Of a stretch of DNA of 64,000 bases, positions 1 through 64,000 are shown one piece after another; position 1 is the first letter of the stretch; each line of letters begins with the position of its first letter. The notes beneath the pieces are model-generated. The model searched no databases. It had not been told where the DNA came from and was given only the letters and a program-made list of their open reading frames with translations. The position numbers and the translations under genes are program-made. The DNA lies in NCBI RefSeq assembly GCF_900094805.1, contig NZ_FMAT01000004.1, positions 124,001 to 188,000 of the forward strand, written 5' to 3'. This DNA comes from Arthrobacter sp. NIO-1057. GTDB taxonomy: Bacteria; Actinomycetota; Actinomycetes; Actinomycetales; Micrococcaceae.

Positions 1-231
1 GTGGGCCAACTGGTCGTTGCTCAGCGAGGTTACCAGCGGGTCGGTGCTGGCTCCGGGCAGTACGGCCAGGGTTGGTACACCGGCGGCGGCGATGGCGCGT
101 GAGACGTTCACGCCCTTGCCTGCTGCCTGCACGTGGCTGGCGGTGGCGCGCTGTACCGCGCCGTGGCCCAGTGGCTCACTGAGCTCAATGGTTTTATCCA
201 GTGCCGGGTTGACCGTCAGGGTCACAATCAT
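1..231 (-). CDS. fruK: 1-phosphofructokinase, N-terminal part (runs off window)
   Basis: The first 77 codons of a PfkB/ribokinase-family sugar kinase are visible on the minus strand; the rest lies beyond base 1. The start MIVTLTVNPALDKTI followed by an AAGKGVNVSRA stretch is the N-terminal signature of 1-phosphofructokinase, which phosphorylates fructose 1-phosphate to the 1,6-bisphosphate in the cytoplasm after PTS uptake of fructose. The ATG overlaps the stop of the upstream DeoR regulator as ATGA, so the two are translationally coupled. A fructose PTS gene would be expected next, outside the window. Tagatose-6-phosphate kinase (LacC) is a close relative and cannot be excluded from this fragment alone. 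Confidence 0.85.
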   Translation of the reverse strand, partial: MIVTLTVNPALDKTIELSEPLGHGAVQRATASHVQAAGKGVNVSRAIAAAGVPTLAVLPGASTDPLVTSLSNDQLAH

Positions 232-1004
232 GCGATCACCACTTCTACATCGGCGGCTTCCAAGGCGGCCGCAAGTTCTTCACCGGGCTGTTGATCGGTC
301 ACCAGGGTGTCAATGGCATCCAAGGTGGCAAAGCGGACCAGGGTTTCCTGATCAAATTTGGAGCTGTCGGAGAGCAATACGACCCGGCGGGCGCTGTTCA
401 CCAGTGCGCGTTTCACCGCGGCCTCGAGCGGATCGGGGGTGCTCAGGCCGAAGCTGGCATGCAGTCCGTTGGTGCCGATGAAAGCGATGTCTGCGCGGTG
501 GCGGGAGTATTCCTGGACGGTTTGTGCTCCGGAGGTGGCTCCGGTCAGTCCGCGGACGCGTCCACCGATCAGTTCCAGGGTCACCGCTGTGCTTTGAACC
601 AAGACGGAGGCGATGGGCAGGGCGTGGGTGATGACGACCAGACCAGCGCTGGCGTTGGTTCGCAACATGCGTTCGGCCAAGAATTCGGTGGTGGTGCCGG
701 CATCGATGATGACCGAGGCGTCCGAGACGGGCAGCAGGCTCAGTGCGCGCTGGGCGATGCGGGATTTAGCGTCGGAGTGAATGGCCGTACGTACCAGGTG
801 GCTTTCCTCGCGGGTGCTTGCCTCGGTGGTGGTGACCGCTCCGCCGTGGACGCGGCGCAGGAAGTTTTCTGATTCGAGTTGGGCGAGGTCGCGGCGGACC
901 GTTTCCCGGGTGATTTCAAAGCGTTCGGCGAGCTGAGCGACGGTGACTTTTCCGTCCTTCTCAAGCTGCTCGACGATCAGCCGGTGTCGTTCTTCGGCGA
1001 ACAT
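228..1004 (-). CDS. DeoR-family transcriptional regulator of the fructose operon
   Basis: This 258-residue protein has a DeoR helix-turn-helix at about residues 18-55 (VTVAQLAERF then TRETVRRDLAQLE) and the DeoRC sensor domain behind it, with the phosphosugar-binding DAGTTTEFLAERM loop near residue 100 and an IGTNG motif near 175. DeoR proteins of this type bind a sugar phosphate, usually derepressing the operon they sit in. It is the first gene of an operon with fruK, joined by a 4-base overlap, so fructose 1-phosphate is the natural inducer to guess. A strong GGAGG ribosome site lies about 6 bases before the ATG. Three TTCG/TTTC-type direct repeats upstream (1088-1116) could be its operator. 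Confidence 0.85.
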   Translation of the reverse strand: MFAEERHRLIVEQLEKDGKVTVAQLAERFEITRETVRRDLAQLESENFLRRVHGGAVTTTEASTREESHLVRTAIHSDAKSRIAQRALSLLPVSDASVIIDAGTTTEFLAERMLRTNASAGLVVITHALPIASVLVQSTAVTLELIGGRVRGLTGATSGAQTVQEYSRHRADIAFIGTNGLHASFGLSTPDPLEAAVKRALVNSARRVVLLSDSSKFDQETLVRFATLDAIDTLVTDQQPGEELAAALEAADVEVVIA

Positions 1005-1087
1005 TTACTGCCTCCGCAATCCCTCATGACGTGCACCACATGAATCTGTGTTTCCATGACTTTATGCCCGATTGAGTGGGAACGTCA

Positions 1088-1116
1088 AGTGAAATGTGAG
1101 CGAAAGTTAACGAATC
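1088..1116 (-). promoter_or_regulatory. Candidate DeoR operator, three direct repeats
   Basis: On the minus strand three similar units (TTCGTTAAC, TTTCGCTCA, TTTCACTTG) follow each other with about 10-base spacing, roughly 85-110 bases upstream of the DeoR start. DeoR-family regulators often bind direct repeats rather than palindromes. The assignment is inference from position and spacing. The rest of the 1005-1346 interval holds no gene I can support. Confidence 0.3.
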
Positions 1117-1346
1117 AGACATCTGCATGTGGCTATAGTTGGCATATTGCCCGGTCGGGTGCCATTGGGCCTTAAAAATCGGCTCGAAAATTTATGCGCT
1201 GAGAAACAAGGAGGCGCGCCAAGCCCGGGTCGCGGGAGTCTGGATCTGTCGCTGCGACTGGGGCCAATCTTACCTAGTAGCACATCTTTCAAATGAGGCG
1301 TTTATACCTCTTGAGTTCTAGATCGCACAGGTAGTAATAACTTGGT

Positions 1347-1590
1347 ATATGAGACATAGTTGTTGAATTTATCGATAGCTGGCTCATGTCGCTTGACGAG
1401 CAATCCTATGCTCATGTGATTTCTGCGCTCAGAATTCTTGCCAGCGATGGTCGTCCGCTGGGGGAACTGGTACCGAGAAAACATTCCTACCGCGGATAGT
1501 TTGTATGAAGTGCATTTAGAACAGTTGCAGGAAGGCGATCACAATGACGAAGAAGCTCGACGAGCTATTGGCAAAGAGGCCTGTGAATGA
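1347..1590 (+). pseudogene. Remnant of HigB/Gp49-like toxin gene (internally deleted)
   Basis: Two separate stretches match the ends of the phage Gp49-like (HigB) toxin family. From 1353 the frame reads DIVVEFIDSWLMSLDEQSY, followed by VISALRILASDGRPLGELV. After a frame change near 1476 it reads ENIPTADSLYEVHLEQLQ and runs to a stop at 1588-1590, overlapping the antitoxin gene. The middle of the toxin (about 50 residues with the catalytic core) is missing between them. The expected Met-Trp start at 1347-1352 reads ATA TGA, two G-to-A changes from ATG TGG. The gene is therefore dead. Toxin before an XRE antitoxin is the usual HigBA order. The family call comes from recalled consensus. Confidence 0.65.
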
Positions 1591-1933
1591 ACAACTCGCA
1601 TCGGTATCTGAGGTTCAATTGCGCGCCGAAATCCGCGCTTATCGTCTCAGGGAATTACGTGAAAAGTCTGAACTAACGCAGACTGCTATGGCCAAGGTGA
1701 TAGATGTTAGCCAGAAACGTGTGTCCAACATTGAGCACGGAGCAGTTGAGCGGGCTCAGGTTGATACCTTGCGTCGGTATATTGAAGCGCTCGGAGAACG
1801 CTGTTCGTGGAAGCGAAATTTGGCAACGACACCTATCGGATCGCTTGAAGTCTTATCGGCAATTGAAAACGAACGCCGGCGGCGGAGAACCTTTAGGGTA
1901 ATCCGCCGCCGGCGTTCGTATTGCAGTGTTTAG
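1544..1933 (+). pseudogene. XRE-family antitoxin (HigA-like) with frameshifted C terminus
   Basis: Residues 1-85 are an intact antitoxin-type protein with a Cro/C1 helix-turn-helix (LREKSELTQTAMAKVIDVSQ, then RVSNIEHGAVERAQVDTLRRY). After EALGE the frame is lost: the next frame encodes LFVEAKFGNDTYRIA and a stop at 1846-1848, which is the expected C terminus of this family. The actual frame instead reads on into the terminator hairpin, giving an arginine-rich tail that is clearly not protein-coding. The DNA-binding domain may still be made. A ribosome site (AGGAAGG) precedes the ATG. It follows the toxin remnant, so the whole toxin-antitoxin locus is decaying. Confidence 0.65.
1871..1917. terminator. 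Bidirectional hairpin terminator
   Basis: A 16-base perfect stem (GAACGCCGGCGGCGGA and its complement) encloses a 15-base loop between the antitoxin remnant and the convergent CoA-binding gene. On the minus strand the stem is followed by GTTTTCAATT, so it probably ends the metY transcript. Confidence 0.8.
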
Positions 1934-2424
1934 GCGAGTACCTGACGCTTCGAAGAAATCACGCCGGTATTAAAGCCCGCCAAGCGTAGCCCACCATGGA
2001 ATCGAGCGTGCTCAATTTTCACGCAACGATCCATCACAACGTTCAAGCCAGCAGCCTCTGCGCGCTGGGCTACCTCTTCATGCCATGAGCCAAGCTGCAA
2101 CCAGAGAGTCTTAGCCCCTACAGCTAGTGCCTCATCCAGAACGGTCGGCAGATCATCGTGCTTGCGGAAGACCTCAACCAGGTCCGGAGTCTCTGGCAGG
2201 TCCGCGAGGGACTTGTAGACCGGCTGACCCAAGATCTCATCGAGTACCGGGTTGATGAAATACACCTTGTACTTGGACGACGACAACAAGTAGGTCGCCA
2301 CGAAGTAGCTAGCGCGTGAAGGCTTATTGGAAGCGCCCACGATGGCGATGGATTTGGTTTCGCGCAGGATGTTCAGCCGTTCGGCTGCTCCCGGACCTTC
2401 CCAAGTGCGTTCGGTGGTGCTCAT
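1930..2424 (-). CDS. CoA-binding domain protein (YccU family)
   Basis: This 164-residue cytoplasmic protein has the Rossmann-like CoA-binding fold of the YccU family: SIAIVGASNKPSRASYF near residue 27, a PVYKSLADLPETPDLVEVFR segment around 67-87, LWLQLGSWHEEV near 108 and a VMDRCVKIEH end motif with the conserved Cys. The biochemical role of this family is unsettled. It starts 3 bases after the metY stop and so belongs to the SAM-riboswitch-controlled transcript, a recurrent pairing that hints at a link to sulfur amino acid or CoA-thioester metabolism. A shorter paralog lies at 33144-33560. Confidence 0.8.
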   Translation of the reverse strand: MSTTERTWEGPGAAERLNILRETKSIAIVGASNKPSRASYFVATYLLSSSKYKVYFINPVLDEILGQPVYKSLADLPETPDLVEVFRKHDDLPTVLDEALAVGAKTLWLQLGSWHEEVAQRAEAAGLNVVMDRCVKIEHARFHGGLRLAGFNTGVISSKRQVLA

Positions 2425-2427
2425 TAG

Positions 2428-3798
2428 TTAGCTCCCCTTCGGTGCTGCAGGAATGGCGCAGGCTGCACCGTCATAGGTAGGTGCTGCAAATTCTTCAGCG
2501 GACCCATCGGTGGCTTCCTGCGATGCAGTCAATGCTTGGTCAAGGTCCCAGATGATGTCCTCGACATCTTCTAGACCCACTGAGAGGCGAATTAGGTCTT
2601 CGGGAACGCCGGCTGCCACCAACTGCTCTGCACTTAGCTGTTGATGGGTGGTGGATGCGGGGTGCAGCACCAGGGTGCGAGCATCACCGATATTGGCCAA
2701 GTGGCTGGCCAGCTGCAGAGCTTCAATGAACTTGGAACCAGCCTCACGGCCACCCTTCACGCCAAAGCTGAAGACCGAGCCGACGCCCATGGGCAACAAT
2801 TCTTTTGCGTGGGCATATTGCGGGTGGGATTCCAGACCAGCGAAGTTCACATAGGTCACGCGTGGATCTGCTTCAAGCCAGGCAGCAACCTGCTTCGCGT
2901 TGGAAAGGTGGTTATCCATACGCTGCGGCAAGGTTTCCAAGCCCTGTAAGAGCTGGAATGCCGACTGAGCTGGCAGCGCAGGACCAAAGTCGCGCAGCTG
3001 CTCGCTACGAAGCTTGGTCAAGAAACCGTACTCGCCAAAGTTGGCCCACCAGGAAACGTTGCCGTAGCTGGCCACCGGTTCGGTCATGGTGGGGAACTTG
3101 CCGTTGCCCCAGTTGAACTTGCCCGACTCAACAACGACGCCACCGAGCGTGGTGCCATGGCCACCAATGAACTTGGTTGCCGAATGAATGACAATATCCG
3201 CACCGTGCTCAATAGGGCGCAGAATGTATGGGGGAGTGAGAGTGGAATCTACCACTAGCGGGATCAGGTGACGGTGTGCCACCTCGGCCAGCCCCTTAAT
3301 ATCGGCAATGTCGCCCGACGGGTTAGCCACTACTTCGGTGTACACCGCCTTGGTGTTCTCCTGGATGGCGGCTTCAAAATCGGCCGGATCATTGGAATCA
3401 ATGAAAGTGGTGTCGACGCCAAAACGACGCAACGAAACATCAAGCTGGGTGATGGTTCCGCCATAAAGCTTTGACGAGGCGACAATGTGATCCCCGGCTT
3501 GGGCGAGGGCAGCGAAGGTGACGAATTCGGCGGCCATGCCCGAACCGGTGGCCACGGCACCGATGCCTCCCTCCAAGGAAGCCATACGTTCTTCAAAAGC
3601 TGCGACGGTTGGGTTGCCGATACGCGAGTAGATATTGCCGTACTTTTGCAGAGCAAAAAGGTTGGCTGCATCGTCGGCATCTTTAAAGACGAATGAAGTG
3701 CTCTGATAGATAGGAACTGCGCGGGCGCCGTGCTCGGCATCGGGGGTGCCACCGGCGTGCAATGCACGGGTGCGGAATCCAAACTGATGATCTGCCAT
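2428..3798 (-). CDS. metY: O-acetylhomoserine sulfhydrylase
   Basis: This 456-residue PLP enzyme of the Cys/Met metabolism family makes homocysteine from O-acetylhomoserine and sulfide. The opening GFRTRALHAGG, the YSRIGNPTVAAFEERMASLEG motif and the PLP-lysine motif HSATKFIGGHGTTLGG (near residue 207) are typical of MetY, and the length fits MetY (about 430) better than cystathionine synthases (about 390). An AAGGAG ribosome site sits in the loop of a small CGAC/GTCG hairpin (3808-3820), 12 bases before the ATG. A SAM riboswitch lies about 120 bases upstream. The CoA-binding gene follows in the same operon. Confidence 0.92.
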   Translation of the reverse strand: MADHQFGFRTRALHAGGTPDAEHGARAVPIYQSTSFVFKDADDAANLFALQKYGNIYSRIGNPTVAAFEERMASLEGGIGAVATGSGMAAEFVTFAALAQAGDHIVASSKLYGGTITQLDVSLRRFGVDTTFIDSNDPADFEAAIQENTKAVYTEVVANPSGDIADIKGLAEVAHRHLIPLVVDSTLTPPYILRPIEHGADIVIHSATKFIGGHGTTLGGVVVESGKFNWGNGKFPTMTEPVASYGNVSWWANFGEYGFLTKLRSEQLRDFGPALPAQSAFQLLQGLETLPQRMDNHLSNAKQVAAWLEADPRVTYVNFAGLESHPQYAHAKELLPMGVGSVFSFGVKGGREAGSKFIEALQLASHLANIGDARTLVLHPASTTHQQLSAEQLVAAGVPEDLIRLSVGLEDVEDIIWDLDQALTASQEATDGSAEEFAAPTYDGAACAIPAAPKGS

Positions 3799-3918
3799 GT
3801 GGGCTTACGACTCCTTGTCGATTGGGTTTTCGCTCTTCACCGCTAGGCGGTAGTGCGATCGAGGCAGGAATCCCGGAATCAATGTCACAACTTGTTGTGG
3901 TTAAACAAGGTATGCGGC

Positions 3919-4019
3919 TGCATCGTTTCTGGCGGTAGCACCGTAACCACCGGATGTGGCAGGTTGCTGCGGCGTCATCGAACCAGATCTCTCAGCCGCT
4001 CGGGATGGTGTAACAATCT
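3919..4019 (-). ncRNA. SAM riboswitch (SAM-I type) upstream of metY
   Basis: On the minus strand the conserved SAM-clan core is readable: CCATCC, GCGGCTGAGAGATCTGG, a GATGA kink-turn strand, CGCCGCAGCAACC, then GGTGCTACCGCCAG and the closing GATG. The GAG...CTC-type upper hairpin and the kink-turn suggest SAM-I rather than SAM-IV. Three other copies in this window share the core. Binding of SAM would lower metY expression. The stretch between this element and the phosphatase gene at 4123 must also hold that gene's promoter, but none is convincing. Confidence 0.88.
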
Positions 4020-4122
4020 TCGCAACATGACCGTTCGTGACCTAACTATGAGTCTTAACGTTGCGTATTAGACGTAATATCGGAGATTCTTCGATTCGTA
4101 GACACGCCGGTAGGCTTGGATC

Positions 4123-4683
4123 ATGGATACTGCCCTGGTGTTGATCAGACACGGACTGACCGATTGGAATTTGGCTGGCCGCCTTCAAGGGCGTACCGAC
4201 ATTCCACTGAATGACACCGGACGTGAACAGGCCCGCGGTGTTGGACGCGAACTAGCTGGTCAAGGCTTTTCCCTAGTTCTGGCATCACCATTAGTGCGGG
4301 CTCAGGAAACCGCTGCATTGATTGCCCAGGAACTGAACATTGATACAGGACGGCCAGTCCCGGAACTAATTGAGCGCGGTTTTGGACCTTTAGAAGGCCG
4401 GATTATGGCCGAGGTCAGTGACGAAGAGTCAGCAGCGTTGCGGGATCAGCTGGAGCCCATTGCCCATATCCTGAACAGAGCTATTCCCGCACTCCTGAAT
4501 CTGTGCGAAGAGCACGCAGGTAAAAAGGTAGCCGTAGTTAGTCATGGCGCGACCATGCGTGTCATCCGTGATGCGCTCGCAGGGACCAAGCTCCCACGTG
4601 GCGTGGAAAACGGTGAGATTATTCAGATAGATATCCAACGCCTCAAAGAGTTGGCTGAAGAGTTGGAATTGGTGAGCTGCTAG
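4123..4683 (+). CDS. Histidine phosphatase family protein
   Basis: This 186-residue protein has the RHG catalytic motif LIRHGLTDWNLAGRLQGRTDIPLND at its N terminus and the second catalytic His in VVSHGATMR near residue 145, as in phosphoglycerate-mutase-like phosphatases (GpmB/CobC group). Such enzymes remove phosphate from small metabolites; the substrate is unknown. It is monocistronic, with about 95 bases before the sigma factor start. The gene is divergent from metY and shares its upstream region with the SAM riboswitch. Confidence 0.85.
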   Translation: MDTALVLIRHGLTDWNLAGRLQGRTDIPLNDTGREQARGVGRELAGQGFSLVLASPLVRAQETAALIAQELNIDTGRPVPELIERGFGPLEGRIMAEVSDEESAALRDQLEPIAHILNRAIPALLNLCEEHAGKKVAVVSHGATMRVIRDALAGTKLPRGVENGEIIQIDIQRLKELAEELELVSC

Positions 4684-4778
4684 AGGCTCAAAATTTTTTG
4701 TCCCTCGACCTCACACTTTTGCTGCGCGATACGTTTACATGGTGAAAGCCCGTTACGGTGCCAATCTTCAGGAGAGCC

Positions 4779-5276
4779 ATGCAAATACCGTTTGAGCGGA
4801 TAGTCCAGGATTACGGGCTGAACGTACTGCGGGTTTGCCGTGCCCTACTTGATGAACACCGTGCACAAGATGCTTGGTCTGAAACCTTCCTTTCCGCGCT
4901 TAAGGCCTATCCGCAACTTGCTGAGGATGCCAACGTATCAGCCTGGCTTGTACGCATTGCACGGAACAAGGCCATCGATGAGCTGCGTAAGAATAAGCCA
5001 GAAATCCTTGATGATCATCTGCAGTGGGAGCAAGCTGATGACCAAGTGAACCTTCAGACGGAAGCGGACAACCTCCAACTATGGCAGGAAGTGGCAAAAC
5101 TTCCGCAGAAGCAACGAATGGTAGTTGCCTATAGATATCTCGGCGGTCTGAGCTACGCGCAGATAGCCCAGCTAGTTTCTGGGAACGAAGCCGCCGCACG
5201 GCGTGCAGGTAGTGACGGGATCAAAAACCTTCGCCGAATACTCGGCGATGACTCACTGTGGCAGGAGCAGTCATGA
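4779..5276 (+). CDS. ECF-type RNA polymerase sigma factor
   Basis: This 165-residue sigma-70-family protein has region 2 at about residues 20-75 (SETFLSALKAYPQL, VSAWLVRIARNKAIDELRKN) and region 4 at about 105-155 (LPQKQRMVVAYRYLGGLSYAQIAQL). I chose the ATG at 4779 because CAGGAGAG lies 5-6 bases before it; a GTG at 4758 is upstream in frame but has no such site. The stop overlaps the ogt start by 4 bases (ATGA). No anti-sigma gene is adjacent, so control could run through its partner Ogt or an intrinsic mechanism. A role in an alkylation response is inferred from the pairing. Confidence 0.85.
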   Translation: MQIPFERIVQDYGLNVLRVCRALLDEHRAQDAWSETFLSALKAYPQLAEDANVSAWLVRIARNKAIDELRKNKPEILDDHLQWEQADDQVNLQTEADNLQLWQEVAKLPQKQRMVVAYRYLGGLSYAQIAQLVSGNEAAARRAGSDGIKNLRRILGDDSLWQEQS

Positions 5277-5902
5277 CGCAGACTAAACTCAACTCGTCGG
5301 CAACCGGAGAAGAAGCCGAGCTTTTGGCACAGCTTGGACAAGAACTTCGGGCTAAAGCGAAAGCAGCGGACCTACTGGATGTTTCCTACCGTGTGATTGA
5401 TAGTCCCATCGGCTCACTCTTGTTGGCCAGCACGCCAGCTGGTCTGGTGCGCGTGGCCTTTGAGAGCGAAGATCATGACAAAATCCTTGAGCTGCTGAGT
5501 CAGAAGCTCAGCCCGCGAATCCTTAAAGACTCGTCGCGTATGGACGTCGTGGCTCGTCAACTTGATGAGTACTTTGCTGGATCCCGTCGCAATTTTGATG
5601 TACCACTGGATCTGAAACTTTCCACTGCTTTTCGCCGTCAAGTGCAATTAGAACTGGGCGAAATTGGCTACGGGCAAACGTGGAGTTACTCGCAAATGGC
5701 GGAGCGTATCGGCAACCCAAAGGCGGTGCGTGCTGTGGGTTCAGCGTGCGCGACCAATCCGATTCCCATTGTCCTGCCATGCCACCGGGTACTACGAACT
5801 GATGGTTCACTCGGTGGTTATTTAGGTGGGCTGGAAACGAAAACTCAATTGTTGAAGTTGGAGAATCCAGACTTCGGTGGCGCAATGAGCACCCTTTTCT
5901 AG
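5273..5902 (+). CDS. ogt: Methylated-DNA--protein-cysteine methyltransferase
   Basis: This 209-residue protein repairs O6-alkylguanine by irreversible transfer of the alkyl group to its own cysteine. The active-site motif IVLPCHRVLR is present near residue 172, followed by GSLGGYLGG, and the DNA-binding helix SYSQMAERIGNPKAVRAVGSA precedes it. The first 45 residues are an extension (helical, with LLAQLGQELRAKAKAADLL) not seen in minimal Ogt proteins, which might contact the sigma factor encoded just upstream. The ATG at 5273 overlaps the sigma stop, so the two are translationally coupled. Confidence 0.92.
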   Translation: MTQTKLNSSATGEEAELLAQLGQELRAKAKAADLLDVSYRVIDSPIGSLLLASTPAGLVRVAFESEDHDKILELLSQKLSPRILKDSSRMDVVARQLDEYFAGSRRNFDVPLDLKLSTAFRRQVQLELGEIGYGQTWSYSQMAERIGNPKAVRAVGSACATNPIPIVLPCHRVLRTDGSLGGYLGGLETKTQLLKLENPDFGGAMSTLF

Positions 5903-5911
5903 TTTTATTGA

Positions 5912-6748
5912 TCAGTTGTTTTCGCGGATACGCATCAAGGAGAGCTCAAGCTGCTCTTTGGCCTGTTCACCCAAACCCAGTATCGGGATCATCGCCTCGG
6001 CCTGAAGCAATAGGTGCTCCCAGCCATCTGAATATTCCAGGCCCTGCTCCATGGCGGACGTGATTGTTCCCGTGGTGTGCTCGCTATACACAAAGTCATA
6101 GACAAAGGTTCCAGACGAAAGCTCTTGTGTACCCCAAGGCGCCAAGTCTTCACGATACTTTCCTATGGGTGTGGCATTAATGATCAAGGTGGCTTGCGTT
6201 GCGGCTTCGGCAACGTAAGAGAAGTCCACTGTCTTTCCTGAAATACCCATGGAACGTGCCAAGGATAGAAGCTCTTCGGAGGCCTTGTGATTTCGGTCAG
6301 TGATAGTGATGGTGCCGATGTTTCCCTTGAGCGCAACCAGAGCAGCACGAGCAGCACCACCAGCGCCGATGAGCAATACGCGTTCATGGATCTTGGTGGC
6401 GAGTCTTGCTTCTACTGCAATCAAATCAGTGTTGTAAGCGTTAAGTTTGCCGTCCTGACGAATCAGGAGATTCGCTGCACCGCTGAGACTGACCTGTTCT
6501 GAACGCTCGTCCGCGATGGCCGCGGCCCACTGCTTATGCGGCATGGTCACGTTGGCGCCTATGACTTCTGAAGAGAGCAAACCATCATGAACGTTTTGCA
6601 TGTCACTGTGCGCCGGGACATCCCATGGAACGTAATTCCAGTGACTGCCCACTGCTTCGAAAACTGGATTCCAGAGGCTGGGTGACATGGTGCCAGAGGC
6701 GTGGGATCCGATGATGAATAGTTGTGATGCATTGTCCTGGTAGCTCAT
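5912..6748 (-). CDS. Shikimate dehydrogenase-family protein
   Basis: This 278-residue protein has the N-terminal shikimate-binding domain (SHASGTMSPSLWNPVF, then ANVTMPHKQWAA with the catalytic Lys, then NAYNTDL with the Asp) and the NAD(P)-binding domain with GAGGAARAALVAL near residue 128 and NATPIG near 192. It would oxidise shikimate, or quinate, reversibly. The first motif has SGTMSPSLWN where biosynthetic AroE has HSLSPxxHN, so this is probably an AroE paralog used for catabolism rather than the housekeeping enzyme. It is divergent from a shikimate-type transporter, which supports that idea. Confidence 0.82.
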   Translation of the reverse strand: MSYQDNASQLFIIGSHASGTMSPSLWNPVFEAVGSHWNYVPWDVPAHSDMQNVHDGLLSSEVIGANVTMPHKQWAAAIADERSEQVSLSGAANLLIRQDGKLNAYNTDLIAVEARLATKIHERVLLIGAGGAARAALVALKGNIGTITITDRNHKASEELLSLARSMGISGKTVDFSYVAEAATQATLIINATPIGKYREDLAPWGTQELSSGTFVYDFVYSEHTTGTITSAMEQGLEYSDGWEHLLLQAEAMIPILGLGEQAKEQLELSLMRIRENN

Positions 6749-6926
6749 TGTGTCCTTTCGAATCGAACTTCTTCAGCATTGGCGATGCAATCCAATTAGC
6801 ATCTTGTGACGCGCCTCACCTTGCTGTACTTTATTAATTGTCGCATAACGCACAGATGTACGCATAGTGCACAATATCATCATCGTAGGACGTGAAACAT
6901 CCCCGCTGTCGTGGAAGGACGCCCCA

Positions 6927-8264
6927 ATGAGCAAGACCATCACTAAATCGAGTCACAGCCTCGATGAAGAACAACAGCGCAAGCTCAAACGAGCTAAGAA
7001 AGCTGCGCTCGCAGGGTTCCTCGGCGGCGCACTGGAGTATTATGACTTCTTTATCTACGCGACTGCGGCTTCGCTGATCTTCTCAAAAATTTTCTTCCCG
7101 TCCGGGGATGCAACTATCGCGTTACTGGCTTCATTCGCGACCTTCGGTGTTGCGTACATTGCCCGGCCTTTCGGCGCGGTCTTCTTTGGGCATCTTGGCG
7201 ACAAGCTGGGACGCAAGGCAACACTGGTGATGACCCTGGTGTTGATGGGTTCGGCAACCTTCCTTATTGGTGTACTTCCTGACTTTTCAACTGTCGGATA
7301 TTGGGCACCGGCACTTCTGGTGATCTTGCGCTTGATGCAAGGACTTTCGGCCGGTGCTGAAACGGCAGGAGCGTCGGCGCTTTCTACCGAGGAAGCACCA
7401 GAAGGTCGACGTGGCTTTTTCGCTAGTTTTGCCATGAGCGGTATTTCCTTCGGTATCGTTCTTGCCTCCCTCGCTTTCCTTCCCGTGGCCGCAATGGAGG
7501 AATCAGCACGGTTGGCATGGGGCTGGAGAATTCCGTTCTGGCTTTCACTGCTAGTGCTCGTCGCTGCTTACCTGGTGCGCCGTTCCTTGGATGAACCCGA
7601 GGTTTTCGAGGAGAAGCAGGAAGATGACTCGGCGCTCAAGCTGCCGTTTACCAAAATGATCACCACTCACCCAGCGCAATTTATCCAAGTCGCGCTGATG
7701 TCCTTTCAAGTGGTCACGAATACGTTTATGCAGTCCTTCGGACTCGCGTATGCCGTCTCGGTAGGTATTCCAGCTGCAACTATGTTGTGGGTGAGTATTG
7801 CTGGAAACATCATTGCTATTGTCAGCCAGCCATTCTTCGCGCGACTCTCCGATATTTTTGGACGCAAGAAGGTCTTCATCGCCGGTGTCCTGGGATCGGG
7901 CGTCATGATCTTTGTGTACTTCATGACGATTTCCACAGGGAATCTGGCCATGATTTTTATTTCTAGCATGCTGATTACGGCCGGAACGTACGCCGCATCA
8001 AATTCGGTGTACCCGGCTTGGTTCTCCGAACTATTCAACGTGAAGGTTCGTTATTCGGGAATGGCTATTGGGTTGCAGATCGGTATTCTCTGTGCCGGCT
8101 TCACTCCCATGCTGGCCACCGCGCTCGTCGGTGGGGTGACTGCAAACTGGGGCCCAGCGGCCTGGATCGTTGCCGCTTCCTCGATTCTTGCTGTCATTGG
8201 CGCGCTGTGGGCCCGCGAAACTAGTAAGACGGATCTGCGAGAACTGGGTAATCCGGTTCCTTAG
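6927..8264 (+). CDS. MFS transporter, metabolite:H+ symporter family (ShiA/ProP-like)
   Basis: This 445-residue inner-membrane protein has about 12 hydrophobic segments and the MHS-family signatures: an N-terminal GGALEYYDFFIYATAASLIF, the loop 2-3 motif GHLGDKLGRKATL, RLMQGLSAGAE and a second RLSDIFGRKKVF loop. It should import a carboxylate with protons. The start at 6927 is preferred over 6867 because GGAAGGA lies 7-8 bases before it. It is divergent from the AroE-like gene, so shikimate, quinate or a related acid is the likely substrate. A strong terminator follows. Confidence 0.85.
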   Translation: MSKTITKSSHSLDEEQQRKLKRAKKAALAGFLGGALEYYDFFIYATAASLIFSKIFFPSGDATIALLASFATFGVAYIARPFGAVFFGHLGDKLGRKATLVMTLVLMGSATFLIGVLPDFSTVGYWAPALLVILRLMQGLSAGAETAGASALSTEEAPEGRRGFFASFAMSGISFGIVLASLAFLPVAAMEESARLAWGWRIPFWLSLLVLVAAYLVRRSLDEPEVFEEKQEDDSALKLPFTKMITTHPAQFIQVALMSFQVVTNTFMQSFGLAYAVSVGIPAATMLWVSIAGNIIAIVSQPFFARLSDIFGRKKVFIAGVLGSGVMIFVYFMTISTGNLAMIFISSMLITAGTYAASNSVYPAWFSELFNVKVRYSGMAIGLQIGILCAGFTPMLATALVGGVTANWGPAAWIVAASSILAVIGALWARETSKTDLRELGNPVP

Positions 8265-8295
8265 GAGTAGCGCAACAATAGCTCTCGCAAACCAC

Positions 8296-8345
8296 CACGG
8301 TCACCACCTTCCAATACATCTGGAAAGTGGTGACCGTGTTTTTTA
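8296..8345 (+). terminator. Rho-independent terminator
   Basis: A stem CACGGTCACCAC-TTCCA pairs with TGGAA-GTGGTGACCGTG across a 7-base loop with one internal mismatch, and is followed by six T. It ends the MHS transporter transcript. Confidence 0.9.
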
Positions 8346-8543
8346 ATTCTCTGGCATTTCACTTTCATCTGATTAATCAGTTGTTGAAGCTCTGTGGCCG
8401 TAGATCTTGATGCACTGCATGATGGCTAACTCTATTGTGCCTTTACTTCGCTGATTCCGCACTGACTTGAAGGAAGTTGCCTGAAGTTGTTTTGGAGTTG
8501 CGACCTGAAGGTGAGGATCTAACGAGAATTATCAAATAACCTC

Positions 8544-8572
8544 TTGCGTGATATGTGATCACAAATTACAGT
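8544..8572 (+). promoter_or_regulatory. Promoter with GntR-type operator in the spacer
   Basis: A -35-like TTGCGT (8544) and a -10-like TACAGT (8567) are separated by 17 bases, and the spacer holds the palindrome TGTGATCACA (8554-8563). A near-identical block of about 36 bases recurs at 12563-12598 and the palindrome core recurs at 11801-11808. The transcript would start about 180 bases before the FAD oxidoreductase; the leader 8580-8750 shows no gene. Confidence 0.7.
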
Positions 8573-8762
8573 TACTGTGAGTGGCGTTACATTTGATGCG
8601 ATCAAAGCATTCGCAGAAAACTCGCCGCTCCAGTTGGCACCCGGATCGCTGAAGATCATCGATCCACTGTGTAGTTGCAGCATTTGGCCTGCGATCCCCT
8701 CATATTTTCACGCGCCGTCAGCGCGCTATTTGTTGACCCCTGAATTAAGGAGAAAAGAACTC

Positions 8763-10145
8763 ATGAAGGACGTTGTTATCGTCGGAGCAGGCCTAGCTGG
8801 GCTATCCGCTGGATGGCGGATGCGTCATTGGGACTCATTGATCCTCGAAGCGGACGACCGAGTTGGCGGGCGAGTTAAATCGGAGCGTAGGGGCGCCTAC
8901 TGGCTCAATTGGGGCGGACACGTCTTCGCTGGTGAAGATTCCTCGACTGAGTCATTGCTCAACGAGGTCGGAGTGAGTGCTGTCAATATTCCCGGCTCGC
9001 TGCAGGGAATGTCGATGAATGGAAAGTTCATCAAAAACGGACATATCGCAACCTACCCACTGCGGTTACCAATGAGCCTGAGCGATAGGATTGCCACCTT
9101 CAAAGGCGGACTTAAAGTCGTATCGGGCGTCGCTAAATACACATCTGTGGTGCGTAAACGTGCGGGCGAATCCGGTGCTTCGCGCCAACAACGCATCTAC
9201 GACTTTGAAAATGAGCGCACCTTCCAAGACTTCATTGGTGACCTTCCCGAAGACGCCGCTTCGCTCTTCAAAACTACTGTCACCCGATCTGCCGGCACTA
9301 TGGATCAAATTTCGGCCGGAGCTGGAATCGGTTATTTCAGTCTGGTTCTAGGCTTTGGTCAAGGACTGAGCAAGGGAATCGTTGGCGGGCCCTCCACACT
9401 GACCGAAAGCATTGCCGCAGCCCTGGACGGACGTATCGAACGCGGTGCGAAAGTCCAGGAAGTGATTCACAAGAGCAATTCAGTGATTGTGCGATACCAG
9501 CAAAATGGGCAGATGCACGAAGTGGAGGCACGAACCGTCATTCTGGCCACGACCGCAGATGTATCCCACCGGGTTGGTGTTGATCTGCCAGAAGACTTGA
9601 AAGACGCGTTGTCTCAAATCAAATACGGCCCCCACGTCAGTACCGCTTTCCTGACTGACGAAACTTCAGCCAGACACTGGGACGACATCTACGCGATTGC
9701 GGCTCCAAAACGTTCATTTGCCATTGCCTTGAATCAAGCCAGCATTGTGCGCGGAAGCGAATCATCGCGTCAACCCGGCGGAAGCATGATGACCTTCTCA
9801 CCGGCTGACCTCGGAGCAGCTCTGCTTGAGAAACCAGAAGAAGAGGTAATCGAGACCCACCTGCGTGATCTGGATGAAGTACTCGGCGGAAAGTTTGCAG
9901 ACTCCGTCGTTGAAGCAAAAACCGAACGCTGGAAAGTCGCTTCACCTTACTGCTTCCCAGGACGGGCCAAGCTGCAAAGTACACTCATGCGGGGCACCGA
10001 TCGCGTCTTCTTGGCAGGCGACTTTATGGGGACCCTATACACCGAATCATCGGTGACCTCCGGATTCTCTGCCGCGCAGAATGCCGCCAGTGTGCTGGCT
10101 ACACATCGCCAGAGCCCCAAGCTTGAAATTCGCGAAGCCGGATAA
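8763..10145 (+). CDS. FAD-dependent amine oxidase-family protein
   Basis: This 460-residue flavoprotein has the dinucleotide-binding start VVIVGAGLAGLSAGWRM, then LEADDRVGGRVKSE, and the C-terminal FAD motif RVFLAGDFMGTLYTESSVTSG, the layout of the amine oxidase/protoporphyrinogen oxidase superfamily. It could oxidise an amine or amino acid to an imine. I chose the ATG at 8763 because AAGGAGAAAAG precedes it; upstream in-frame codons fall in the leader. It starts the first transcript of the GntR unit, followed after 125 bases by the AGCS symporter. The substrate cannot be told from sequence. Confidence 0.8.
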   Translation: MKDVVIVGAGLAGLSAGWRMRHWDSLILEADDRVGGRVKSERRGAYWLNWGGHVFAGEDSSTESLLNEVGVSAVNIPGSLQGMSMNGKFIKNGHIATYPLRLPMSLSDRIATFKGGLKVVSGVAKYTSVVRKRAGESGASRQQRIYDFENERTFQDFIGDLPEDAASLFKTTVTRSAGTMDQISAGAGIGYFSLVLGFGQGLSKGIVGGPSTLTESIAAALDGRIERGAKVQEVIHKSNSVIVRYQQNGQMHEVEARTVILATTADVSHRVGVDLPEDLKDALSQIKYGPHVSTAFLTDETSARHWDDIYAIAAPKRSFAIALNQASIVRGSESSRQPGGSMMTFSPADLGAALLEKPEEEVIETHLRDLDEVLGGKFADSVVEAKTERWKVASPYCFPGRAKLQSTLMRGTDRVFLAGDFMGTLYTESSVTSGFSAAQNAASVLATHRQSPKLEIREAG

Positions 10146-10270
10146 CTTCAAGCCAACCAAGCTCCAATCAAACTCCAATCATCTCGACAGACCGCGACAA
10201 GCCTCCTCGCTGATTGCGGCGTTCAACAACTTAGTTTTCACGATTCACGACAAGGAAAGAGAGAGGCCAA

Positions 10271-11755
10271 ATGGAAAATTTTGACTTCGCAGAGCTCTTG
10301 TCACGGGTTTCCGATGCACTATGGGGACCAATGGCGTACGTAGTTTTGGGCTTAGGTATTGCATACTCAGTGGCAACCAAAGGGGTCCAATTCACCCGCA
10401 TCCCGGACATGCTTCGGCAACTAAAGGAGAACGACGGCAGTCAGGGTGGCCTGTCATCCTTTCAAGCACTGGTTCTAGCACTGGCATCTAGAGTCGGTGT
10501 CGGTAGTATCGCCGGCGTAGCCACCGCAATTTTCGCTGGTGGTCCCGGTGCGCTGCTGTGGATGGCGGCAACCGGCCTAGTGGGTTGCACCGTCGGTTAT
10601 GCCGAAGCCGCATTGTCCCAAGCGTTCAAACGTCGGGTGATGGACGAAGATCGACAGAAAGCCAATGAAGACATCGGCGGCATGCCCTACTACATCAAGT
10701 ACGGTCTCAAGCTGCCCAAGATTGGTGCGCTGGTTGCCGTGTTAGGCGTCATTGGGTACGGCGTCGTCTTCCCCGGCTTCCAGGTCAATACGATCGCCGC
10801 GAGTGCAAAGCTGGCTTTTAATGTTCCCTCGTGGATTCCTGCGATTCTCGTGACCCTTTTGATTGCTGGAGTGATCTTCGGTGGAACGACTCGACTGGTG
10901 AAGGTGACACAGTTCCTCGTACCGGTACTGGCCGTAGGCTATTTGATCCTCGCCTTAGTTGTCATTGCCCTGAACATCACTAAGGTTCCCGATGCATTCA
11001 TGCTTATCATCCAGTCTGCTTTAGGAGTTCATCCGATGTTGGGTGGTGTGGCAGGTGCAGCTGTCGCTTGGGGCGTACGCCGTGCGGTCTTCGCCTCGTC
11101 TAACGGACTCGGGGAAGCTACATTCGCCGCAGCCGCCGCTCGAACCTCGCACCCTGCAAAGCAAGGATTGGTGCAAACATTCAGCATCTATATCGACGTT
11201 CTGCTCATCTGCATGGCCACAGGTCTGATGATGGTTGTCTCCGGAAAGTTCAACGTATCTGACGGTGCTGATGGCTTCCTTGTCAATAACGTGCCGGACG
11301 TTGCTGCCGGAGCAAACTGGGTGCAAGAAGCGATCGATACCGTAGCACCAGGCTGGGGTGCGGGATTTGTTGCTGTGGCCGTTCTGCTCTTTGGCTTCGC
11401 TTGCCTCTTGGCGTACTTCTACGTTGCCAATTCCAACCTGTTGTTCCTCCTGAATGGGAAGTCCGGCAACGGCTGGAAGTTAGCGTTGAAGCTAGGCACC
11501 ATGGCTATTGTTTTCATCGGCTCAATCGCTGATGCCAAACTCATCTGGGCTGCCGGAGATATCGGTTTGGGGCTGATCGCGTGGGTCAACCTGATCTGCT
11601 TGGCATTCCTCTTCCCGACGGTGCGCAAGATCCATGCCGACTACGAACGGCAGCGAAAGCTTGGCCTGAATCCGGTATTTGACCCTAGAAAGCTTGGAAT
11701 CGATGGTGCCGACTTCTGGATCGATACCGATAACAAGGAATCTGTCCGCAAGTAA
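10271..11755 (+). CDS. Sodium:amino acid symporter, AGCS family
   Basis: This 494-residue membrane protein has about 11 hydrophobic segments and AGCS-family motifs: SSFQALVLALASRVGVGSIAG near residue 62 and FASSNGLGEATFAAAAART near 273. Members take up alanine, glycine or related amino acids with sodium. Most AGCS proteins read GNVGTGNI/NIAG at the first motif; here it is SRVGVGSIAG, a small deviation in the substrate region that may reflect a different ligand. A GGAAAGAGAG ribosome site lies before the ATG. It is in the same transcript as the FAD oxidoreductase and probably supplies its substrate. Confidence 0.88.
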   Translation: MENFDFAELLSRVSDALWGPMAYVVLGLGIAYSVATKGVQFTRIPDMLRQLKENDGSQGGLSSFQALVLALASRVGVGSIAGVATAIFAGGPGALLWMAATGLVGCTVGYAEAALSQAFKRRVMDEDRQKANEDIGGMPYYIKYGLKLPKIGALVAVLGVIGYGVVFPGFQVNTIAASAKLAFNVPSWIPAILVTLLIAGVIFGGTTRLVKVTQFLVPVLAVGYLILALVVIALNITKVPDAFMLIIQSALGVHPMLGGVAGAAVAWGVRRAVFASSNGLGEATFAAAAARTSHPAKQGLVQTFSIYIDVLLICMATGLMMVVSGKFNVSDGADGFLVNNVPDVAAGANWVQEAIDTVAPGWGAGFVAVAVLLFGFACLLAYFYVANSNLLFLLNGKSGNGWKLALKLGTMAIVFIGSIADAKLIWAAGDIGLGLIAWVNLICLAFLFPTVRKIHADYERQRKLGLNPVFDPRKLGIDGADFWIDTDNKESVRK

Positions 11756-11792
11756 TGATCCGAACGACGTGTTGCATTAAAGGACTCAAAAA

Positions 11793-11823
11793 TTGAATTC
11801 GTGATCACATCCATCGATAGAAT
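11793..11823 (+). promoter_or_regulatory. gntR promoter with operator; transcript probably leaderless
   Basis: A -35-like TTGAAT (11793) and -10-like TAGAAT (11818) flank a GTGATCAC palindrome at 11801-11808, the same core as the two structural promoters. The ATG at 11830 begins only 6 bases after the -10, so the mRNA is probably leaderless. The layout points to autoregulation. Confidence 0.6.
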
Positions 11824-11829
11824 GTCGAC

Positions 11830-12507
11830 ATGACGTTGAACAAGCTCGAACCAGGTGCTCTGGTCGCAGATCAGGTTTTCGATGCGATCCATCAGGGGAT
11901 CACCAATGGTGATCTTGTTGCCGGACAACGACTACGAATTCGAGACTTGGCTGACCAGCTTGGCACCAGCGTCATGCCGGTACGCGATGCGATCCGTCGT
12001 CTGGAGGAAAGCGGTCTGGTTGAGACTATTCCCTATCGTGGGGCAGTAGTTCGTACCTTTACCGCTCGCGAATTGCTCAACGTCTATGCGGTTCGTCGAG
12101 TTTTGGAAGTAGAAGCAGCAAAACTCGGTGTCGTAAACCTTGGCAAGCCTGAGCAGGCAGTTCTAAAGGATCAGTATGATTCGATGAAAGCTGCTTTGGC
12201 AGATGGTGATCTGGCTGCATGCCTAGCTTTTGACGAAAAATTCTTGAGCACCATCTATTTGGCATCAGGGAACTCGGTTTTGTACGAGTCCATTGAACGT
12301 TTGTGGATTCAGTGTCGGGCTTACAAGCTGATCGGCGCACGACGTGCCGTGGCTGAAGGCAAATCTCGTCTACTTTGGGAATTTCAGTCCAAACTTCTCA
12401 AGGCGGTGAAGGCGCAGGACGTCAATTTGATGGCTGAGCTCACTGATCGATCTATTCTTGCGGCTATGGAGCGGATTCGCCAGGCGCTTCCCTCGGCCAC
12501 GCAGTAA
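11830..12507 (+). CDS. GntR-family regulator, FCD domain
   Basis: This 225-residue protein has an N-terminal winged helix-turn-helix (VFDAIHQGITNGDLVAGQRL, then DLADQLGTSVMPVRDAIRRLEESGLV) and an all-helical FCD ligand domain (LNVYAVRRVLEVEAAKL, with the acidic FDEKF and downstream positions). FCD regulators usually bind a carboxylate that releases them from DNA. Three TGTGATCACA-type palindromes, each inside a promoter spacer (8554, 11801, 12580), are its likely operators. It lies between the two catabolic transcripts it would control. Confidence 0.88.
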   Translation: MTLNKLEPGALVADQVFDAIHQGITNGDLVAGQRLRIRDLADQLGTSVMPVRDAIRRLEESGLVETIPYRGAVVRTFTARELLNVYAVRRVLEVEAAKLGVVNLGKPEQAVLKDQYDSMKAALADGDLAACLAFDEKFLSTIYLASGNSVLYESIERLWIQCRAYKLIGARRAVAEGKSRLLWEFQSKLLKAVKAQDVNLMAELTDRSILAAMERIRQALPSATQ

Positions 12508-12569
12508 TAGGAATTTTCTGACACCACACGAGCCACCATGGCTTGAATTTAGGAGATATTTTTAACCTC

Positions 12570-12598
12570 TTGTGTGATTTGTGATCACATATTACTCT
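12570..12598 (+). promoter_or_regulatory. Promoter with GntR-type operator in the spacer
   Basis: TTGTGT (12570) and TACTCT (12593) are separated by 17 bases with TGTGATCACA (12580-12589) in the spacer. The block from TTAACCTCTT to ATTAC is nearly the same as at 8537-8569. A 165-base leader to the lyase gene follows and holds no gene. Confidence 0.7.
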
Positions 12599-12765
12599 TG
12601 AATGAGATCCACGTTACAACGAAACATCTTTAGCTGACGCATGTTCCGTTCACCCGTCATAGCCAATGGCAACATGACGAAATCAATCTATTCAACCGCC
12701 GATCGCTCTGAAAAATCTGAAACGTATCTGGCGCAAATTCATTCAAAACTGAAGGAGTATCCAAC

Positions 12766-13671
12766 ATGTCTGTAAATCTTCATGGAATCCTCACCGCGCT
12801 CATCGCACCATTTGCACATGATGGAAGCCTTGACGAAACCGCTCTAAAAAACCTCGTAGAACGAAGCATCGCCGGAGGCGTGAATGGCCTGGTGACCTGC
12901 GGATCTACTGGAGAGTTCAGTGCAATGACACACGAAGAACGCAAACGAGTTGTTGAAGTAGTTGTGGAAGCCGCCGCGGGCCGAGTCCCCGTTGTCGCTC
13001 AGACCGGTGCCACCACAGCGCGTGAAGCACTTGAGCTAACTCGGCATGCAGAACAAGTAGGTGCCGATGTCGTCATGATCGTGACCCCGTACTACGAGCC
13101 AATCTCGATTGAAGAAACCGTTGACTATCTCAAAACCGTCAGCGCTTCAGTATCGGTACCGGTCATGCTTTACAACATTCCACCAGCCACCGGCATCAAC
13201 CTTGACCCTGCCTTGGTGGAACGACTCGTTACTGAAATTCCAAACGTCCGATACATCAAGGACTCCAGTGGAAATATGGAACAGGCACTGCAGCTGATTC
13301 ATCACTTGGGTGACAAGATCGAGACCTACATTGGCTGGGACGTCTTGACCCTTGCAGGGCTGCTTGAGGGTGCAGCTGGAATTGTCGCTGGCGCTGCCAA
13401 TGTAGTGTCGCGCGAACTTGCTGATGTTTATGCCGCGGTGCAAGACAACGACCTGGTCAAGGCCCGTGTCTTGTGGAACAAGGTCTATCCAGTCATCGAC
13501 GGCCTGCTCACTGAACCATTCATCCCAGCCATCAAGGCTGCGCTGAAGATTCAGGGAGAAGACTTCGGTCAACCACGCCTACCAATCCATCCTGCCAGCG
13601 AAGAAACGACCGAACGTATTAAGGGCTTGCTAGGACAGCTGGCCGAAGCTGCAACATCGGCGAAGAACTAA
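12766..13671 (+). CDS. DapA-family (class I aldolase superfamily) lyase or dehydratase
   Basis: This 301-residue protein has the dihydrodipicolinate synthase/N-acetylneuraminate lyase fold: GSTGEFSAMTHEER near residue 46, the catalytic Tyr in MLYNIPPATG near 136 and the Schiff-base Lys in RYIKDSSGN near 165. True DHDPS has Arg in the NxPxRTG motif to hold the substrate carboxylate; here the position is Ala (PPATG). It is therefore unlikely to make dihydrodipicolinate. Catabolic members of the family include 2-keto-3-deoxy sugar acid dehydratases and pyrroline-4-hydroxy-2-carboxylate deaminase, which also pair with an aldehyde dehydrogenase. It starts the second GntR-controlled transcript. Confidence 0.82.
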   Translation: MSVNLHGILTALIAPFAHDGSLDETALKNLVERSIAGGVNGLVTCGSTGEFSAMTHEERKRVVEVVVEAAAGRVPVVAQTGATTAREALELTRHAEQVGADVVMIVTPYYEPISIEETVDYLKTVSASVSVPVMLYNIPPATGINLDPALVERLVTEIPNVRYIKDSSGNMEQALQLIHHLGDKIETYIGWDVLTLAGLLEGAAGIVAGAANVVSRELADVYAAVQDNDLVKARVLWNKVYPVIDGLLTEPFIPAIKAALKIQGEDFGQPRLPIHPASEETTERIKGLLGQLAEAATSAKN

Positions 13672-13680
13672 GGACCGGGC

Positions 13681-15171
13681 ATGGAAACCACAAGTACGGT
13701 GAATGTTCGCCGTAACGAGCACGAACGTCCAACTCCAGCACTGCCTCCAGCAGCACTCTTTATCAACGGCGAGTTCACCGCCGGAGAAAGTACCGAGACT
13801 TTCACGGTCATCAACCCAAGCACCGAAGAGAACATTCTTGATGTTCCTCGAGCGAGTACCCAAGACGTTGACCGCGCCGTTGCAGTAGCTCACGAAGCCT
13901 TCGGCACGTGGGGACGTACCCTTCCGGCTGAGCGTGCAACGGTACTGCTCAATATTGCACAGCGCATGGAGGATGAACGGGAGCTATTAGTTGAGCTGGA
14001 ATCGCTGAATACCGGCAAGCCTCAAGCAGTAGCCGAGGATGACGTTGACTCCGCCATCGACTCCTTCCGCTTTATGGCTGGGGCATTGCGTGCGGGCACC
14101 ACATTGGCGGCCGGAGAATACGCAAAAGACCACACCTCCGTGATCATCCGCGAACCATTGGGAGTCATCGGAGCGGTGACCCCATGGAACTACCCGCTGC
14201 TCATGGGCGTCTGGAAGATTGCGCCAATTCTCGCAGCAGGCAATACCTTGGTGATCAAACCCTCGGAAACTACGCCACTGACCACGCTTAAGTTCGCAGA
14301 ACTGACAGCCGACCTCCTACCGGCCGGTGTCTTTAACGTTCTGACCGGACGTGGAGCGGTCATCGGAGACCGCCTTGCCTCGCATCCGCAAGTTGCGATG
14401 ATCGCCTTGACGGGTTCGGTGGGTAGTGGTCAATCGGTTGCTGCTTCCGCAGCGGATTCGGTGAAACGGGTCCATCTGGAATTGGGTGGTAAAGCACCCG
14501 CTGTGGTCTTTGAAGATGCTGATATTGAGGCGACGGTAGCAGGGCTACGCAACGGTGGATTCTGGAACGCTGGTCAGGAATGTGGAGCGGCTTGTCGTGT
14601 ACTGGTGCATGAGTCCATCGCCGAAGAATTCACTTCAAAACTAGCTGAGGCGGTATCGAGTTTGGTAGTGGGTGAGCCAGGGGCAGGAGAAGACGTAGAA
14701 ATCGGTCCGATGATTTCCCAAGCTCATTACTCCCGTGTATTGGATCATCTTAAACTTGCTGAGCAAGAAGGCAATGAATTTGTCACCGGGGGACAAGCGA
14801 TACCTACCAAGGGGTACTTCATCGAGCCCACGGTCATCAAGGCATCGCAGGGAGCATCATGCACCCAGCAGGAGATTTTTGGCCCAGTCATTTCGGTAGA
14901 GACCTTTAGTGGCGAGGAAGAAGCCATCACGCGTGCCAATGAAGTTCCCTTCGGCCTCGCCGCTTCGGTGTGGACCAAGGATGCCCAGCGTAGCCACTAT
15001 GTGGCTTCGCGCTTGGACGCCGGAACCGTATGGGTCAACGCCCATCTGGTTTTGGCTACCGAAATGCCATGGGGCGGTTTTAAAGGATCGGGCTACGGAC
15101 GTGACCTTTCCGCCTACGCCTTGGATGACTACTCGAGAACCAAACACGTCATGCACAATATGTCCCGATAG
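13681..15171 (+). CDS. NAD(P)-dependent aldehyde dehydrogenase
   Basis: This 496-residue enzyme has the ALDH motifs in order: GAVTPWNYPLLMGVWKIAPI, NTLVIKPSETTP, TGSVGSGQ, the general-base Glu in HLELGGKAP and the catalytic Cys in NAGQECGAACRV (near residue 300). The GQECGAACR form resembles gamma-aminobutyraldehyde and betaine aldehyde dehydrogenases. It would oxidise a semialdehyde or aminoaldehyde made by the preceding lyase or by the FAD amine oxidase. The start is 9 bases after the lyase stop, so the two are co-transcribed. A strong terminator follows. Confidence 0.88.
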   Translation: METTSTVNVRRNEHERPTPALPPAALFINGEFTAGESTETFTVINPSTEENILDVPRASTQDVDRAVAVAHEAFGTWGRTLPAERATVLLNIAQRMEDERELLVELESLNTGKPQAVAEDDVDSAIDSFRFMAGALRAGTTLAAGEYAKDHTSVIIREPLGVIGAVTPWNYPLLMGVWKIAPILAAGNTLVIKPSETTPLTTLKFAELTADLLPAGVFNVLTGRGAVIGDRLASHPQVAMIALTGSVGSGQSVAASAADSVKRVHLELGGKAPAVVFEDADIEATVAGLRNGGFWNAGQECGAACRVLVHESIAEEFTSKLAEAVSSLVVGEPGAGEDVEIGPMISQAHYSRVLDHLKLAEQEGNEFVTGGQAIPTKGYFIEPTVIKASQGASCTQQEIFGPVISVETFSGEEEAITRANEVPFGLAASVWTKDAQRSHYVASRLDAGTVWVNAHLVLATEMPWGGFKGSGYGRDLSAYALDDYSRTKHVMHNMSR

Positions 15172-15201
15172 AATATGTCCCGATAAACAGGGTAAGAACA
15201 C

Positions 15202-15252
15202 CCGTGGCCGCTACCTTCCAAATCATTTGGAAGGTAGCGGCCACGGTTTTTT
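15202..15252. terminator. Rho-independent terminator
   Basis: A perfect 21-base stem beginning CCGTGGCCGCTACCTTCCAA with a 3-base loop is followed by six T. It ends the lyase-ALDH transcript and may also serve the convergent katG gene. Confidence 0.9.
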
Positions 15253-15266
15253 GTGCCTAGGGCTAC

Positions 15267-17447
15267 TTACTTACGCAGCTCGAAGCGGTCTGCATCCATG
15301 AGCTTGGCCCAAGCTGCAGCGAAGTCCTTGACGAACTTCTCCTTGGCATCGTCCGAAGCGTAAACCTCGGCCAGTGCACGCAGCTCGGAGTTGGAGCCGA
15401 AGACCAGGTCTACGCGGCTACCGACCCAGCGGCCGTCAGTGGTTGCGTAGGTCTTCTCTTCTGCGTCTGGGGTCCATTCAAGGCCCAGTTCCAGCAGGTT
15501 AGCGAAGAAGTCGTTGGTCAGTGCACCAGGGGTCTCGGTGAACACGCCGGTGTTCGAGCCGTCCCAGTTGTTGCCCAGTACGCGCAGGCCGCCGAGCAGT
15601 ACGGTGGTCTCTGGAGCGGTCAGGCCCAACAGGTTGGCGCGGTCCAGCAGCAGGTACTCGGAAGGCAGGTTCAAGAAGCCCGAGTCGTAGTTGCGGAAAC
15701 CGTCAGCTACTGGCTCCAGCCATGCGAACTGCTCAACGTCGGTCTGCTCCTGGGTTGCGTCAACGCGACCCGGGGTGAAAGGAACCTCGATCTGCTGGCC
15801 GCCAGCTGCAGCGCCCAGCTCAACACCTACGTTGCCGGCAAGAACCACAACGTCAGCGAAGGAAGTCTTAATGGCGGAAGTAGCGTTGAAGGCATCAACG
15901 ATTTCTTCCAGCTTCGCGATCACTGGCTTGAGCTGCTCTGGCTGGTTCACGGTCCAGGAAACCTGTGGTTCCAGGCGGATACGACCGCCGTTGGCGCCGC
16001 CGCGCTTGTCCGAAGAACGGAAGCTAGCTGCTGCCTTCCATGCGGTGGAGACCAGCTGCTGAACGCTCAGACCGGATTCCTTGATCAGTTCCTTGAGTGC
16101 CGAGATCTCTGCAGAGCCCAGAGTGGTTTCTGGTGCAGCTGGCAGTGGATCCTGCCATGGCAGGTCTTCAGCTGGAACCTCTGGGCCGAAGTAACGGGAC
16201 TTTGGACCCATGTCGCGGTGGGTCAACTTGAACCATGCGCGAGCGAAGGCATCAGCGAACTTGTCCTGGTTGTCCTTGAACTCGCGGGAGATCTTTTCGT
16301 AAACAGGATCAACGCGCAGTGCCAAATCGCTGGTGAGCATACGTGGTTCGCGGCGCACCGACGGGTTGTGTGCCATTGGAACCAAGTCGGCTCCACCGTT
16401 GTCCTTTGGACGCCACTGCTGTGCACCAGCTGCCGAGTGGAACAGCTCCCACTCGTAAGCGAAGAGGATGTGGAAGAACTCGTTGTCCCAACGGGTTGGG
16501 TGGTAGGTCCAGGTAACTTCCAGACCGGAACCGATGGTGTCATCGCCGTGCCCGGTGCCGAAGTCAGACTTCCAGCCCAGACCCTGCATTTCTAGTGGAG
16601 CGGACTCTGGGTCGCCACTCTTGTGCGATTCGGCACTGGCACCGTGGGTCTTGCCGAAGGTGTGGCCACCGGCAATGAGGGCGACGGTCTCTTCGTCGTC
16701 CATGCCCATGCGACGGAAGGTTTCGCGGATATCTACTGCCGAGGCCAGTGGGTCAGCAACGCCGTCTGGACCTTCTGGGTTGACGTAGATCAGGCCCATC
16801 TGGACTGCTGCCAGCGGAGCTTCGAGGTTGCGGGCGCCGGTGTAGCGTTCGCTTTCCAGCCATACCTTTTCTGGGCCCCAGTACACGTCGTCGTCGGCTT
16901 CCCAAACGTCCTTACGACCGCCAGCGAAACCGAAGGTCTTGAAGCCCATGTCTTCAAGAGCCACGTTGCCAGCCAAGATCATAAGGTCAGCCCAGGAGAT
17001 GGACTGGCCGTACTTCTTCTTTACTGGCCATAGCAAACGGCGAGCCTTATCAAGGTTCACGTTATCTGGCCATGAGTTCAACGGAGCGAAGCGCTGCTGT
17101 CCAGCACCGCCACCGCCACGGCCGTCGTGTGAACGGTAGGTACCGGCGGAGTGCCATGCCATACGAATAAGGAAAGGACCGTAGTGACCGAAGTCAGCTG
17201 GCCACCAGTCGTAGGACTTCGTCATTAGCTCGGCAAGGTCAGCCTTGACTGCTGCCAAATCCAGGGCTTCGAAAGCCTCGATGTAATCGAAGTCAGCATC
17301 CAGAGGATTGGTAGCCTCCTGATTCTTCGCTAGGATCTTCAGATTTAGCTTATTTGGCCACCACTCGGTGTTGGCGTTGCCCTGGGTTGGATGAACGCGA
17401 CCGGTGTTACCTACGACCGGGCACTGACCTGCTGTAGTCTCAGACAT
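15267..17447 (-). CDS. katG: Catalase-peroxidase
   Basis: This 726-residue haem enzyme breaks down hydrogen peroxide in the cytoplasm. The distal site [20 protein letters not shown] supplies the Arg, Trp and His, and [12 protein letters not shown] supplies the Tyr of the Met-Tyr-Trp adduct. The proximal His is in [13 protein letters not shown]. Length and the duplicated C-terminal domain are normal for KatG. The gene lies 94 bases downstream of a Fur-family regulator on the same strand, the furA-katG arrangement known from mycobacteria and streptomycetes. Confidence 0.97.
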
Positions 17448-17541
17448 GTGCTCTTTACCTTCCGGATTTCTTGGGGTTTAGGGTTCGATGCTCGTCGCTT
17501 GGGCAGTTCCCGCGCGACAACCGAGTCTTAGGGCCGAGCGG

Positions 17542-17976
17542 TCAGCCATCGAGGTCTTTTGCCTGACATTCGGGGCAGATGCCCCAGTAGATCACTTCAG
17601 CTTCATCAATCTTGAAACCGTGGTCATCTGACGCATGCAGACAAGGAGACTCGCCGACAGAACAGTCAACATCCGCTAAGTTCCCGCATTGCCGGCACAC
17701 CACATGGTGGTGATTGTCCCCGATACGACTTTCATAGCGTGCGATATGGCCCTGTGGCTGGATCTGACGGATGACTCCCAAACTCGTGAAAAGTTTGAGG
17801 GAGTCATAGACCGCTTGGTGTGACACCTTGGGATGTTCGCGATGGACCGCCGAAATGATCGTTTCGGTATCTGCGTGAGGGTGCTGGGCAACAGCGGCGA
17901 GCACTGCAACGCGTGGTTGCGTGACTCGCATTGAAGCTGCCTTGAGCACCTGCTCAATCCCGTCCGTGGATGTCAT
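17542..17976 (-). CDS. furA: Fur-family peroxide-responsive regulator (FurA-like)
   Basis: This 144-residue metalloregulator has the Fur winged helix (RVTQPRVAVLAAVAQHPHADTE; HPKVSHQAVYDSLKLF), the HHHVVCRQCGN metal and zinc motif near residue 92 and a second CPEC near 135, so both CXXC pairs of a structural zinc site are present. FurA proteins repress their own operon and are inactivated by peroxide. Its place immediately upstream of katG supports that role, as does a palindrome in its own promoter (17994-18016). Confidence 0.92.
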   Translation of the reverse strand: MTSTDGIEQVLKAASMRVTQPRVAVLAAVAQHPHADTETIISAVHREHPKVSHQAVYDSLKLFTSLGVIRQIQPQGHIARYESRIGDNHHHVVCRQCGNLADVDCSVGESPCLHASDDHGFKIDEAEVIYWGICPECQAKDLDG

Positions 17977-17993
17977 ACCCCCAGCATGCCTGC

Positions 17994-18016
17994 TTATTTT
18001 GAATGAGTCAAGATAA
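17994..18016 (-). promoter_or_regulatory. Probable FurA operator
   Basis: A 23-base interrupted palindrome, TTATTTTGA-ATGAG-TCAAGATAA, lies 18 bases before the furA start. The two 9-base arms match at 8 positions. Position and AT-rich arms fit an autoregulatory Fur-family box, and the minus-strand sequence TCTTATCTTGAC would include promoter elements. Confidence 0.6.
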
Positions 18017-18637
18017 GATGGGAATCATTTCGGGTACATCGCAAAAAGTCTCGATAAATAACCCAAGGTCTTCGCTGACGGGGAAATATTCCGATATTGA
18101 TATACTTTGAATTACCTTTGCAGGCAGGTTTCAGTCATTACTGCAGAGCAACGGCAAACGTTGATCTTGTGGATTTTCGTGGCGAACCCATCGCACGAAT
18201 AACTGATAGAAAACCGTTGAATTCTTGGCACGGTGGGCATCGACTTTAGGCAACGCGAGAAAGTTCACACAGCTGTGAATGGCCTATGGAAACTATGCGC
18301 TTCATCGGGGTCGGGTGGCGAAAACCGCGAAAATCGGGAGCTCTAGTTTGACCAATGATGATGGGTCGACCATCCTTAATAAGGACTATTTAGGATTTAT
18401 TGTGACAATCTGAGAAGAAATAGCGTCGGGTCACTGGTGAAATTACCGGTGATAATACGCGGGGTCAGCTGTTTCATTCAGCGCCCGCTGACGCTAGATT
18501 TGGATTCAGTGAATCGAAACCGATAAGCAATTCGCAATCAAGCACACTGCAGAGCAATCGTTCACTAACTGAACCGTTGCTCGTTGGGCTCCGAAGGAAT
18601 TTCACCTTTGAAGCCTCGCCGGTGAAGGAAGAAAGCA
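18017..18637. other. Long intergenic region, no gene seen
   Basis: About 620 bases lie between the divergent furA and BCCT genes. I find no credible ORF, tRNA or recognised riboswitch. Two possible sites stand out: an inverted repeat TTCACA-CAGC-TGTGAA at 18264-18279, and a pair of similar GGTGAAATTACCGGTGA elements at 18436-18454. A GAAGGAAGAAAG ribosome site for the BCCT gene is at its right end. A long regulated leader for an osmolyte transporter is possible but not shown. Confidence 0.4.
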
Positions 18638-20494
18638 ATGAAGCAGACGGAGCAATCATTTGAAGACCTTGTCGGCGAGCTGCATTCAGCTCGACAACGA
18701 CGCCCTAAGAAATATTCGGTTTCAGGAACTGACTATTGGGTATTTGGTATCGCTGGCGCCTTAGCGCTGGCTTTTATTGTTTGGGGTTTCGTTACCCCAG
18801 CAGGCTTAGGTAAAGCCGCAGATGTAGCCCTGGACTGGGTCATCACCAACACCGGTTGGCTGTTTATTATTGCAGCCTCGGTATTCGCAATCTTTGTCAT
18901 CGTGGTAGCAGTGAAGAACTTTGGCCGTATCCCGCTGGGTAAAGATGACGAAAAACCACAATTTACTACCGTCTCGTGGATCTCCATGATGTTTGCGACC
19001 GGTATGGGCATCGGCCTGGTGTTCTACGGCGTAGGAGAACCACTGTTCTTCTACATGTCACCTCCACCAGGGACCGTCGAAGGTTCTAGTGCCGCGGCCA
19101 TGAGCACCGCCATGGGTACGACGCTCTTCCACTGGACCTTATTCCCATGGGCGATGTACGCCATCGTCGGCTTGGGTATGGCCTACGGCAGTTTCCGTCT
19201 TGGACGCCCACAGCTCTTCTCTGCCATGTTCTCCTCAATCTTTGGAGAGCGCGTAGTACACGGCTGGGGCGGTCGCACGATCAACATCTTGGCAATCATC
19301 GCGACCCTTTTCGGGTCAGCATGTTCGCTGGGCCTTGGGGCGCTGCAGATTGGTGGCGGTATCCAGTCCGCCGGCATTCTTGAGAAGGTCGGCTCCGGCG
19401 TATTGGTAGTCATCATCGCGATTCTGACTGCATTGTTTGTAGCCTCGGCCGTCTCCGGCATTGAGCGCGGCATTCAGTGGCTGTCGAACATCAACATGGT
19501 GTTGGCAGTAATCCTGGCGCTCATCGTCTTTATTGGCGGACCGACGCTATTCATCCTCAACGTCATCCCGAACGCTGTGGGTTCATTCATTGGTGACCTG
19601 CCTCAGATGGCTTCGCGCACCGCGGCCTCCGGCGATGAAACCATGTCCAGCTGGCTGTCCTCATGGACCGTCTTCTACTGGGCTTGGTGGATCTCATGGA
19701 GCCCATTCGTTGGCCTGTTCATCGCACGTATCTCGCGTGGACGCACCATTCGCCAGTTTGTTACCGGCGTACTGTTGGTGCCATCGGCCGTAACCTTGCT
19801 GTGGTTCTCGATCTTCGGTGGCGGAGCCATCGGCTTGCAGGAACGTGCTGAGCGTGCCGGGAACACTGGAGATGCTTTGGCCAAGATGGTCGACGGGGCT
19901 CCAGACATTAACTTTGACCTGATCCTCTTCGACCTGCTCGATAAGCTCCCACTGAACGGCTGGATAGCGACTGTCCTGATGGTGGTCACCGTTCTGTTGA
20001 TTGCCATCTTCTTCGTCACGGGAGCCGACTCGGCTTCGATCGTGATGGGCGCGCTCAGTGAGCGTGGCGCCGAAGACCCGACCAAGAAGTCAGTGATCTT
20101 CTGGGGCGTCGCCACTGGTGCCGTTGCTGCCGTTATGCTGCTTGCCGGTGGAGATCATCCAGACGAAGCGCTCAACGGTTTGAAGAACATTACGATTGTT
20201 TCGGCCTTGCCATTCGTGATCGTCATGTTGTTGCTGTGCGTCGCGCTGTGGAAGGACCTGAGCCGGGATCCATTGATCTTGCGTGGAAAGGTTGCCCGCA
20301 CCGTACTGGAGCAATCGGTGACCCAGGGCGTGGACCGGCACGAAGGTAGCCAGTTCAGCCTGATGACCACCGAGATTCCAATTGTTGCTCCGGCTGAGAC
20401 TTCAGCTGAGGATGCTACTAAGTCAGCGCAGGTGTTTGTCACCGAAACTGATGGGAAAGACTCTAAGGACTCCACCGAGTCCAAAGATTCCTAG
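18638..20494 (+). CDS. BCCT-family choline/betaine/carnitine transporter
   Basis: This 618-residue membrane protein has about 12 hydrophobic segments and the BCCT signature around residue 340 (FYWAWWISWSPFVGLFIARI, then SRGRTIRQF), plus GMGIGLVFYGVGEPL near 125. It would import a quaternary ammonium osmolyte such as glycine betaine with sodium. The C terminus carries an acidic, Ser/Lys/Asp-rich tail with repeated KDS units (DGKDSKDSTESKDS), of the sort that can act in osmosensing in BetP-like carriers. It stands alone between a long leader and a strong terminator. Confidence 0.92.
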   Translation: MKQTEQSFEDLVGELHSARQRRPKKYSVSGTDYWVFGIAGALALAFIVWGFVTPAGLGKAADVALDWVITNTGWLFIIAASVFAIFVIVVAVKNFGRIPLGKDDEKPQFTTVSWISMMFATGMGIGLVFYGVGEPLFFYMSPPPGTVEGSSAAAMSTAMGTTLFHWTLFPWAMYAIVGLGMAYGSFRLGRPQLFSAMFSSIFGERVVHGWGGRTINILAIIATLFGSACSLGLGALQIGGGIQSAGILEKVGSGVLVVIIAILTALFVASAVSGIERGIQWLSNINMVLAVILALIVFIGGPTLFILNVIPNAVGSFIGDLPQMASRTAASGDETMSSWLSSWTVFYWAWWISWSPFVGLFIARISRGRTIRQFVTGVLLVPSAVTLLWFSIFGGGAIGLQERAERAGNTGDALAKMVDGAPDINFDLILFDLLDKLPLNGWIATVLMVVTVLLIAIFFVTGADSASIVMGALSERGAEDPTKKSVIFWGVATGAVAAVMLLAGGDHPDEALNGLKNITIVSALPFVIVMLLLCVALWKDLSRDPLILRGKVARTVLEQSVTQGVDRHEGSQFSLMTTEIPIVAPAETSAEDATKSAQVFVTETDGKDSKDSTESKDS

Positions 20495-20498
20495 CAAA

Positions 20499-20542
20499 AA
20501 ATAGTGGAAGCCACGTCCCGCGGGACGTGGCTTCCACTATTT
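20499..20542. terminator. Bidirectional terminator
   Basis: A perfect 22-base inverted repeat (AAATAGTGGAAGCCACGTCC and onward) without loop bases lies between the convergent BCCT and acs genes. A run of T follows on the minus strand and TTTAA on the plus strand. Confidence 0.92.
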
Positions 20543-20567
20543 AAGCTGCCATTCTCTTGGCTAAGAG

Positions 20568-22529
20568 CTAGTTACGTGCTCGGCAGATCGCATTGATCTC
20601 TGGAATGCACGGTTCATTTTGCAAGCTCGTGGTATCGCCGAGTGTGGTTCCCTCAAATAGTTGAGTGAGCAGTCGACGCATGATCTTGCCCGAACGTGTT
20701 TTAGGAACGTCCGGAACCAGAACCACATCGCGTGGCTTGGCGATGGGGCCAATTTGATTAGTCACGGTAGAACGCAATTCGGCAATGAACTGTGCCTGAC
20801 GGGCAGCCAGTTGCTCATCTGGGTTTTCAGCAATCAGTGACTTGTCCAAAGGCACCACAAACGCGGTAGCGGCGTGGCCAGTCTTGGCATCTGGGGTGGG
20901 GCATACGCCAGCCTCGACGACACCCGCATTAGTGACCAGGGCAGATTCAATTTCAATGGTGGACAGCCGGTGGCCAGAAATGTTGATCACGTCATCGGTG
21001 CGACCCAAAATGAAAATGTCGCCATCATCATCAAAGCGTGCTCCATCACCAGCAAGGAACCATCCCTGCCCGACGTACTGTTCCCAATAACTGGTGTAGT
21101 AGCGTTCTGGATTACCCCAAACGGTTCGTGCCATCGAAGGTCCCGTCTGGGTGATGACAATATTTCCCTGAGTGTTGGGTGCAACGCGCTGGCCTTGAGC
21201 ATCAACGATGTCCACTGACACTCCAGGCAGGGCGCGTGCGGCGCAACCAGGTTTGAAGTGCTCGTCGGTGGGCAACGGTGAAAGGATTGTGGCTCCCGAC
21301 TCGGACTGCCACCAGGTATCAACCATGGGAAGACCTTCGGTGGTATCGCGACCTAACTGCTCACGGAACCACTTCCAAGCCTCTGGATTCACTGCTTCGC
21401 CCACGGTGCCACCGATGTTGATAGAGGACAGATCGTAGGAATCTGGAATGCCCTGCGGGAACCAGCCCATCAAGGAACGCACTAGTGTTGGCGCGGTGTA
21501 GTAGCTGGTGACCTTGTAACGTTCGATGACTTCGAAGTGGCGGCCAGGGTGCGGGGCATTTGGCACGCCCTCGTAGATGACCTGAGTAACGCCGTTCGAC
21601 AGCGGGCCGTAGATCTCATAGGTGTGGGCGGTGACCCAGGCTAGGTCTGCGGTGCACCAGTGAACGTCTTGGTCTCGCTTTGAAACATCGGGGTTGGCGA
21701 ACAGCATATTGTAACTTGCCGCCGCCTGAGTCAGGTAACCGCCGGTGGTGTGGACCAATCCCTTAGGCTGCCCGGTCGTTCCCGAGGTGTACATGATGAA
21801 CAACGGCGTCTCTGAGTCGAAGAACTGTGCAACATGCTCGGTGGGCTGGGTGTCGACCACATCGTGCCACCAAACATCTCGGCCCTCGGTCCATGGGATC
21901 TCATCGCCCGTGCGCCGAATAACCAGGACCTTTTCAATTTCATTCTCACCCGAGACTGCCTGATCGGCATTGTCCTTGACCGGCACGGAAGTACCACGAC
22001 GGAACTGACCGTCCGTGGTTACTAAGACCTTGGCCTTGGTATCTTCCACACGGAACTTCAGCGCTTCAGCGGAGAAGCCTCCGAAGACCAGCGAGTGGAT
22101 CGCGCCAATGCGGGCACAGGCCAAGGTGATGACGACGGTTTCGATGAGTACCGGAAGGTAAATGACTACGCGGTCGCCCTTGACCACACCCAAAGATTCC
22201 AAGGCATTGGCAGCCTGGCTGACGCGTTCTTGCAAGTTCTTGTAGGTGACGGCTACACGGTCGCCTGGTTCGCCCTCGAAGTACAGTGCAACCTTGTCAC
22301 CGCGACCGGCAGCAACATGGCGGTCGGCACAGTTCACTGCGGCATTCAGTTTGCCACCGAGGTACCAAGAAATCTGCGGGCCACGCTTGGCTACCGGGTC
22401 AGCGGGGAGAATTTGGCTGGTGGTGTGCCATTCGGTGTCCCAATCTAGAAGGTGCGCCGCTTCATCCCAGAATGCTTGGCGTGCTTCCTCTGACACCAGT
22501 GTGGCGGTCGATGCTGATTCGATGGTCAT
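20568..22529 (-). CDS. acs: Acetyl-CoA synthetase
   Basis: This 653-residue AMP-forming ligase activates acetate to acetyl-CoA through acetyl-AMP. Motifs include FIMYTSGTTGQPKGLVHTTGG near residue 250, DTWWQSESG near 400, the adenylate-binding GRTDDVINISGHRLST and the acetylatable Lys in PKTRSGKIMRRLL near 620. Length is normal. An AAGGA lies 12-13 bases before the ATG. Upstream on the same strand are a 26-codon ORF and a SAM riboswitch, so acs could be read from a SAM-controlled transcript, which would be unexpected for this enzyme; a separate promoter cannot be excluded. Confidence 0.95.
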   Translation of the reverse strand: MTIESASTATLVSEEARQAFWDEAAHLLDWDTEWHTTSQILPADPVAKRGPQISWYLGGKLNAAVNCADRHVAAGRGDKVALYFEGEPGDRVAVTYKNLQERVSQAANALESLGVVKGDRVVIYLPVLIETVVITLACARIGAIHSLVFGGFSAEALKFRVEDTKAKVLVTTDGQFRRGTSVPVKDNADQAVSGENEIEKVLVIRRTGDEIPWTEGRDVWWHDVVDTQPTEHVAQFFDSETPLFIMYTSGTTGQPKGLVHTTGGYLTQAAASYNMLFANPDVSKRDQDVHWCTADLAWVTAHTYEIYGPLSNGVTQVIYEGVPNAPHPGRHFEVIERYKVTSYYTAPTLVRSLMGWFPQGIPDSYDLSSINIGGTVGEAVNPEAWKWFREQLGRDTTEGLPMVDTWWQSESGATILSPLPTDEHFKPGCAARALPGVSVDIVDAQGQRVAPNTQGNIVITQTGPSMARTVWGNPERYYTSYWEQYVGQGWFLAGDGARFDDDGDIFILGRTDDVINISGHRLSTIEIESALVTNAGVVEAGVCPTPDAKTGHAATAFVVPLDKSLIAENPDEQLAARQAQFIAELRSTVTNQIGPIAKPRDVVLVPDVPKTRSGKIMRRLLTQLFEGTTLGDTTSLQNEPCIPEINAICRARN

Positions 22530-22590
22530 GAAAGATAATTCCTTGGAGTGTTAAGGGGTGACAAGTTGAGAAGCTGGGGGAGAGGCGAAA

Positions 22591-22671
22591 TCAGGTTCCC
22601 CGCTCGATAGCCAGCGCAATGGAGGCGTTGGCCGGGTCTTGTCCCTGAGGCTGTGCATAGTTCAGTGCCAT
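22591..22671 (-). CDS. 26-codon ORF directly behind a SAM riboswitch
   Basis: The ORF reads MALNYAQPQG and ends IALAIERGT. Its GGAG ribosome site overlaps the 3' strand of the riboswitch P1 helix (GATGGAG), 6-7 bases before the ATG, so translation should depend directly on SAM. It ends 62 bases before acs. I do not recognise the peptide. It could be a regulatory leader peptide or the stub of a lost sulfur gene. Placement and ribosome site are the only evidence that it is translated. Confidence 0.45.
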   Translation of the reverse strand: MALNYAQPQGQDPANASIALAIERGT

Positions 22672-22679
22672 GATCATCT

Positions 22680-22776
22680 CCATCGGTACTGGCGGTAGCA
22701 CCGGCCTATGGAACATGTGATTCATAGGTGGTTGCTGCGACGTCTAGGAGCCAGATCTCTCGGTCGCTCGGGATGG
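22680..22776 (-). ncRNA. SAM riboswitch (SAM-I type) upstream of small ORF and acs
   Basis: On the minus strand: CCATCCCGAGCGACC, GAGAGATCTGGCTC, GACGTCGCAGCAACC, then CGGTGCTACCGCCAG and GATGG closing P1 with CCATC. The P3-P4 region has a longer stem (ACCTATGAATCACATGTTCCATAGG) than in the other copies. It lies back to back with the plus-strand copy at 23050, 274 bases away. Confidence 0.88.
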
Positions 22777-23049
22777 TTACCCGTCCATTACATGATTTCG
22801 AACGAATTGAATGCAAATCTTGCGTAACATGAAAAATGTTCGATAACTACGTCACAGGCACGAGATATTTCGTTATTTATTTCATTGAATGCCGGTTTGA
22901 TCGATGATTGATGACTTTGAGTAATTCATCTTCGGTGGAATGCGAAGTTGCCTGTGCAAACCGCCTGTCAAACCGGTGCATCGTCACGACGAAATGTGAC
23001 TTCGTGGCTTGGAAGCACCGCTTTGTTACGGCTACAAATGAATGAGAAC

Positions 23050-23135
23050 CCATCCAGAGCGGCCGAGAGATCTGGCTCGATAACGCCGCAGCAACCACCC
23101 GACTTGCGGGACGGTGCTACCGCCAGGACCGATGG
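23050..23135 (+). ncRNA. SAM riboswitch (SAM-I type) upstream of SfnB-like gene
   Basis: The core reads CCATCCAGAGCGGCCGAGAG, TCTGGCTCGATAACGCCGCA, GCAACC, then GGTGCTACCGCCAGGACC and GATGG pairing with CCATC. The start codon of the monooxygenase gene is only 20 bases further on, with GAGG between, so control is probably at translation initiation. Confidence 0.9.
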
Positions 23136-23154
23136 AAAGAATTGAGGATTTCTA

Positions 23155-24486
23155 ATGTCATTTGGCGAGTCGCCGAACACCGCTAGCTTGGACTTCAACC
23201 AGCTCAGTGATCCTTCGCAGGCTAGCGCCATGGGGCTAGACGACTTCCAAGAGCAGCTGCCTACCCGGCAATTACTCAAGGTTACTCCTGGTCCCAGCGC
23301 AGACGAACAATATGACCGATTGGCTGAAGTCTTTCGTCCGGTTTTCGCACAGATTGCAGGCACCGCCAAGGAACGCGACCGGAACCGCGTGCTGCCTTTT
23401 GAGCAGGTAGGCCTGCTCAATCGAGAACGCTTTGGTGCGTTGCGTATCCCAGTCGCCGAGGGTGGGTACGGCGCACGACTCGTTGACGTCTTCCGTCTAC
23501 TCATCGAACTTTCCGAAGCTGATTCGCACGTCGGCCAGTTGTGGCGCGCGCATATCGGGTTTGTTGAAAATGTGCTGGTTCTTGAAGATCAGGAACTACG
23601 TAGCAAGTGGATTTCTCGCATTGCCGCGGGACAAATTGTCGGCAATGCTTACACCGAGCGTGGCGGCAATGCGCTTGGTACCTTGAACACCAAGGCTAGT
23701 CAGGTTGACGGCCGTTGGCTGGTCACTGGTGAAAAGTACTACTGCACCGGCACTATCTTTGCCGACTGGACCACTGTGGCTGTGGCTCACCCGGAACTTG
23801 CCGGACGTCAGATTGCGGTGGTCTCCACCCAGCACAGTGGCGTAAAAATCTTGGATGACTGGGATGGTTTCGGCCAGGGTCTCACCGGTACAGGAACCAC
23901 CGAATTTCATCAGGTGCCGGTAGACACCTTCATGCCACAGCAGAACAACGACCCTGAGGCAGCGATTTTCCAGCTGGTGCTCATGGCCGTGCAAGCTGGC
24001 ATTGCCCGTGCAGCCCTGAATGACCTGCGTATTTCGGTGCAGAATCGTACGCGGATCTTCACCACCGGCACAGGAGTGCCGGTACATCGTGAGCCACAGG
24101 TACTGCAGTTAGTCGGTGAAGTCTCCGCAGAATCCTTTGCCGCTGACTCGGTGGTGATCGGTGCAGTCCTTGAAGTTGAAGCCGCCCTCATCGACCCAGG
24201 GCTAAATGATGAGGAACGCTACGCGGTCTGTGAACTAGCAGCTAACCGGGCACAAACTATTGTCCAGCCCCTGGTCATCGGTGCCACGAGCAAACTCTTT
24301 GACGGGCTTGGAGCATCGTCCACCAGCGTGATCTGTAACTTGGATCGACACTGGCGTAACGCCCGCACCATCGCCACCCACAACCCGGCCATTTATAAGG
24401 CACGCATCGTGGGTGACTACGAGATCAATGCAGTGCAACCGCAACGCCTCTCGGTCACCGGAGAAGACAGCAACCATCGGGCCTAA
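23155..24486 (+). CDS. SfnB/DszC-like flavin monooxygenase (acyl-CoA dehydrogenase fold)
   Basis: This 443-residue protein has the acyl-CoA dehydrogenase fold as used by FMNH2-dependent monooxygenases of the DszC/SfnB group: GNAYTERGGNALGT near residue 163, GEKYYCTGTIFADWT near 190 and the C-terminal LDRHWRNARTIATHNPA near 405, where DszC-type enzymes carry their active-site His. The acyl-CoA dehydrogenase catalytic Glu is not evident. It should insert oxygen into an organosulfur substrate using reduced flavin from a separate reductase, none of which is encoded nearby. A 45-residue N-terminal extension is absent from its paralog at 30400. It is SAM-riboswitch controlled and followed by an NtaA-like partner. 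Confidence 0.8.
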   Translation: MSFGESPNTASLDFNQLSDPSQASAMGLDDFQEQLPTRQLLKVTPGPSADEQYDRLAEVFRPVFAQIAGTAKERDRNRVLPFEQVGLLNRERFGALRIPVAEGGYGARLVDVFRLLIELSEADSHVGQLWRAHIGFVENVLVLEDQELRSKWISRIAAGQIVGNAYTERGGNALGTLNTKASQVDGRWLVTGEKYYCTGTIFADWTTVAVAHPELAGRQIAVVSTQHSGVKILDDWDGFGQGLTGTGTTEFHQVPVDTFMPQQNNDPEAAIFQLVLMAVQAGIARAALNDLRISVQNRTRIFTTGTGVPVHREPQVLQLVGEVSAESFAADSVVIGAVLEVEAALIDPGLNDEERYAVCELAANRAQTIVQPLVIGATSKLFDGLGASSTSVICNLDRHWRNARTIATHNPAIYKARIVGDYEINAVQPQRLSVTGEDSNHRA

Positions 24487-24546
24487 GGCGCATCCGCGCC
24501 TCCGCAATACACTTCACTACTACCCAACTATGGCAAGAGGAAACTA

Positions 24547-25947
24547 ATGAGCCAGCAGCGCGAAATTCTCTTCAACGCATTCGATATGAACTGTGTCGTG
24601 CACCAGTCGCCGGGCCTCTGGCGTCACCCAGAGGACAAGGCCTCGACCTACAACACCATTGGTTACTGGACTCACCTGGCCAAGGTACTAGAAAAGGGCA
24701 AGTTCGACGGCCTGTTCATTGCCGATGTCCTGGGTACCTACGATGTTTTTAACGGGACCAACGAATCCCCACTGCGCTCAGGTGCACAGGCTCCGGTTAA
24801 TGACCCGATGATGCTGGTCTCCGCCATGGCCGCCGTCACCGAGAACCTCGGCTTCGGCGTCACCGCCGGCACCGCCTACGAGCACCCTTACGCTTTCGCC
24901 CGCCGACTGGCCACCCTGGATCACCTGACCAACGGCCGCGTGGGCTGGAATGTCGTGACCGGCTACCTGCCATCGGCCGCCCGCAATATGGGCCAGGAAG
25001 ACCAGATGGAGCACGACGAGCGCTACAACCACGCCGATGAATACCTCGAAGTGGTCTACAAGCTGCTCGAGGGCTCGTGGGAAGACGACGCCGTGCAGAA
25101 CAACAAGGAAACCGGGATCTACACCGATCCGGCCAAGGTGCACAACATCGAGCACGAAGGCAAGTACTTCAAGGTGCCGGGCATTGCCATCACCGAGCCT
25201 TCCACCCAGCGCACCCCGGTGATCTACCAGGCCGGCGCCTCCTCACGCGGCATCAAGTTCGCATCGGAAAACGCCGAGGCGGTCTTCGTGACCAGCCCGA
25301 CCCGTGAAATCCTCAAGGCCACCGTCACCAAGATCCGCGATGCCGCCGAGGCCGCGGGCCGCGACCGCTACGACGTGAAGATCTTCGCGATGCAGACCAT
25401 CATCACCGATGAGACTTCCGAGAAGGCCCGGGCCAAGTACGAGGACTACAAGTCCTACGCCGACGTTGAAGGCGCCCAGGTGCTAATCTCCGGTTGGATG
25501 GGCGTGGACCTGTCTGAACTGGATCCGGATGAACCACTGGGTTCCAACGTGAAGTCCAACGCTATTCAGTCCTCGGTCGAGACCTTCCAGAAGGCCAGCG
25601 GCGATGACGGCAACCCATGGACCATCCGCCAGTTGGCCGAGTGGGTGGGCGTGGGCGGCTTCGGCCCGATCACCGTCGGCTCCGGCGCCGAGGTGGCCGA
25701 GAAGCTCATCGACTGGGTGGACTACACCGACGTGGACGGCTTCAACCTGGCCTACGCTGTCACCCCGGCGACCTTCGAAGACGTCGTCGAGTACGTTGTT
25801 CCCGAGCTGCAGGCCCGCGGCGCGTACAAGACCGAGTACGCTGAAGGCTCGCTGCGCAACAAGCTCTTCGGAGCCGGCGACCGCGTGAAGGACACCCACC
25901 GTGCCGCCAAGTACAAGATTGCTAACCGCGTAGCTGCCCAGGGCTAA
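24547..25947 (+). CDS. NtaA/SnaA/DszA-like FMN-dependent monooxygenase
   Basis: This 466-residue LLM-class flavoprotein begins EILFNAFDMNCVVHQSPGLW and has the NtaA-family features GLFIADVLGTYDVF, GRVGWNVVTGYLPSAARNMG near residue 140 and TPVIYQAGASSRGIKFA near 225, with the usual C-terminal YAEGSLRNKLFG. The family includes nitrilotriacetate, dibenzothiophene sulfone and N-acetyl-S-alkylcysteine monooxygenases, which cleave C-N or C-S bonds with FMNH2. It follows the SfnB-like gene after 60 bases with AGAGGAAAC before the ATG. From about 24,820 on, its codons end in G or C far more often than those of its neighbours or of its paralog at 31620. Confidence 0.85.
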   Translation: MSQQREILFNAFDMNCVVHQSPGLWRHPEDKASTYNTIGYWTHLAKVLEKGKFDGLFIADVLGTYDVFNGTNESPLRSGAQAPVNDPMMLVSAMAAVTENLGFGVTAGTAYEHPYAFARRLATLDHLTNGRVGWNVVTGYLPSAARNMGQEDQMEHDERYNHADEYLEVVYKLLEGSWEDDAVQNNKETGIYTDPAKVHNIEHEGKYFKVPGIAITEPSTQRTPVIYQAGASSRGIKFASENAEAVFVTSPTREILKATVTKIRDAAEAAGRDRYDVKIFAMQTIITDETSEKARAKYEDYKSYADVEGAQVLISGWMGVDLSELDPDEPLGSNVKSNAIQSSVETFQKASGDDGNPWTIRQLAEWVGVGGFGPITVGSGAEVAEKLIDWVDYTDVDGFNLAYAVTPATFEDVVEYVVPELQARGAYKTEYAEGSLRNKLFGAGDRVKDTHRAAKYKIANRVAAQG

Positions 25948-25991
25948 TGCCTTGAAAAGCTGAATGCGCTGCCCTTTGGTAGTGTGCAAAG

Positions 25992-26028
25992 GCCCCCAGT
26001 TCAGAAATTCTGAACTGGGGGCATTTTT
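25992..26028 (+). terminator. Rho-independent terminator
   Basis: GCCCCCAGTTCAGAA pairs with TTCTGAACTGGGGGC, followed by ATTTTTG. It ends the SfnB/NtaA transcript immediately before the metQ remnant. Confidence 0.9.
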
Positions 26029-26427
26029 GTGCTCTTGGTGGTACCGCAGCGCGAAGGCTTCCTGAAACTCAATCGAGATATCGAGGCTCGTACAGCAAGA
26101 ATTTCTGATGTTGTTGAGAACCCGCACGAATTCGTTTTGAAGGAAGCGGACTTGTTGGCGATGCCTCGAATGTTGGGTGACGCTGATGTCGCTGTTGGCT
26201 ACGTTTCGCAGTTCGATGCCTGAAAGGTTAGCCGAGATAAGGGAATCTTGTTGCCAGAGCCACCCAAAACCTTCGCTTCACGGCTGATCATGGCCTCTGA
26301 CTTTACAGAAACTGCCGACGCTCAGAAATTGATTGAAGTGTTCTCTGATCCTCGCCTGCAGGAATATTTGGAGACGACAGTTAACCCATTGGTCCAAGGC
26401 GTTCTCACCAAGGTTTCTGACAGCTAG
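26029..26427 (+). pseudogene. 3' remnant of a metQ-like lipoprotein gene
   Basis: From about 26044 the frame matches the C-terminal half of MetQ/NlpA-type binding proteins: ISDVVENPHEFVLKEADLLA, DADVAVGYVSQFDA, then an in-frame TGA at 26221-26223 where family members usually have Gly, then KVSRDKGILLPEPPKTFASR, QKLIEVFSDPRLQEYL and a stop at 26425-26427. The N-terminal half, with signal peptide, is absent. It has no start signal and lies just after a terminator. An intact metQ is at 29432. The remnant suggests this module once also carried its own binding protein. Confidence 0.8.
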
Positions 26428-26455
26428 ATTCATGCTCCCGCGTGGAGAAAAGCTA

Positions 26456-26495
26456 GAGGCAACCAGCAAGAAATTCTTTTCATGCTGGTTGCCTC
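26456..26495. terminator. Hairpin between metQ remnant and qorB-like gene
   Basis: GAGGCAACCAGCA pairs perfectly with TGCTGGTTGCCTC across a 14-base loop. It follows the metQ remnant and lies at the 3' end of the convergent oxidoreductase gene. T-runs beside it are modest. Confidence 0.6.
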
Positions 26496-26520
26496 ATAAG
26501 CTGTTAAGGTTTTTCGTGCC

Positions 26521-27384
26521 TTAGTGTGCGAGGGCATCCTTGATGGCCTTGCCAAGCGAGGTTGGCGCGCGGCCGATGAGCTTTTCCAAATCCCCGGAGT
26601 TCACTTCCAGTGCACCTTCACGAATACGCAGATCAGTATCTACCAAGATGTCAGCAAAAATGGCTGGAACACCCGAATCAGTGTAGATCTCCACTAGCTT
26701 TTCAGGATCCATTTCCTGATAAGCGACATCTTGACGTGCCGCAGCACCGACGGCCGCTGCTAGTTGGCTCAGGGTGAAAGGCTTGTCACCACCCAACTCG
26801 TAAATCTTTCCTGCTTCATTTGATTCCGAGAGCAACACTGCAGCAGCCGCTTCGGCATAGTCCGCACGGGTCGCCGCACTGATTTTGCCATCGCCTGCAG
26901 CGCCGAGAACAACACCGCTGTTCAAGTAACCCAGTAGCTGATCAGTGTAGTTTTCCGTGTACCAGCCGTTGCGTAGCAGGACGTAGTCGATTCCTGAACC
27001 TGCCAGCAGATGCTCGGTGGCGATATGTTCCTGCGCCAGTTTCATGTTGCCGGTCAGGGCATTGGCGATGGAGGTATAGGCGATGAGCTTTACGTTGACC
27101 CGTTGGGCAGCGGTGATGACATTTTCATGCTGCGTGGTCCGCTGACCTACTTCGCTGCCGGAAATCAACAGCAACTTATCGACGCCTTCCAACGCGCTCA
27201 CCAAGCTGGCTTCCGCGTTGTAGTCAGCCACGCGCGTCTGAAGACCCTTGCCGGCCAGCGGCTCTAACTTCTCTGGGGAACGACCAATGGCGATGAGCTG
27301 TTCTGGATCGGCGCCGCGCTTCAGCAATGCGTCGATAACTAACTGACCTAGCTGTCCGGTGGCTCCGGCAATTGCAATATTCAT
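26521..27384 (-). CDS. NAD(P)-binding NmrA/QorB-like oxidoreductase
   Basis: This 287-residue atypical short-chain dehydrogenase has the NAD(P)-binding start IAIAGATGQLGQLVIDALL, AIGRSPEKL after the second strand, LLLISGSEVGQR near residue 72 and IDYVLLRNGWYTENY near 130, as in NAD(P)H:quinone oxidoreductase QorB. It would reduce quinones or act as a redox sensor. In many bacteria such genes sit divergent from an HxlR regulator; none is seen here. The 27385-27675 stretch upstream holds no gene I can support. Confidence 0.82.
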   Translation of the reverse strand: MNIAIAGATGQLGQLVIDALLKRGADPEQLIAIGRSPEKLEPLAGKGLQTRVADYNAEASLVSALEGVDKLLLISGSEVGQRTTQHENVITAAQRVNVKLIAYTSIANALTGNMKLAQEHIATEHLLAGSGIDYVLLRNGWYTENYTDQLLGYLNSGVVLGAAGDGKISAATRADYAEAAAAVLLSESNEAGKIYELGGDKPFTLSQLAAAVGAAARQDVAYQEMDPEKLVEIYTDSGVPAIFADILVDTDLRIREGALEVNSGDLEKLIGRAPTSLGKAIKDALAH

Positions 27385-27675
27385 CTTTGTCCTCTCGTTA
27401 AAGCTTCAAACCATTACAACCGACGCAGTCACTGCAGAATTCCCGAACTATATTTCGTCGCGGTATTAAACTCATAGCCCAGTGGCATTTCAAGCCTTCG
27501 CGTCTTAAAGCGTAAGAGCTGAGAAATGTGTCGGATCTTTACGTGGAATACTGCCCCAATCTCATGCTTGGCCCGCTGATTTATGTCTTGATGACGCTGA
27601 TTAACGTAACTTTTGTCGGGCCGTGGCCTTGGAAGACAAACTTGAATTGTTCGGGCAGTACAACCGAACACCACA

Positions 27676-27759
27676 CCATCCAGAGCGACTGAGAGATCTG
27701 GCTCAACGACGTCGCAGCAACCACCCGACAGGGAGCGGTGCTACAGCCAGGACCGATGG
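27676..27759 (+). ncRNA. SAM riboswitch (SAM-I type) upstream of metNIQ
   Basis: The core reads CCATCCAGAGCGACTGAGAG, TCTGGCTCAACGACGTCGCA, GCAACC, CGGTGCTACAGCCAGGACC and GATGG. It lies 89 bases before metN. The kink-turn strand is AACGA rather than GATNA, a small deviation from the other copies. It should control metN, metI, metQ and the following monooxygenase pair. Confidence 0.9.
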
Positions 27760-27848
27760 AGTACCTTCACTTCGCCTACAAAAATCTGTCAAAACGGATA
27801 TTTCTTAGCGAAGTGCGCTCCGCATAACCAAGCACCAAAGGAGCGATA

Positions 27849-28652
27849 ATGATTCGTCTTGAGAACCTAACGACAACCTTCGGCAAAGGCCAAGACCAGT
27901 TCACTGCTGTCAAAGATGTCTCTCTAGATATTAAGACTGGAAGCATTCACGGCATTATCGGCTTTTCTGGGGCCGGCAAATCTACGTTGCTTCGCAACAT
28001 CAACTTGTTGCAGCGCCCCACCTCGGGGCAGGTCTTTGTTGATGGCGTTGAACTTACCGGTCTGAGCGAAAGCGAGCTACGCAAGCAACGCCATGATATC
28101 GGAATGATTTTCCAGCATTTTAACCTGTTGAATAATCGCACTGCACAACAAAATGTGGAGCTGAATCTGAAATTCGCTGGTGTGCCTAAGAAAGAACGCC
28201 GCGAACGTGCTCTCGAAGCACTGTCCATCGTGGATCTCGCCGATAAGGCTAGCGCGTATCCGGGCCAGCTCTCTGGTGGCCAGAAACAACGCATTTCCAT
28301 TGCTCGTGCGCTCGTCACCGAACCAAAGGTTCTGTTGTGCGACGAGCCAACCAGCGCGGTGGATCCACGGACCACTACTTCGGTACTCCAGTACCTGAGC
28401 GATATCAACACCAGCCTTGGAATTACCACTGTCATCGTCACTCACGAGATGAACGTCATTAAGGCTATTGCCGACAACGTCTCGGTAATGGAAGACGGAG
28501 CCGTAGTTGAAGAGTTCGCATTGAGCTCATTGCAGGATCCAAGCTTCGAACCAATTACGCCTATTGGTCGCTATCTCATCAGCGATGAAATCACGCTCAA
28601 TCGAGCACCCAAGCAGACCCCAAACCTCGGCGCCGACGTAGCGCGCGTATAG
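27849..28652 (+). CDS. metN: Methionine-type ABC transporter ATP-binding protein
   Basis: This 267-residue ATPase has Walker [10 protein letters not shown], the signature [15 protein letters not shown] and Walker [14 protein letters not shown], with MetN-like features such as [11 protein letters not shown]. It powers uptake of methionine or a related organosulfur compound. It stops soon after the ATPase core; typical MetN proteins (about 340 residues) carry a C-terminal NIL/ACT domain that binds methionine and shuts the pump off. That domain is missing, so transinhibition is probably absent. Ribosome site AAAGGAGCG precedes the ATG. Confidence 0.9.
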
Positions 28653-28669
28653 AGAAACCTGGATTACCA

Positions 28670-29386
28670 ATGAACTTCACGTCAGTAGTGCTAGCCACGA
28701 GCAACGGCAGCGCAGCAACTTTCAATTTTGACCGTATTCTCGAACTAGCCCCAGAAATCTGGGTGGCTATGGCGCAGACGTTCGCGATGTTGCTGGTGGC
28801 TATCCCAATAGCTATTCTCTTGGGAACTCCACTGGGCATCTGGCTTTATTCCATGTCTCCCAACGGTTTGCGTCCACGACCACGTGTGCACCGAATTGTG
28901 GATGGGCTGGTCAATACGATCCGTTCCTTCCCTTTCCTCATCCTGCTCATTGCCATCATTCCGTTCACCCGATTCGTAGTGGGAACAACTATTGGTACGG
29001 CGGCGGTAATCGTGCCACTGACCATCAACGCGATCCCATATTTCGCTCGTTTTGTTGAACAGAACATTAGCCAGTTGGGCAACGGTGTGGTTGAGGCAGC
29101 TCAGGCTATGGGCGCGAGCCGAGGTCAGATTATTCGGGAAGTGCTCTTGGTTGAGGCTAAACCCGCGTTGCTGTCTTCCATCACCATCATGACCGTCAGC
29201 TTTATCTCGTACTCGGCTATGGCCGGTTTGGTCGGTGGCGGCGGTATCGGCGACTTCGCCATCCGCTACGGCTACTACCGCTACGAAACCGGAGTCATGC
29301 TGCTGGCTATTGTTCTGATGATCTTGCTGGTCCATGCCGTTCAATTCATTGGAACCCGGCTATCGCGCGCCGCTGACAAGCGCTAA
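28670..29386 (+). CDS. metI: Methionine-type ABC transporter permease
   Basis: This 238-residue membrane protein has about five hydrophobic segments, the MetI-type motif VNTIRSFPFLILLIAIIPFT near residue 82 and the EAAQAMGASRGQIIREVLL coupling loop near 145, followed by GLVGGGGIGDFAIRYGYYRY. It forms the transport channel with MetN and MetQ. It starts 17 bases after metN and precedes metQ by 45 bases. Confidence 0.92.
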   Translation: MNFTSVVLATSNGSAATFNFDRILELAPEIWVAMAQTFAMLLVAIPIAILLGTPLGIWLYSMSPNGLRPRPRVHRIVDGLVNTIRSFPFLILLIAIIPFTRFVVGTTIGTAAVIVPLTINAIPYFARFVEQNISQLGNGVVEAAQAMGASRGQIIREVLLVEAKPALLSSITIMTVSFISYSAMAGLVGGGGIGDFAIRYGYYRYETGVMLLAIVLMILLVHAVQFIGTRLSRAADKR

Positions 29387-29431
29387 ACACTAAATCTCAT
29401 TCAACTCGCAATTCACCAAAGGACAAATACC

Positions 29432-30304
29432 ATGGCTTTATCTCGTCGTACCTTCTTGAGCTTCACTGCCGGCTCCGCTGCAATCCTGGCGCTGACATCT
29501 TGCGGCCTTGCTGGTGGCCAAGCCGCTGGCTCAGGCGACAAGACCATCAAGGTTATTGTTACCGAGTCCGCCCCGTCGCAGGAACCAACCAAAATCGCGC
29601 AGAAGCTACTAGCAGAAAAGGGCTGGACTCTTGAAGCCACCTACGTCACCGACATCGTGCAGCCAAACCACGTAGTATCCAACGGCGAATACGATGCCAA
29701 CTTCTTCCAGCACGGCGCCTACCTTGAACAGTTCAAGAAGGATCAGAACGTGGATGTGGAGCCTGCCTTCTACATGTACAGCTCACCAGCAGGCGTCTAC
29801 TCGAAGAAATACGATGACATCAAAGACTTGCCCGATGGTGCCACCATCGCCCTGCCAGTAGACACTGCAAACAACGGCCGCGCTTTGGCTTTGCTGGACA
29901 AAGCTGGGGTGTTGAAAGTGACCGAGGGCAAGAGCGTGATCCACTTGTCGCAGAATGACATTCTGGAGAACCCGAAGAACTTCAAATTTGTTGAAGTAGA
30001 TCAGCAGTCATTGTCCAAGACTCTCCCCGACGTAGACGCAGGATTCCTCTTCGCCCGCCTTGGAGCCGAAATTGGGCTCAACCCCAGTGACGCGTTGCTG
30101 TTCGAAGAGGAAGAAGACGCTCTTCCTTACATCAACATCATCGGTGCAAAGCCCGGATTCACCGACACCGAAAAGGGTAAAGCCCTCGAAGAGGCGTACC
30201 ACTCTGATGAGGTGCGTGAATGGTATGCAAACTACCTTGATGGTGCTTTGGGCACCCCGTGGGATCGCGACCTAGAAGCGGATTTCGCGACCTGGAACAA
30301 GTAA
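29432..30304 (+). CDS. metQ: Methionine-type ABC transporter lipoprotein
   Basis: This 290-residue NlpA-family binding protein starts MALSRRTFLSFTAGSAAILA and has a lipobox LTSC at residues 22-25, so it is anchored on the outside of the membrane. The SRRTFL stretch resembles a Tat signal. Family features include SQEPTKIAQKLLAEKGW, YDANFFQHGAYLEQF, VALPVDTANNGRAL-like residues near 150 and the C-terminal YHSDEVREWY. It captures methionine or an organosulfur ligand for MetNI. Given the two monooxygenases that follow, the ligand may be an organosulfur compound rather than methionine. Confidence 0.92.
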   Translation: MALSRRTFLSFTAGSAAILALTSCGLAGGQAAGSGDKTIKVIVTESAPSQEPTKIAQKLLAEKGWTLEATYVTDIVQPNHVVSNGEYDANFFQHGAYLEQFKKDQNVDVEPAFYMYSSPAGVYSKKYDDIKDLPDGATIALPVDTANNGRALALLDKAGVLKVTEGKSVIHLSQNDILENPKNFKFVEVDQQSLSKTLPDVDAGFLFARLGAEIGLNPSDALLFEEEEDALPYINIIGAKPGFTDTEKGKALEEAYHSDEVREWYANYLDGALGTPWDRDLEADFATWNK

Positions 30305-30399
30305 ACGGTCTGGCTCCACGGCACACCTCTGTAGTGCCGTGGGGGTAGCCGCTTTCCTTGTCCTTTTACTTGAATAGTGACGCCCTGTAGGGAGAACCA

Positions 30400-31617
30400 A
30401 TGACGACTATTGCTACGGCAGCAACCGAAAGCCGATATCAGGAACTTCTAGATCGCTTCGGTTCGGTCTTCGCCAAGATTGCTGAAGGCGCCTGCGAACG
30501 CGAACAAAACCGAATTCTGCCCTTCGAACAGGTGCAGTGGCTTAAAGAGGCCGGATTCACGACCCTGCGAGTGCCAGAAAGCCACGGTGGAACCCCGATC
30601 AGCCATGAGCACCTATTCCGTTTGCTCATTGAGCTTGCTGCGGCAGATTCAAACGTTGCCCACCTGTTGCGCAGTCACTTCTCCTTTGTTGAAACGATCT
30701 CCCTGCAGCCTCAAGAATTCCAGGACCGCTGGTTCCCGAAAGTACTGCAAGGACAGATCTTCGGTAACGCCGCGACCGAACGTGGTGGCAATGCCTTGGG
30801 CACCACGAATACCAAGCTGGTGAAGACAGATGACGGCTGGGTTTTGCGTGGGGAAAAGTACTACACCACAGGTTCGATTTTTGCTGACTGGGTCGTGGTG
30901 ATGGCAACGACCGAGGGAGTGGAAGGGCGCCAGTACGCGATCGTAGACCGCAATGCCCACGGGGTACAGATTCTTGATGACTGGGACGGTTTTGGTCAGC
31001 CACTAACCGGTACTGGAACCGCCATTTTCACTGATGTTCCGGTGGAGCCAGGCAACATTATTCAGCGCAAGGTCGCTTCTACCCTTGAACCTGCCTTCTT
31101 CCAGCTGTGTCTGCTTTCGGTGCTGGTGGGTATCGGCAAGGCAGCACGAAATGAAGCGGCAAGTATTGTCTCGAACAGAACTCGTACGTTCAACACCGGT
31201 TCAGGTTCTCTGTTTAAGGATGACCCGCAGATTCAAGAATTAGTAGGACGTCTAGCTGCGAACGTATTCGCCGCCGAATCCATTGTTATTACCGCCGCCC
31301 GCGAGCTTGATGCGGCCCATGACCTGCAACTAGGACTGGACTCGGACGCTGCCTATTTGCGGGCAGAGTTGGCCGTCCAGCAGGCCCACGTGGCCACACC
31401 CAAACTGATCTTGGATGCCACCAGTGAACTATTTGACGTCACCGGAGCATCAGCGGTGTCAACCTCTAAATCACTGGACCGGTTCTGGCGCAACGCACGT
31501 ACGGTGGCCACCCACAACCCGGTGGCTTTCAAAGCGCGTTCCGTGGGGGACTACTTCATCAACGGCACCATCCCGACAGGACTGAATTCCATCGGTGAAG
31601 CGAAGGTAGGCAAATAG
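30400..31617 (+). CDS. SfnB/DszC-like flavin monooxygenase (acyl-CoA dehydrogenase fold)
   Basis: This 405-residue protein is a paralog of the one at 23155 without its N-terminal extension. It shares FGNAATERGGNALGTTNTK near residue 125, GEKYYTTGSIFADWV near 155, ILDDWDGFGQPLTGTGTA near 193 and the C-terminal SLDRFWRNARTVATHNPVAF near 363. It should be an FMNH2-dependent oxygenase acting on a sulfur compound brought in by MetNIQ. It lies 95 bases after metQ and 2 bases before the NtaA-like gene, in the riboswitch-controlled operon. Confidence 0.8.
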   Translation: MTTIATAATESRYQELLDRFGSVFAKIAEGACEREQNRILPFEQVQWLKEAGFTTLRVPESHGGTPISHEHLFRLLIELAAADSNVAHLLRSHFSFVETISLQPQEFQDRWFPKVLQGQIFGNAATERGGNALGTTNTKLVKTDDGWVLRGEKYYTTGSIFADWVVVMATTEGVEGRQYAIVDRNAHGVQILDDWDGFGQPLTGTGTAIFTDVPVEPGNIIQRKVASTLEPAFFQLCLLSVLVGIGKAARNEAASIVSNRTRTFNTGSGSLFKDDPQIQELVGRLAANVFAAESIVITAARELDAAHDLQLGLDSDAAYLRAELAVQQAHVATPKLILDATSELFDVTGASAVSTSKSLDRFWRNARTVATHNPVAFKARSVGDYFINGTIPTGLNSIGEAKVGK

Positions 31618-31619
31618 TC

Positions 31620-33038
31620 ATGGCAACTTTCCAAGAACGTCCACGCTTGCTGCTCTCAGCATTCTTGATGAATACCTCAAGTCATATCCTTGGCGGAATG
31701 TGGCGTCATCCCGAAGCTCAACAGCACCGTTTTAGTGAACTGGGCTTGTGGGTGGATCTGGCGAAAAAACTAGAGGACGCAAAATTTGATGCGTTGTTCT
31801 TTGCCGATGTTGTTGGCCTATATGGAGACCATGAAGGTGGTTGGGCCTCGCATGTGCGCAAGGGATTACAGGTTCCTAGCCATGACCCGCTGGTCCTGCT
31901 TTCCGCACTGGCGGCTGGAACCAAGGACATTGGATTGGCCATGACCAGTTCGGTCATTCAGAGCCACCCATTCCAGTTCGCACGACAGATTTCTACCCTA
32001 GATCATCTGTCGCAGGGTCGTGTGGCATGGAATATCGTCACCAGCGTGCTGGAAAACGCTCACCGTAATTTTGGTGGCAAAGACTTAGTTGCCCATGATG
32101 ATCGTTATGGTTGGGCTGAAGAGTACGTTGAGGCCGCTTACAAACTCTGGGAAGGGTCGTGGGAAGACGACGCCCTGCTCGCAGATAAGCAGGCGGGTCT
32201 CTACGCTGATCCGAGCAAGGTCAATAAGATCAACCATCGTGGCGACTTCTACTCCATTGATGGGCCACACCTAGCTCTGCCTAGCGCTCAACGTACTCCG
32301 TTCCTCTTCCAAGCCGGTTCCTCAGCTCGTGGTTCGCAATTTGCGGCAACCCATGCCGAGGCGACTTTCCTCTTTGCTCCGCATGCACAGTATGTTGCCA
32401 AGAAGAATGCGCAGCTGATCGAGAACCTAGCTGCCGCGGGACGCAACCGTGAAGACATTAAGGTCTTTGCTGGTTTGTCCTTTGTCGTGGGATCCACCGA
32501 GGCTGAAGCTAAGGCCTTGGAAGCAGAATACGACGAGTATCTGGACCTGGATGCGATTATTGCGCACATCGGTGGCGGGTTGGGTGTTGATCTTGGTGGG
32601 CTGGATCTAGATACCCCATTGGGGCAGATTCACACCGAGGGTGCCCAAGGTGTACTTGAAGCTGTTAAGGCTTCGGTTCCTGGCGGCAACCCGACGCTGA
32701 AGGATCTGGCCCACTATCGTGCGAAGGCTCAACAAATCGTGGGTACCCCGGAAAGCATAGTAGATGAATTAGAACAGTGGCAGGATGCGGGAATTGATGG
32801 CTTGAACATCATGAATCACGTGTTGCCAGGATCTTATGACAACTTCATCGAGGGTGTACTTCCAGAACTGCGTCGCCGTGGGCTGGCGCAAAGCGAGTAC
32901 GAGCAGGGAAGCCTGCGTCAGAAGGTCTTTGGGCGAGGAGATTACCTGCCAGAGAATCATCCGGCGTCCCAATACCGGGGTGCTTTTTCTCAGCTGAGCG
33001 CAGCGAATACTGAGGCCGCGGCTCAACTGCAAAGCTAG
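31620..33038 (+). CDS. NtaA/SnaA/DszA-like FMN-dependent monooxygenase
   Basis: This 472-residue LLM flavoprotein is a paralog of the one at 24547: LLSAFLMNTSSHILGGMWRH at the start, ALFFADVVGLYGDH, GRVAWNIVTSVLENAHRNFG near residue 140, TPFLFQAGSSARGSQFA near 225 and the C-terminal YEQGSLRQKVFG. It should complete C-S or C-N cleavage with reduced flavin. It is the last gene of the metNIQ operon, with its ATG 2 bases after the previous stop, and is followed by a strong terminator. No flavin reductase is encoded in the operon. Confidence 0.85.
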   Translation: MATFQERPRLLLSAFLMNTSSHILGGMWRHPEAQQHRFSELGLWVDLAKKLEDAKFDALFFADVVGLYGDHEGGWASHVRKGLQVPSHDPLVLLSALAAGTKDIGLAMTSSVIQSHPFQFARQISTLDHLSQGRVAWNIVTSVLENAHRNFGGKDLVAHDDRYGWAEEYVEAAYKLWEGSWEDDALLADKQAGLYADPSKVNKINHRGDFYSIDGPHLALPSAQRTPFLFQAGSSARGSQFAATHAEATFLFAPHAQYVAKKNAQLIENLAAAGRNREDIKVFAGLSFVVGSTEAEAKALEAEYDEYLDLDAIIAHIGGGLGVDLGGLDLDTPLGQIHTEGAQGVLEAVKASVPGGNPTLKDLAHYRAKAQQIVGTPESIVDELEQWQDAGIDGLNIMNHVLPGSYDNFIEGVLPELRRRGLAQSEYEQGSLRQKVFGRGDYLPENHPASQYRGAFSQLSAANTEAAAQLQS

Positions 33039-33053
33039 TGAACCGATTTTGAT

Positions 33054-33088
33054 AAGGGCGGTGGAGGTCAATCACCTCCACCGCCCTT
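33054..33088 (+). terminator. Terminator of the metNIQ-monooxygenase operon
   Basis: AAGGGCGGTGGAGGT pairs perfectly with ACCTCCACCGCCCTT around a 5-base loop. No long T-run follows on the plus strand, but the stem is strong and well placed. Confidence 0.75.
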
Positions 33089-33143
33089 AGTAGCTCCTGC
33101 GCGAGCAATCCATCGGGGTCTAAATCCGGGTAAGGTGTCGAGC

Positions 33144-33560
33144 ATGGAGAACAATCACGTCAATGATCCGCAGGTGATTCGTCGTCTTTTGGGCACCCCG
33201 GGGCGTTGGGCCGTAGTGGGCCTGACCAATAATCCAACGCGTGTGGCACCGAGTATTGCCCGATTCCTCCGTGACGAACTCTCCATGCAGATTATTCCGG
33301 TGTCACTGGATGCTCAGAGTGTCATGGGAGAGCAAGGGTATGCGCAACTGGCCGATATTCCTGGTCCTATCGATGTGGTTGACTGTTTTGTGAATTCTTC
33401 AAAAGTCGGCGACATCGTTGATCAAGCCATTAGCGTTGGCGCCAAGGCAGTGTGGATGCAACTGGGCGTCATCGATCAAGATGCAGCGCAACGTGCCAAA
33501 GACGCTGGGTTGGATGTAGTGATGAATACCTGCCCGAAGATTGAATACCCATTTCGGTAA
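33144..33560 (+). CDS. CoA-binding domain protein (YccU family), second copy
   Basis: This 138-residue protein has the CoA-binding fold: RRLLGTPGRWAVVGLTNNPT near the start, IDVVDCFVNSSKVGDIVDQA near 80, AVWMQLGVIDQDAAQRAKDA and the end motif VMNTCPKIEYP with the conserved Cys. It is a shorter paralog of the protein at 1930-2424. I chose the ATG at 33144; a GTG at 33135 is in frame just upstream. Two small genes follow closely, so the three probably share a transcript. Confidence 0.8.
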   Translation: MENNHVNDPQVIRRLLGTPGRWAVVGLTNNPTRVAPSIARFLRDELSMQIIPVSLDAQSVMGEQGYAQLADIPGPIDVVDCFVNSSKVGDIVDQAISVGAKAVWMQLGVIDQDAAQRAKDAGLDVVMNTCPKIEYPFR

Positions 33561-33571
33561 CCGAGGTGAGC

Positions 33572-33991
33572 ATGACTAACCGCAACGGCCAAGAGTCACT
33601 TGAGAATCAATGGGCACAACTGTGCTTGAGCATGCCCTGTTCTTTTGCGGATTATCCATTCGGACCAGAGAACACAGTGTTTAAGGTTCATGGTAAGGAC
33701 AAGAGCAAGTCGAAGATGTTTGGGCTGCTGATGAATGTTCGAGGTGATCTGGTTCTTAATCTGAAGTGTGAGCCAGCATTGGCAGATCAGCAGCGTAGCG
33801 AACATCCGGAAATCACGCCGGGTTATCACATGAACAAAAAGCACTGGAACTCGATCCGTGCGGGACTCGACCTAGATTTTCTGCGAGAGTTGGTTGAAGA
33901 CTCTTATGATCTTGTCGTCGAGGGAATGCCTCAACGGGATAAAGAATACATTCGCTTGCAAGACACTATCGGTCAAGAAGCCCTAGACTAG
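33572..33991 (+). CDS. MmcQ/YjbR family protein
   Basis: This 139-residue protein has the MmcQ/YjbR (double-wing, CyaY-like fold) features: LSMPCSFADYPFGPENTVFK near residue 20, FGLLMNVRGDLVLNLKCEP near 50, PGYHMNKKHWNSI near 85 and a C-terminal DSYDLVVEGMP. These proteins may bind DNA; the function is not established. The ATG at 33572 has GAGG before it, while an in-frame GTG lies two codons upstream. Confidence 0.82.
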   Translation: MTNRNGQESLENQWAQLCLSMPCSFADYPFGPENTVFKVHGKDKSKSKMFGLLMNVRGDLVLNLKCEPALADQQRSEHPEITPGYHMNKKHWNSIRAGLDLDFLRELVEDSYDLVVEGMPQRDKEYIRLQDTIGQEALD

Positions 33992-33995
33992 AAGC

Positions 33996-34319
33996 ATGTA
34001 CTTCATCGTTGTTAAATATCAGGTAAAGCCAGAAAACACCGAAAATTTCATGGACCAAGTAGCAGAGTTCACCCAGGCCACCCGCGCCGAAGAAGGGAAC
34101 CTCTGGTTCGATTGGTCAGTGAGCGTGGAGGACCCCAACGAATTCGTACTCGTTGAAGCCTTCCGCGATGATGAGGCAGCTGCAGCCCACGTAAACTCCG
34201 CACACTTCGCAGCAGGCATTGAATCCATGCGCCCGTTGTTGGTTTCCACTCCGAAGATCGTCTCACGCAAGGTGGACGGCGAAGACTGGGACACCATGGG
34301 CGAACTGGTGATCGACTAG
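33996..34319 (+). CDS. Antibiotic biosynthesis monooxygenase (ABM)-domain protein
   Basis: This 107-residue protein is a single dimeric ferredoxin-like ABM domain: KYQVKPENTENFMDQVAEFT, ATRAEEGNLWFDWSVSVEDP near residue 35 and FVLVEAFRDDEAAAAHVNSA near 57. Relatives are cofactor-free quinol monooxygenases (YgiN type) or haem-degrading enzymes; the conserved His near residue 66 fits YgiN. It starts 4 bases after the MmcQ-like gene and is followed by a strong terminator. Confidence 0.82.
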   Translation: MYFIVVKYQVKPENTENFMDQVAEFTQATRAEEGNLWFDWSVSVEDPNEFVLVEAFRDDEAAAAHVNSAHFAAGIESMRPLLVSTPKIVSRKVDGEDWDTMGELVID

Positions 34320-34329
34320 TTTCCAACGC

Positions 34330-34379
34330 AAATAAAGGAAGGAACCGCGAGAAAATTCTCGCGGTTCCTTCCTTTATTT
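34330..34379. terminator. Bidirectional terminator
   Basis: A perfect stem of more than 20 bases (AAATAAAGGAAGGAACCGCG onward) separates the ABM gene from the convergent 5'-nucleotidase gene, with A-rich and T-rich ends serving both directions. Confidence 0.92.
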
Positions 34380-34391
34380 CATGCCTTCAGG

Positions 34392-36695
34392 CTAGTGACC
34401 GGCCTTGTTACCGAAACGGCGAATCAGTAGTAAGACGATTCCGGCGAGAACAACGATGCCAGCAGCGATACCGATCCAGCTGGCGCTGAAACCGGTGTCT
34501 GCCAAGTTTTCGTTATCCTGCTGCTTCGAATCATCTGAGGAATTGTTCTTTGAATCATCGTCAGAATCTGCAGTCGGGGAGGTGCTTGGATCCGAATCAG
34601 TGGTTGGTGCTGGGGATTCTGACTCGGACTCCGACTCAGAAGGCTCAGCGGATGGCGACTGATCGTCTTCGGTAGGCGATGGAACTGGTTCCTCAGAAGC
34701 TGCAGCAACGACCGAGAAGTCCGTGGCAATATCCTCGCGCTGTACCTGCGAGATCACCAGCTGGTAATCGCCAGGCTCTACTGAGCTATCTACTGGAAGC
34801 TGGAAGGTCGTGGTGCCCGAAGCATCTGCTGCAGGCACGTCGGAGATCTCAACTGCACCATCAAATGCGGAAGCTGAAATCTGTGCTCCTTCTTCCAAAC
34901 CGGAAACCGTGACACCCACGGTATCGCCGGCCTTGACCTCAGTAGCATCCAGCTCAACGGTGGCCCAGTCGGTGCCGGCAACGATTGCGCGACCCAGTGG
35001 GGATGGTGAGACTACGTCGTGTGCCTTGAAGAAGTTCACGGTCGCATCCAGGTCAACCTGACCCGAATCAGTGTGGTCGGTGCCTTCACCAAAGGCGGTG
35101 AAGTTATCGCCACCGGTAGCCAAGAAGGCATTGGCAGCTACACGGAAGGTAGCTGACTCATCCAAAGGCTCACCGTTGAAGGTGATCTCCTGAATGTGCT
35201 TACCGGCTGGTGCATCGTCGATGTAGGTGTAGGACAGGCCTTCCGAAACACCAAGCTGTAGCTTGCTACGTTCCGAACCTTCTGGCTGCCACTGCTGCTC
35301 AAGAGCTTCGCGGATCTGTGCGCCGGTGAGGTTGAAAGTGATCAGGGTGTTAGCGAAGGGCTGGACCTCTGCTGCAGACTGATAAGTGACCGTTCCATCT
35401 TCGCCGTAGAGCAGGTCAGCGCGAAGGCCACCGGCGTTCATGAACGCAATCTGAGCTGGTTCGCCAGCGAAGTCTTCATTGGAGGTTGCCCACAGGTGGA
35501 TATCTGCGACGGTATTGCCCAGGGTTGATTCAACACCACGGTCAGAACCCGGGGTGTCACCACCGCGCAAGATATCTTCAGAGATCTCGCCAACTTTGAC
35601 GCTGCCGACAACTTCGGCTTCTTTTTCAGCCTCATCGACAATCTTTGCCACGGTTGGGTTTGCTTCGTAATTCGCGGTCCACTCGCCGTCTGCCGATTCG
35701 TTAGCAAGTGGCAGGCGCTCGCTGGAAGCCTGAATGACATCACCAGTGCTTGGGTCAACTTCGAGGCTAACCTTGCCCAGGGTGGTTCCGTACTGATGCG
35801 ACTGGATCACTGGGCGCTCGCCGTCAGGACCGGCAATAGCGCAGTCGTAGGAAGAGTGGGTGTGACCGGAGAAGATCGCGTCGATGTTACCGCTGGCCTT
35901 GCGAATCAAGTCGCCGTAAGCGGTGGTTTCTGATGCGATGGCTGAGCAGTCGGTGCTGGCTGAGCCATTGTGGGTGAGCAGTACGATGACATCGGCTTCG
36001 CCGTTAGAGTCGTCGCCGTCGCTGAGTTCTTCGGCCACGCGATTTGCGGCCTCAATTTCACTGCCGAAGTCCAAACCGGAGATGCCACTTGGTGAGACCA
36101 AGGATGGGACATCTTCGGTGACGGTGCCGATAAAGCCTACGGAGAGTCCGCCGACTTCACGAATTGCGTATTCCTTGAGTACAGGAGTTTTGGTGCCTGC
36201 CTTGTAAACGTTGGCACCCAGCGCAAAATCTTCACCGGACTGGCCTGTGGCTGCAGCGTAGCGGTCGATGACGCGCGAGGTCAGGTCGTCGAAACCCTTG
36301 TCGAACTCGTGGTTGCCTACGACCGAAACATCGAGGCCGGCCGCGCCGAGAGCATCGATGGTTGGAGCGTCTTCCTGAGATGCTGAAGCAAAGGTTGAAG
36401 CGCCGATGTTATCGCCGGCCGAGAGGAACAGCGTGTTTTCATTCTCGGAACGCAACTGGTCAACTGCACCGGCCAGAACGGCTGCGCCAGCTGATGATCG
36501 ATCCGCGGCAATGCGACCGTGGAAGTCATTAATGCCGACAAGATCCAGGGTTACTGAATCTGCTGCAGCTGGGGAAGTGGTGCTAGTGGACTCGGCGGTA
36601 GGTGTTGCCTGGGCCATGGTGGCGCCAGTGGCCGCCAGTGAGAGCGTAGCCAAGGAGGCGAGGCTGAGTTTTCTCATCTGCCTAAATGCAGACAT
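34392..36695 (-). CDS. Cell-surface 5'-nucleotidase/metallophosphatase
   Basis: This 767-residue secreted enzyme has an N-terminal signal peptide, then the metallophosphatase domain with INDFHGRI, SAGDNIGAS, VVGNHEFD, VLLTHNGS and FSGHTHSS metal motifs, then the 5'-nucleotidase C-terminal domain (FMNAGGLRADL; ATGGDNFTAF). A Ser/Glu/Asp-rich spacer near residues 660-720 leads to a LADTG sortase-like motif, a hydrophobic segment and a basic RRFGNK tail. It should release phosphate and nucleosides outside the cell. The ATG at 36695 is favoured by AGGAG 5 bases before it. No sortase gene is nearby. Confidence 0.9.
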   Translation of the reverse strand: MSAFRQMRKLSLASLATLSLAATGATMAQATPTAESTSTTSPAAADSVTLDLVGINDFHGRIAADRSSAGAAVLAGAVDQLRSENENTLFLSAGDNIGASTFASASQEDAPTIDALGAAGLDVSVVGNHEFDKGFDDLTSRVIDRYAAATGQSGEDFALGANVYKAGTKTPVLKEYAIREVGGLSVGFIGTVTEDVPSLVSPSGISGLDFGSEIEAANRVAEELSDGDDSNGEADVIVLLTHNGSASTDCSAIASETTAYGDLIRKASGNIDAIFSGHTHSSYDCAIAGPDGERPVIQSHQYGTTLGKVSLEVDPSTGDVIQASSERLPLANESADGEWTANYEANPTVAKIVDEAEKEAEVVGSVKVGEISEDILRGGDTPGSDRGVESTLGNTVADIHLWATSNEDFAGEPAQIAFMNAGGLRADLLYGEDGTVTYQSAAEVQPFANTLITFNLTGAQIREALEQQWQPEGSERSKLQLGVSEGLSYTYIDDAPAGKHIQEITFNGEPLDESATFRVAANAFLATGGDNFTAFGEGTDHTDSGQVDLDATVNFFKAHDVVSPSPLGRAIVAGTDWATVELDATEVKAGDTVGVTVSGLEEGAQISASAFDGAVEISDVPAADASGTTTFQLPVDSSVEPGDYQLVISQVQREDIATDFSVVAAASEEPVPSPTEDDQSPSAEPSESESESESPAPTTDSDPSTSPTADSDDDSKNNSSDDSKQQDNENLADTGFSASWIGIAAGIVVLAGIVLLLIRRFGNKAGH

Positions 36696-36873
36696 AGGTA
36701 CTCCTAAAAGTGACGAGTGTGACAAAATACATGTCTATCGCATCTAGGTGAACCTGTCGATGCTTGCAGGTTAAATCGTTGTGTAGGCCAATAAGAACTT
36801 GTCGTTAAAGCACGAAGCAACGCAACTGATCTTGCCTGATGCGTTGCTTCGAAAAGACTTGATGTATTTAGAG

Positions 36874-37077
36874 CTACTGCTTTTTGCGGGTCTTGGTCAC
36901 GGTGACTTTGGTAGCACCTACGATGGCGCCGAGCATGAGCATAGCCGCCGCGATGAAAAAGATTGTGGACAGAACCCAGCAAGCTGTTGCGGTGTCTCGA
37001 TGTGCGGCATTTAGTGCAAAACCAAAAAGGCACACGCTGGTAAGCAACAGGAGAACTCCCGATAACCGCGTCTTCAT
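36874..37077 (-). CDS. Small membrane protein
   Basis: This 67-residue protein has two hydrophobic segments (about residues 5-25 and 34-56) and a basic tail ending TKTRKKQ, so it is probably an inner-membrane protein with its tail in the cytoplasm. A GAAGG ribosome site 6-7 bases before the ATG supports translation. I do not recognise a family. It stands alone, between the nucleotidase and HNH lipoprotein genes. Confidence 0.55.
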   Translation of the reverse strand: MKTRLSGVLLLLTSVCLFGFALNAAHRDTATACWVLSTIFFIAAAMLMLGAIVGATKVTVTKTRKKQ

Positions 37078-37217
37078 TGTTAGCCTTCGCGCCAGAGATT
37101 ATTGTAAACAGTCACTACGAATAATGACAATTAGGTTGATTAACATCTATATTGCCACAAATCCATCAACTTGACGATAGGCCTTAAGGAGGATTTTTCG
37201 CTACGACTTTGGGTGAA

Positions 37218-37925
37218 CTATGCGCAAGTTTTCAGGATGCGCTCAATGGCATCGTGTTCGGCTTTGGTCATCCAGGCGTCATACTTTGCCTTGACCTGAG
37301 TCTGGCGCGATACGTATTCGCAGCGGAAATTCTTGTTAGGAGGAAGCCAAGAAGCAGCGTCTTTGTCGCCCTTGGCTGCATTGGTCGGCCCGTCCGAAGC
37401 CATGAGATTTAGCGGGTCATTGGCAAATTCTAAACGGGTTTCCTGATCCCAGCTTTGTGCTCCCTTTTGCCACGCATCGGAGAGTGCAACAACATGGTCA
37501 ATCTGAACCGCGGTACTGGTTTTCTGGCCTCGAACAAACTTGATGGTGGTATTGGTGTACGGGTCATGGAAAGTTCCGCTAAGTACCACGCATGGTTTCG
37601 AAGCTGACTTGTACTTCACGTTTTCTAAGTCGCGAGCCAGAATGTCGTTGCGGGCATCGCAACCATTGCGGTCCGGATCTTTCCAGCCCTTGCTGAACTT
37701 TTCTCGTTCATAACCAGTCTTCGGGGCGCGACCCTTGATGTCGATGTCGGCGAGTAGTTTAAGCGAGTCCGCATAGGTGGCGCCTTGCTCCGCGCTGCTA
37801 TGGGTGGTGTCAGCCTGCGCGTCTGGAATGCGATCTTGTTCGATGGAATCGAGGGTTGAGCATCCGGTGAGGACAAGAGAACAGGCGATGAGTGCTATTG
37901 AGGCGGTGCGACGCAGCAGGCGCAT
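37218..37925 (-). CDS. HNH endonuclease-family lipoprotein (DUF1524-like)
   Basis: This 235-residue protein has a lipobox LTGC at residues 19-22 and a DUF1524/HNH core: IKFVRGQKTSTAVQIDHVVA near residue 135 with the metal-binding Asp-His, LEFANDPLNLMASDGPTN near 165 with the Asn, and KNFRCEYVSRQ. The pair DHV...N..NL is the usual HNH arrangement. It should be an extracellular, membrane-anchored nuclease, possibly for nutrient DNA. GmrSD-type restriction proteins share the domain but are cytoplasmic and much larger. A GGAGT ribosome site precedes the ATG. Confidence 0.82.
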   Translation of the reverse strand: MRLLRRTASIALIACSLVLTGCSTLDSIEQDRIPDAQADTTHSSAEQGATYADSLKLLADIDIKGRAPKTGYEREKFSKGWKDPDRNGCDARNDILARDLENVKYKSASKPCVVLSGTFHDPYTNTTIKFVRGQKTSTAVQIDHVVALSDAWQKGAQSWDQETRLEFANDPLNLMASDGPTNAAKGDKDAASWLPPNKNFRCEYVSRQTQVKAKYDAWMTKAEHDAIERILKTCA

Positions 37926-38177
37926 GCGGTAGTTCTACTCCTTGGGAAGATTAAATAGTTTGTGGGATAAGCCCCTTAGAGAACTATATGAAGTACTGCG
38001 GACGCTTTAGCTCGGGCCATGCCGTGTTTTGGTGTGAGATCCGTGTGAGTCGGTTCGTCCCACCATTTCAAGGTTTCATAACAATCTTGTTCATGCTGTT
38101 TGACATGTATTGTTTAACTCAGATTCATGTCATAAGGTCAATGAATCACCATCACTCATCTTCGAATTGGAGTGTGC

Positions 38178-38777
38178 ATGAAACGGGCGCTGCCTCTGTC
38201 CCTAGCACTAGTTCTTGGACTTTGTTCCTGCACCACCCCGGTTTCTCAATTGAAGCTTCCAGAGCAGACTCCCACCGTTCTCAATTCCGGAGCCCTCATA
38301 GACGAAATCACTGAAGAGTCAATCACTGAAGAGTCAGAGGGCGGCTTCGATGATATCCTTGATTACTTCCCTCCAATGATTGCCTTCGGCTCTAAGATCA
38401 TGAACCACGATGGACTTGCGGAATCCATGCGGGATCCCGAAGTTGATTTCTTTGGAAAGAATGGGTTTAACTCTGGTGCGGGTTCGGTAAATACCTATCG
38501 GGTGGATGACGAAGGCAATCCCCAAGGTGAGCATATGGTGTTTACGAGTGTGGCGGGGCAGAAAAATCTGGTGCTGGTTGCATGCCAAGGCGTAGGAACC
38601 GTTCTCATCCGTGCTGAAAAAGACGGAGTAGCTGTGGCTGAAAAATCTCTGGACTGTTCGATACCGGCCACTGAATTGAGCATCGAGTTCACCATTGCCC
38701 AAGGTGGCGATGTTTGGGTTGTCCAGGAACCAAGCTCAGATACTCGTGGGATCTATGAAGTAATGATCTACAGCTAA
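38178..38777 (+). CDS. Putative lipoprotein of unknown function
   Basis: This 199-residue protein starts MKRALPLSLALVLGLCSC and has a lipobox-like LCSC, so it is probably an outer-face lipoprotein. The mature part begins with an acidic linker containing a perfect ITEES duplication. I recognise no domain. The ATG at 38178 follows TTGGAG by 6 bases. It ends 28 bases before the TPP riboswitch. Confidence 0.65.
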   Translation: MKRALPLSLALVLGLCSCTTPVSQLKLPEQTPTVLNSGALIDEITEESITEESEGGFDDILDYFPPMIAFGSKIMNHDGLAESMRDPEVDFFGKNGFNSGAGSVNTYRVDDEGNPQGEHMVFTSVAGQKNLVLVACQGVGTVLIRAEKDGVAVAEKSLDCSIPATELSIEFTIAQGGDVWVVQEPSSDTRGIYEVMIYS

Positions 38778-38805
38778 GCCTGAAGTGTGCTACTAATGGG
38801 AACAG

Positions 38806-38882
38806 TGACACGGGGTGCCGCACGGCGGCTGAGAGAACACCCGTTGAACCTGATCCAGTTAGTACTGGCGAAGGGAATGTCA
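38806..38882 (+). ncRNA. TPP riboswitch (THI element)
   Basis: All conserved parts are readable: TGACACGGGGTGCC, GGCTGAGAGAACACCCGTTG, AACCTGATCCAGTTAGTACT, GGCGAAGGGAATGTCA, with TGACA closing P1 against TGTCA. The downstream leader can form an 11-base-pair stem with one bulge (38925-38935 with 38948-38959) that ends 1 base before the AAGGAG at 38961, so thiamine pyrophosphate probably blocks translation of the SDR gene. Confidence 0.95.
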
Positions 38883-38974
38883 TAGATCCTGCGTACGCGT
38901 GCACCTCTAGAGGGTGAAGCGTTCGCGTCTTTGGCTACTTCTCGTTCGCCAACAGACGCCAAGGAGTTCACGCG

Positions 38975-39775
38975 ATGAGCACGGACACTCAAACAACGAC
39001 CAACGCTATTTCCCTGCCATTGGAAGAACAAGTAGTTCTGATCACCGGCGGTGCCCGGGGACTTGGCGCAGCCATCAGCAATGCTTTTCTCGGTGCTGGC
39101 GCGAAAGTTGTAATCAACTACAACACCTCGGCGCAGGCCGGTGAAGAATTCGTCGCGCGTTATCCGCAGCATGCCCTCGCTATTCAGGCCGATGTCCGCG
39201 ACGAAGCGGGGCTCAAATCAATGGTTGCTGAAGCGAAGGAACACTTCGGCGCGCCAGTAACAACACTGGTGAATAACGCCTTGGTAGATTTCTCCTTTAA
39301 TGGAGATGCCCGTTCCACCGCGGACGCCATTTCGGCCGAGGAACTCAGTGCACAATTTGCTGGCTCGGTGCTGGCTCCGGTGGCCGCCATTCAATCCGTA
39401 CTTCCAGGAATGCGTGAAGTTGGTTTTGGACGCATCATCAATATCGGAACCAATCTGTTCCAGCACCCAGTGGTTCCCTACCATGACTACACGGCTACCA
39501 AGGCAGCGTTATTGTCCTTGACACGAACCTTTGCCGATGACCTTGGGCCGGAAGGAATCAACGTCAACATGGTCTCTGGTGGACTATTGCGTACCACGGA
39601 TGCTTCAGCAGCGACTCCGGAAGCAGTATTTGACCTGATTGCTTCAGGAACCCCCTTGCGTCGAGTGACCACTCCCGAAGAATTATCCGATGCCGTGCTG
39701 TTCTTTGCTTCCCCGCTCTCTCGTGGTGTGACGGGACAGAACCTGATTGTTGATGGCGGGTTGGTGAAAGGTTGA
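38975..39775 (+). CDS. Short-chain dehydrogenase/reductase under TPP control
   Basis: This 266-residue classical SDR has the nucleotide-binding motif LITGGARGLGAAI near residue 24, VNNALVDF near 98 and the YTATK catalytic Tyr-Lys pair near 173, with LIVDGGLVKG at the end. The position that usually holds the catalytic Ser reads NIGTNLFQ. The stretch between the NNA and YxxxK motifs contains an insertion (NGDARSTADAISAEE), which is not typical of FabG. It lies behind a TPP riboswitch and overlaps the next gene, so it is likely to act in thiamine salvage or in metabolism of a thiamine-related compound. Confidence 0.85.
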   Translation: MSTDTQTTTNAISLPLEEQVVLITGGARGLGAAISNAFLGAGAKVVINYNTSAQAGEEFVARYPQHALAIQADVRDEAGLKSMVAEAKEHFGAPVTTLVNNALVDFSFNGDARSTADAISAEELSAQFAGSVLAPVAAIQSVLPGMREVGFGRIINIGTNLFQHPVVPYHDYTATKAALLSLTRTFADDLGPEGINVNMVSGGLLRTTDASAATPEAVFDLIASGTPLRRVTTPEELSDAVLFFASPLSRGVTGQNLIVDGGLVKG

Positions 39776-41100
39776 GCCAGAAGAAACAAGTTCACCTGAA
39801 TCTATTTATTTACGGCACTGGCCACCACCAGGCCGCTTGGCGAGCCGAAGAGTCGGCTGCCGAAAAGCTATGCGAAGCCCAGTACTACATCAATCTTGCT
39901 CAGATCGCTGAGCAGGGTCTGCTGGATGCAGTGTTCTTTGCAGATGGGCAAGCGGTGTCGCCCGAAGCAGCGCAAGCAGGACCCACCTGGTTCTTTGAAC
40001 CTGTGACGCTGTTGTCGGCGATCTGCCAATGCACGAGGAACATCGGGTTGGTCTGCACCATTTCTGCGAGCTTTTATTCACCTTTTCATGCCGCACGCAT
40101 GCTCGGAAGCCTGCAACATCTCTCCCAAGGGCGGGCCGGGATTAACGTGGTGACGAGCATGTGGGACACCGAAGCTCAGAACCATTCGCTGACGGAATTG
40201 CCGGCCCACGCTCAACGCTATGCCAGAGCTACCGAGTTCATCGATGTCTTACGTCAGCTGTGGGAATCTTATCCGCATCAAGCAGTTCAGATTGACCGGG
40301 CTGGCGATTTCACAATCGCGAATCAACTTCAAGAGATCAATCATGAAGGTCAGCACTTCTCGGTGCGCGGACCGTTAAACATGCCTAACTCTGAGCACGG
40401 AGAACCAGTCCTTTTCCAGGCAGGATCTTCGCCCGCGGGACGTGAACTGGCAGCGACTCATGCCGAGGCAATATATTCGGTAGCCGCGGATCAGCAGATG
40501 GCTGCAGAATTTGCTCAGGATATTTCTGAACGCACCAGTGCTTTGGGCAACCAGAGTCAGCGGCCATTGATCATGCCGGGCCTGGTGACTTATGTGGGGC
40601 GAACGCTCGAAGAAGCCAAAGCAAAACAACGGGAGCTCAACGACTTACTTCCCACTGAGGATGCATTACGCCAGCTTGGCGTATTCCTGCAGCAAGACAC
40701 GAGCCTGTGGCCACTAGATGAGCCTGTTCCAGGGCTGCCACCCTTGGCAGAATTCACCGGACCGGCAGGGCGGTACACCACGATCTTGCGACTCATCGAA
40801 TTGCATCAACCTACCGTTCGAGAGCTCTTGGGCTTGTTGGCCGCTGGGGGAGGACACTGCACGATGGTGGGGACCCCGGAAATGATTGTGGACGAGATGG
40901 AAGATTGGCTAGACAGTGGGGCTGCAGATGGGTTTAACCTGATGCCGCCTTCTCTGCCTGGATCTTTAGAAGACTTTATTGACTTAGTGATTCCAGAACT
41001 ACAGCGGCGCGGACGATTCCGTACCCGTTACGAATCAACTACGTTGCGTGGCAATCTTGGTCTGACTGTTCCGCAAGAAACGGTGCTTGCGCCTAGCTAA
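39772..41100 (+). CDS. NtaA/SnaA-like FMN-dependent monooxygenase under TPP control
   Basis: This 442-residue LLM flavoprotein is a third, more distant member of the NtaA group in the window: LNLFIYGTGHHQAAWR at the start, AVFFADGQAVSPEA, GRAGINVVTSMWDTEAQNHS near residue 121, EPVLFQAGSSPAGRELAATH near 209. It begins with TTG, overlapping the SDR stop as TTGA, so translation is coupled. With a TPP riboswitch upstream, its FMNH2-dependent chemistry probably bears on thiamine: breaking down or salvaging a thiamine fragment or analog. Its stop overlaps the convergent binding-protein gene by 4 bases. Confidence 0.85.
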   Translation: MSQKKQVHLNLFIYGTGHHQAAWRAEESAAEKLCEAQYYINLAQIAEQGLLDAVFFADGQAVSPEAAQAGPTWFFEPVTLLSAICQCTRNIGLVCTISASFYSPFHAARMLGSLQHLSQGRAGINVVTSMWDTEAQNHSLTELPAHAQRYARATEFIDVLRQLWESYPHQAVQIDRAGDFTIANQLQEINHEGQHFSVRGPLNMPNSEHGEPVLFQAGSSPAGRELAATHAEAIYSVAADQQMAAEFAQDISERTSALGNQSQRPLIMPGLVTYVGRTLEEAKAKQRELNDLLPTEDALRQLGVFLQQDTSLWPLDEPVPGLPPLAEFTGPAGRYTTILRLIELHQPTVRELLGLLAAGGGHCTMVGTPEMIVDEMEDWLDSGAADGFNLMPPSLPGSLEDFIDLVIPELQRRGRFRTRYESTTLRGNLGLTVPQETVLAPS

Positions 41101-42128
41101 TTTTGCGGTTGTGCTGCCGGAGTTAAACCGGGGAAGTCATTTTCAAAGTAATCCAGAATCTTTTGTGTGGAATAGAAATCTAAGAGAAATGACTCTTGTA
41201 GTGCAAACACATTGCCGCCGCGAATGGACGGCAACAGTCCAAGCGAAGTATCTGTGGTGAACTGTTCAACTGCTTCGGAATCCGAAGCGAGCAAAAATGC
41301 CACATCGCCTGGCACGGACTTTGCTAGTCCTTCGTAACTAGTGAATGCGAAATCTTCTCGTTCTTGGGCGGAAGTATCAAATTCTTTGGGCGGATCCGCA
41401 ACGGTGAAGCCCAGCGCCTCGAAAAGTTGTGCGTGTGGACCGGTGCTCTGCGCTATCGGGGAGATATTTCCTTGATGGTAGGAAAGGATTGATGCTGTGG
41501 TGCCGGCCGGGATCGCCAAGGAACGTTTCAAGGCGGCCACACGCCGGTTGATGATGGCGTTATTGCTTGCGGCTGTTTCCTCTGTGCCAGTGGCTTTGGC
41601 TAGATCTGCGCTGAGTGCTGTCCATTTCTTTTCGGTGTAATCGACCAGTAGTGTTGGGGCCATTTCCCTTAACTGCTCAAGATGAACCAATGCGGAATCG
41701 GCGCCTGAGGCCGAGACAATGATCAAATCAGGCTTGCTGTCGCGGATAGCTTCAAGATCAAAATTTCCAATTTCGTAGAGTGCGTCCACCGAGCGTTTTG
41801 AAGCAACTTTGGCCCATTGACTCAAGTAACCGTGCTTGTCCGTAGCAGGGCTTTGCGGCGCTACTGCCGTGGCGATAACCGGGGCGTTAAGGGCCAGCAA
41901 GGATCCTGTCGCCGCTACTGAAGTTGAGACGATGCGCTGAGGCTTGGCTGGGATCTTGATGGGATCCCCGGTCTCGTCGGTGACCACTCGCGGCCAGTCG
42001 TTACTCTCAACGGTGGCAGTGCTGACTTCACGTGCTTCCGGATTTGCCGTTGAATTGCAGGCGCCCAACGAAAATGTCAGAAGACAAATCAGCATGGAGG
42101 CCACGATTTTCTGCTTGCTTGGACGCAC
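41097..42128 (-). CDS. Iron-siderophore ABC transporter binding lipoprotein (FepB-like)
   Basis: This 343-residue protein has a lipobox LGAC at about residues 20-23 and a helical-backbone periplasmic-binding fold: RIVSTSVAATGSLLAL near residue 65, NFDLEAIRDSKPDLIIVSAS near 123 and a C-terminal FFSTQKILDYFEN-like helix. The IVSTS/DLEAI pattern is typical of FepB-type ferric-siderophore binders. The start is GTG at 42128 with AGGAG 11 bases before it. No permease or ATPase gene is adjacent, so it must share a transporter encoded elsewhere. The SIP gene upstream on the same strand suggests a joint role in iron uptake. Confidence 0.82.
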   Translation of the reverse strand: MRPSKQKIVASMLICLLTFSLGACNSTANPEAREVSTATVESNDWPRVVTDETGDPIKIPAKPQRIVSTSVAATGSLLALNAPVIATAVAPQSPATDKHGYLSQWAKVASKRSVDALYEIGNFDLEAIRDSKPDLIIVSASGADSALVHLEQLREMAPTLLVDYTEKKWTALSADLAKATGTEETAASNNAIINRRVAALKRSLAIPAGTTASILSYHQGNISPIAQSTGPHAQLFEALGFTVADPPKEFDTSAQEREDFAFTSYEGLAKSVPGDVAFLLASDSEAVEQFTTDTSLGLLPSIRGGNVFALQESFLLDFYSTQKILDYFENDFPGLTPAAQPQN

Positions 42129-42343
42129 TGAGAGTTTCTCCTAGGGCAGGCTCATTTCACGAACTGATCCAGACTATTTCAGATCCTTAGGGGAATGCTA
42201 ACTACGCTTCAACGCGAAATTTACGGCTGACTTGGTTATGTTTTGGCGTAAAACTGCCGAACACGTGCTGGAGATCATCGAAAAGAAGCAACGATGAGTG
42301 CCGTTCTAGCTTTGTTGAGCCCCTTACTTCAGGACCGATGGGT

Positions 42344-43510
42344 CTAACTGTGCAACCTGTTTTCTCGCAAGGTCCAGTATGAGGAGATATGTGATGCATG
42401 CTTGTTTAGGTGCCAGTATTCGGTGATCTGGTGAATAGCTTTAATCGTGGATCTTTCGGCATGGGCAATGACTCCTACTTGCCCTGCTGGAAGTGGGAGT
42501 GATTGGAGAGCAACGGGAAGCACGTTGCTTTTGCCAGCAGGAACTAAACCGCGAGGGAGCCACCGTAAAACAACGCCTTCTGGATGTTTCACGTCAAACA
42601 TTGCGTTTTCGTCGGTCACTTCCAACAGTGCTACGCCCGAGGCGCTTGACGGTAAGGCCTCCAAAACTTTGGCAATAGCGGGAAGCCCCGCTTCATCGGC
42701 GGCAAGAACGTAATAGCTGGCAGTGAGCGAGAGCGAAGATTTGCTACGCGCCGGTGAGATCACTATCGGGTCTCCCGGCTGTGCATTTCCCGCCCAATGT
42801 CCAACGGTTCCTGGCGCCCCATGGACGACAAAATCTATGGCCAGCTCATTAAGTGCGGGGTCGACCCAGCGAATGGTATAGGACTTTGAGCGAGGCATCT
42901 GTTCTCGAGGCAAACGATGGCGCAGGGCTCGCAGATCATAAGGTGGGACGAGGCCCAACGCGGGGTCAGCGACGACGACTTTGACGTACTCATCGAGGGC
43001 AGCGTTGGACCGATATCCATCAAGATTCGGCGCACTGGCAATGAGGCGCACTATTTGGTCGTTGAGCCGTTCTACCCTCGTGATGGTCAATATATGCTGC
43101 TCAATCTTGGTGCGCGGCGTATCCAACAACCCTAGTGCTGGCGAGTACTTTGTCAGTGGTTCTTCAGTGACGGTCGGCGGTAGGGCGGGAGGCATCGTTG
43201 GTGAAGATGAGACTGATGCATGATGGTGATGAGCGAAGGATGTGCGGAGTGTTTTATCTAAAACTTTGCGCGCAGCAACCAGTGCGGCTGCTGAACCAGC
43301 GCGTTGTGCGGCGGCCAGTAGCTCATCGGTTTCTTGCTCATTGAGGAACTGGCCGGATCCGATGGTTCGATACAGTTCTTCCTTGGCCGCTGCGTACCCA
43401 GCTTTCGCCCCCGCCTTCTCGGCCAGGGCTAAAACTTCTAAGACGAGGCCATCTTTTGGAGAGGCAGAGAACTGTGCTCCGTAGCCGCGGTGCTTGTGGT
43501 GCTTAGACAT
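42344..43510 (-). CDS. Siderophore-interacting FAD-binding protein with N-terminal extension
   Basis: Residues about 140-388 form a SIP/ViuB flavoreductase: the FAD motif PREQMPRSKSYTIRWVDPAL near 205, FVVHGAPGTVGHWAGNAQPGD near 230, YVLAADEAGLPAIAKVLEAL near 268 and the C-terminal YWHLNKHASHISSYW. Such enzymes reduce ferric siderophores in the cytoplasm. The first 130 residues are an alanine-rich, probably helical extension with a His-run (HHHH near 96) and a Pro-rich linker, which standard SIPs (about 270 residues) lack. It may be an accessory domain. Confidence 0.85.
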   Translation of the reverse strand: MSKHHKHRGYGAQFSASPKDGLVLEVLALAEKAGAKAGYAAAKEELYRTIGSGQFLNEQETDELLAAAQRAGSAAALVAARKVLDKTLRTSFAHHHHASVSSSPTMPPALPPTVTEEPLTKYSPALGLLDTPRTKIEQHILTITRVERLNDQIVRLIASAPNLDGYRSNAALDEYVKVVVADPALGLVPPYDLRALRHRLPREQMPRSKSYTIRWVDPALNELAIDFVVHGAPGTVGHWAGNAQPGDPIVISPARSKSSLSLTASYYVLAADEAGLPAIAKVLEALPSSASGVALLEVTDENAMFDVKHPEGVVLRWLPRGLVPAGKSNVLPVALQSLPLPAGQVGVIAHAERSTIKAIHQITEYWHLNKHASHISSYWTLRENRLHS

Positions 43511-43716
43511 GGTTTGCCCCTTAGCTTCGCTGTCGTGAGAATCAGCTCTTTAGCCTGAGTATGGGCGAAACAGGGCGAGCAAAACAAGTGGTTTTAAAGC
43601 AAGCTACTGGGTTTGTGGAAGAGAGGGCGGGAAGAATGTTCGACTGATTTTCGTGGAGGCTATTCGATATTCGATTCGTTCGACAATGTCAGTGAGGAGT
43701 AACTAAAATTAGCCGC

Positions 43717-44064
43717 ATGTCTGATTCTTTGCCACCGTGCCCTCAGTGCTCCAGCGAGTACACCTATGAACTCGATGCTTTGTTGGTCTGCCCAGAATGC
43801 GCTCATGAATGGAACGCAGAAGCCGAAGCGTCGGAACCAAGCGAAACCGTCATCAAGGATGCCGTCGGCAACGTTCTGCAGGATGGTCATACCGTGAGCA
43901 TCACCAAGACCATGAAGGTCAAGGGCGCACAGAGTGCCCTGAAGGCCGGCACCAAGGTGCGCAATATTCGTTTGACTCCCGGCTCTGGTGATCACGATAT
44001 CGCTGCGAAGGTCGACGGCTTCGGACAGATGGAACTGAAGTCTTCTATCGTCAAGAAGATCTAA
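43717..44064 (+). CDS. yjdM: Zinc-ribbon protein YjdM/PhnA family
   Basis: This 115-residue protein has an N-terminal zinc ribbon (PPCPQCSSEYTYEL and VCPECAHEW, four Cys) and the YjdM C-terminal domain with VIKDAVGNVLQDGHTVSITK and KGAQSALKAGTKVRNIRL. The function is not well established despite the PhnA name; it is not the phosphonoacetate hydrolase. A TAAAAT-type -10 lies about 10 bases before the ATG, and the GAGGAG further back is too distant for a normal ribosome site, so the mRNA may be leaderless. Confidence 0.9.
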   Translation: MSDSLPPCPQCSSEYTYELDALLVCPECAHEWNAEAEASEPSETVIKDAVGNVLQDGHTVSITKTMKVKGAQSALKAGTKVRNIRLTPGSGDHDIAAKVDGFGQMELKSSIVKKI

Positions 44065-44087
44065 TCAATAAAGCTGATTGCTAACTG

Positions 44088-44120
44088 CAGCCCGCTCTAC
44101 TATAAAGAGGCGGGCTGTTT
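44088..44120 (+). terminator. Rho-independent terminator after yjdM
   Basis: CAGCCCGC pairs with GCGGGCTG across the TCTACTATAAAGAG loop, followed by TTT. Confidence 0.75.
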
Positions 44121-44222
44121 CTGACTTAAAGCCACGTGTGACTGCGCAGTTCGTGATTGACTTGTGCCTTTAATAAGGGGCAGAGTCAAGTTGGACGGCA
44201 TGACACCAGCGAGGGGACGAAC

Positions 44223-45605
44223 GTGGGCACTGATAAGGCAAATGACAAGCTCGACACCATCGTCATCGGTTGGGGCAAAGGTGGCAAAACAATTGCAGGT
44301 GTTTTGGCACGTGCTGGCGAAAAGGTAGCCATCGTTGAACAGTCCGCACAAATGTATGGCGGCACCTGTATCAATATTGGATGTGTTCCCACCAAGACGC
44401 TGATTCATGATGCTGAGCAAGCCGGTGGTGGCGAGCCAGATCCTCAACGATTGGAACGTGCCGTGCAGCGTCGAGACGATCTCACGGCGATGTTGCGCGC
44501 CAAAAATTATTCTATGCTCAATGACTTGGATTCGACGCTGGTCATTACCGGGCATGCAAGCTTTAGTGGTCCCAAAACTATCGTGGTGCGCACCGAACAA
44601 GAAGAACAGGAACTGAGCGCGGAACGCATCATCATCAATACCGGGGCGCAACCTGCCATTCCGAAAATTGAGGGTGCGCAGATCACCGGGAGAGTCCATG
44701 ATTCCACTAGCATTCAGCATGCGCCATTACCTGCCTCTCTTATTGTTGTGGGTGGCGGATACGTAGGTGTTGAGTTCGCTTCAATGTTTGGCCAGTTCGG
44801 CAGTAAAGTCACGGTGCTAGATCGCGGGCAACGAGCGCTATCTAAAGAAGATGCCGACGTGGCAGCTGAAGTCCAGTCCTGCCTTGAAGACGCCAACGTA
44901 ACGATCCTTAGCCATGCGCAGGTGAACGAGATTTCCCAAGATGATTCTTCGGCAACAGTCAGTTTTGAAGTGGATGGAGAACGCCAGCAACTTTCTGCTG
45001 ACGCCGTACTCGTAGCTTTAGGGCGTATGCCAGCAACAGATGGACTGAACCTGCCGACTGCCGGTGTTCAGACTGGTGAGCGCGGCGAAATCGTGGTGGA
45101 TGAATTCTTAGCCACGAACGTTGAAGGAATTTACGCGCTGGGCGACGTGAGGGGCGGGCAGCAGTTTACCTATGTCTCCCTTGATGACCACCGAGTGCTG
45201 GCTAACCATCTACTGGGCGATGGAAGTCGTAGCATTCGAGATCGAGAAGCCGTGCCCTATACGATTTTCTGCACGCCACCACTGTCCAGGGTAGGACTGA
45301 GCGAAGATCAGGCGCGGGCTGAAGGCCTGAACATTAAAGTCGCAGTGAAGAAGGTTGCTGCCGTTGCCGCGATGCCGCGTCCTAAGATCGTTGGTGACCC
45401 GCGAGGCATCATCAAATTTGTGGTCGATGCACACAGTGACCAGATCCTGGGTGCGGCACTCATGCATGTCGATTCCCAGGAAGTGATCAACCTGGTGGCA
45501 ATGGCAATGAGGGTAAAAATGACCGCAACCCAATTGAAAGACCAGATCTTCACCCATCCATCCTCCACGGAAGCGATCAACGAGGTGCTCGGCGAGCTTC
45601 GGTAG
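44223..45605 (+). CDS. RclA-like pyridine nucleotide-disulfide oxidoreductase
   Basis: This 460-residue flavoprotein has the FAD-binding IVIGWGKGGKTIAGVLA, the redox-active disulfide YGGTCINIGCVPTKTL near residue 43, the NAD(P) motif LIVVGGGYVGVEFASMFG near 175, YALGDVRGG near 305 and the C-terminal base FTHPSSTEAINE. The WGKGGKT start and GCVPTK form match RclA/MerA-like reductases, which act on hypothiocyanous acid or metal ions. No MerA heavy-metal domain or C-terminal Cys pair is present. Start GTG at 44223 has GAGGGG before it. A defence against reactive chlorine or sulfur-oxidant stress is the best guess. Confidence 0.82.
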   Translation: MGTDKANDKLDTIVIGWGKGGKTIAGVLARAGEKVAIVEQSAQMYGGTCINIGCVPTKTLIHDAEQAGGGEPDPQRLERAVQRRDDLTAMLRAKNYSMLNDLDSTLVITGHASFSGPKTIVVRTEQEEQELSAERIIINTGAQPAIPKIEGAQITGRVHDSTSIQHAPLPASLIVVGGGYVGVEFASMFGQFGSKVTVLDRGQRALSKEDADVAAEVQSCLEDANVTILSHAQVNEISQDDSSATVSFEVDGERQQLSADAVLVALGRMPATDGLNLPTAGVQTGERGEIVVDEFLATNVEGIYALGDVRGGQQFTYVSLDDHRVLANHLLGDGSRSIRDREAVPYTIFCTPPLSRVGLSEDQARAEGLNIKVAVKKVAAVAAMPRPKIVGDPRGIIKFVVDAHSDQILGAALMHVDSQEVINLVAMAMRVKMTATQLKDQIFTHPSSTEAINEVLGELR

Positions 45606-45653
45606 GGCGAAGCTGCAGGCTCGATTCCTGCTCGTCAGGTGCACGAAACACTC

Positions 45654-45785
45654 ATGGCTGTTTTGAACTCCAACTGGGCAGCCGTTGCACCGAGTGATCA
45701 GCGGGAGACTGCCGTGGAATCAGGCACTTCCTTGGCGGGGGATAACCTCATTAAATCTGCGGCACGTGGTCGCACTCCTGCCTAA
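45654..45785 (+). pseudogene. Possible remnant ORF of unknown family
   Basis: An open stretch in the same frame as the preceding stop runs from 45606 to a TAA at 45783-45785; from the ATG it encodes 43 residues starting MAVLNSNWAAVAP and ending AARGRTPA. There is no ribosome site, and it looks like the C-terminal tail of a longer protein, perhaps a flavodoxin-like reductase, but I cannot identify it. It overlaps the end of the convergent reductase gene by 4 bases. Confidence 0.25.
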
Positions 45786-46432
45786 GCAGAGGTGGTTACG
45801 CTGGCCGAACTGATCAGTTCGGCCAGCTGTGCCCGTGGCTGATTCGCGCCAAATGCTGGTTGCCCTGGCTGTAAGCGCATGCCTTCGGCGAGGTTGCCAA
45901 TGACTAATGGGTCAAAACCGAAGGCATCGATGAGTGCGGCTACCTGCTGGACATCGGCGGAATCGTTCCCGGCCACAGCAATGGCCTTGCGTGCGGCACC
46001 GGCTGGGCGAGCTTCTTCCTCTAGGTCGTGATAACCCATGTGGTTGAACGCCTTGACGACACGAGCTGCCGGAAGAAAATCCTGAATGAGTTCGCTGGTG
46101 GAGACTTCCGGGCCATTAAGATCTTCACGAATTCCATCGGTCTCCCACCAATAATTCATCGCATCAATTACCAGCTTGCCCGACAATTGCTCAGTAGGAA
46201 TGCTCTGATACTTACCTAAAGGCAGGGCCAAGATGACGATGTCTGCTTCACTGGCAGCTGTCATTGCATCAACTGCCACGGCACCCGGGGTCAGGATCTC
46301 GATGGTCAACGCAATGGCACTAGGGTCACCGGATCCTGCAATGAGAACCTCGTGGCCTGCGTTGATAGCTAGTCGAGCCAGCGCGGTACCAATTTTTCCG
46401 GCGCCAAGAATGCCTATTGTCAGCTGTTCCAT
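45782..46432 (-). CDS. NADPH-dependent F420 reductase-like Rossmann protein
   Basis: This 216-residue protein has an NADP-binding start [22 protein letters not shown], then [20 protein letters not shown] near residue 68, [13 protein letters not shown] near 95 and [20 protein letters not shown] near 130, as in the NADP oxidoreductase/F420-dependent family. Whether it uses F420 cannot be told. The ATG at 46432 has GAAGGA 6 bases before it; an in-frame ATG at 46456 overlaps the previous stop. It is co-transcribed with the luciferase-like gene and might supply or recycle its cofactor. Confidence 0.78.
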
Positions 46433-46452
46433 GATCTTTCCTTCGTGGTTAC

Positions 46453-47511
46453 TCATCGCGTAACTGGGGACGGCTGCTCGGCGAGCATTTCGCGCACCAG
46501 TGGAATCACCTTGTTTCCATAAAGCTCAACTGCATGCAGTCGCGCGCCAGCTTCTACTGCACCGCCAGTGTAGATCAGATCAAAGCGGCCGATATCCAAG
46601 GTTTTGATGGTCTGGGCAATCTTGCGGGCGACAGTTTCCGGGGAGCCAATATAGAGCGAACCTTCGCTAGCCTCGTGTTCAAATTCTTCTCGACTCATCG
46701 CAGGCCATCCGCGTGTTGCGCCGATCCGATCGCGCTGGGCCTTGTAAGTATCAAACATGTACTCGCGAGCGAGCTCATCGGTGTCGGCCACGAAACCGGG
46801 GGAGTGCAGGCCTACCGGAGTGCTTTGATGACCGAACTGCTCATTGGCTCGGCGATAAAGGTCCACATACGGGGCAAAACGTTCCGGCGAGCCACCGATC
46901 ACGGCCAGCATCATGCGGAATCCGTAATGTGCCGTACGGATGACTGATTGCGGGGATCCTCCCACACCGACCCACGTGCGAAGGCGTCCGGACTCAGTCT
47001 TCGGGAAGACATCCGTGTCCACTAAGCTGGCACGCTTGCTGCCGTGCCACGTTACCGGTTTCTCGTCGAGCAGCTTGTGGAAGAGGTCAATTTTCTCGTC
47101 AAAGAGTACTTCGTAGTCGGACATGTCATAACCGAAAAGTGGGAAGGATTCGGTGAAAGAACCACGCCCCAGCATGACTTCGGCACGTCCATTGGAAAGG
47201 GCATCAACAGTAGCGAAGCGCTGGTAGACGCGTACCGGATCGTCTGAGGATAATACTGTCACCCCGGAGCTGAGACGGATGTTTTCGGTAGCGGTGGCAA
47301 TGCCTGCCAACACCGTTTCGGGGCTGGAAATCGCATATTCGGGACGATGGTGTTCACCAACTGCAATGACGTCTACACCTGCCTGGTCTGCGACGATCGC
47401 TTCTTGTACGGTGGCGCGGATTGCTTGTGCCTGAGTTACTAAGTGTCCCGCTGAGCTGGGTACATCGCCAAAAGTGTCGATACCGAATTCGATATTCTCG
47501 ATGGCGGTCAT
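46453..47511 (-). CDS. Luciferase-like (LLM class) flavin-dependent oxidoreductase
   Basis: This 352-residue single-domain LLM protein has [12 protein letters not shown] at the start, [20 protein letters not shown] near residue 50, the [20 protein letters not shown] strand near 80 and [20 protein letters not shown] near 110. It is of the bacterial luciferase/alkanal monooxygenase-like group rather than the NtaA group. The ATG at 47511 has GGAGG 8 bases before it. It forms an operon with the Rossmann reductase that follows. A palindromic element lies in its promoter region. Confidence 0.85.
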
Positions 47512-47537
47512 GATCACTGCCTCCAATAAATTAAGCT

Positions 47538-47575
47538 GATGCGTCAATCATGACCCACTTATATTGACGTGTCAA
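47538..47575 (-). promoter_or_regulatory. Possible operator: two TTGACGYRTCAA-like palindromes
   Basis: TTGAC-GT-GTCAA at 47564-47575 and a similar TGATGCGTCAAT element at 47538-47549 lie about 26 bases apart upstream of the luciferase-like gene. Spacing of nearly 2.5 turns suggests two sites for one regulator, possibly of MarR or HxlR type; no regulator gene is adjacent. Confidence 0.45.
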
Positions 47576-47632
47576 CTATATTGGGGATGGGTTAACTAAC
47601 GGATGAAACCCTGCCGATGAATCGAAGACACA

Positions 47633-47671
47633 AAAACGGTGGCCCTCCTCATCGAGGAGAACCACCGTTTT
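47633..47671. terminator. Terminator after purL
   Basis: AAAACGGTGG and CCACCGTTTT form the outer stem and CTCCTC/GAGGAG the inner stem with a 3-base loop. The A/T ends let it work in both directions. Confidence 0.88.
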
Positions 47672-47686
47672 AGCTTGGCTAAGGTC

Positions 47687-50002
47687 TTAGCCGAAGTACT
47701 TCTTCATGGTGCCTTCGTTGGCTTCGCGAAGCTCCTGCACCGAAACGGTGAATTCGCCCTGAACCTCCAAAGAACCGGACTGTGCATCAACGATGCCCAG
47801 GCGAGCCACGGTGACACCGCGAGCGCTGGTCATATCGTTGAAACGAACCTCTTCGCTGCGTGGAACTGCAACCACGGCGCGAGCCTGAGACTCTGAGAAC
47901 AGTGCGGTGAAGGAATCAACACCGTCACGATCCTTGATCTCATCCAGCGCGACGCGAGCGCCAACGCCAAAGCGCAGAACCATCTCGGACAGGGCTGCCG
48001 CTAGGCCGCCTTCGGAGAGATCGTGAGCAGCGTCGATCATGCCGTCGCGGCTGGCGTTGATCAAGATCGCGCCCAGTTCCTTTTCAGCAGCCAGGTCAAC
48101 TACTGGTGGAACGCCACCGAGGTGACCGCGCAGGTTAGCGAACTCGGAGCCATCCAGCTCATCCTTGGTGGTACCGATCAGGTAGATCGCCTGACCGTCA
48201 GCTTCTTCACGCCATCCCGAAGGGGTGCGGCGAGCGACGTCATCGAACTTACCCAGGGTGGCAACCACTGGGGTTGGGTGGATCGCCTTGTCGCCGGTCT
48301 GGTTGTACAGCGAAACGTTACCGCCGGTCACCGGAACACCAAGCTCCATGCACGCATCGGAGAGGCCGCGGATACCCTCGGCCAGCTGCCACATGACATC
48401 TGGATCCTCTGGGGAACCGTAGTTCAGGCAGTCGGAGACTGCTGCTGGGATGGCGCCGGAGGTGGCAACGTTACGGTAGGACTCGGCCAGAGCCAGCTGG
48501 GCACCGGCATACGGGTCCAAGTAGGTGTAGCGACCGTTGGCATCGGTAGCGATGGCCACACCCAAACCGGTGGACTCGTCGATACGGACCACACCGGAAT
48601 CATCCGGCGCAGCTAAAGCGGTGTTGCCACCGACATAACGGTCGTACTGGTTGGTGATCCAGGACTTGTCGCACATATTCGGGCTAGCCATCAGCTCAAG
48701 CACGGCAGCCTTGAGCTCATCCCCGGTAGCTGGCAAATTCTGGCCGGCCGCCGAGGACTTGAAGTTATCAGCCTGCAGGGCATCCTGCCATTCTGGGCGA
48801 GCATAGGGGCGATCGTAGACCGGGCCGTCGTGGGCGACGGTCTTCGGATCCACATCCACGATGACCTCACCCTGCCAGGTGATGATCAAGCGGTCGGTGT
48901 CGGTCACCTCGCCCAACCAGGAGTATTCCACGTTCCACTTGGCCATGACTGCCTCGAACGCTTCAACGTTCTCGGGAGTGACCACAGCCATCATGCGTTC
49001 CTGGGACTCCGACATCAAGATTTCACCCGGGGTCAGGGTGGAGTCGCGCAGTAGTACGTCGGTCAGCTCGACCTGCATGCCACCTTCACCGTTGGAAGCC
49101 AGCTCACTGGTAGCGCAAGAAATACCTGCAGCCCCCAGGTCCTGGATACCCTCAACCAGCGAAGCCTTGAACAGTTCCAAGCAGCACTCGATCAGGACCT
49201 TCTCAGCGAAGGGGTCACCGACCTGTACGGCAGGGCGCTTGGAAGGCTTGGTGTCATCGAAGGACTCGGACGCCAGCACCGAAGCGCCGCCGATGCCATC
49301 GCCACCGGTGCGTGCACCGAAGAGCACGACCTTATTGCCCACGCCCGAGGCGTTAGCCAGGCGCAGATCCTCGTGGCGCAGCGCGCCAACAGCCAGCGCG
49401 TTGACCAGTGGGTTGCCCTGGTAGATCGGGTCGAACACGGTTTCGCCACCGATGTTTGGCAGACCCAGCGAGTTGCCGTAGCCACCGATGCCGGAGACTA
49501 CACCGTGCACCACACGCTGCGAGTCTTCGTGGTCGATCGCGCCGAAACGCAGTGGATCCATCACAGCGATCGGGCGGGCGCCCATGGAGATGATGTCACG
49601 CACGATGCCGCCGATGCCGGTGGCTGCACCCTGGTAGGGCTCAACGTAGGAAGGCGAGTTGTGCGATTCGATCTTGAAGGTCACGGCCCAGCCGTCGCCC
49701 AAATCGGTGACACCGGCGTTTTCGCCCATGCCGACCATCAGGTCCTTTTTCATCTCATCGGTAACCTTCTGCCCAAACTGGCGCAGGTGGTTCTTGGTGG
49801 ACTTGTAGGAGCAGTGCTCAGACCACATCACCGAGTACATTGCCAACTCTGCAGCGGTGGGACGACGGCCCAAGATCTTCACGATCTCGGCGAATTCGTT
49901 GTCCTTCAGACCCAGTTCTGCCCAAGGCAGTTCTACATCCGGGGTGCTTGCGGCGTTATCGACGGTGTCGATGTTGAATTCTTTGGTGACTTCCTGGCTC
50001 AC
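47687..50002 (-). CDS. purL: Phosphoribosylformylglycinamidine synthase subunit PurL
   Basis: This 771-residue protein converts FGAR to FGAM with ammonia from PurQ, in the fourth step of purine synthesis. It has the small PurL domain order: [18 protein letters not shown] near residue 57, [20 protein letters not shown] near 110, [14 protein letters not shown] near 230 and [14 protein letters not shown] in the second half. Length is normal for the PurLQS type. The GTG start overlaps the purQ stop as GTGA. Confidence 0.97.
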
Positions 50003-50751
50003 TTTTTTCCTCCAACAAGGTGGCTCAGAACGCTGGTGAAGAAGGTCAGGCCATCGGTGCCACGGGCATCCGGGCCAAAGCCGACCTCAATGGCATGCTC
50101 CGGGTGAGGCATAAGGCCCACCACGTTGCCAGCCTTGTTGCTCACGCCAGCGATCGAACGGCGTGAACCATTCGGGTTCCAGCCCACGTAGGAGAACGCA
50201 ATACGGTTCTCTGCTTCAAGCTCATCCAGGGTCTTTTCATCAGCCACGTACTGGCCGTCCTGGTTTTTGAGCACGATGGTGATTTCCTGACCAGCGTCAA
50301 AACCATTGGTCCACGCGGTCTGGTTGTTTTCCACGCGCAACAGCTGGTCGCGGCAGATGAACTTCAAGTGATCGTTCTTGATCATCGAGCCAGGCAGCAG
50401 GTGCGATTCGGTGAGGATCTGGAAACCGTTGCAAATACCCAGAACAGGCAACTTGGCATCGGAGTTCGCAGCGTCAGCGATTTTCGACATCATCGGAGCG
50501 AAGCGGGAGATCGCACCAGCGCGCAGGTAGTCGCCGTAGGAGAAGCCACCGGGGATTACCACAGCGTCAACGTCCTGCAGGTCGGTGTCGGCGTGCCACA
50601 GGGACACGGCTTCGGCACCCGCAGCGCGCACAGCACGGGCAGCGTCACGGTCATCGAGGGTGCCTGGGAAGGTCACCACGCCAATGCGTGCTCCTGAAAG
50701 TTCAGTCGATGGCGTTGAGTAGTCGCCAATCAGGGGGAGTTCGGTGCTCAT
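49999..50751 (-). CDS. purQ: Phosphoribosylformylglycinamidine synthase subunit PurQ
   Basis: This 250-residue class I glutamine amidotransferase has the nucleophile motif [12 protein letters not shown] near residue 113, [16 protein letters not shown] near 65 and the His-Glu pair in MPHPEHAIE near 218. It feeds ammonia to PurL. It lies between purS and purL with a TAATG overlap to purS and a GTGA overlap to purL. Confidence 0.97.
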
Positions 50752-51002
50752 TAGTCTTCGACTACCTCGACGTTGACGACATCTTCGATCACCGGGTTGG
50801 AAAGCAGGGTTTCTGCTGCCTCGCGAGCCTGAGCGAGGATTTCGTCGGTCACCTCGCCGTCCACGGTGAGTTCAAAGCGCTTGCCCTGGCGGACAGCTTC
50901 GAAGGAGGTGAAGCCTAGGCGGGGAAGTGCTCCCGCGATGGCCTTGCCCTGAGGGTCAAGGATTTCTGGCTTGAGCATGACATCTACAACGATGCGGGGC
51001 AT
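50751..51002 (-). CDS. purS: Phosphoribosylformylglycinamidine synthase subunit PurS
   Basis: This 83-residue protein has the PurS pattern [40 protein letters not shown] and a [13 protein letters not shown] end. It bridges PurL and PurQ in the FGAM synthase complex. It is the first gene of the purSQL operon; an AGGAGAT ribosome site lies just before its ATG. Confidence 0.95.
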
Positions 51003-51222
51003 CCGGCATATCTCCTGTTGGCGAGGTTAAGTTAAATGCCACACGGAGATGCCGTCTCACACCAAGGGGATATGGCGCTCCGCGAGCTTGCTTTACCAGT
51101 CTACCCGTGAATGTGATGGGCCAGACGTGCCTGTGCTCGATAGCACCGATATCGCGGGTTATAAGTCATGTGATCTTTGGCTCACGGGGTGCTTGATGCT
51201 ATTAGACGAGTATTCTGAAAGC

Positions 51223-51633
51223 GTGAAAAACTCTAGTCAAACAACCTGTTCTTGCCGGGAACTGGATTCAGTGAAGCTCAGCTACCAAGAATGCTGCCAA
51301 CCCTTTCATGACGGCCGCGCAGATCAATCGGTGCTTCCAGAAACAGCTGAACAGTTGATGCGTTCTCGCTACAGTGCCTTCGTTGACGGGTTAGCACCGT
51401 ATTTGCTGGAAACCTGGCATGAGAGCACTCGACCTCAAGAGTTAGAACTTGATCCGCAAATGCGCTGGACTGGGTTAGAGATCATCAAGACTCGTAGCGG
51501 TGGCCCGCAAGCGACGCGTGGCGTGGTGGAATTTGCGGCACACTACCTCGACGGGCAACGCGAGGCGCAGCAACATGAAGTCAGCACGTTTGTGCGTGAA
51601 AATGGTGCCTGGTTTTATCTTGATGCGCTGTAA
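51223..51633 (+). CDS. YchJ/UPF0225 family protein
   Basis: This 136-residue protein has the YchJ layout: a Cys-rich N terminus (TTCSCRELDSVKLSYQECCQ), PETAEQLMRSRYSAFVDG near residue 45, and the central NTF2-like part with YLLETWHESTRP, RWTGLEI and GVVEFAAHYL. SEC-C-like cysteines suggest metal binding; the function is unknown. The start is uncertain: I chose GTG at 51223 because the Cys-rich segment follows closely and a TATTAG -10-like element lies just upstream, but an ATG at 51196 is also possible. Confidence 0.78.
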   Translation: MKNSSQTTCSCRELDSVKLSYQECCQPFHDGRADQSVLPETAEQLMRSRYSAFVDGLAPYLLETWHESTRPQELELDPQMRWTGLEIIKTRSGGPQATRGVVEFAAHYLDGQREAQQHEVSTFVRENGAWFYLDAL

Positions 51634-51636
51634 AAA

Positions 51637-52632
51637 TTAGCGGTTGCTGGCTGCCTGCAGCATGTTGAGCATTTGACTCTGCTGGCGTTCACGAGCCAGC
51701 TTAAAAGCATCAGCCCCCGTGCGGTCTTTCAACCGCGGGTCTGCGCCATTGGTGATGAGCATCTGGGCGATATTCACTGAAGTGTTAGTGCCCTGACCCA
51801 GCACAATCGTCTCGTGTAGGGCCGTCCACCCAAGATCATTGACCTGATCAATATTGATGTCTGTACGCAGCAGTATCCGCACGGCAGCGACCTGAGAATT
51901 TTCACTAGCAACCGTCAAAGCTGTTCCACCCATGCGGTTGACCTGATGAACATTGGCCCCCGCTTTAATGAAAGCCTGCAATGCATTGGTTGAGCCGTTG
52001 GCGCTAGCACGCAGGAATGGGGATTCCTGGTAATCGTCTTTCACATTCGGGTCAGAGCCGGCATCCAAAAGTGATTTGGCGATTTGCTCATTCTTGGCGA
52101 TGACTGCCCGCATGAGCGGGGTTCTTCCGGCATCGTCGGTGACGGTCAGATCCGCCCCGTCCTTTAATGCGCTCTTGACGTCTTTGAGGTTGCCGGCGTC
52201 GATGGCAGTGAACAGTTTGCGTGAAGCAGCTGGTAGTTCAGAAGTTGCGGAGGGTACCGCCTGAAGCGAGGCACCCGAGGCTGCGCCGGAAGCTAACGGA
52301 GAGAGCGTGGACTGGGAAGCAGAAGTACTCGGGGATGCGCTTGATGTAGTGCCGGTTGCGGGAGTGCTGCTTTGCACCGGAGTGGTCGTGTCTGTTGCTG
52401 AGGAATCAGCAGTTGATTCTGGTGCAGTTGACGCCTGCGAAGCAGAAGACTTTGGCGTAGTTTCAGTGGTGGTTTTGGTTGCATTACTTGCGGCAGGACT
52501 ACTACTCGGAGCTTCGAGGGCTTGGGGTGAGGAAGCTGCGCAGCTAGTGCAAGCGCCGATTGCGGCGGCTAACGGAAGCGCTATTAACGCGATGCCACGA
52601 CGGTGCGTGGAGTGCCCGGTACGAAGTGCCAT
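51637..52632 (-). CDS. Secreted ankyrin-repeat lipoprotein
   Basis: This 331-residue protein has a signal peptide ending in a lipobox-like AIGAC near residue 28, a Ser/Thr/Ala-rich linker to about residue 130, and then four to five ankyrin repeats (DDAGRTPLMRAVIAKNEQIA, DDYQESPFLRASANGST, NRMGGTALTVASENSQVAAV, NDLGWTALHETIVLGQGT). It would be anchored outside the membrane and bind a protein partner. Extracytoplasmic ankyrin lipoproteins in other bacteria are sometimes linked to catalase or effector immunity; nothing nearby points to a partner. Confidence 0.82.
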   Translation of the reverse strand: MALRTGHSTHRRGIALIALPLAAAIGACTSCAASSPQALEAPSSSPAASNATKTTTETTPKSSASQASTAPESTADSSATDTTTPVQSSTPATGTTSSASPSTSASQSTLSPLASGAASGASLQAVPSATSELPAASRKLFTAIDAGNLKDVKSALKDGADLTVTDDAGRTPLMRAVIAKNEQIAKSLLDAGSDPNVKDDYQESPFLRASANGSTNALQAFIKAGANVHQVNRMGGTALTVASENSQVAAVRILLRTDINIDQVNDLGWTALHETIVLGQGTNTSVNIAQMLITNGADPRLKDRTGADAFKLARERQQSQMLNMLQAASNR

Positions 52633-52811
52633 CTGTCCTTTCGCGGTTTCAACACCCTAACCCCTTTGGGACAAAAGCCAATTGGGGTTTTGCTCGGAAA
52701 CTTTCGATTTCAATTGTGAGCTTATCTGTTTAAGCTGAAAATTTGCGGTCAATCAGCGTCAAGAGTTCTTGGCGTTCTAAGTCAGATATCTTCGCTAAAA
52801 TCATAGACACC

Positions 52812-53942
52812 ATGGAATGCCTCTACTTTTCTGCCTCTCGCTGCCGTTCGTGCACTCAAATGACGGTTCCTTATGCCCGCCAGCTACAAGCAAAAGTTGA
52901 GGATTGCCAGAACCTGCTCTCCGGCTTTGACTCGCTGAAGTTCCTTCCAGCCCAAGCAAGCAACGAACAGGGGTTCCGCAATAAAGCCAAAATGGTGATT
53001 TCCGGAACAACCGAAAATCCCACCATCGGCATCCTGGATACCGAAGGGCACGGAATCGACCTGCGCAATTGCGGTGTCATTGCTCCCACCCTGCGTTCAC
53101 TGTTGCCGGTGATTGAACGCTTCATCAAAGAACTGAAGCTCATCCCTTATGACGTGCCGAAGCGTAAAGGCGAACTCAAGCATGTGATCCTGACGCTCTC
53201 GGATACCGGAGCGGTGATGGTTCGTTGGGTGTTGCGCACCAAAAAACACTTTGTTGCCCTGCGGGATTCGCTCCCGCAATTTCTTGAACAATTGCCACAC
53301 CGTAGTGTCGTCTCGGTGAATTTCCTGCCGGAGCATAAGGCGGTGTTGGAAGGGGAAGAAGAGATTATTCTGACCCGTCGCACGACTTTGGAATTTGGCC
53401 TGAATGGTGTGCCCATGCACCTGCGCCCGCAAGGGTTCTTCCAAACCAATACCGAAATCGCAGCGGCACTGTATCGTCAGGCTCGCCAATGGATCAATGA
53501 TGTTGACCCGGAGAGCGTGTGGGATTTGTACAGCGGCGTAGGTGGTTTTGCACTACATTGCGCCGGCGAAAATCGTACCGTGTACGGCATTGAAACCAGT
53601 AGCGAAGCAGTGGCAGCAGCACAGACAAGTGTGCAGTCTCTGGAACTGACTGATGCGCACTTTGTGGCTCAAGACGCTACAGAATTCGCACTAAACGCAG
53701 GCTGGGCTCCGGACGCGCTCATCGTCAATCCGCCACGGCGCGGAATTTCTGCGGAGCTCTCAGCATGGCTCAATGATTCCGACATTCAGCACGTGATCTA
53801 CTCCAGCTGTAACGCAAAATCCTTAGCCCGGGACCTCGAACGACTGGGAAACTACACACCACAACTGGCACGCGTGATGGACATGTTCCCACAGACAGAC
53901 CACTACGAGGTCATCGTCAAACTAGAACGAAAAGCAGCCTAG
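52812..53942 (+). CDS. rlmC: 23S rRNA (uracil-C5)-methyltransferase, RlmC-like
   Basis: This 376-residue SAM-dependent methyltransferase starts MECLYFSASRCRSCTQM, the Fe-S cysteine pattern of RlmC/RumB, and has FRNKAKMVISGT, the RPQGFFQTNTEIAAALY motif near residue 205, DLYSGVGGFALH near 238, VNPPRRGI near 302 and the catalytic Cys in VIYSSCNAKSLARD near 328. There is no TRAM domain, as in RlmC and unlike RlmD. It should methylate U747 of 23S rRNA. A TAAAAT -10 element 12 bases before the ATG and no ribosome site suggest a leaderless mRNA. Confidence 0.88.
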   Translation: MECLYFSASRCRSCTQMTVPYARQLQAKVEDCQNLLSGFDSLKFLPAQASNEQGFRNKAKMVISGTTENPTIGILDTEGHGIDLRNCGVIAPTLRSLLPVIERFIKELKLIPYDVPKRKGELKHVILTLSDTGAVMVRWVLRTKKHFVALRDSLPQFLEQLPHRSVVSVNFLPEHKAVLEGEEEIILTRRTTLEFGLNGVPMHLRPQGFFQTNTEIAAALYRQARQWINDVDPESVWDLYSGVGGFALHCAGENRTVYGIETSSEAVAAAQTSVQSLELTDAHFVAQDATEFALNAGWAPDALIVNPPRRGISAELSAWLNDSDIQHVIYSSCNAKSLARDLERLGNYTPQLARVMDMFPQTDHYEVIVKLERKAA

Positions 53943-55522
53943 CGGTCCAAGGTTGCGGTACGACGATCGAGGCGGCCGACAATTTCATCGACCAGGTGCG
54001 GATCGACATTTGGCTCTCGACGGGCCTTGAGTAGCTCATCGCGGGCCGCCTCCAAAGCGATGGCCTGAATCGAATCGGCCTTAGCGATCACCGCGCGAAT
54101 CTGGGTGTACTTCTCATCGGAAATCGCATCGTGCGGGTCTGGATCCTTGGCCAGAATCGAGTGCAAAGAATTCATACGGCGACGGACCGCTTGCTGGTAG
54201 TTCTCCGGAAGTTCCTGCAACTCAACGTTATTGCGCAGCGCGGAGAGGGCAACCGCCTCGGCCCGACGAGCTAGCGCACGGCGGGCTCGTTTGGTGTCCT
54301 GTTCATTGTTGCGCAGCTTCAGTACGCGCATCAACGCTGGCAGAGTCAGCCCGGGAACAACTAGGGTGCACAGCAATACGGAGCAGGCCGCCACGACGAC
54401 GAAGTTGCGTTCTTCGATGACCGTTCCATCGGCGGTCACATGTGGGAGCGCTAGTGCCAATGCCAAGGTTGCCAGTCCGCGCATGCCACACCAGGTCAGT
54501 ACCAGTGCGTCCTTGCGAGCAGGAACCTTTGGCTTGTTACGGTTCGGCATGTAGTAGGTCCCGAGCATCCACAGGGCACGAACCGCAATGACAACAAAGC
54601 AAATCGCGGCAATGCCAGGGATGTAGCCGATGAGGTTACTGCCCTCTTCCTGGATGACCTGATTCATCTCGATGCCCATCAGACCAAAGGCCAGACCTGT
54701 AGCCAACAGTTCGAGAACTTCCCAGAAGGCTTGACGAGTCAGTCGCTCGGCGGAGTCCTGTGGGCGGTCACGGCGAACCATTTCTAGAGCGGTCACTACG
54801 ACAGCGATCACGCCGGAGACGTGGACTTCTTCTGCGATCATGTACACCGCGTAGGGCGCCACGAGGGTGGCCGCACAACGGGCTGCGAGGTTAGGGACAA
54901 AGCGGTTCAGTGCACCGATCGCCCAACCCATGGCTAGGCCCAAGACCACGGCACCTGCAGCTCCAATCAGGAACTGCGGGATGATTTCCAAACCGACTTC
55001 GGAATTATTCATGGTCGCCTGGACGGCCAACTGGAAGATCACAATTGCCATGGCGTCGTTGAATAGGCCTTCGGTCTCCAGCAACGAAGTCAGGCGTCGT
55101 GGCATGTTCACCTTGGTGGCGATGGCATCCACGGCTACCGGGTCAGGTGGCGCGACGATGGCGCCCAAGGCCAGGGCCAAGGGAATGGAGACGATAGGCG
55201 AAAATGCCAAGGCCGTAGCTGCTACGGTGCCGGCAGTCACCACGATCAAGACTACCGCTAGACGGATTAAAGCTTTCCAACGGAACCGGAACACTGACCA
55301 ACTGCTTCGCTGCGCCGTTGCGAAAAGCAACGGTGGTAAGAAGATGGGCAAGATTAATTCTGGTTCGATATGCATTTCGGGCATGAACGGCAAGAAACCG
55401 GCCAGGGTCGCGAAAATGAGCATCAGGATCGGGTACGGCAGTTTTATGCGTTCACCGACGCCAACGATCAGAATAGTAGCGAACAGTAATCCGATAATCA
55501 GCAGGAAAAAATCCATAGTCAT
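53939..55522 (-). CDS. Na+/H+ antiporter, CPA1 family
   Basis: This 527-residue membrane protein has about 12 hydrophobic segments in the first 410 residues, with the CPA1 motifs LPPLLFATAQRSSW near residue 62, GAIVAPPDPVAVDAI near 120 and LLETEGLFNDAMAIVIFQLA near 147, which carries the conserved Glu and Asn-Asp pair. The last 115 residues are a cytoplasmic helical domain. It exchanges sodium or potassium for protons. Its stop overlaps the rlmC stop by 4 bases in convergent orientation. Confidence 0.9.
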   Translation of the reverse strand: MTMDFFLLIIGLLFATILIVGVGERIKLPYPILMLIFATLAGFLPFMPEMHIEPELILPIFLPPLLFATAQRSSWSVFRFRWKALIRLAVVLIVVTAGTVAATALAFSPIVSIPLALALGAIVAPPDPVAVDAIATKVNMPRRLTSLLETEGLFNDAMAIVIFQLAVQATMNNSEVGLEIIPQFLIGAAGAVVLGLAMGWAIGALNRFVPNLAARCAATLVAPYAVYMIAEEVHVSGVIAVVVTALEMVRRDRPQDSAERLTRQAFWEVLELLATGLAFGLMGIEMNQVIQEEGSNLIGYIPGIAAICFVVIAVRALWMLGTYYMPNRNKPKVPARKDALVLTWCGMRGLATLALALALPHVTADGTVIEERNFVVVAACSVLLCTLVVPGLTLPALMRVLKLRNNEQDTKRARRALARRAEAVALSALRNNVELQELPENYQQAVRRRMNSLHSILAKDPDPHDAISDEKYTQIRAVIAKADSIQAIALEAARDELLKARREPNVDPHLVDEIVGRLDRRTATLDR

Positions 55523-55566
55523 CTAATAGTAGTTGATTTACCCAACTAAATTGATCATTATTTCAC

Positions 55567-55995
55567 TCAAAGGCCGCGTGGGAAAAGGAATTCTGCATCA
55601 TTCCATTGACTGATCAGGCAGCCATTAGAACGAGAGAATTCGCTATGAATTGACTGTCCATTTAGGATGCCGGAAACCTCGGCGCGTTGCGGCCCGCCGT
55701 ATATTTCGGTGCAGGCGGTACTCGGATCCAACCTAGGAGCAACGAGGTCAGGGCGTTGATCCAGTTTTTCACAGGCTTCTGAAGCGTTGGGCAGTGTACC
55801 TGTCTGACTGGCCTCAGCGCCTAAACATTCCAATGTGTAGCGCGCGGAAATATTACTTCCGTCAGCCTTGATAGTGATCTCTAAAGTGCTCTGAGTCGTT
55901 GTTGAGGATTGCGCTGCGCAGGAGGACGTCACCGCAGCTAGCAACAGTATGCCGCCCGCTGTGACTGCACGACGTGTACTCCCAGTGATGCCCAT
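55567..55995 (-). CDS. Subtilisin inhibitor-like (SSI) lipoprotein
   Basis: This 142-residue protein has a signal peptide with lipobox TSSC near residue 25 and an SSI-type domain: YTLECLGAEA near 55, PNASEACEKLDQRPD near 70, ACTEIYGGPQRAEVSGIL near 97 and FSRSNGCLISQW near 122. Four cysteines in the pattern C..C..C..C fit the two disulfides of SSI-family serine protease inhibitors. It would protect surface proteins from proteases or block competitors' enzymes. The start could also be GTG at 56010. It begins shortly after the preceding gene on the same strand. Confidence 0.78.
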   Translation of the reverse strand: MGITGSTRRAVTAGGILLLAAVTSSCAAQSSTTTQSTLEITIKADGSNISARYTLECLGAEASQTGTLPNASEACEKLDQRPDLVAPRLDPSTACTEIYGGPQRAEVSGILNGQSIHSEFSRSNGCLISQWNDAEFLFPRGL

Positions 55996-56027
55996 GTGGC
56001 TATTGTGCACCGAGCCATCATTGACTA

Positions 56028-56936
56028 CTAGCCCTTGGATGAAAGTGGCAGGCTATTAGCAACAGCCAGTAACCTCAGTCTCAGCTGATCGGCACGGGTA
56101 GCGAACTGTTTTTGCAATCGAACATATTCAGCTTTGCCAGAAGGCGTCTCAATGCGAATCGGTTCGTGGCCCCAATCGCCAAGATCGTAGGGTGAAGCCT
56201 GCATGTCCATGGTCCGAATGTCCCATGCAAGCTCAAAGCAATCCATCACCAAGTCGCTGGGCACCGCGGGGGAGAGCTTATAGGCCCACTTATAAAGATC
56301 CATGTTGGCATGCAAGCAGCCTGGCTGTTCCAGATCGCGTTGCGTTTCGCGGGTTGGCTGCAATTCGTTAAGTTCAACCGCCTGCGGCGTGTAGAAGCGG
56401 AACGCATCAAAATGGGTGCAGCGAATCTTTTCGGATTCCACCACGGCATCGGTACCCTCGGCACCCAGTCGCAACGGAAGATATTCGTGGCGAATACCGT
56501 TCAGATCCGATTTGTAGGCCATCGCCCATTCATGCAATCCAAAACATGCAAAATTTCCTGGACGTTGTGAGGTCCCGGCAAGAATCACGCGGGCAAATTC
56601 GATGGCCCGTGCCCGGGAATCGACGAAGCCTTGGGCATTAAACTCGTAGCCTAGACCCTGCGCAGTCTCGACCGGACGATAAAACTTCCAAGAAGCACGT
56701 TGCGCAGCTTCTTCGCCGGTGAGTACGACGTTCAACCCCGGATGCCAGCGATAGAGTTGGCCGGGTTTTTGGGTGTAGTAGGTGAAGAGGAAGTCGTCAA
56801 TCGGATGCTTACGGCCCTTCATACGCCGTTCTATAAAGGGTTCCCCGAACGCACGCGCACGAGCCTCATGACGGTAGGCCAACGGCACCCACTGTGAGGC
56901 TTCCAAAACGGTGACAGAATCGGGCATACCTCTCAT
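56028..56936 (-). CDS. Uncharacterised actinobacterial protein, often labelled 3-methyladenine DNA glycosylase
   Basis: This 302-residue protein opens MPDSVTVLEASQWVPLAYRH (ATG at 56927; an ATG three codons earlier is at 56936) and has KGRKHPIDDFLFTYYTQKPG near residue 45, NFACFGLHEWAMAYK near 128 and a C-terminal DWGHEPIRIETPSGKAEYV. I see no helix-hairpin-helix or known glycosylase motif, so the glycosylase label used for relatives in databases should not be trusted. Its first 17 codons and upstream region recur, diverged, at 58491-58590. Confidence 0.6.
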   Translation of the reverse strand: MRGMPDSVTVLEASQWVPLAYRHEARARAFGEPFIERRMKGRKHPIDDFLFTYYTQKPGQLYRWHPGLNVVLTGEEAAQRASWKFYRPVETAQGLGYEFNAQGFVDSRARAIEFARVILAGTSQRPGNFACFGLHEWAMAYKSDLNGIRHEYLPLRLGAEGTDAVVESEKIRCTHFDAFRFYTPQAVELNELQPTRETQRDLEQPGCLHANMDLYKWAYKLSPAVPSDLVMDCFELAWDIRTMDMQASPYDLGDWGHEPIRIETPSGKAEYVRLQKQFATRADQLRLRLLAVANSLPLSSKG

Positions 56937-56983
56937 TATTCAATTCATCGCCCCGCGAGACCACTTAGGTATCTCAACTCACA
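56884..56983. repeat. 100-bp diverged direct repeat, copy A
   Basis: This copy covers the first 17 codons and the upstream region of the gene at 56028-56936. It aligns without gaps to 58491-58590 with 80 of 100 bases identical, including the perfectly matching ends GGCACCCACT and TCAACTCACA. Confidence 0.8.
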
Positions 56984-57114
56984 CAGGTTCGTCGGGCAAT
57001 AACGTGGGCCTCTTGCAAGGCCACCAGAACCTAGAAGCAAAAGAAATTCTGTGAGTTCCCCTAGTGAGGTCGGGATCAATGGGCAGAAAAGAGATAAAGC
57101 CCTATGCTGAAGCC

Positions 57115-58470
57115 ATGATGATTGAACGTTCCAGCCGCGTGCCCGCCAGCTCTGCTGAGGTCTTCGAATGGTTCTCACGTCCAGGGGCAATTCATCGATT
57201 ACTCCCGCCGTGGCTTCCGGTCAAAGTCATTCAGGAAGCGACATCGCTTCGTGACTCCACCGCCGTACTGGGCATGCCGGGCTCTTTACGGTGGAACGCG
57301 CAACATCAAGCGGCGGAGTTTGTCGAAAATCGCAAATTTGTTGACCAGCTCGAACCCGAAGGTTTGCGTGGCCTACCTTTGAAGGCAGTTCGTTGGAGAC
57401 ATGAGCACCTGTTTGAGGACGACGGAACCGGCCGGACTCTGGTCAGTGATCGTATTGAATCGAATATGCCCAAAGGACAAATACGATCGATGCTCGACTA
57501 TCGTCATCGCGCACTAGCTGCAGACCTTACTGCGCACCAGCGTGCTGAGGATGCCGGGCTGAAACCACAGGTGATTGCGGTGACCGGGGCTAGCGGATTG
57601 GTGGGGCAGGCCCTCTGCGCCTTCCTGTCCACTGGTGGTCACCGTGTGATCAAGCTGGTGCGTCATGCCCCGTCCGCGCCAGATGAACGTTTGTGGGACC
57701 CAAATAATCCCGCACCGCAGTTACTTCAAGGGTGCGATGCCATCATCCATTTGGCAGGTGCCAGCATTTTTGGGCGCTTCACCAACGAGCATCGTCAAGC
57801 CGTGCTCAACAGTCGAATCGAGCCAACTCGTGCCCTGGCCAAGCTGGCAGCTAGCAGCGGTGTGTCCACATTCATCAGTGCATCAGCTATAGGGATCTAC
57901 GGAACCGATACTGGACCTGTTGCACTGGATGAGTCTGCCGACATGAGTGGTGAACCAGCAGATTTTCTGGCCGATGTCGTCCAGCAATGGGAGGTCGCTG
58001 CACAGTCAGGGGGAGAGCAACTACGAACCGTATGCGTCAGAACCGGCGTGGTGCTCAGCCCGCGAGGTGGCATGCTCGCGGTAATGCGTCCGCTATTCAC
58101 TGCCGGGCTTGGCGGAAAGCTGGGCAGCGGGATGCAACGTCTCTCGTGGATCGGGCTTGATGATTTGCTCGATATTTACCATCGTGCTTTATGGGATGAG
58201 CGACTTTCCGGACCAGTGAATGCGGTGGCTCCCAACGCGGTGACTAACGCCGAATTCACTCAAGTGCTGGCGCGGACGCTTAAACGTCCTGCAGTTATTC
58301 CGGTGCCGGGGGTTGCGCCCAAGATAGTTCTTGGAGATGAGGGTGCTCGTCTGCTGGCTCTGGCTGATCAATGGATTGCCCCTGGCAAGCTACTTAAATT
58401 GGGCCATAGCTTCCGTAATGAACGCCTTGATGCCGAGCTCGCGCACAGCCTTGGGACTGCAACGGAATAA
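57115..58470 (+). CDS. TIGR01777-family epimerase with N-terminal SRPBCC domain
   Basis: Residues 1-150 form an SRPBCC-like domain (RSSRVPASSAEVFEWFSRPG; LRGLPLKAVRWRHEHLF), and residues 157-451 an extended-SDR domain of the YfcH/TIGR01777 type with VTGASGLVGQALCAFL, AIIHLAGASI near 215, FISASAIGIYG near 257 and a DUF1731 C terminus (PVPGVAPKIVLGDEGARLLA). The fusion of these two domains is common in actinobacteria; the substrate is unknown. No ribosome site precedes the ATG at 57115; a TATGCT -10-like element lies about 12 bases upstream, so the mRNA may be leaderless. Confidence 0.82.
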   Translation: MMIERSSRVPASSAEVFEWFSRPGAIHRLLPPWLPVKVIQEATSLRDSTAVLGMPGSLRWNAQHQAAEFVENRKFVDQLEPEGLRGLPLKAVRWRHEHLFEDDGTGRTLVSDRIESNMPKGQIRSMLDYRHRALAADLTAHQRAEDAGLKPQVIAVTGASGLVGQALCAFLSTGGHRVIKLVRHAPSAPDERLWDPNNPAPQLLQGCDAIIHLAGASIFGRFTNEHRQAVLNSRIEPTRALAKLAASSGVSTFISASAIGIYGTDTGPVALDESADMSGEPADFLADVVQQWEVAAQSGGEQLRTVCVRTGVVLSPRGGMLAVMRPLFTAGLGGKLGSGMQRLSWIGLDDLLDIYHRALWDERLSGPVNAVAPNAVTNAEFTQVLARTLKRPAVIPVPGVAPKIVLGDEGARLLALADQWIAPGKLLKLGHSFRNERLDAELAHSLGTATE

Positions 58471-58483
58471 CCCCGCGACGCTG

Positions 58484-58534
58484 TGCCAAAGGCACCCACT
58501 GCGAAGCTTCCAAAACGGTGACGTTAACAGGCAT
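58484..58534 (-). pseudogene. 5' stub of a duplicate of the 56028-56936 gene
   Basis: The minus strand from the ATG at 58534 reads MPVNVTVLEASQWVPLA and then leaves the family sequence. This matches the start of the protein at 56028-56936 (MPDSVTVLEASQWVPLA). The rest of the duplicate is missing and its place is taken by the TIGR01777 gene on the other strand. Confidence 0.7.
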
Positions 58535-58590
58535 ACTTTTCACTATTCAGTTCATTGACCCGCTAGAGCCCTTAGACAGTTCAACTCACA
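58491..58590. repeat. 100-bp diverged direct repeat, copy B
   Basis: This copy is in the same orientation as 56884-56983, about 1.6 kb away, with 80 percent identity and no gaps. It contains the gene stub described at 58484-58534 and its former upstream region. Confidence 0.8.
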
Positions 58591-58612
58591 TCCAAATCAA
58601 CAGGAGCTAGCC

Positions 58613-59164
58613 ATGAATGCCTTCCCTCCTTGGGAGCCTCCGATGTTCGCCAGTGACCCAGAACATCTAGTCGCCATGCTTGACCGGCTCCGCGTCACTT
58701 TCCGCTACAAGGCTGATGGTTTGAATTTGAATCAGCTTCGGTTTCGGCTACCGTCCAGTGGGTTGTCCTTGGGAGGTCTGTTGCAGCATCTGGCAACTGT
58801 AGAAGATGAGAAGTTCAGCTATTTTATTGCTCGTGAACGCCCTGAGGTGTTGCTCGAATTTCTTGAACGAGACAATGACCCTTTCGTTGTTCAGGAACAG
58901 CAGAGTCCTAGGGAACTATACGAACGCTATGACAATGCGGTTCTCAAGAGTCGAGGAATTCAACAACAGGTCATCAACGACAATAAATTGGACACGCCCT
59001 CGGGGCTGGAATTTGAGGGTCAGCACCTTTCGGTGCGCAGAATTATTTGTGACCTCATAGAAGAGTATGGGCGTCATACCGGGCATGCGGATCTGTTGCG
59101 TGAGGCGATTGACGGGCGCGTTGGTGAGGACCCTCCACATGACTATCGACCGATGTGGATTTAG
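58613..59164 (+). CDS. DinB-family protein (DUF664)
   Basis: This 183-residue protein is a four-helix DinB/YfiT-type domain with LRVTFRYKADGLNLNQLRFR, SLGGLLQHLATVEDEKF near residue 55 and EEYGRHTGHADLLREAIDG near 152, giving the three His that bind a metal. Actinobacterial relatives are thiol-dependent, some using mycothiol. The ATG has AGGAG 7 bases before it. It stands alone. Confidence 0.82.
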   Translation: MNAFPPWEPPMFASDPEHLVAMLDRLRVTFRYKADGLNLNQLRFRLPSSGLSLGGLLQHLATVEDEKFSYFIARERPEVLLEFLERDNDPFVVQEQQSPRELYERYDNAVLKSRGIQQQVINDNKLDTPSGLEFEGQHLSVRRIICDLIEEYGRHTGHADLLREAIDGRVGEDPPHDYRPMWI

Positions 59165-59174
59165 GGGTTAAATG

Positions 59175-59215
59175 CCTCATCCCATGAGGCTCGGGATGAG
59201 ACTCACGGGATGAGG
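59175..59215. terminator. Hairpin between dinB-like gene and citrate transporter
   Basis: CCTCATCCC pairs with GGGATGAGG, with an inner imperfect stem. On the minus strand CATTTAACC follows. It probably ends one or both convergent transcripts. Confidence 0.6.
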
Positions 59216-59244
59216 TTGACGAATGACCGTTAGGTCTTTGGGTG

Positions 59245-60669
59245 TTAGCCCATGGAGATCGCGCCGAACAGCACGCCCGAGGCGAGCATGACCAGGCTGA
59301 CCACCAACGCACGCCACAGTACCTTCTTGTGGTGATCGCCCAAGTCCACACGGGAGAGCGATACCAGCAGCAGGATTGCTGGAACGAGCGGAGACTGCAT
59401 GTGTACCGGCTGACCGGTGATCGAAGCGCGAGCCATGTCTACGGCTGGAACTCCGAAGTGTGCACCGGCTTCGGTGAGTACTGGCAAGATGCCGAAGTAG
59501 AAGGCGTCGTTGCTCATCAAGAAGGTGGCTGGGATGGAGATCAAACCGGTGATCACTGCCATGAATGGGCCCATGGAGTCAGGAATGATTGCTACCAACC
59601 ACTGGCTCATGGCATCAACCATGCCGGTACCCGAGAGTACGCCGGTGAGTACCGCAGCACCCAGAACCATGGAAACCACGGCGATGATTTCGCTGGAGTG
59701 CGCTGCAATCATCTTGACCTGGTCGGAGACCTTCGGGAAGTTGACCACGAGGGCAATAGCGGTACCAACCATGAACAGGTAGGACAATGGGAGAACGTCA
59801 ACAACCAGCAACACCATGATCGCTACGGTCAGTACCAGGTTGAAGTAGAAGGTCTTAGGACGCAGGGTCTCGCGGTTCGGATCCAGCACGGTGCCGTCCA
59901 TGGTGGCAGCTTCGGTGCCATCACCCTTACGAGCAACTGCTTCCAAGACTGCCAGGTGGCCACCCTTCGGTGCGGTGCCAGCTGGGGAGGTGCCGCCGGA
60001 AGGCGAAGTGATGTTGCCACCACCGAGTTCGGTGCCCCACAGTTCGGGACGTTCGCGCTGTAGGCGGCGACGTTCGGAGATGCCCAGCTGCCAAGCGAAG
60101 AGGCCAATAACCACCAGTGCAATACCCAGGGATGGGAGCATTGGGACGAAAACATCGGCAGCTTCAACGTGCAGTGCTGCTGCAGCGCGTGCGGTAGGAC
60201 CACCCCATGGCACGATGTTCAACGTACCGTTGGTCAAACCAGCCACACAGGTCAAGACCACAGGGCTCAGACCCAGACGCTGGTAGATCGGCAGCAGCGC
60301 CGCGGTGACCACGATGAAGGTGGTGGAGCCATCGCCATCCAGCGAGATGACGGCGGTGAGCAGTGAGGTACCCAGAACAACCTTGGCTGGGTCATTGCCC
60401 ACAAGCTTCTGAATGCCTGCGACCAGACGGTCGAAGAGTCCAACATCGATCATGATGCCGAAGTACATGATGGCGAACATCAGCAGTGCTGCGGTGCCGG
60501 ACATGTCCTTGACGGCGTCCATGATCATGTCGCCCAGTCCGAAGCCTGCGCCGGTGAACAGCCCGAAGATGGTGGGGACGAGTATCAATGCCAGTAGTGG
60601 CGTCATGCGTTTGGTCATGATCAGCGCCATAAAGGTGGCGACCATGAGGAATCCGAGTGCAACTAGCAT
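59245..60669 (-). CDS. Citrate transporter, CitMHS family
   Basis: This 474-residue membrane protein has about 11 hydrophobic segments and the CitMHS pattern: MTKRMTPLLALILVPTIFGL, MFAIMYFGIMIDVGLFD near residue 75, SLDGDGSTTFIVVTAALLPI near 110 and LTNGTLNIVPWGGPTARAAA near 145. It imports citrate complexed to a metal ion with protons. The ATG at 60669 is preferred because GGAGG lies 8 bases before it; codons up to 60711 are in frame but poorly placed. It is divergent from CitAB-like two-component genes that probably activate it. Confidence 0.9.
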   Translation of the reverse strand: MLVALGFLMVATFMALIMTKRMTPLLALILVPTIFGLFTGAGFGLGDMIMDAVKDMSGTAALLMFAIMYFGIMIDVGLFDRLVAGIQKLVGNDPAKVVLGTSLLTAVISLDGDGSTTFIVVTAALLPIYQRLGLSPVVLTCVAGLTNGTLNIVPWGGPTARAAAALHVEAADVFVPMLPSLGIALVVIGLFAWQLGISERRRLQRERPELWGTELGGGNITSPSGGTSPAGTAPKGGHLAVLEAVARKGDGTEAATMDGTVLDPNRETLRPKTFYFNLVLTVAIMVLLVVDVLPLSYLFMVGTAIALVVNFPKVSDQVKMIAAHSSEIIAVVSMVLGAAVLTGVLSGTGMVDAMSQWLVAIIPDSMGPFMAVITGLISIPATFLMSNDAFYFGILPVLTEAGAHFGVPAVDMARASITGQPVHMQSPLVPAILLLVSLSRVDLGDHHKKVLWRALVVSLVMLASGVLFGAISMG

Positions 60670-60782
60670 TGCCCCGACCTCCATTTCGGTGAGTGTACGT
60701 CGTTGTGGCACCCAAAAGCTTCAGGGCACTCATTCAAGGTACGTGGCGAGTCTCACGTTGCGCGCCTTGTGCTGATTATTGA

Positions 60783-60802
60783 ATGGTTAAGCTCATAACC
60801 AT
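60783..60802. promoter_or_regulatory. Inverted repeat in the citrate transporter/citAB promoter region
   Basis: ATGGTTA-AGCTCA-TAACCAT is a perfect 7-base inverted repeat in the 174-base divergent region, followed by an AT-rich stretch. It is a plausible site for the CitB/DcuR-type response regulator encoded to the right. Confidence 0.55.
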
Positions 60803-60843
60803 CTTTTTGCTCATTAAAATCGCGTTGAGTCGATAGTGAGTCT

Positions 60844-62544
60844 ATGCTGGAGGCCATGTTCCGTTCTGGGTCTCGCGCGAGGCATTTCGCATCCCGCATC
60901 ATGCGTTTGCAGTTCCTCGTTGTCGGTGTACTCATCGTGCTGGTCACCGCCGGAACCCTCTATGCCAGTTATGACCGCGTGTATTCGCGCGCCGAAGACA
61001 CCTCGTTGACCATCGCCCGATCTGTGGCCGTCCTGCCCGAAGTGGTCCGTGACGTCACAAAATACGCTGCGATGGAAGATTTGGATGAGAAAGAGCTGGC
61101 TTCAGGGGAATTACAACGCTTGGCCAACGCCATCCTGGAGCAGAAGCAAGCCTATTTTGTGGTGATTACCGAGGATCGTGGTTTGCGACTGAGTCATCCG
61201 AATCCCGCTGAACTAGGGCAGATGGTCTCCACCGATCCGGTGGGCTTAGATGGTGTTGAAGCTGTCTCTAGGGAACATGGCACGCTCGGGGAGTCGGTAC
61301 GTGCCAAGGTGCCGGTTCGTAACGATGCCGGGCAGGTGATCGGTGAGGTCTCGGTGGGTGTGACCACTCAATCGCTCACGGGTGCACTCTTGCAATCCTT
61401 TAGTTGGATTGTGCTCTTTGCCCTGTTGGCTGCCGGGTTAGCTACCGTGGCGGGCCGGGTGACCGTGCGCCGGCTCAAGCGCCAGACTTTAGGTCTTGAG
61501 CCGACCGAAATTGCCCAGCTGGTGCGGGACCAACAGGCGGTTCTGTACGGTGTTACCGAGGGTGTGATGGGTATCGGTGTTGATCATCGGATCACCGTGC
61601 GCAATAAGGCGGCCCGACAACTTTTGGGTCTGCCACACCGCACCGAGTTACAAGATGTGGTTGGCCGGCATTTTGAATCTGCTGGTCTGGACCGGCGGCT
61701 GGTTAGAGCTATCAAGGAGCGAGACCCGGCGCCAGTGCGTCTGGAAGTCAACGGCAATTCACTGATCGCCCGAGTTAATGATGTGAACCGGGCCGGTTTA
61801 GATCTGGGGCAGGTGGTACTGCTGCGCGATGTGACCACCATCGAAGCTCTAGGTACCAAATTGGATGCTGTTCAAGACATGGCAGATGCCCTGCGCGCAC
61901 AACGCCACGAGTTTGCTAATCGGATGCATGCAGTACTGGGACTCATCGACCTGGGCAAAATAGAGCAGGCCGAAGCCTACCTGCGTGAGGTCATGGAAAC
62001 CGGGCCGAAGATCGCTCAAGTCCCCGGGCTTGAAGCGATCCAAGATGCCTACCTTTCGGCGTTCATTTCAGCCAAGGCTGTCCGTGCCCATGAGCAGGGC
62101 ATCGAGCTACGGGTGTCGAACCAGTCGATGCTTTACGGGCAGATCGCCTCGGCTCATGACGCTCAAGATGCCACCGCGGTACTCGGCAATCTTTTGGACA
62201 ATGCCTTTACTGCAGCCTTGCGCGGTACCGGGAAGCCCTGGGTGGAAATTGACTTGCTCTCAGAAGGAACTACGTTGCACCTTGCTGTGGCTGATTCAGG
62301 GCCCGGCATCACCACTACCGAAGACATTTTTGCGCGCGATGTCAGCACGGGTTCCCACCTAGGCAATGAACATGGTCGCGGGGTCGGCTTGCCACTGATC
62401 AAGCGATTGGCGCAGGCCCGAAGTGGGGATGTGTGGATCGCGGACCCGGGCGCTGGAACAGAGGGAGCGGTATTTGCCGCCCGCTTGCCGGCTGTCCTGC
62501 TTGAACCTGCCATCCCAGAAAACAACAAGATTGAAGGAGTGTAA
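60844..62544 (+). CDS. CitA/DcuS-type sensor histidine kinase
   Basis: This 566-residue membrane kinase has a first transmembrane segment (about residues 18-40), an extracytoplasmic PDC/CitA-like sensor domain (YDRVYSRAEDTSLTIARSVA to about 180), a second transmembrane segment (FSWIVLFALLAAGLATVAG), a cytoplasmic PAS domain (GVTEGVMGIGVDHRITVRNK near 240), the His box AQRHEFANRMHAVLGL near 353 and a HATPase domain (LGNLLDNAFTAALR; DSGPGI). It should sense citrate or a C4/C6 acid. An internal ATG at 60859 is an alternative start. The response regulator follows after 2 bases. Confidence 0.9.
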   Translation: MLEAMFRSGSRARHFASRIMRLQFLVVGVLIVLVTAGTLYASYDRVYSRAEDTSLTIARSVAVLPEVVRDVTKYAAMEDLDEKELASGELQRLANAILEQKQAYFVVITEDRGLRLSHPNPAELGQMVSTDPVGLDGVEAVSREHGTLGESVRAKVPVRNDAGQVIGEVSVGVTTQSLTGALLQSFSWIVLFALLAAGLATVAGRVTVRRLKRQTLGLEPTEIAQLVRDQQAVLYGVTEGVMGIGVDHRITVRNKAARQLLGLPHRTELQDVVGRHFESAGLDRRLVRAIKERDPAPVRLEVNGNSLIARVNDVNRAGLDLGQVVLLRDVTTIEALGTKLDAVQDMADALRAQRHEFANRMHAVLGLIDLGKIEQAEAYLREVMETGPKIAQVPGLEAIQDAYLSAFISAKAVRAHEQGIELRVSNQSMLYGQIASAHDAQDATAVLGNLLDNAFTAALRGTGKPWVEIDLLSEGTTLHLAVADSGPGITTTEDIFARDVSTGSHLGNEHGRGVGLPLIKRLAQARSGDVWIADPGAGTEGAVFAARLPAVLLEPAIPENNKIEGV

Positions 62545-62546
62545 CC

Positions 62547-63218
62547 ATGGGCGAAGGCGCCAATGGAAATTACCAAGTCATGATCGTCGACGATGACTTT
62601 CGTGTCGGTGCACTACATGCTGACATGGTCAATTCCATACCGGGGTTCCAAGCTTTGGAACCAGTCCAAGATCCGCGAATGGTGCCTAAACTCGTCGCCT
62701 CTCTCAAGCCTGACTTGTTGCTCTTGGATCTGTACTTGCCACATGTCAGCGGCATTGAGTTGCTGCGTGAATTAGATGTGGACGCGATCATGATCTCGGC
62801 AGCCACCGAGCCGAAGAATATTTCCAACGCTATACGCCACGGTGCGCTGGCATTTATTATCAAACCCTTTGACGCCAAAACGCTCAGTTCTAAACTCAAG
62901 GGATGGGCGAGGTATCGCAGGCAACTGACCGGAGTGACTGAGTTTAATCAGCAGGGCGTTGACCGACTTTTTAAGGCTTTGCAGGGTGGCGAAGAGACGG
63001 TACCAAGTGTCGGAACTGCCCCTACGGAACAGGCCGTACTCAGCTGTGTTAAGGAAGCGTCGGAACCTCTAAGCGTGGCTGAGGTGGCCGAAGCTGTGGG
63101 TGTCGCTAGAGCCACGGCCCAGCGGTATTTGGCTGCGCTGGTGGCCAATGATGCTTTGGAACTTCAGTTGGGTTACGGTACCCGGGGTCGTCCGGAGCAC
63201 CGTTACGTAGCACGGTAA
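62547..63218 (+). CDS. CitB/DcuR-type response regulator
   Basis: This 223-residue protein has a receiver domain with VMIVDDDFRVGALH at the start, the phosphorylated Asp in PDLLLLDLYLPHVSG near residue 57 and the conserved Lys in FIIKPFDAKTL near 107, then a C-terminal helix-turn-helix (EPLSVAEVAEAVGVARATAQ, then RYLAALVAND). It is coupled to the sensor gene with 2 bases between them. It should activate the divergent citrate transporter gene. Confidence 0.92.
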   Translation: MGEGANGNYQVMIVDDDFRVGALHADMVNSIPGFQALEPVQDPRMVPKLVASLKPDLLLLDLYLPHVSGIELLRELDVDAIMISAATEPKNISNAIRHGALAFIIKPFDAKTLSSKLKGWARYRRQLTGVTEFNQQGVDRLFKALQGGEETVPSVGTAPTEQAVLSCVKEASEPLSVAEVAEAVGVARATAQRYLAALVANDALELQLGYGTRGRPEHRYVAR

Positions 63219-63228
63219 AAAGTTTCGT

Positions 63229-63984
63229 TTAGGTAGCGTCCCGGACCCGCCGGTAGAACTCGATTTTCTTCTGATCTGGGTCTATTCCGTAACCGGCATA
63301 TACCAGTTCTTCATAACCTGCGCCGTAGTTCCATTCGGTGCTCCAAGCCGCAATGGCCAGATCGGCCCATCGGTCAGCGACCCCCAAATTTCCCATGTCG
63401 ACATGACCCAAGAAGTCGCCCTTGGCATCCAATAGTGTATTGGGCAGGCACGCATCTCCGTGGCAGACCACGGGATCGACCGATGGAGCGTCGGAGAGCA
63501 GTTCGGATTGTTGATCGCGAGGTAGGCCGCTGACGCGCGAAGTCAGATCCCACGAGAATGGGCAACTGTCTACCGGCAAGAGATCATGTAGCTGACGTAG
63601 TCCATGACCGAGAGCATAAGCCGAACGCTCAGGGTTGCCCTTGCCGAGTTCGCTCACTGCACTATGCCCATGTAACGCCGCGGTGAGCATCAGTTGTCCT
63701 TCTTCGAATTGCTCGCAGGAAAGTACGACGGGAACGTTGATGAATTCTTCAGCCCACTGCATACGCTGAGCCTCCATCAGAAGATCGGCTTCTTTTTCTG
63801 GTGGGTTTCCGGGTGAGAATTTAGCGAAGCACGTGTTGCCGCCGGTTCTGATTTCGTAGGTGAGTCCACCCAACGCGTTGAGCCAAATACCTTCGATTTT
63901 GCTTCCTTCGGCCGCCTCGCGCACCCGGATTGGTATGGGGTGGTCCTCGGGCGTCGGTCCAGAAATAACTTGAGGTGAGCTCAT
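63229..63984 (-). CDS. Aminoglycoside 3'-phosphotransferase-family kinase
   Basis: This 251-residue protein has the APH fold: FAKFSPGNPPEKEADLL with the ATP-binding Lys and Glu near residue 55, LRQLHDLLPVDSCPFS near 132, the catalytic VVCHGDACLPNTLLDAKGDF near 172 and the metal-binding Asp in HVDMGNLGVADRWADLA near 193. Length matches APH(3') enzymes (about 260). Environmental actinobacteria often carry such genes; whether it acts on aminoglycosides or another hydroxylated substrate is not known. It is convergent with the response regulator gene. Confidence 0.85.
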   Translation of the reverse strand: MSSPQVISGPTPEDHPIPIRVREAAEGSKIEGIWLNALGGLTYEIRTGGNTCFAKFSPGNPPEKEADLLMEAQRMQWAEEFINVPVVLSCEQFEEGQLMLTAALHGHSAVSELGKGNPERSAYALGHGLRQLHDLLPVDSCPFSWDLTSRVSGLPRDQQSELLSDAPSVDPVVCHGDACLPNTLLDAKGDFLGHVDMGNLGVADRWADLAIAAWSTEWNYGAGYEELVYAGYGIDPDQKKIEFYRRVRDAT

Positions 63985-64000
63985 TGCTCTAGTCTGCCAG

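Follow-up and report, generated by a model that had tools for sequence, protein, structure and literature searches.

Two SAM-I riboswitch-led oxygenase modules of Arthrobacter sp. NIO-1057 probably serve organosulfur scavenging, one with an altered MetNIQ-type importer

A stretch of 64,000 nucleotides from Arthrobacter sp. NIO-1057 (the window) revealed two gene sets led by SAM-I riboswitches, each encoding an SfnB-like and an NtaA/DmoA-family (LLM) flavin monooxygenase, with a MetNIQ-type importer opening module 2 ahead of the oxygenase pair. We consider it rather likely that both are SAM-I-controlled organosulfur scavenging modules for import, S-oxygenation and C-S cleavage. Scavenging of this kind had been put forward in the original prediction, and the MetQ pocket, the swapping of transporters, low Cys+Met contents and the S-box linkage support it. 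The claimed make-up, namely SAM-I riboswitch, SfnB-like gene and LLM gene, the second set with metNIQ, was confirmed by Rfam and family profile matches. The features are as follows:

1930-2424, minus strand: gene which, from its sequence, we take to be CoA-binding-type
2428-3798, minus strand: gene which, from its sequence, we take to be MetY-like
3917..4011, minus strand: SAM-I riboswitch before the MetY-like and CoA-binding-type genes (RF00162, 51.4 bits)
20568-22529, minus strand: acetyl-CoA-synthetase-like gene (TIGR02188, 750.4 bits, cut-off 724.95)
22677..22779, minus strand: SAM-I riboswitch before the acetyl-CoA-synthetase-like gene (RF00162, 50.5 bits)
23047..23138, plus strand: SAM-I riboswitch (S box), module 1 leader (RF00162, 57.7 bits)
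23155..24486, plus strand: SfnB1, group-D flavin monooxygenase with acyl-CoA-dehydrogenase fold, module 1 (TIGR04022, 253.5 bits, and tree)
24547..25947, plus strand: LLM1, NtaA/DmoA-family FMN monooxygenase, module 1 (TIGR03860, 543.8 bits)
25992..26022, plus strand: T-tailed, terminator-like hairpin 3' of LLM1 (14-pair stem)
26047..26418, plus strand: MetQ' remnant, a decayed second metQ-like gene after module 1 (PF03180, 34.3 bits, one in-frame TGA)
27673..27762, plus strand: SAM-I riboswitch, module 2 leader (RF00162, 60.9 bits)
27849..28652, plus strand: MetN-like ATPase of 267 aa, module 2 (TIGR02314)
28670..29386, plus strand: MetI-like permease, module 2 (NF008049)
29432..30304, plus strand: MetQ-like binding lipoprotein with altered pocket, module 2 (PF03180)
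30400..31617, plus strand: SfnB2, group-D flavin monooxygenase, module 2 (TIGR04022, 307.7 bits, and tree)
31620..33038, plus strand: LLM2, NtaA/DmoA-family FMN monooxygenase, module 2 (TIGR03860, 494.2 bits)
33135..33560, plus strand: CoA_binding_2 protein, 3' of module 2 (PF13380)
33566..33991, plus strand: YjbR-family protein, 3' of module 2 (PF04237)

Both module leaders exceeded the RF00162 gathering score of 44.4 and contained the complete aptamer (model positions 1-108). In the whole genome, where scoring covered 150 of 391 first-look candidates and further S-boxes are possible, we found at least six SAM-I sites, one ahead of two further SfnB-like genes and two preceding MetY-like or related PLP-type genes. 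The two further SfnB-like genes lie in tandem outside the window and form another oxygenase set; the S-box ahead of them scored 42.8 bits, below the threshold. This set, the two minus-strand S-boxes, the decayed metQ and the two genes 3' of module 2 had no place in the original prediction. The aptamer of module 1 lies 16 nt upstream of the ATG, and no terminator-like site in between was listed by the terminator scan, so that this module is probably controlled at translation; the folding z-scores of the leader RNAs were weak (-0.63 and -1.47) and do not settle the expression platform. Between positions 22500 and 34400, 14 terminator-like sites were found against 11.6 expected in shuffles, and sites from the promoter scan were no commoner than in shuffled sequence. 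Regarding the acetyl-CoA-synthetase-like gene, an identity as methylmercaptopropionate-CoA ligase was considered; since the gene passes the acetate-CoA ligase cut-off, recycling of acetate released by MetY seems the simpler reading.

In regard to other genomes, the S-box model gave 74 matches of at least 48 bits in 40 actinobacterial sources (the window, two stretches of the same genome and 37 named loci; next best score 14.6), whereas none of 42 mostly proteobacterial loci scored above 14.8 bits. Among the 37 actinobacterial SfnB loci, 27 carried an S-box on the same strand at most 6.5 kb upstream, with none within reach in the other 10, and 29 had a same-strand LLM gene nearby (above 300 bits, up to 6 kb upstream or 4.5 kb downstream, counted by distance alone whatever genes intervene). 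Thus, the linkage between S-box and SfnB-like genes exceeds chance, and SAM-I riboswitches are tied to organosulfur oxygenases across Micrococcales, for which no earlier report was found among the open-licence papers listed.

The naming of the oxygenases after DszC and DszA, as in the original prediction, was not borne out. SfnB1 and SfnB2 scored 253.5 and 307.7 bits against the SfnB equivalog cut-off of 430.9 (TIGR04022), on which a true SfnB (L091 8667) reached 587.3; with the DszC model (NF043015, cut-off 850), their scores were only 115.8 and 132.5 bits, and in the phylogenetic placement that had been suggested, they formed a clade separate from DszC. This tree omits 22 of 116 rows, which belong to 18 loci picked by name as redundant, mostly from Pseudomonas. 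Both LLM proteins pass the TIGR03860 cut-off for the NtaA/DmoA subfamily (279.7). The nearest solved relative of LLM1 is DmoA (PDB 6ak1; 555 bits, 55% identity), of which it retains 17 of 20 listed binding residues, and its clade is sister to that of DmoA (SH-aLRT 90), while LLM2 falls into one clade with its nearest solved relative HcbA1 (PDB 6lr1; 494 bits, 53% identity) and is also close to LadA (46%). In comparison, BdsA reached 266 and 227 bits and CmoJ 235 and 225 bits for LLM1 and LLM2, respectively, by which an identity as DszA or CmoJ was rejected; BdsA stands outside the clade, and CmoJ was judged by bits alone, being absent from the tree. Both trees come from quick searches, with SH-aLRT as the only measure of support, and in the LLM tree long branches that meet were flagged, including HcbA1, LLM3 and RcaE. 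The likeness of LLM2 to HcbA1 and LadA would fit LLM enzymes that oxidize carbon or halogenated substrates and have no part in sulfur metabolism, which we regard as very improbable: SAM-I control, the SfnB-like partners, the linkage to MetNIQ and low Cys+Met contents all point to sulfur.

No DszB was recognized among the module genes. The earlier observation that no flavin reductase lies nearby holds in so far as the window contains no PF01613 gene; as an argument it is weak, since in Acinetobacter baylyi the single reductase MsuE is described as feeding all monooxygenases of the DMS pathway (part of PMC13352529 used here). Four PF01613 FMN reductase genes are located elsewhere in the Arthrobacter genome.

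Module 2 opens with genes of the kind that is commonly named methionine transporter. All three components remained below the NCBIfam cut-offs for methionine transporters: MetN with 293.2 against 499.7 bits, its TIGR02314 match stopping at position 229 of 343, MetI with 188.7 against 212 (NF008049), and MetQ with 141.3 against 374 and 140 against 228.85. Seven residues contact methionine (Y81, F98, H100, Y103, R156, N213 and N238 in Neisseria meningitidis numbering); these residues and their roles are given in PMC6739813, and the part drawn on here states that Asn238 matters greatly for methionine affinity. To transfer the positions, we aligned the proteins with E. coli MetQ by MAFFT; for the most distant rows, these alignments are uncertain. 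The window MetQ keeps five of the seven contacts and carries the changes Y81I and N213F. Among 23 MetQ homologues in named SfnB loci, which belong to few clades and are not independent, Asn213 was lost in 21, Asn238 in 20 and Arg156 in eight; both asparagines were kept in two (L106 and L085_3496). We also sampled MetQ at order level: of 46 genes more than 10 kb away from an SfnB or LLM gene, 38 keep both Asn213 and Asn238, with Asn213 lacking in the other eight, and Asn213 was retained in one of four near genes (within 10 kb; G045, with Asn238 kept as well) versus 38 of 46 far ones (one-sided Fisher p = 0.029, with just four near cases). This test used 50 of 53 rows, omitting the genome's own remnant and two sub-cut-off matches; distances were judged by eye, and copies on short contigs (e.g., G048 C145 and G030 C182) were scored as far, their neighbors being out of view. 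The proposal that the transporter carries a substrate other than methionine is thus supported by the pocket substitutions and by the swapping of transporters around a conserved oxygenase pair, so that, as far as can be read from sequence, the module 2 importer probably carries something else.

On the other hand, the window MetQ retains Arg156, Asn238 and the thioether pocket of F98, H100 and Y103, and since Asn238 is kept, it may still bind methionine. These residues would suit mere co-regulation, in which methionine or a close analogue enters through MetNIQ, and diffusible compounds such as DMS, DMSO or dimethyl sulfone serve as oxygenase substrates. This explanation is likewise favored by the absence of an intact transporter gene next to module 1, and uptake of a small, neutral and volatile compound like DMS should not depend on an importer. 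Nevertheless, we deem it unlikely, as Asn213 or Asn238 is gone in 21 of the 23 MetQ homologues at SfnB loci, and the genome harbors a second MetNIQ elsewhere, whose MetQ keeps six of the seven contacts and on whose contig no SAM-I site was found (among the 150 of 391 genome candidates scored). Gene order argues against it as well: LLM2 lies between MetI and MetQ in one gene run in L039 and L041, and Opp-type importers fill the MetNIQ slot beside the same oxygenase pair in the named relatives L063, L035 and L056.

Indeed, the transporter beside the pair is MetNIQ, Opp-like or a second MetNIQ-like set, depending on the relative; one set of the places surveyed comprised the best 80 of a longer list. 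Of 18 genomes from the genus, 17 have an SfnB2 orthologue (84-97% identity in 16 of the 17 others) and nine a MetQ orthologue (75-100%). Thus, the oxygenase pair is the stable core and the transporter the changeable part. The decayed metQ at 26047-26418 is a leftover of a second MetNIQ-like set; it is 72% identical to the intact MetQ' of L063 over residues 193-316, and the copy is intact in the congener G066. Relatives of the CoA_binding_2 gene follow LLM2 in other loci, too.

MetQ, SfnB2 and LLM2 contain little Cys and Met (0.69%, 0.74% and 0.85%) and in this resemble sulfur-starvation proteins. Together with SfnB1 (1.36%) and LLM1 (1.94%, only slightly depleted), they lie below the window background (median 2.33%, p = 0.0027), which consists of 38 other, hand-listed window genes, with MetN, MetI, CoA_binding_2 and MetY in neither group. 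MetI (3.38%) and CoA_binding_2 (5.00%) are not depleted, and values as low as that of MetQ occur in several unrelated window genes (0.39 to 0.78%). For the SfnB-like pair outside the window, the values were 0.46% and 0%.

From these data, we propose the following route. At low SAM, the aptamer would permit translation, and the MetNIQ-type importer of module 2 would take up an organosulfur compound rather than ordinary methionine. Most likely, this compound is a thioether, sulfoxide or sulfone that is anionic and has no free alpha-amino group. We infer that oxidation precedes C-S cleavage: an unlinked reductase would supply the FMNH2 with which the SfnB-like enzyme oxygenates the sulfur, and the LLM enzyme of DmoA/HcbA1 type would then break the C-S bond. 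The freed sulfur (sulfite, sulfinate or thiol) could pass via MetY, whose gene has a SAM-I leader like the modules, into homocysteine and methionine. A narrower version, which we hold to be doubtful, is that Micrococcaceae repurposed a methionine importer to take up a relative of methionine that is de-aminated or N-blocked, e.g., a methylthio-carboxylate, from which the SfnB-like and DmoA/HcbA1-like enzymes strip the sulfur or free methanethiol for MetY; if true, a SAM-sensing riboswitch would command a dedicated salvage of deaminated thioethers to methionine.

MetY-type enzymes can use methanethiol, and LLM1 might itself be a DMS-type monooxygenase whose methanethiol MetY joins to O-acetylhomoserine, yielding methionine directly. 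This shortcut would explain control by SAM instead of a cysteine or sulfide signal, and both the closeness of LLM1 to DmoA (sister clade, 17 of 20 binding residues) and the S-boxes ahead of presumably MetY-like genes speak for it. We nonetheless regard it as quite unlikely, since it leaves the SfnB-like partner unexplained, as oxidation of DMS to DMSO would remove the substrate of DmoA. Moreover, according to the part of PMC9259527 used here, recombinant soluble DmoA proteins yielded no methanethiol, for which its authors blame the missing suitable reductase, and among the results of PMC13352529 drawn on here, no group-C enzyme of strain ADP1 oxidized DMS.

Altogether, the analysis yields a handful of substrates that could be tested with regard to soil sulfur cycling, and a sequence rule, by which MetQ homologues that have lost Asn213, usually together with Asn238, are probably not methionine carriers of the usual sort.

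Among known systems, the DMS/dimethyl sulfone route of A. baylyi and Pseudomonas (Dms1-3, SfnG, MsuC, SsuD, MsuE) likewise combines two-component group-D and group-C flavin monooxygenases for sulfur supply, and the group-D enzymes Dms1-3 oxidize DMS and DMSO in ADP1 (both from parts of PMC13352529, in whose main text the words riboswitch and metNIQ are absent). The activity of Dms1-3 speaks for the proposed scavenging route, and the lack of DMS oxidation by group-C enzymes of ADP1 counts against it. The DMS/dimethyl sulfone route employs SfnG and SsuD, whereas the window LLMs are of DmoA/HcbA1 type, and the Acinetobacter and Pseudomonas SfnB loci are without S-box (at most 14.8 bits in the 42 mostly proteobacterial loci), in contrast to the S-box-led modules of the window. 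Equating Dms2 with the window SfnB-like proteins was dropped as evidence on account of an A. baumannii genome with two tandem SfnB-like pairs; dms1 and dms2 adjoin in A. baylyi (same part of PMC13352529). LLM1 differs from DmoA, despite 55% identity, in its sister-clade position and its pairing with an SfnB-like gene; two homologues listed in the part of PMC9259527 used here share about 51% identity with DmoA. Also in favor of the scavenging route, qPCR of Gordonia alkanivorans 135 on DBT gave a 393-fold value for an acyl-CoA dehydrogenase; its accession number and that of an NtaA/DmoA-family monooxygenase are consecutive, and the latter is entered in a proteome table (part of PMC11852219). 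S-alkylcysteine salvage by Bacillus CmoO/CmoJ also places an NtaA-superfamily LLM enzyme after sulfoxidation (part of PMC10863075). CmoJ is distant from both window LLMs, though, and the modules are without recognized acetyltransferase or deacetylase. With the 4S pathway (DszC/DszA) they share the logic of an S-oxygenase and a C-S-cleaving LLM enzyme; neither window enzyme groups with its Dsz counterpart by trees and scores, and no DszB accompanies them. The ssuI-seuABC-ssuD2 genes of Corynebacterium glutamicum for the use of sulfonate esters form, like the window modules, an actinobacterial organic-sulfur monooxygenase set. For these, the part of PMC2580772 drawn on names the transcription factors McbR, CysR and SsuR rather than a riboswitch. 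In Pelagibacter, SAM-V and SAM-II riboswitches govern a sulfur-limitation response including metY; they control methionine synthesis, with sulfur acquisition being constitutive there (part of PMC5069961). Thus, the kinds of enzymes are already known, and what is new in the Arthrobacter modules is their SAM-I wiring together with the altered importer.

Annotation of the window, which covers 64 kb of a source genome of 3.54 Mb on 13 contigs, revealed two modules led by SAM-I riboswitches (S-boxes), each with an SfnB-like group-D flavin monooxygenase and an NtaA/DmoA-family flavin monooxygenase (LLM), the second with MetN, MetI and MetQ genes ahead of the pair. On this layout, riboswitch scores and gene families agree with the original prediction. 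The following features were assigned:

20568-22779, minus strand: acetyl-CoA-synthetase-like gene with its S-box
23047-23138, plus strand: SAM-I riboswitch of module 1, exceeding the Rfam gathering score
23155-24486, plus strand: SfnB-like gene (SfnB1), first gene behind this S-box
24547-25947, plus strand: NtaA/DmoA-family gene (LLM1), next after SfnB1
26047-26418, plus strand: remnant of MetQ', a member of a second MetNIQ-like set, with the 3' end alone surviving (72% identity to the intact protein, one stop)
27673-27762, plus strand: SAM-I riboswitch of module 2, exceeding the Rfam gathering score
30400-31617, plus strand: SfnB-like gene (SfnB2), after the MetN, MetI and MetQ genes
31620-33038, plus strand: LLM gene (LLM2), directly after SfnB2
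38975-39775, plus strand: presumably SDR-like gene behind a TPP riboswitch
39772-41100, plus strand: NtaA-family monooxygenase gene, nearest to CmoJ, behind the same TPP riboswitch

Module 2 thus runs from the S-box through MetN, MetI, MetQ, SfnB2 and LLM2 to CoA_binding_2 and YjbR. Among the matches listed, the closest named relatives by SfnB2 identity were Arthrobacter sp. S41 (90%) and Glutamicibacter ardleyensis (83%). Since the first aptamer ends 16 nt before the ATG and a terminator scan revealed no terminator-like site in that gap, control of module 1 is likely exerted at the translation level.

Scoring of 150 of 391 first-look candidates revealed at least six SAM-I sites in the genome, five of them above the gathering score. 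Apart from the modules, the genes led by them are, in the window, the acetyl-CoA-synthetase-like gene and a MetY-like gene followed by one of CoA-binding type; on contig 4, paired PLP-type sulfur genes (MetY and PLP-type being names that we assume from the sequence); and on contig 6, a tandem of SfnB-like genes (42.8, just under the gathering score). Based on sites before both the MetY-like or PLP-type genes and the oxygenase genes, the SAM level probably governs a likely sulfide acceptor as well as the oxygenases. Beside the contig 6 pair (10093-12651 of stretch L015, minus strand), no LLM or MetNIQ-like gene was recognised. Relatives of the acetyl-CoA-synthetase-like gene lie near SfnB/LLM modules in several other loci, and its product may recycle acetate released by MetY. 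CoA-binding-type genes follow both the MetY-like gene (1930-2424, minus strand) and LLM2 (33135-33560, plus strand, the one with the family assigned), which suggests that they have an accessory function in common in transferring sulfur.

For comparison, we used the best 79 named loci with SfnB-like relatives (37 actinobacterial, 42 mostly proteobacterial) and an RNA search model made from the genome's own six S-boxes. The model gave 74 matches of at least 48 bits across the window, two stretches from the same genome and the actinobacterial loci, the next reaching 14.6 bits; its top score in the 42 other loci was just 14.8 bits. A same-strand S-box lay at most 6.5 kb upstream in 27 of 37 actinobacterial loci and in 0 of 42 others, and a same-strand LLM gene of the family was nearby in 29/37 versus 12/42 (either strand: 29/37 versus 18/42). 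Ten further stretches, of which eight came from congeners and the remaining two from a different genus in the family, also had S-boxes in nine cases, L207 being the one where none was found. Among 18 genomes of the genus, all carried an SfnB1-type gene, 17 an SfnB2 orthologue, and 17 a third SfnB-like gene, of the contig 6 type by score.

With 253.5 and 307.7, both SfnB-like proteins scored below the SfnB equivalog cut-off of 430.9, and they likewise missed that of DszC. A quick maximum-likelihood tree placed them in a 71-row clade (SH-aLRT 100) separate from DszC, TdsC, MsuC and true SfnB; in Acinetobacter baumannii (L091), true SfnB is encoded by a neighbouring gene. LLM1 was nearest to DmoA (555 bits, 55% identity), its clade being the sister of the DmoA clade (support 90), and LLM2 joined HcbA1 (support 100), a join at which the tree program flags long branches. 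BdsA fell outside both groupings, and CmoJ scored far below the nearest relatives of either LLM. PMC9259527 lists 20 residues for binding in DmoA, 17 of which are kept in LLM1 and 13 in LLM2. Based on the missed cut-offs and separate placements, the proposed naming after DszA and DszC therefore describes fold and logic, not membership.

As for the flavin reductase, which had been described as absent nearby, a family search revealed four PF01613 genes in the genome, none in the window, and reduced flavin must be supplied from elsewhere. One run on contig 4 (L016, 10187-12830, plus strand), near S-box-led sulfur genes, seems to consist of a MesX-like gene (DUF1852), a gene for a short methionine synthase resembling MetE and a PF01613 flavin reductase, including what we take to be MesX and MesD. 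In Nesterenkonia, a nitroreductase-family gene between MetQ and an SfnB-like gene (L053, 9068-9895, plus strand) is a possible linked flavin reductase. By analogy with characterized enzymes, the probable role of SfnB1 and SfnB2 is oxygenation of sulfur, and that of LLM1 and LLM2 cleavage of C-S bonds. For the DMS pathway of A. baylyi, the available text of PMC13352529 describes one reductase feeding all monooxygenases, three group-D enzymes oxidising DMS and DMSO, and no group-C enzyme oxidising DMS.

Sulfur-acquisition proteins of Rhodococcus and Gordonia are described as Cys- and Met-poor in the available parts of PMC8557817 and PMC7661421. Here, Cys+Met amounted to 0.69% in MetQ, 0.74% in SfnB2, 0.85% in LLM2, 1.36% in SfnB1 and 1.94% in LLM1; the median of 38 other window genes was 2.33% (p = 0.0027 for the difference). 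MetI (3.38%) and CoA_binding_2 (5.00%) were not poor, and four unrelated window genes were also low (0.39 to 0.78%). The contig 6 pair revealed 0.46% and 0%, the second protein having zero Cys and no Met except the start. The CmoJ-nearest monooxygenase was not poor either (3.17%). Its TPP riboswitch (75.5 bits; 38801-41100 with the genes, plus strand) has a same-strand upstream counterpart at every one of the 12 scanned loci with relatives of the monooxygenase (window's included; of 16 matches found), and the gene pair possibly serves thiamine salvage or breakdown.

Module-2 MetN, MetI and MetQ all fell below the NCBIfam cut-offs for methionine transport. By alignment to Neisseria meningitidis numbering, this MetQ retains F98, H100, Y103, R156 and N238, while N213 is replaced by Phe and Y81 by Ile, and its pocket letters were identical in nine of nine genus members having the gene (window's included). 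Among 23 MetQ homologues in SfnB loci, N213 was lost in 21 (kept in L106 and L085_3496), N238 in 20 and R156 in 8. An order-level sample (59 genomes, 50 full MetQ copies) revealed N213 in 38 of 46 copies not within 10 kb of SfnB/LLM genes, these 38 also keeping N238, versus 1 of 4 copies within 10 kb (one-sided Fisher p = 0.029 for N213, 46 versus 4 copies). A separate MetNIQ on contig 3, where no SAM-I site was found among the scored candidates, has a MetQ keeping 6 of 7 contacts (H100 = Thr). As R156 is retained and one contact to the amino group is lost, the module-2 ligand may be an anion that lacks a free amino group. However, N238, whose exchange for Ala in N. meningitidis weakened L-methionine binding more than 100,000-fold (available text of PMC6739813), is retained here, which speaks against pushing this further.

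The SfnB2-LLM2 pair stands behind an S-box and an Opp-type system in Glutamicibacter ardleyensis (L063), Paeniglutamicibacter antarcticus (L035) and Arthrobacter sp. Bz4 (L056). The system comprises SBP_bac_5, a fused ATPase and two permeases (families from L063), and L036, L037, L060 and L062 match this layout as judged by the ATPase. L039 and L041 revealed the order MetN, MetI, LLM2, MetQ, SfnB2. G. ardleyensis, G. nicotianae, Arthrobacter sp. MYb213 and a congener (G066) carry the second MetNIQ-like set (MetN'I'Q') close to the modules, and the window's MetQ' remnant sits directly 3' of module 1's terminator-like site. LLM1-type and SfnB-like genes also adjoin a MetQ gene in Pantoea, Erwinia and Pseudocitrobacter, and the three pocket letters of its product are the same. 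Within the genus, SfnB2 occurred in 17/18 genomes versus 9/18 for module-2 MetQ. Thus, the oxygenases are the stable core and the importer is the variable part, as expected if the importer supplies the oxygenase substrate. That suggestion gains from these swaps and from the altered N213 and Y81, while the retained N238 stands against it. This association recurs in another phylum: in Pseudomonas wadenswilerensis (L110, 7586-17527, plus strand), genes of an Opp-type transporter, 27-43% identical to that of G. ardleyensis, are interleaved with one LLM and two SfnB-like genes.

Among the open-licence papers listed, we came across neither SAM-I control of SfnB-like/LLM oxygenases nor a MetQ pocket change of this sort. 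Each component is known by itself: SAM riboswitches in sulfur limitation, the pairing of SfnB-like with LLM enzymes, and homologues of MetNIQ.
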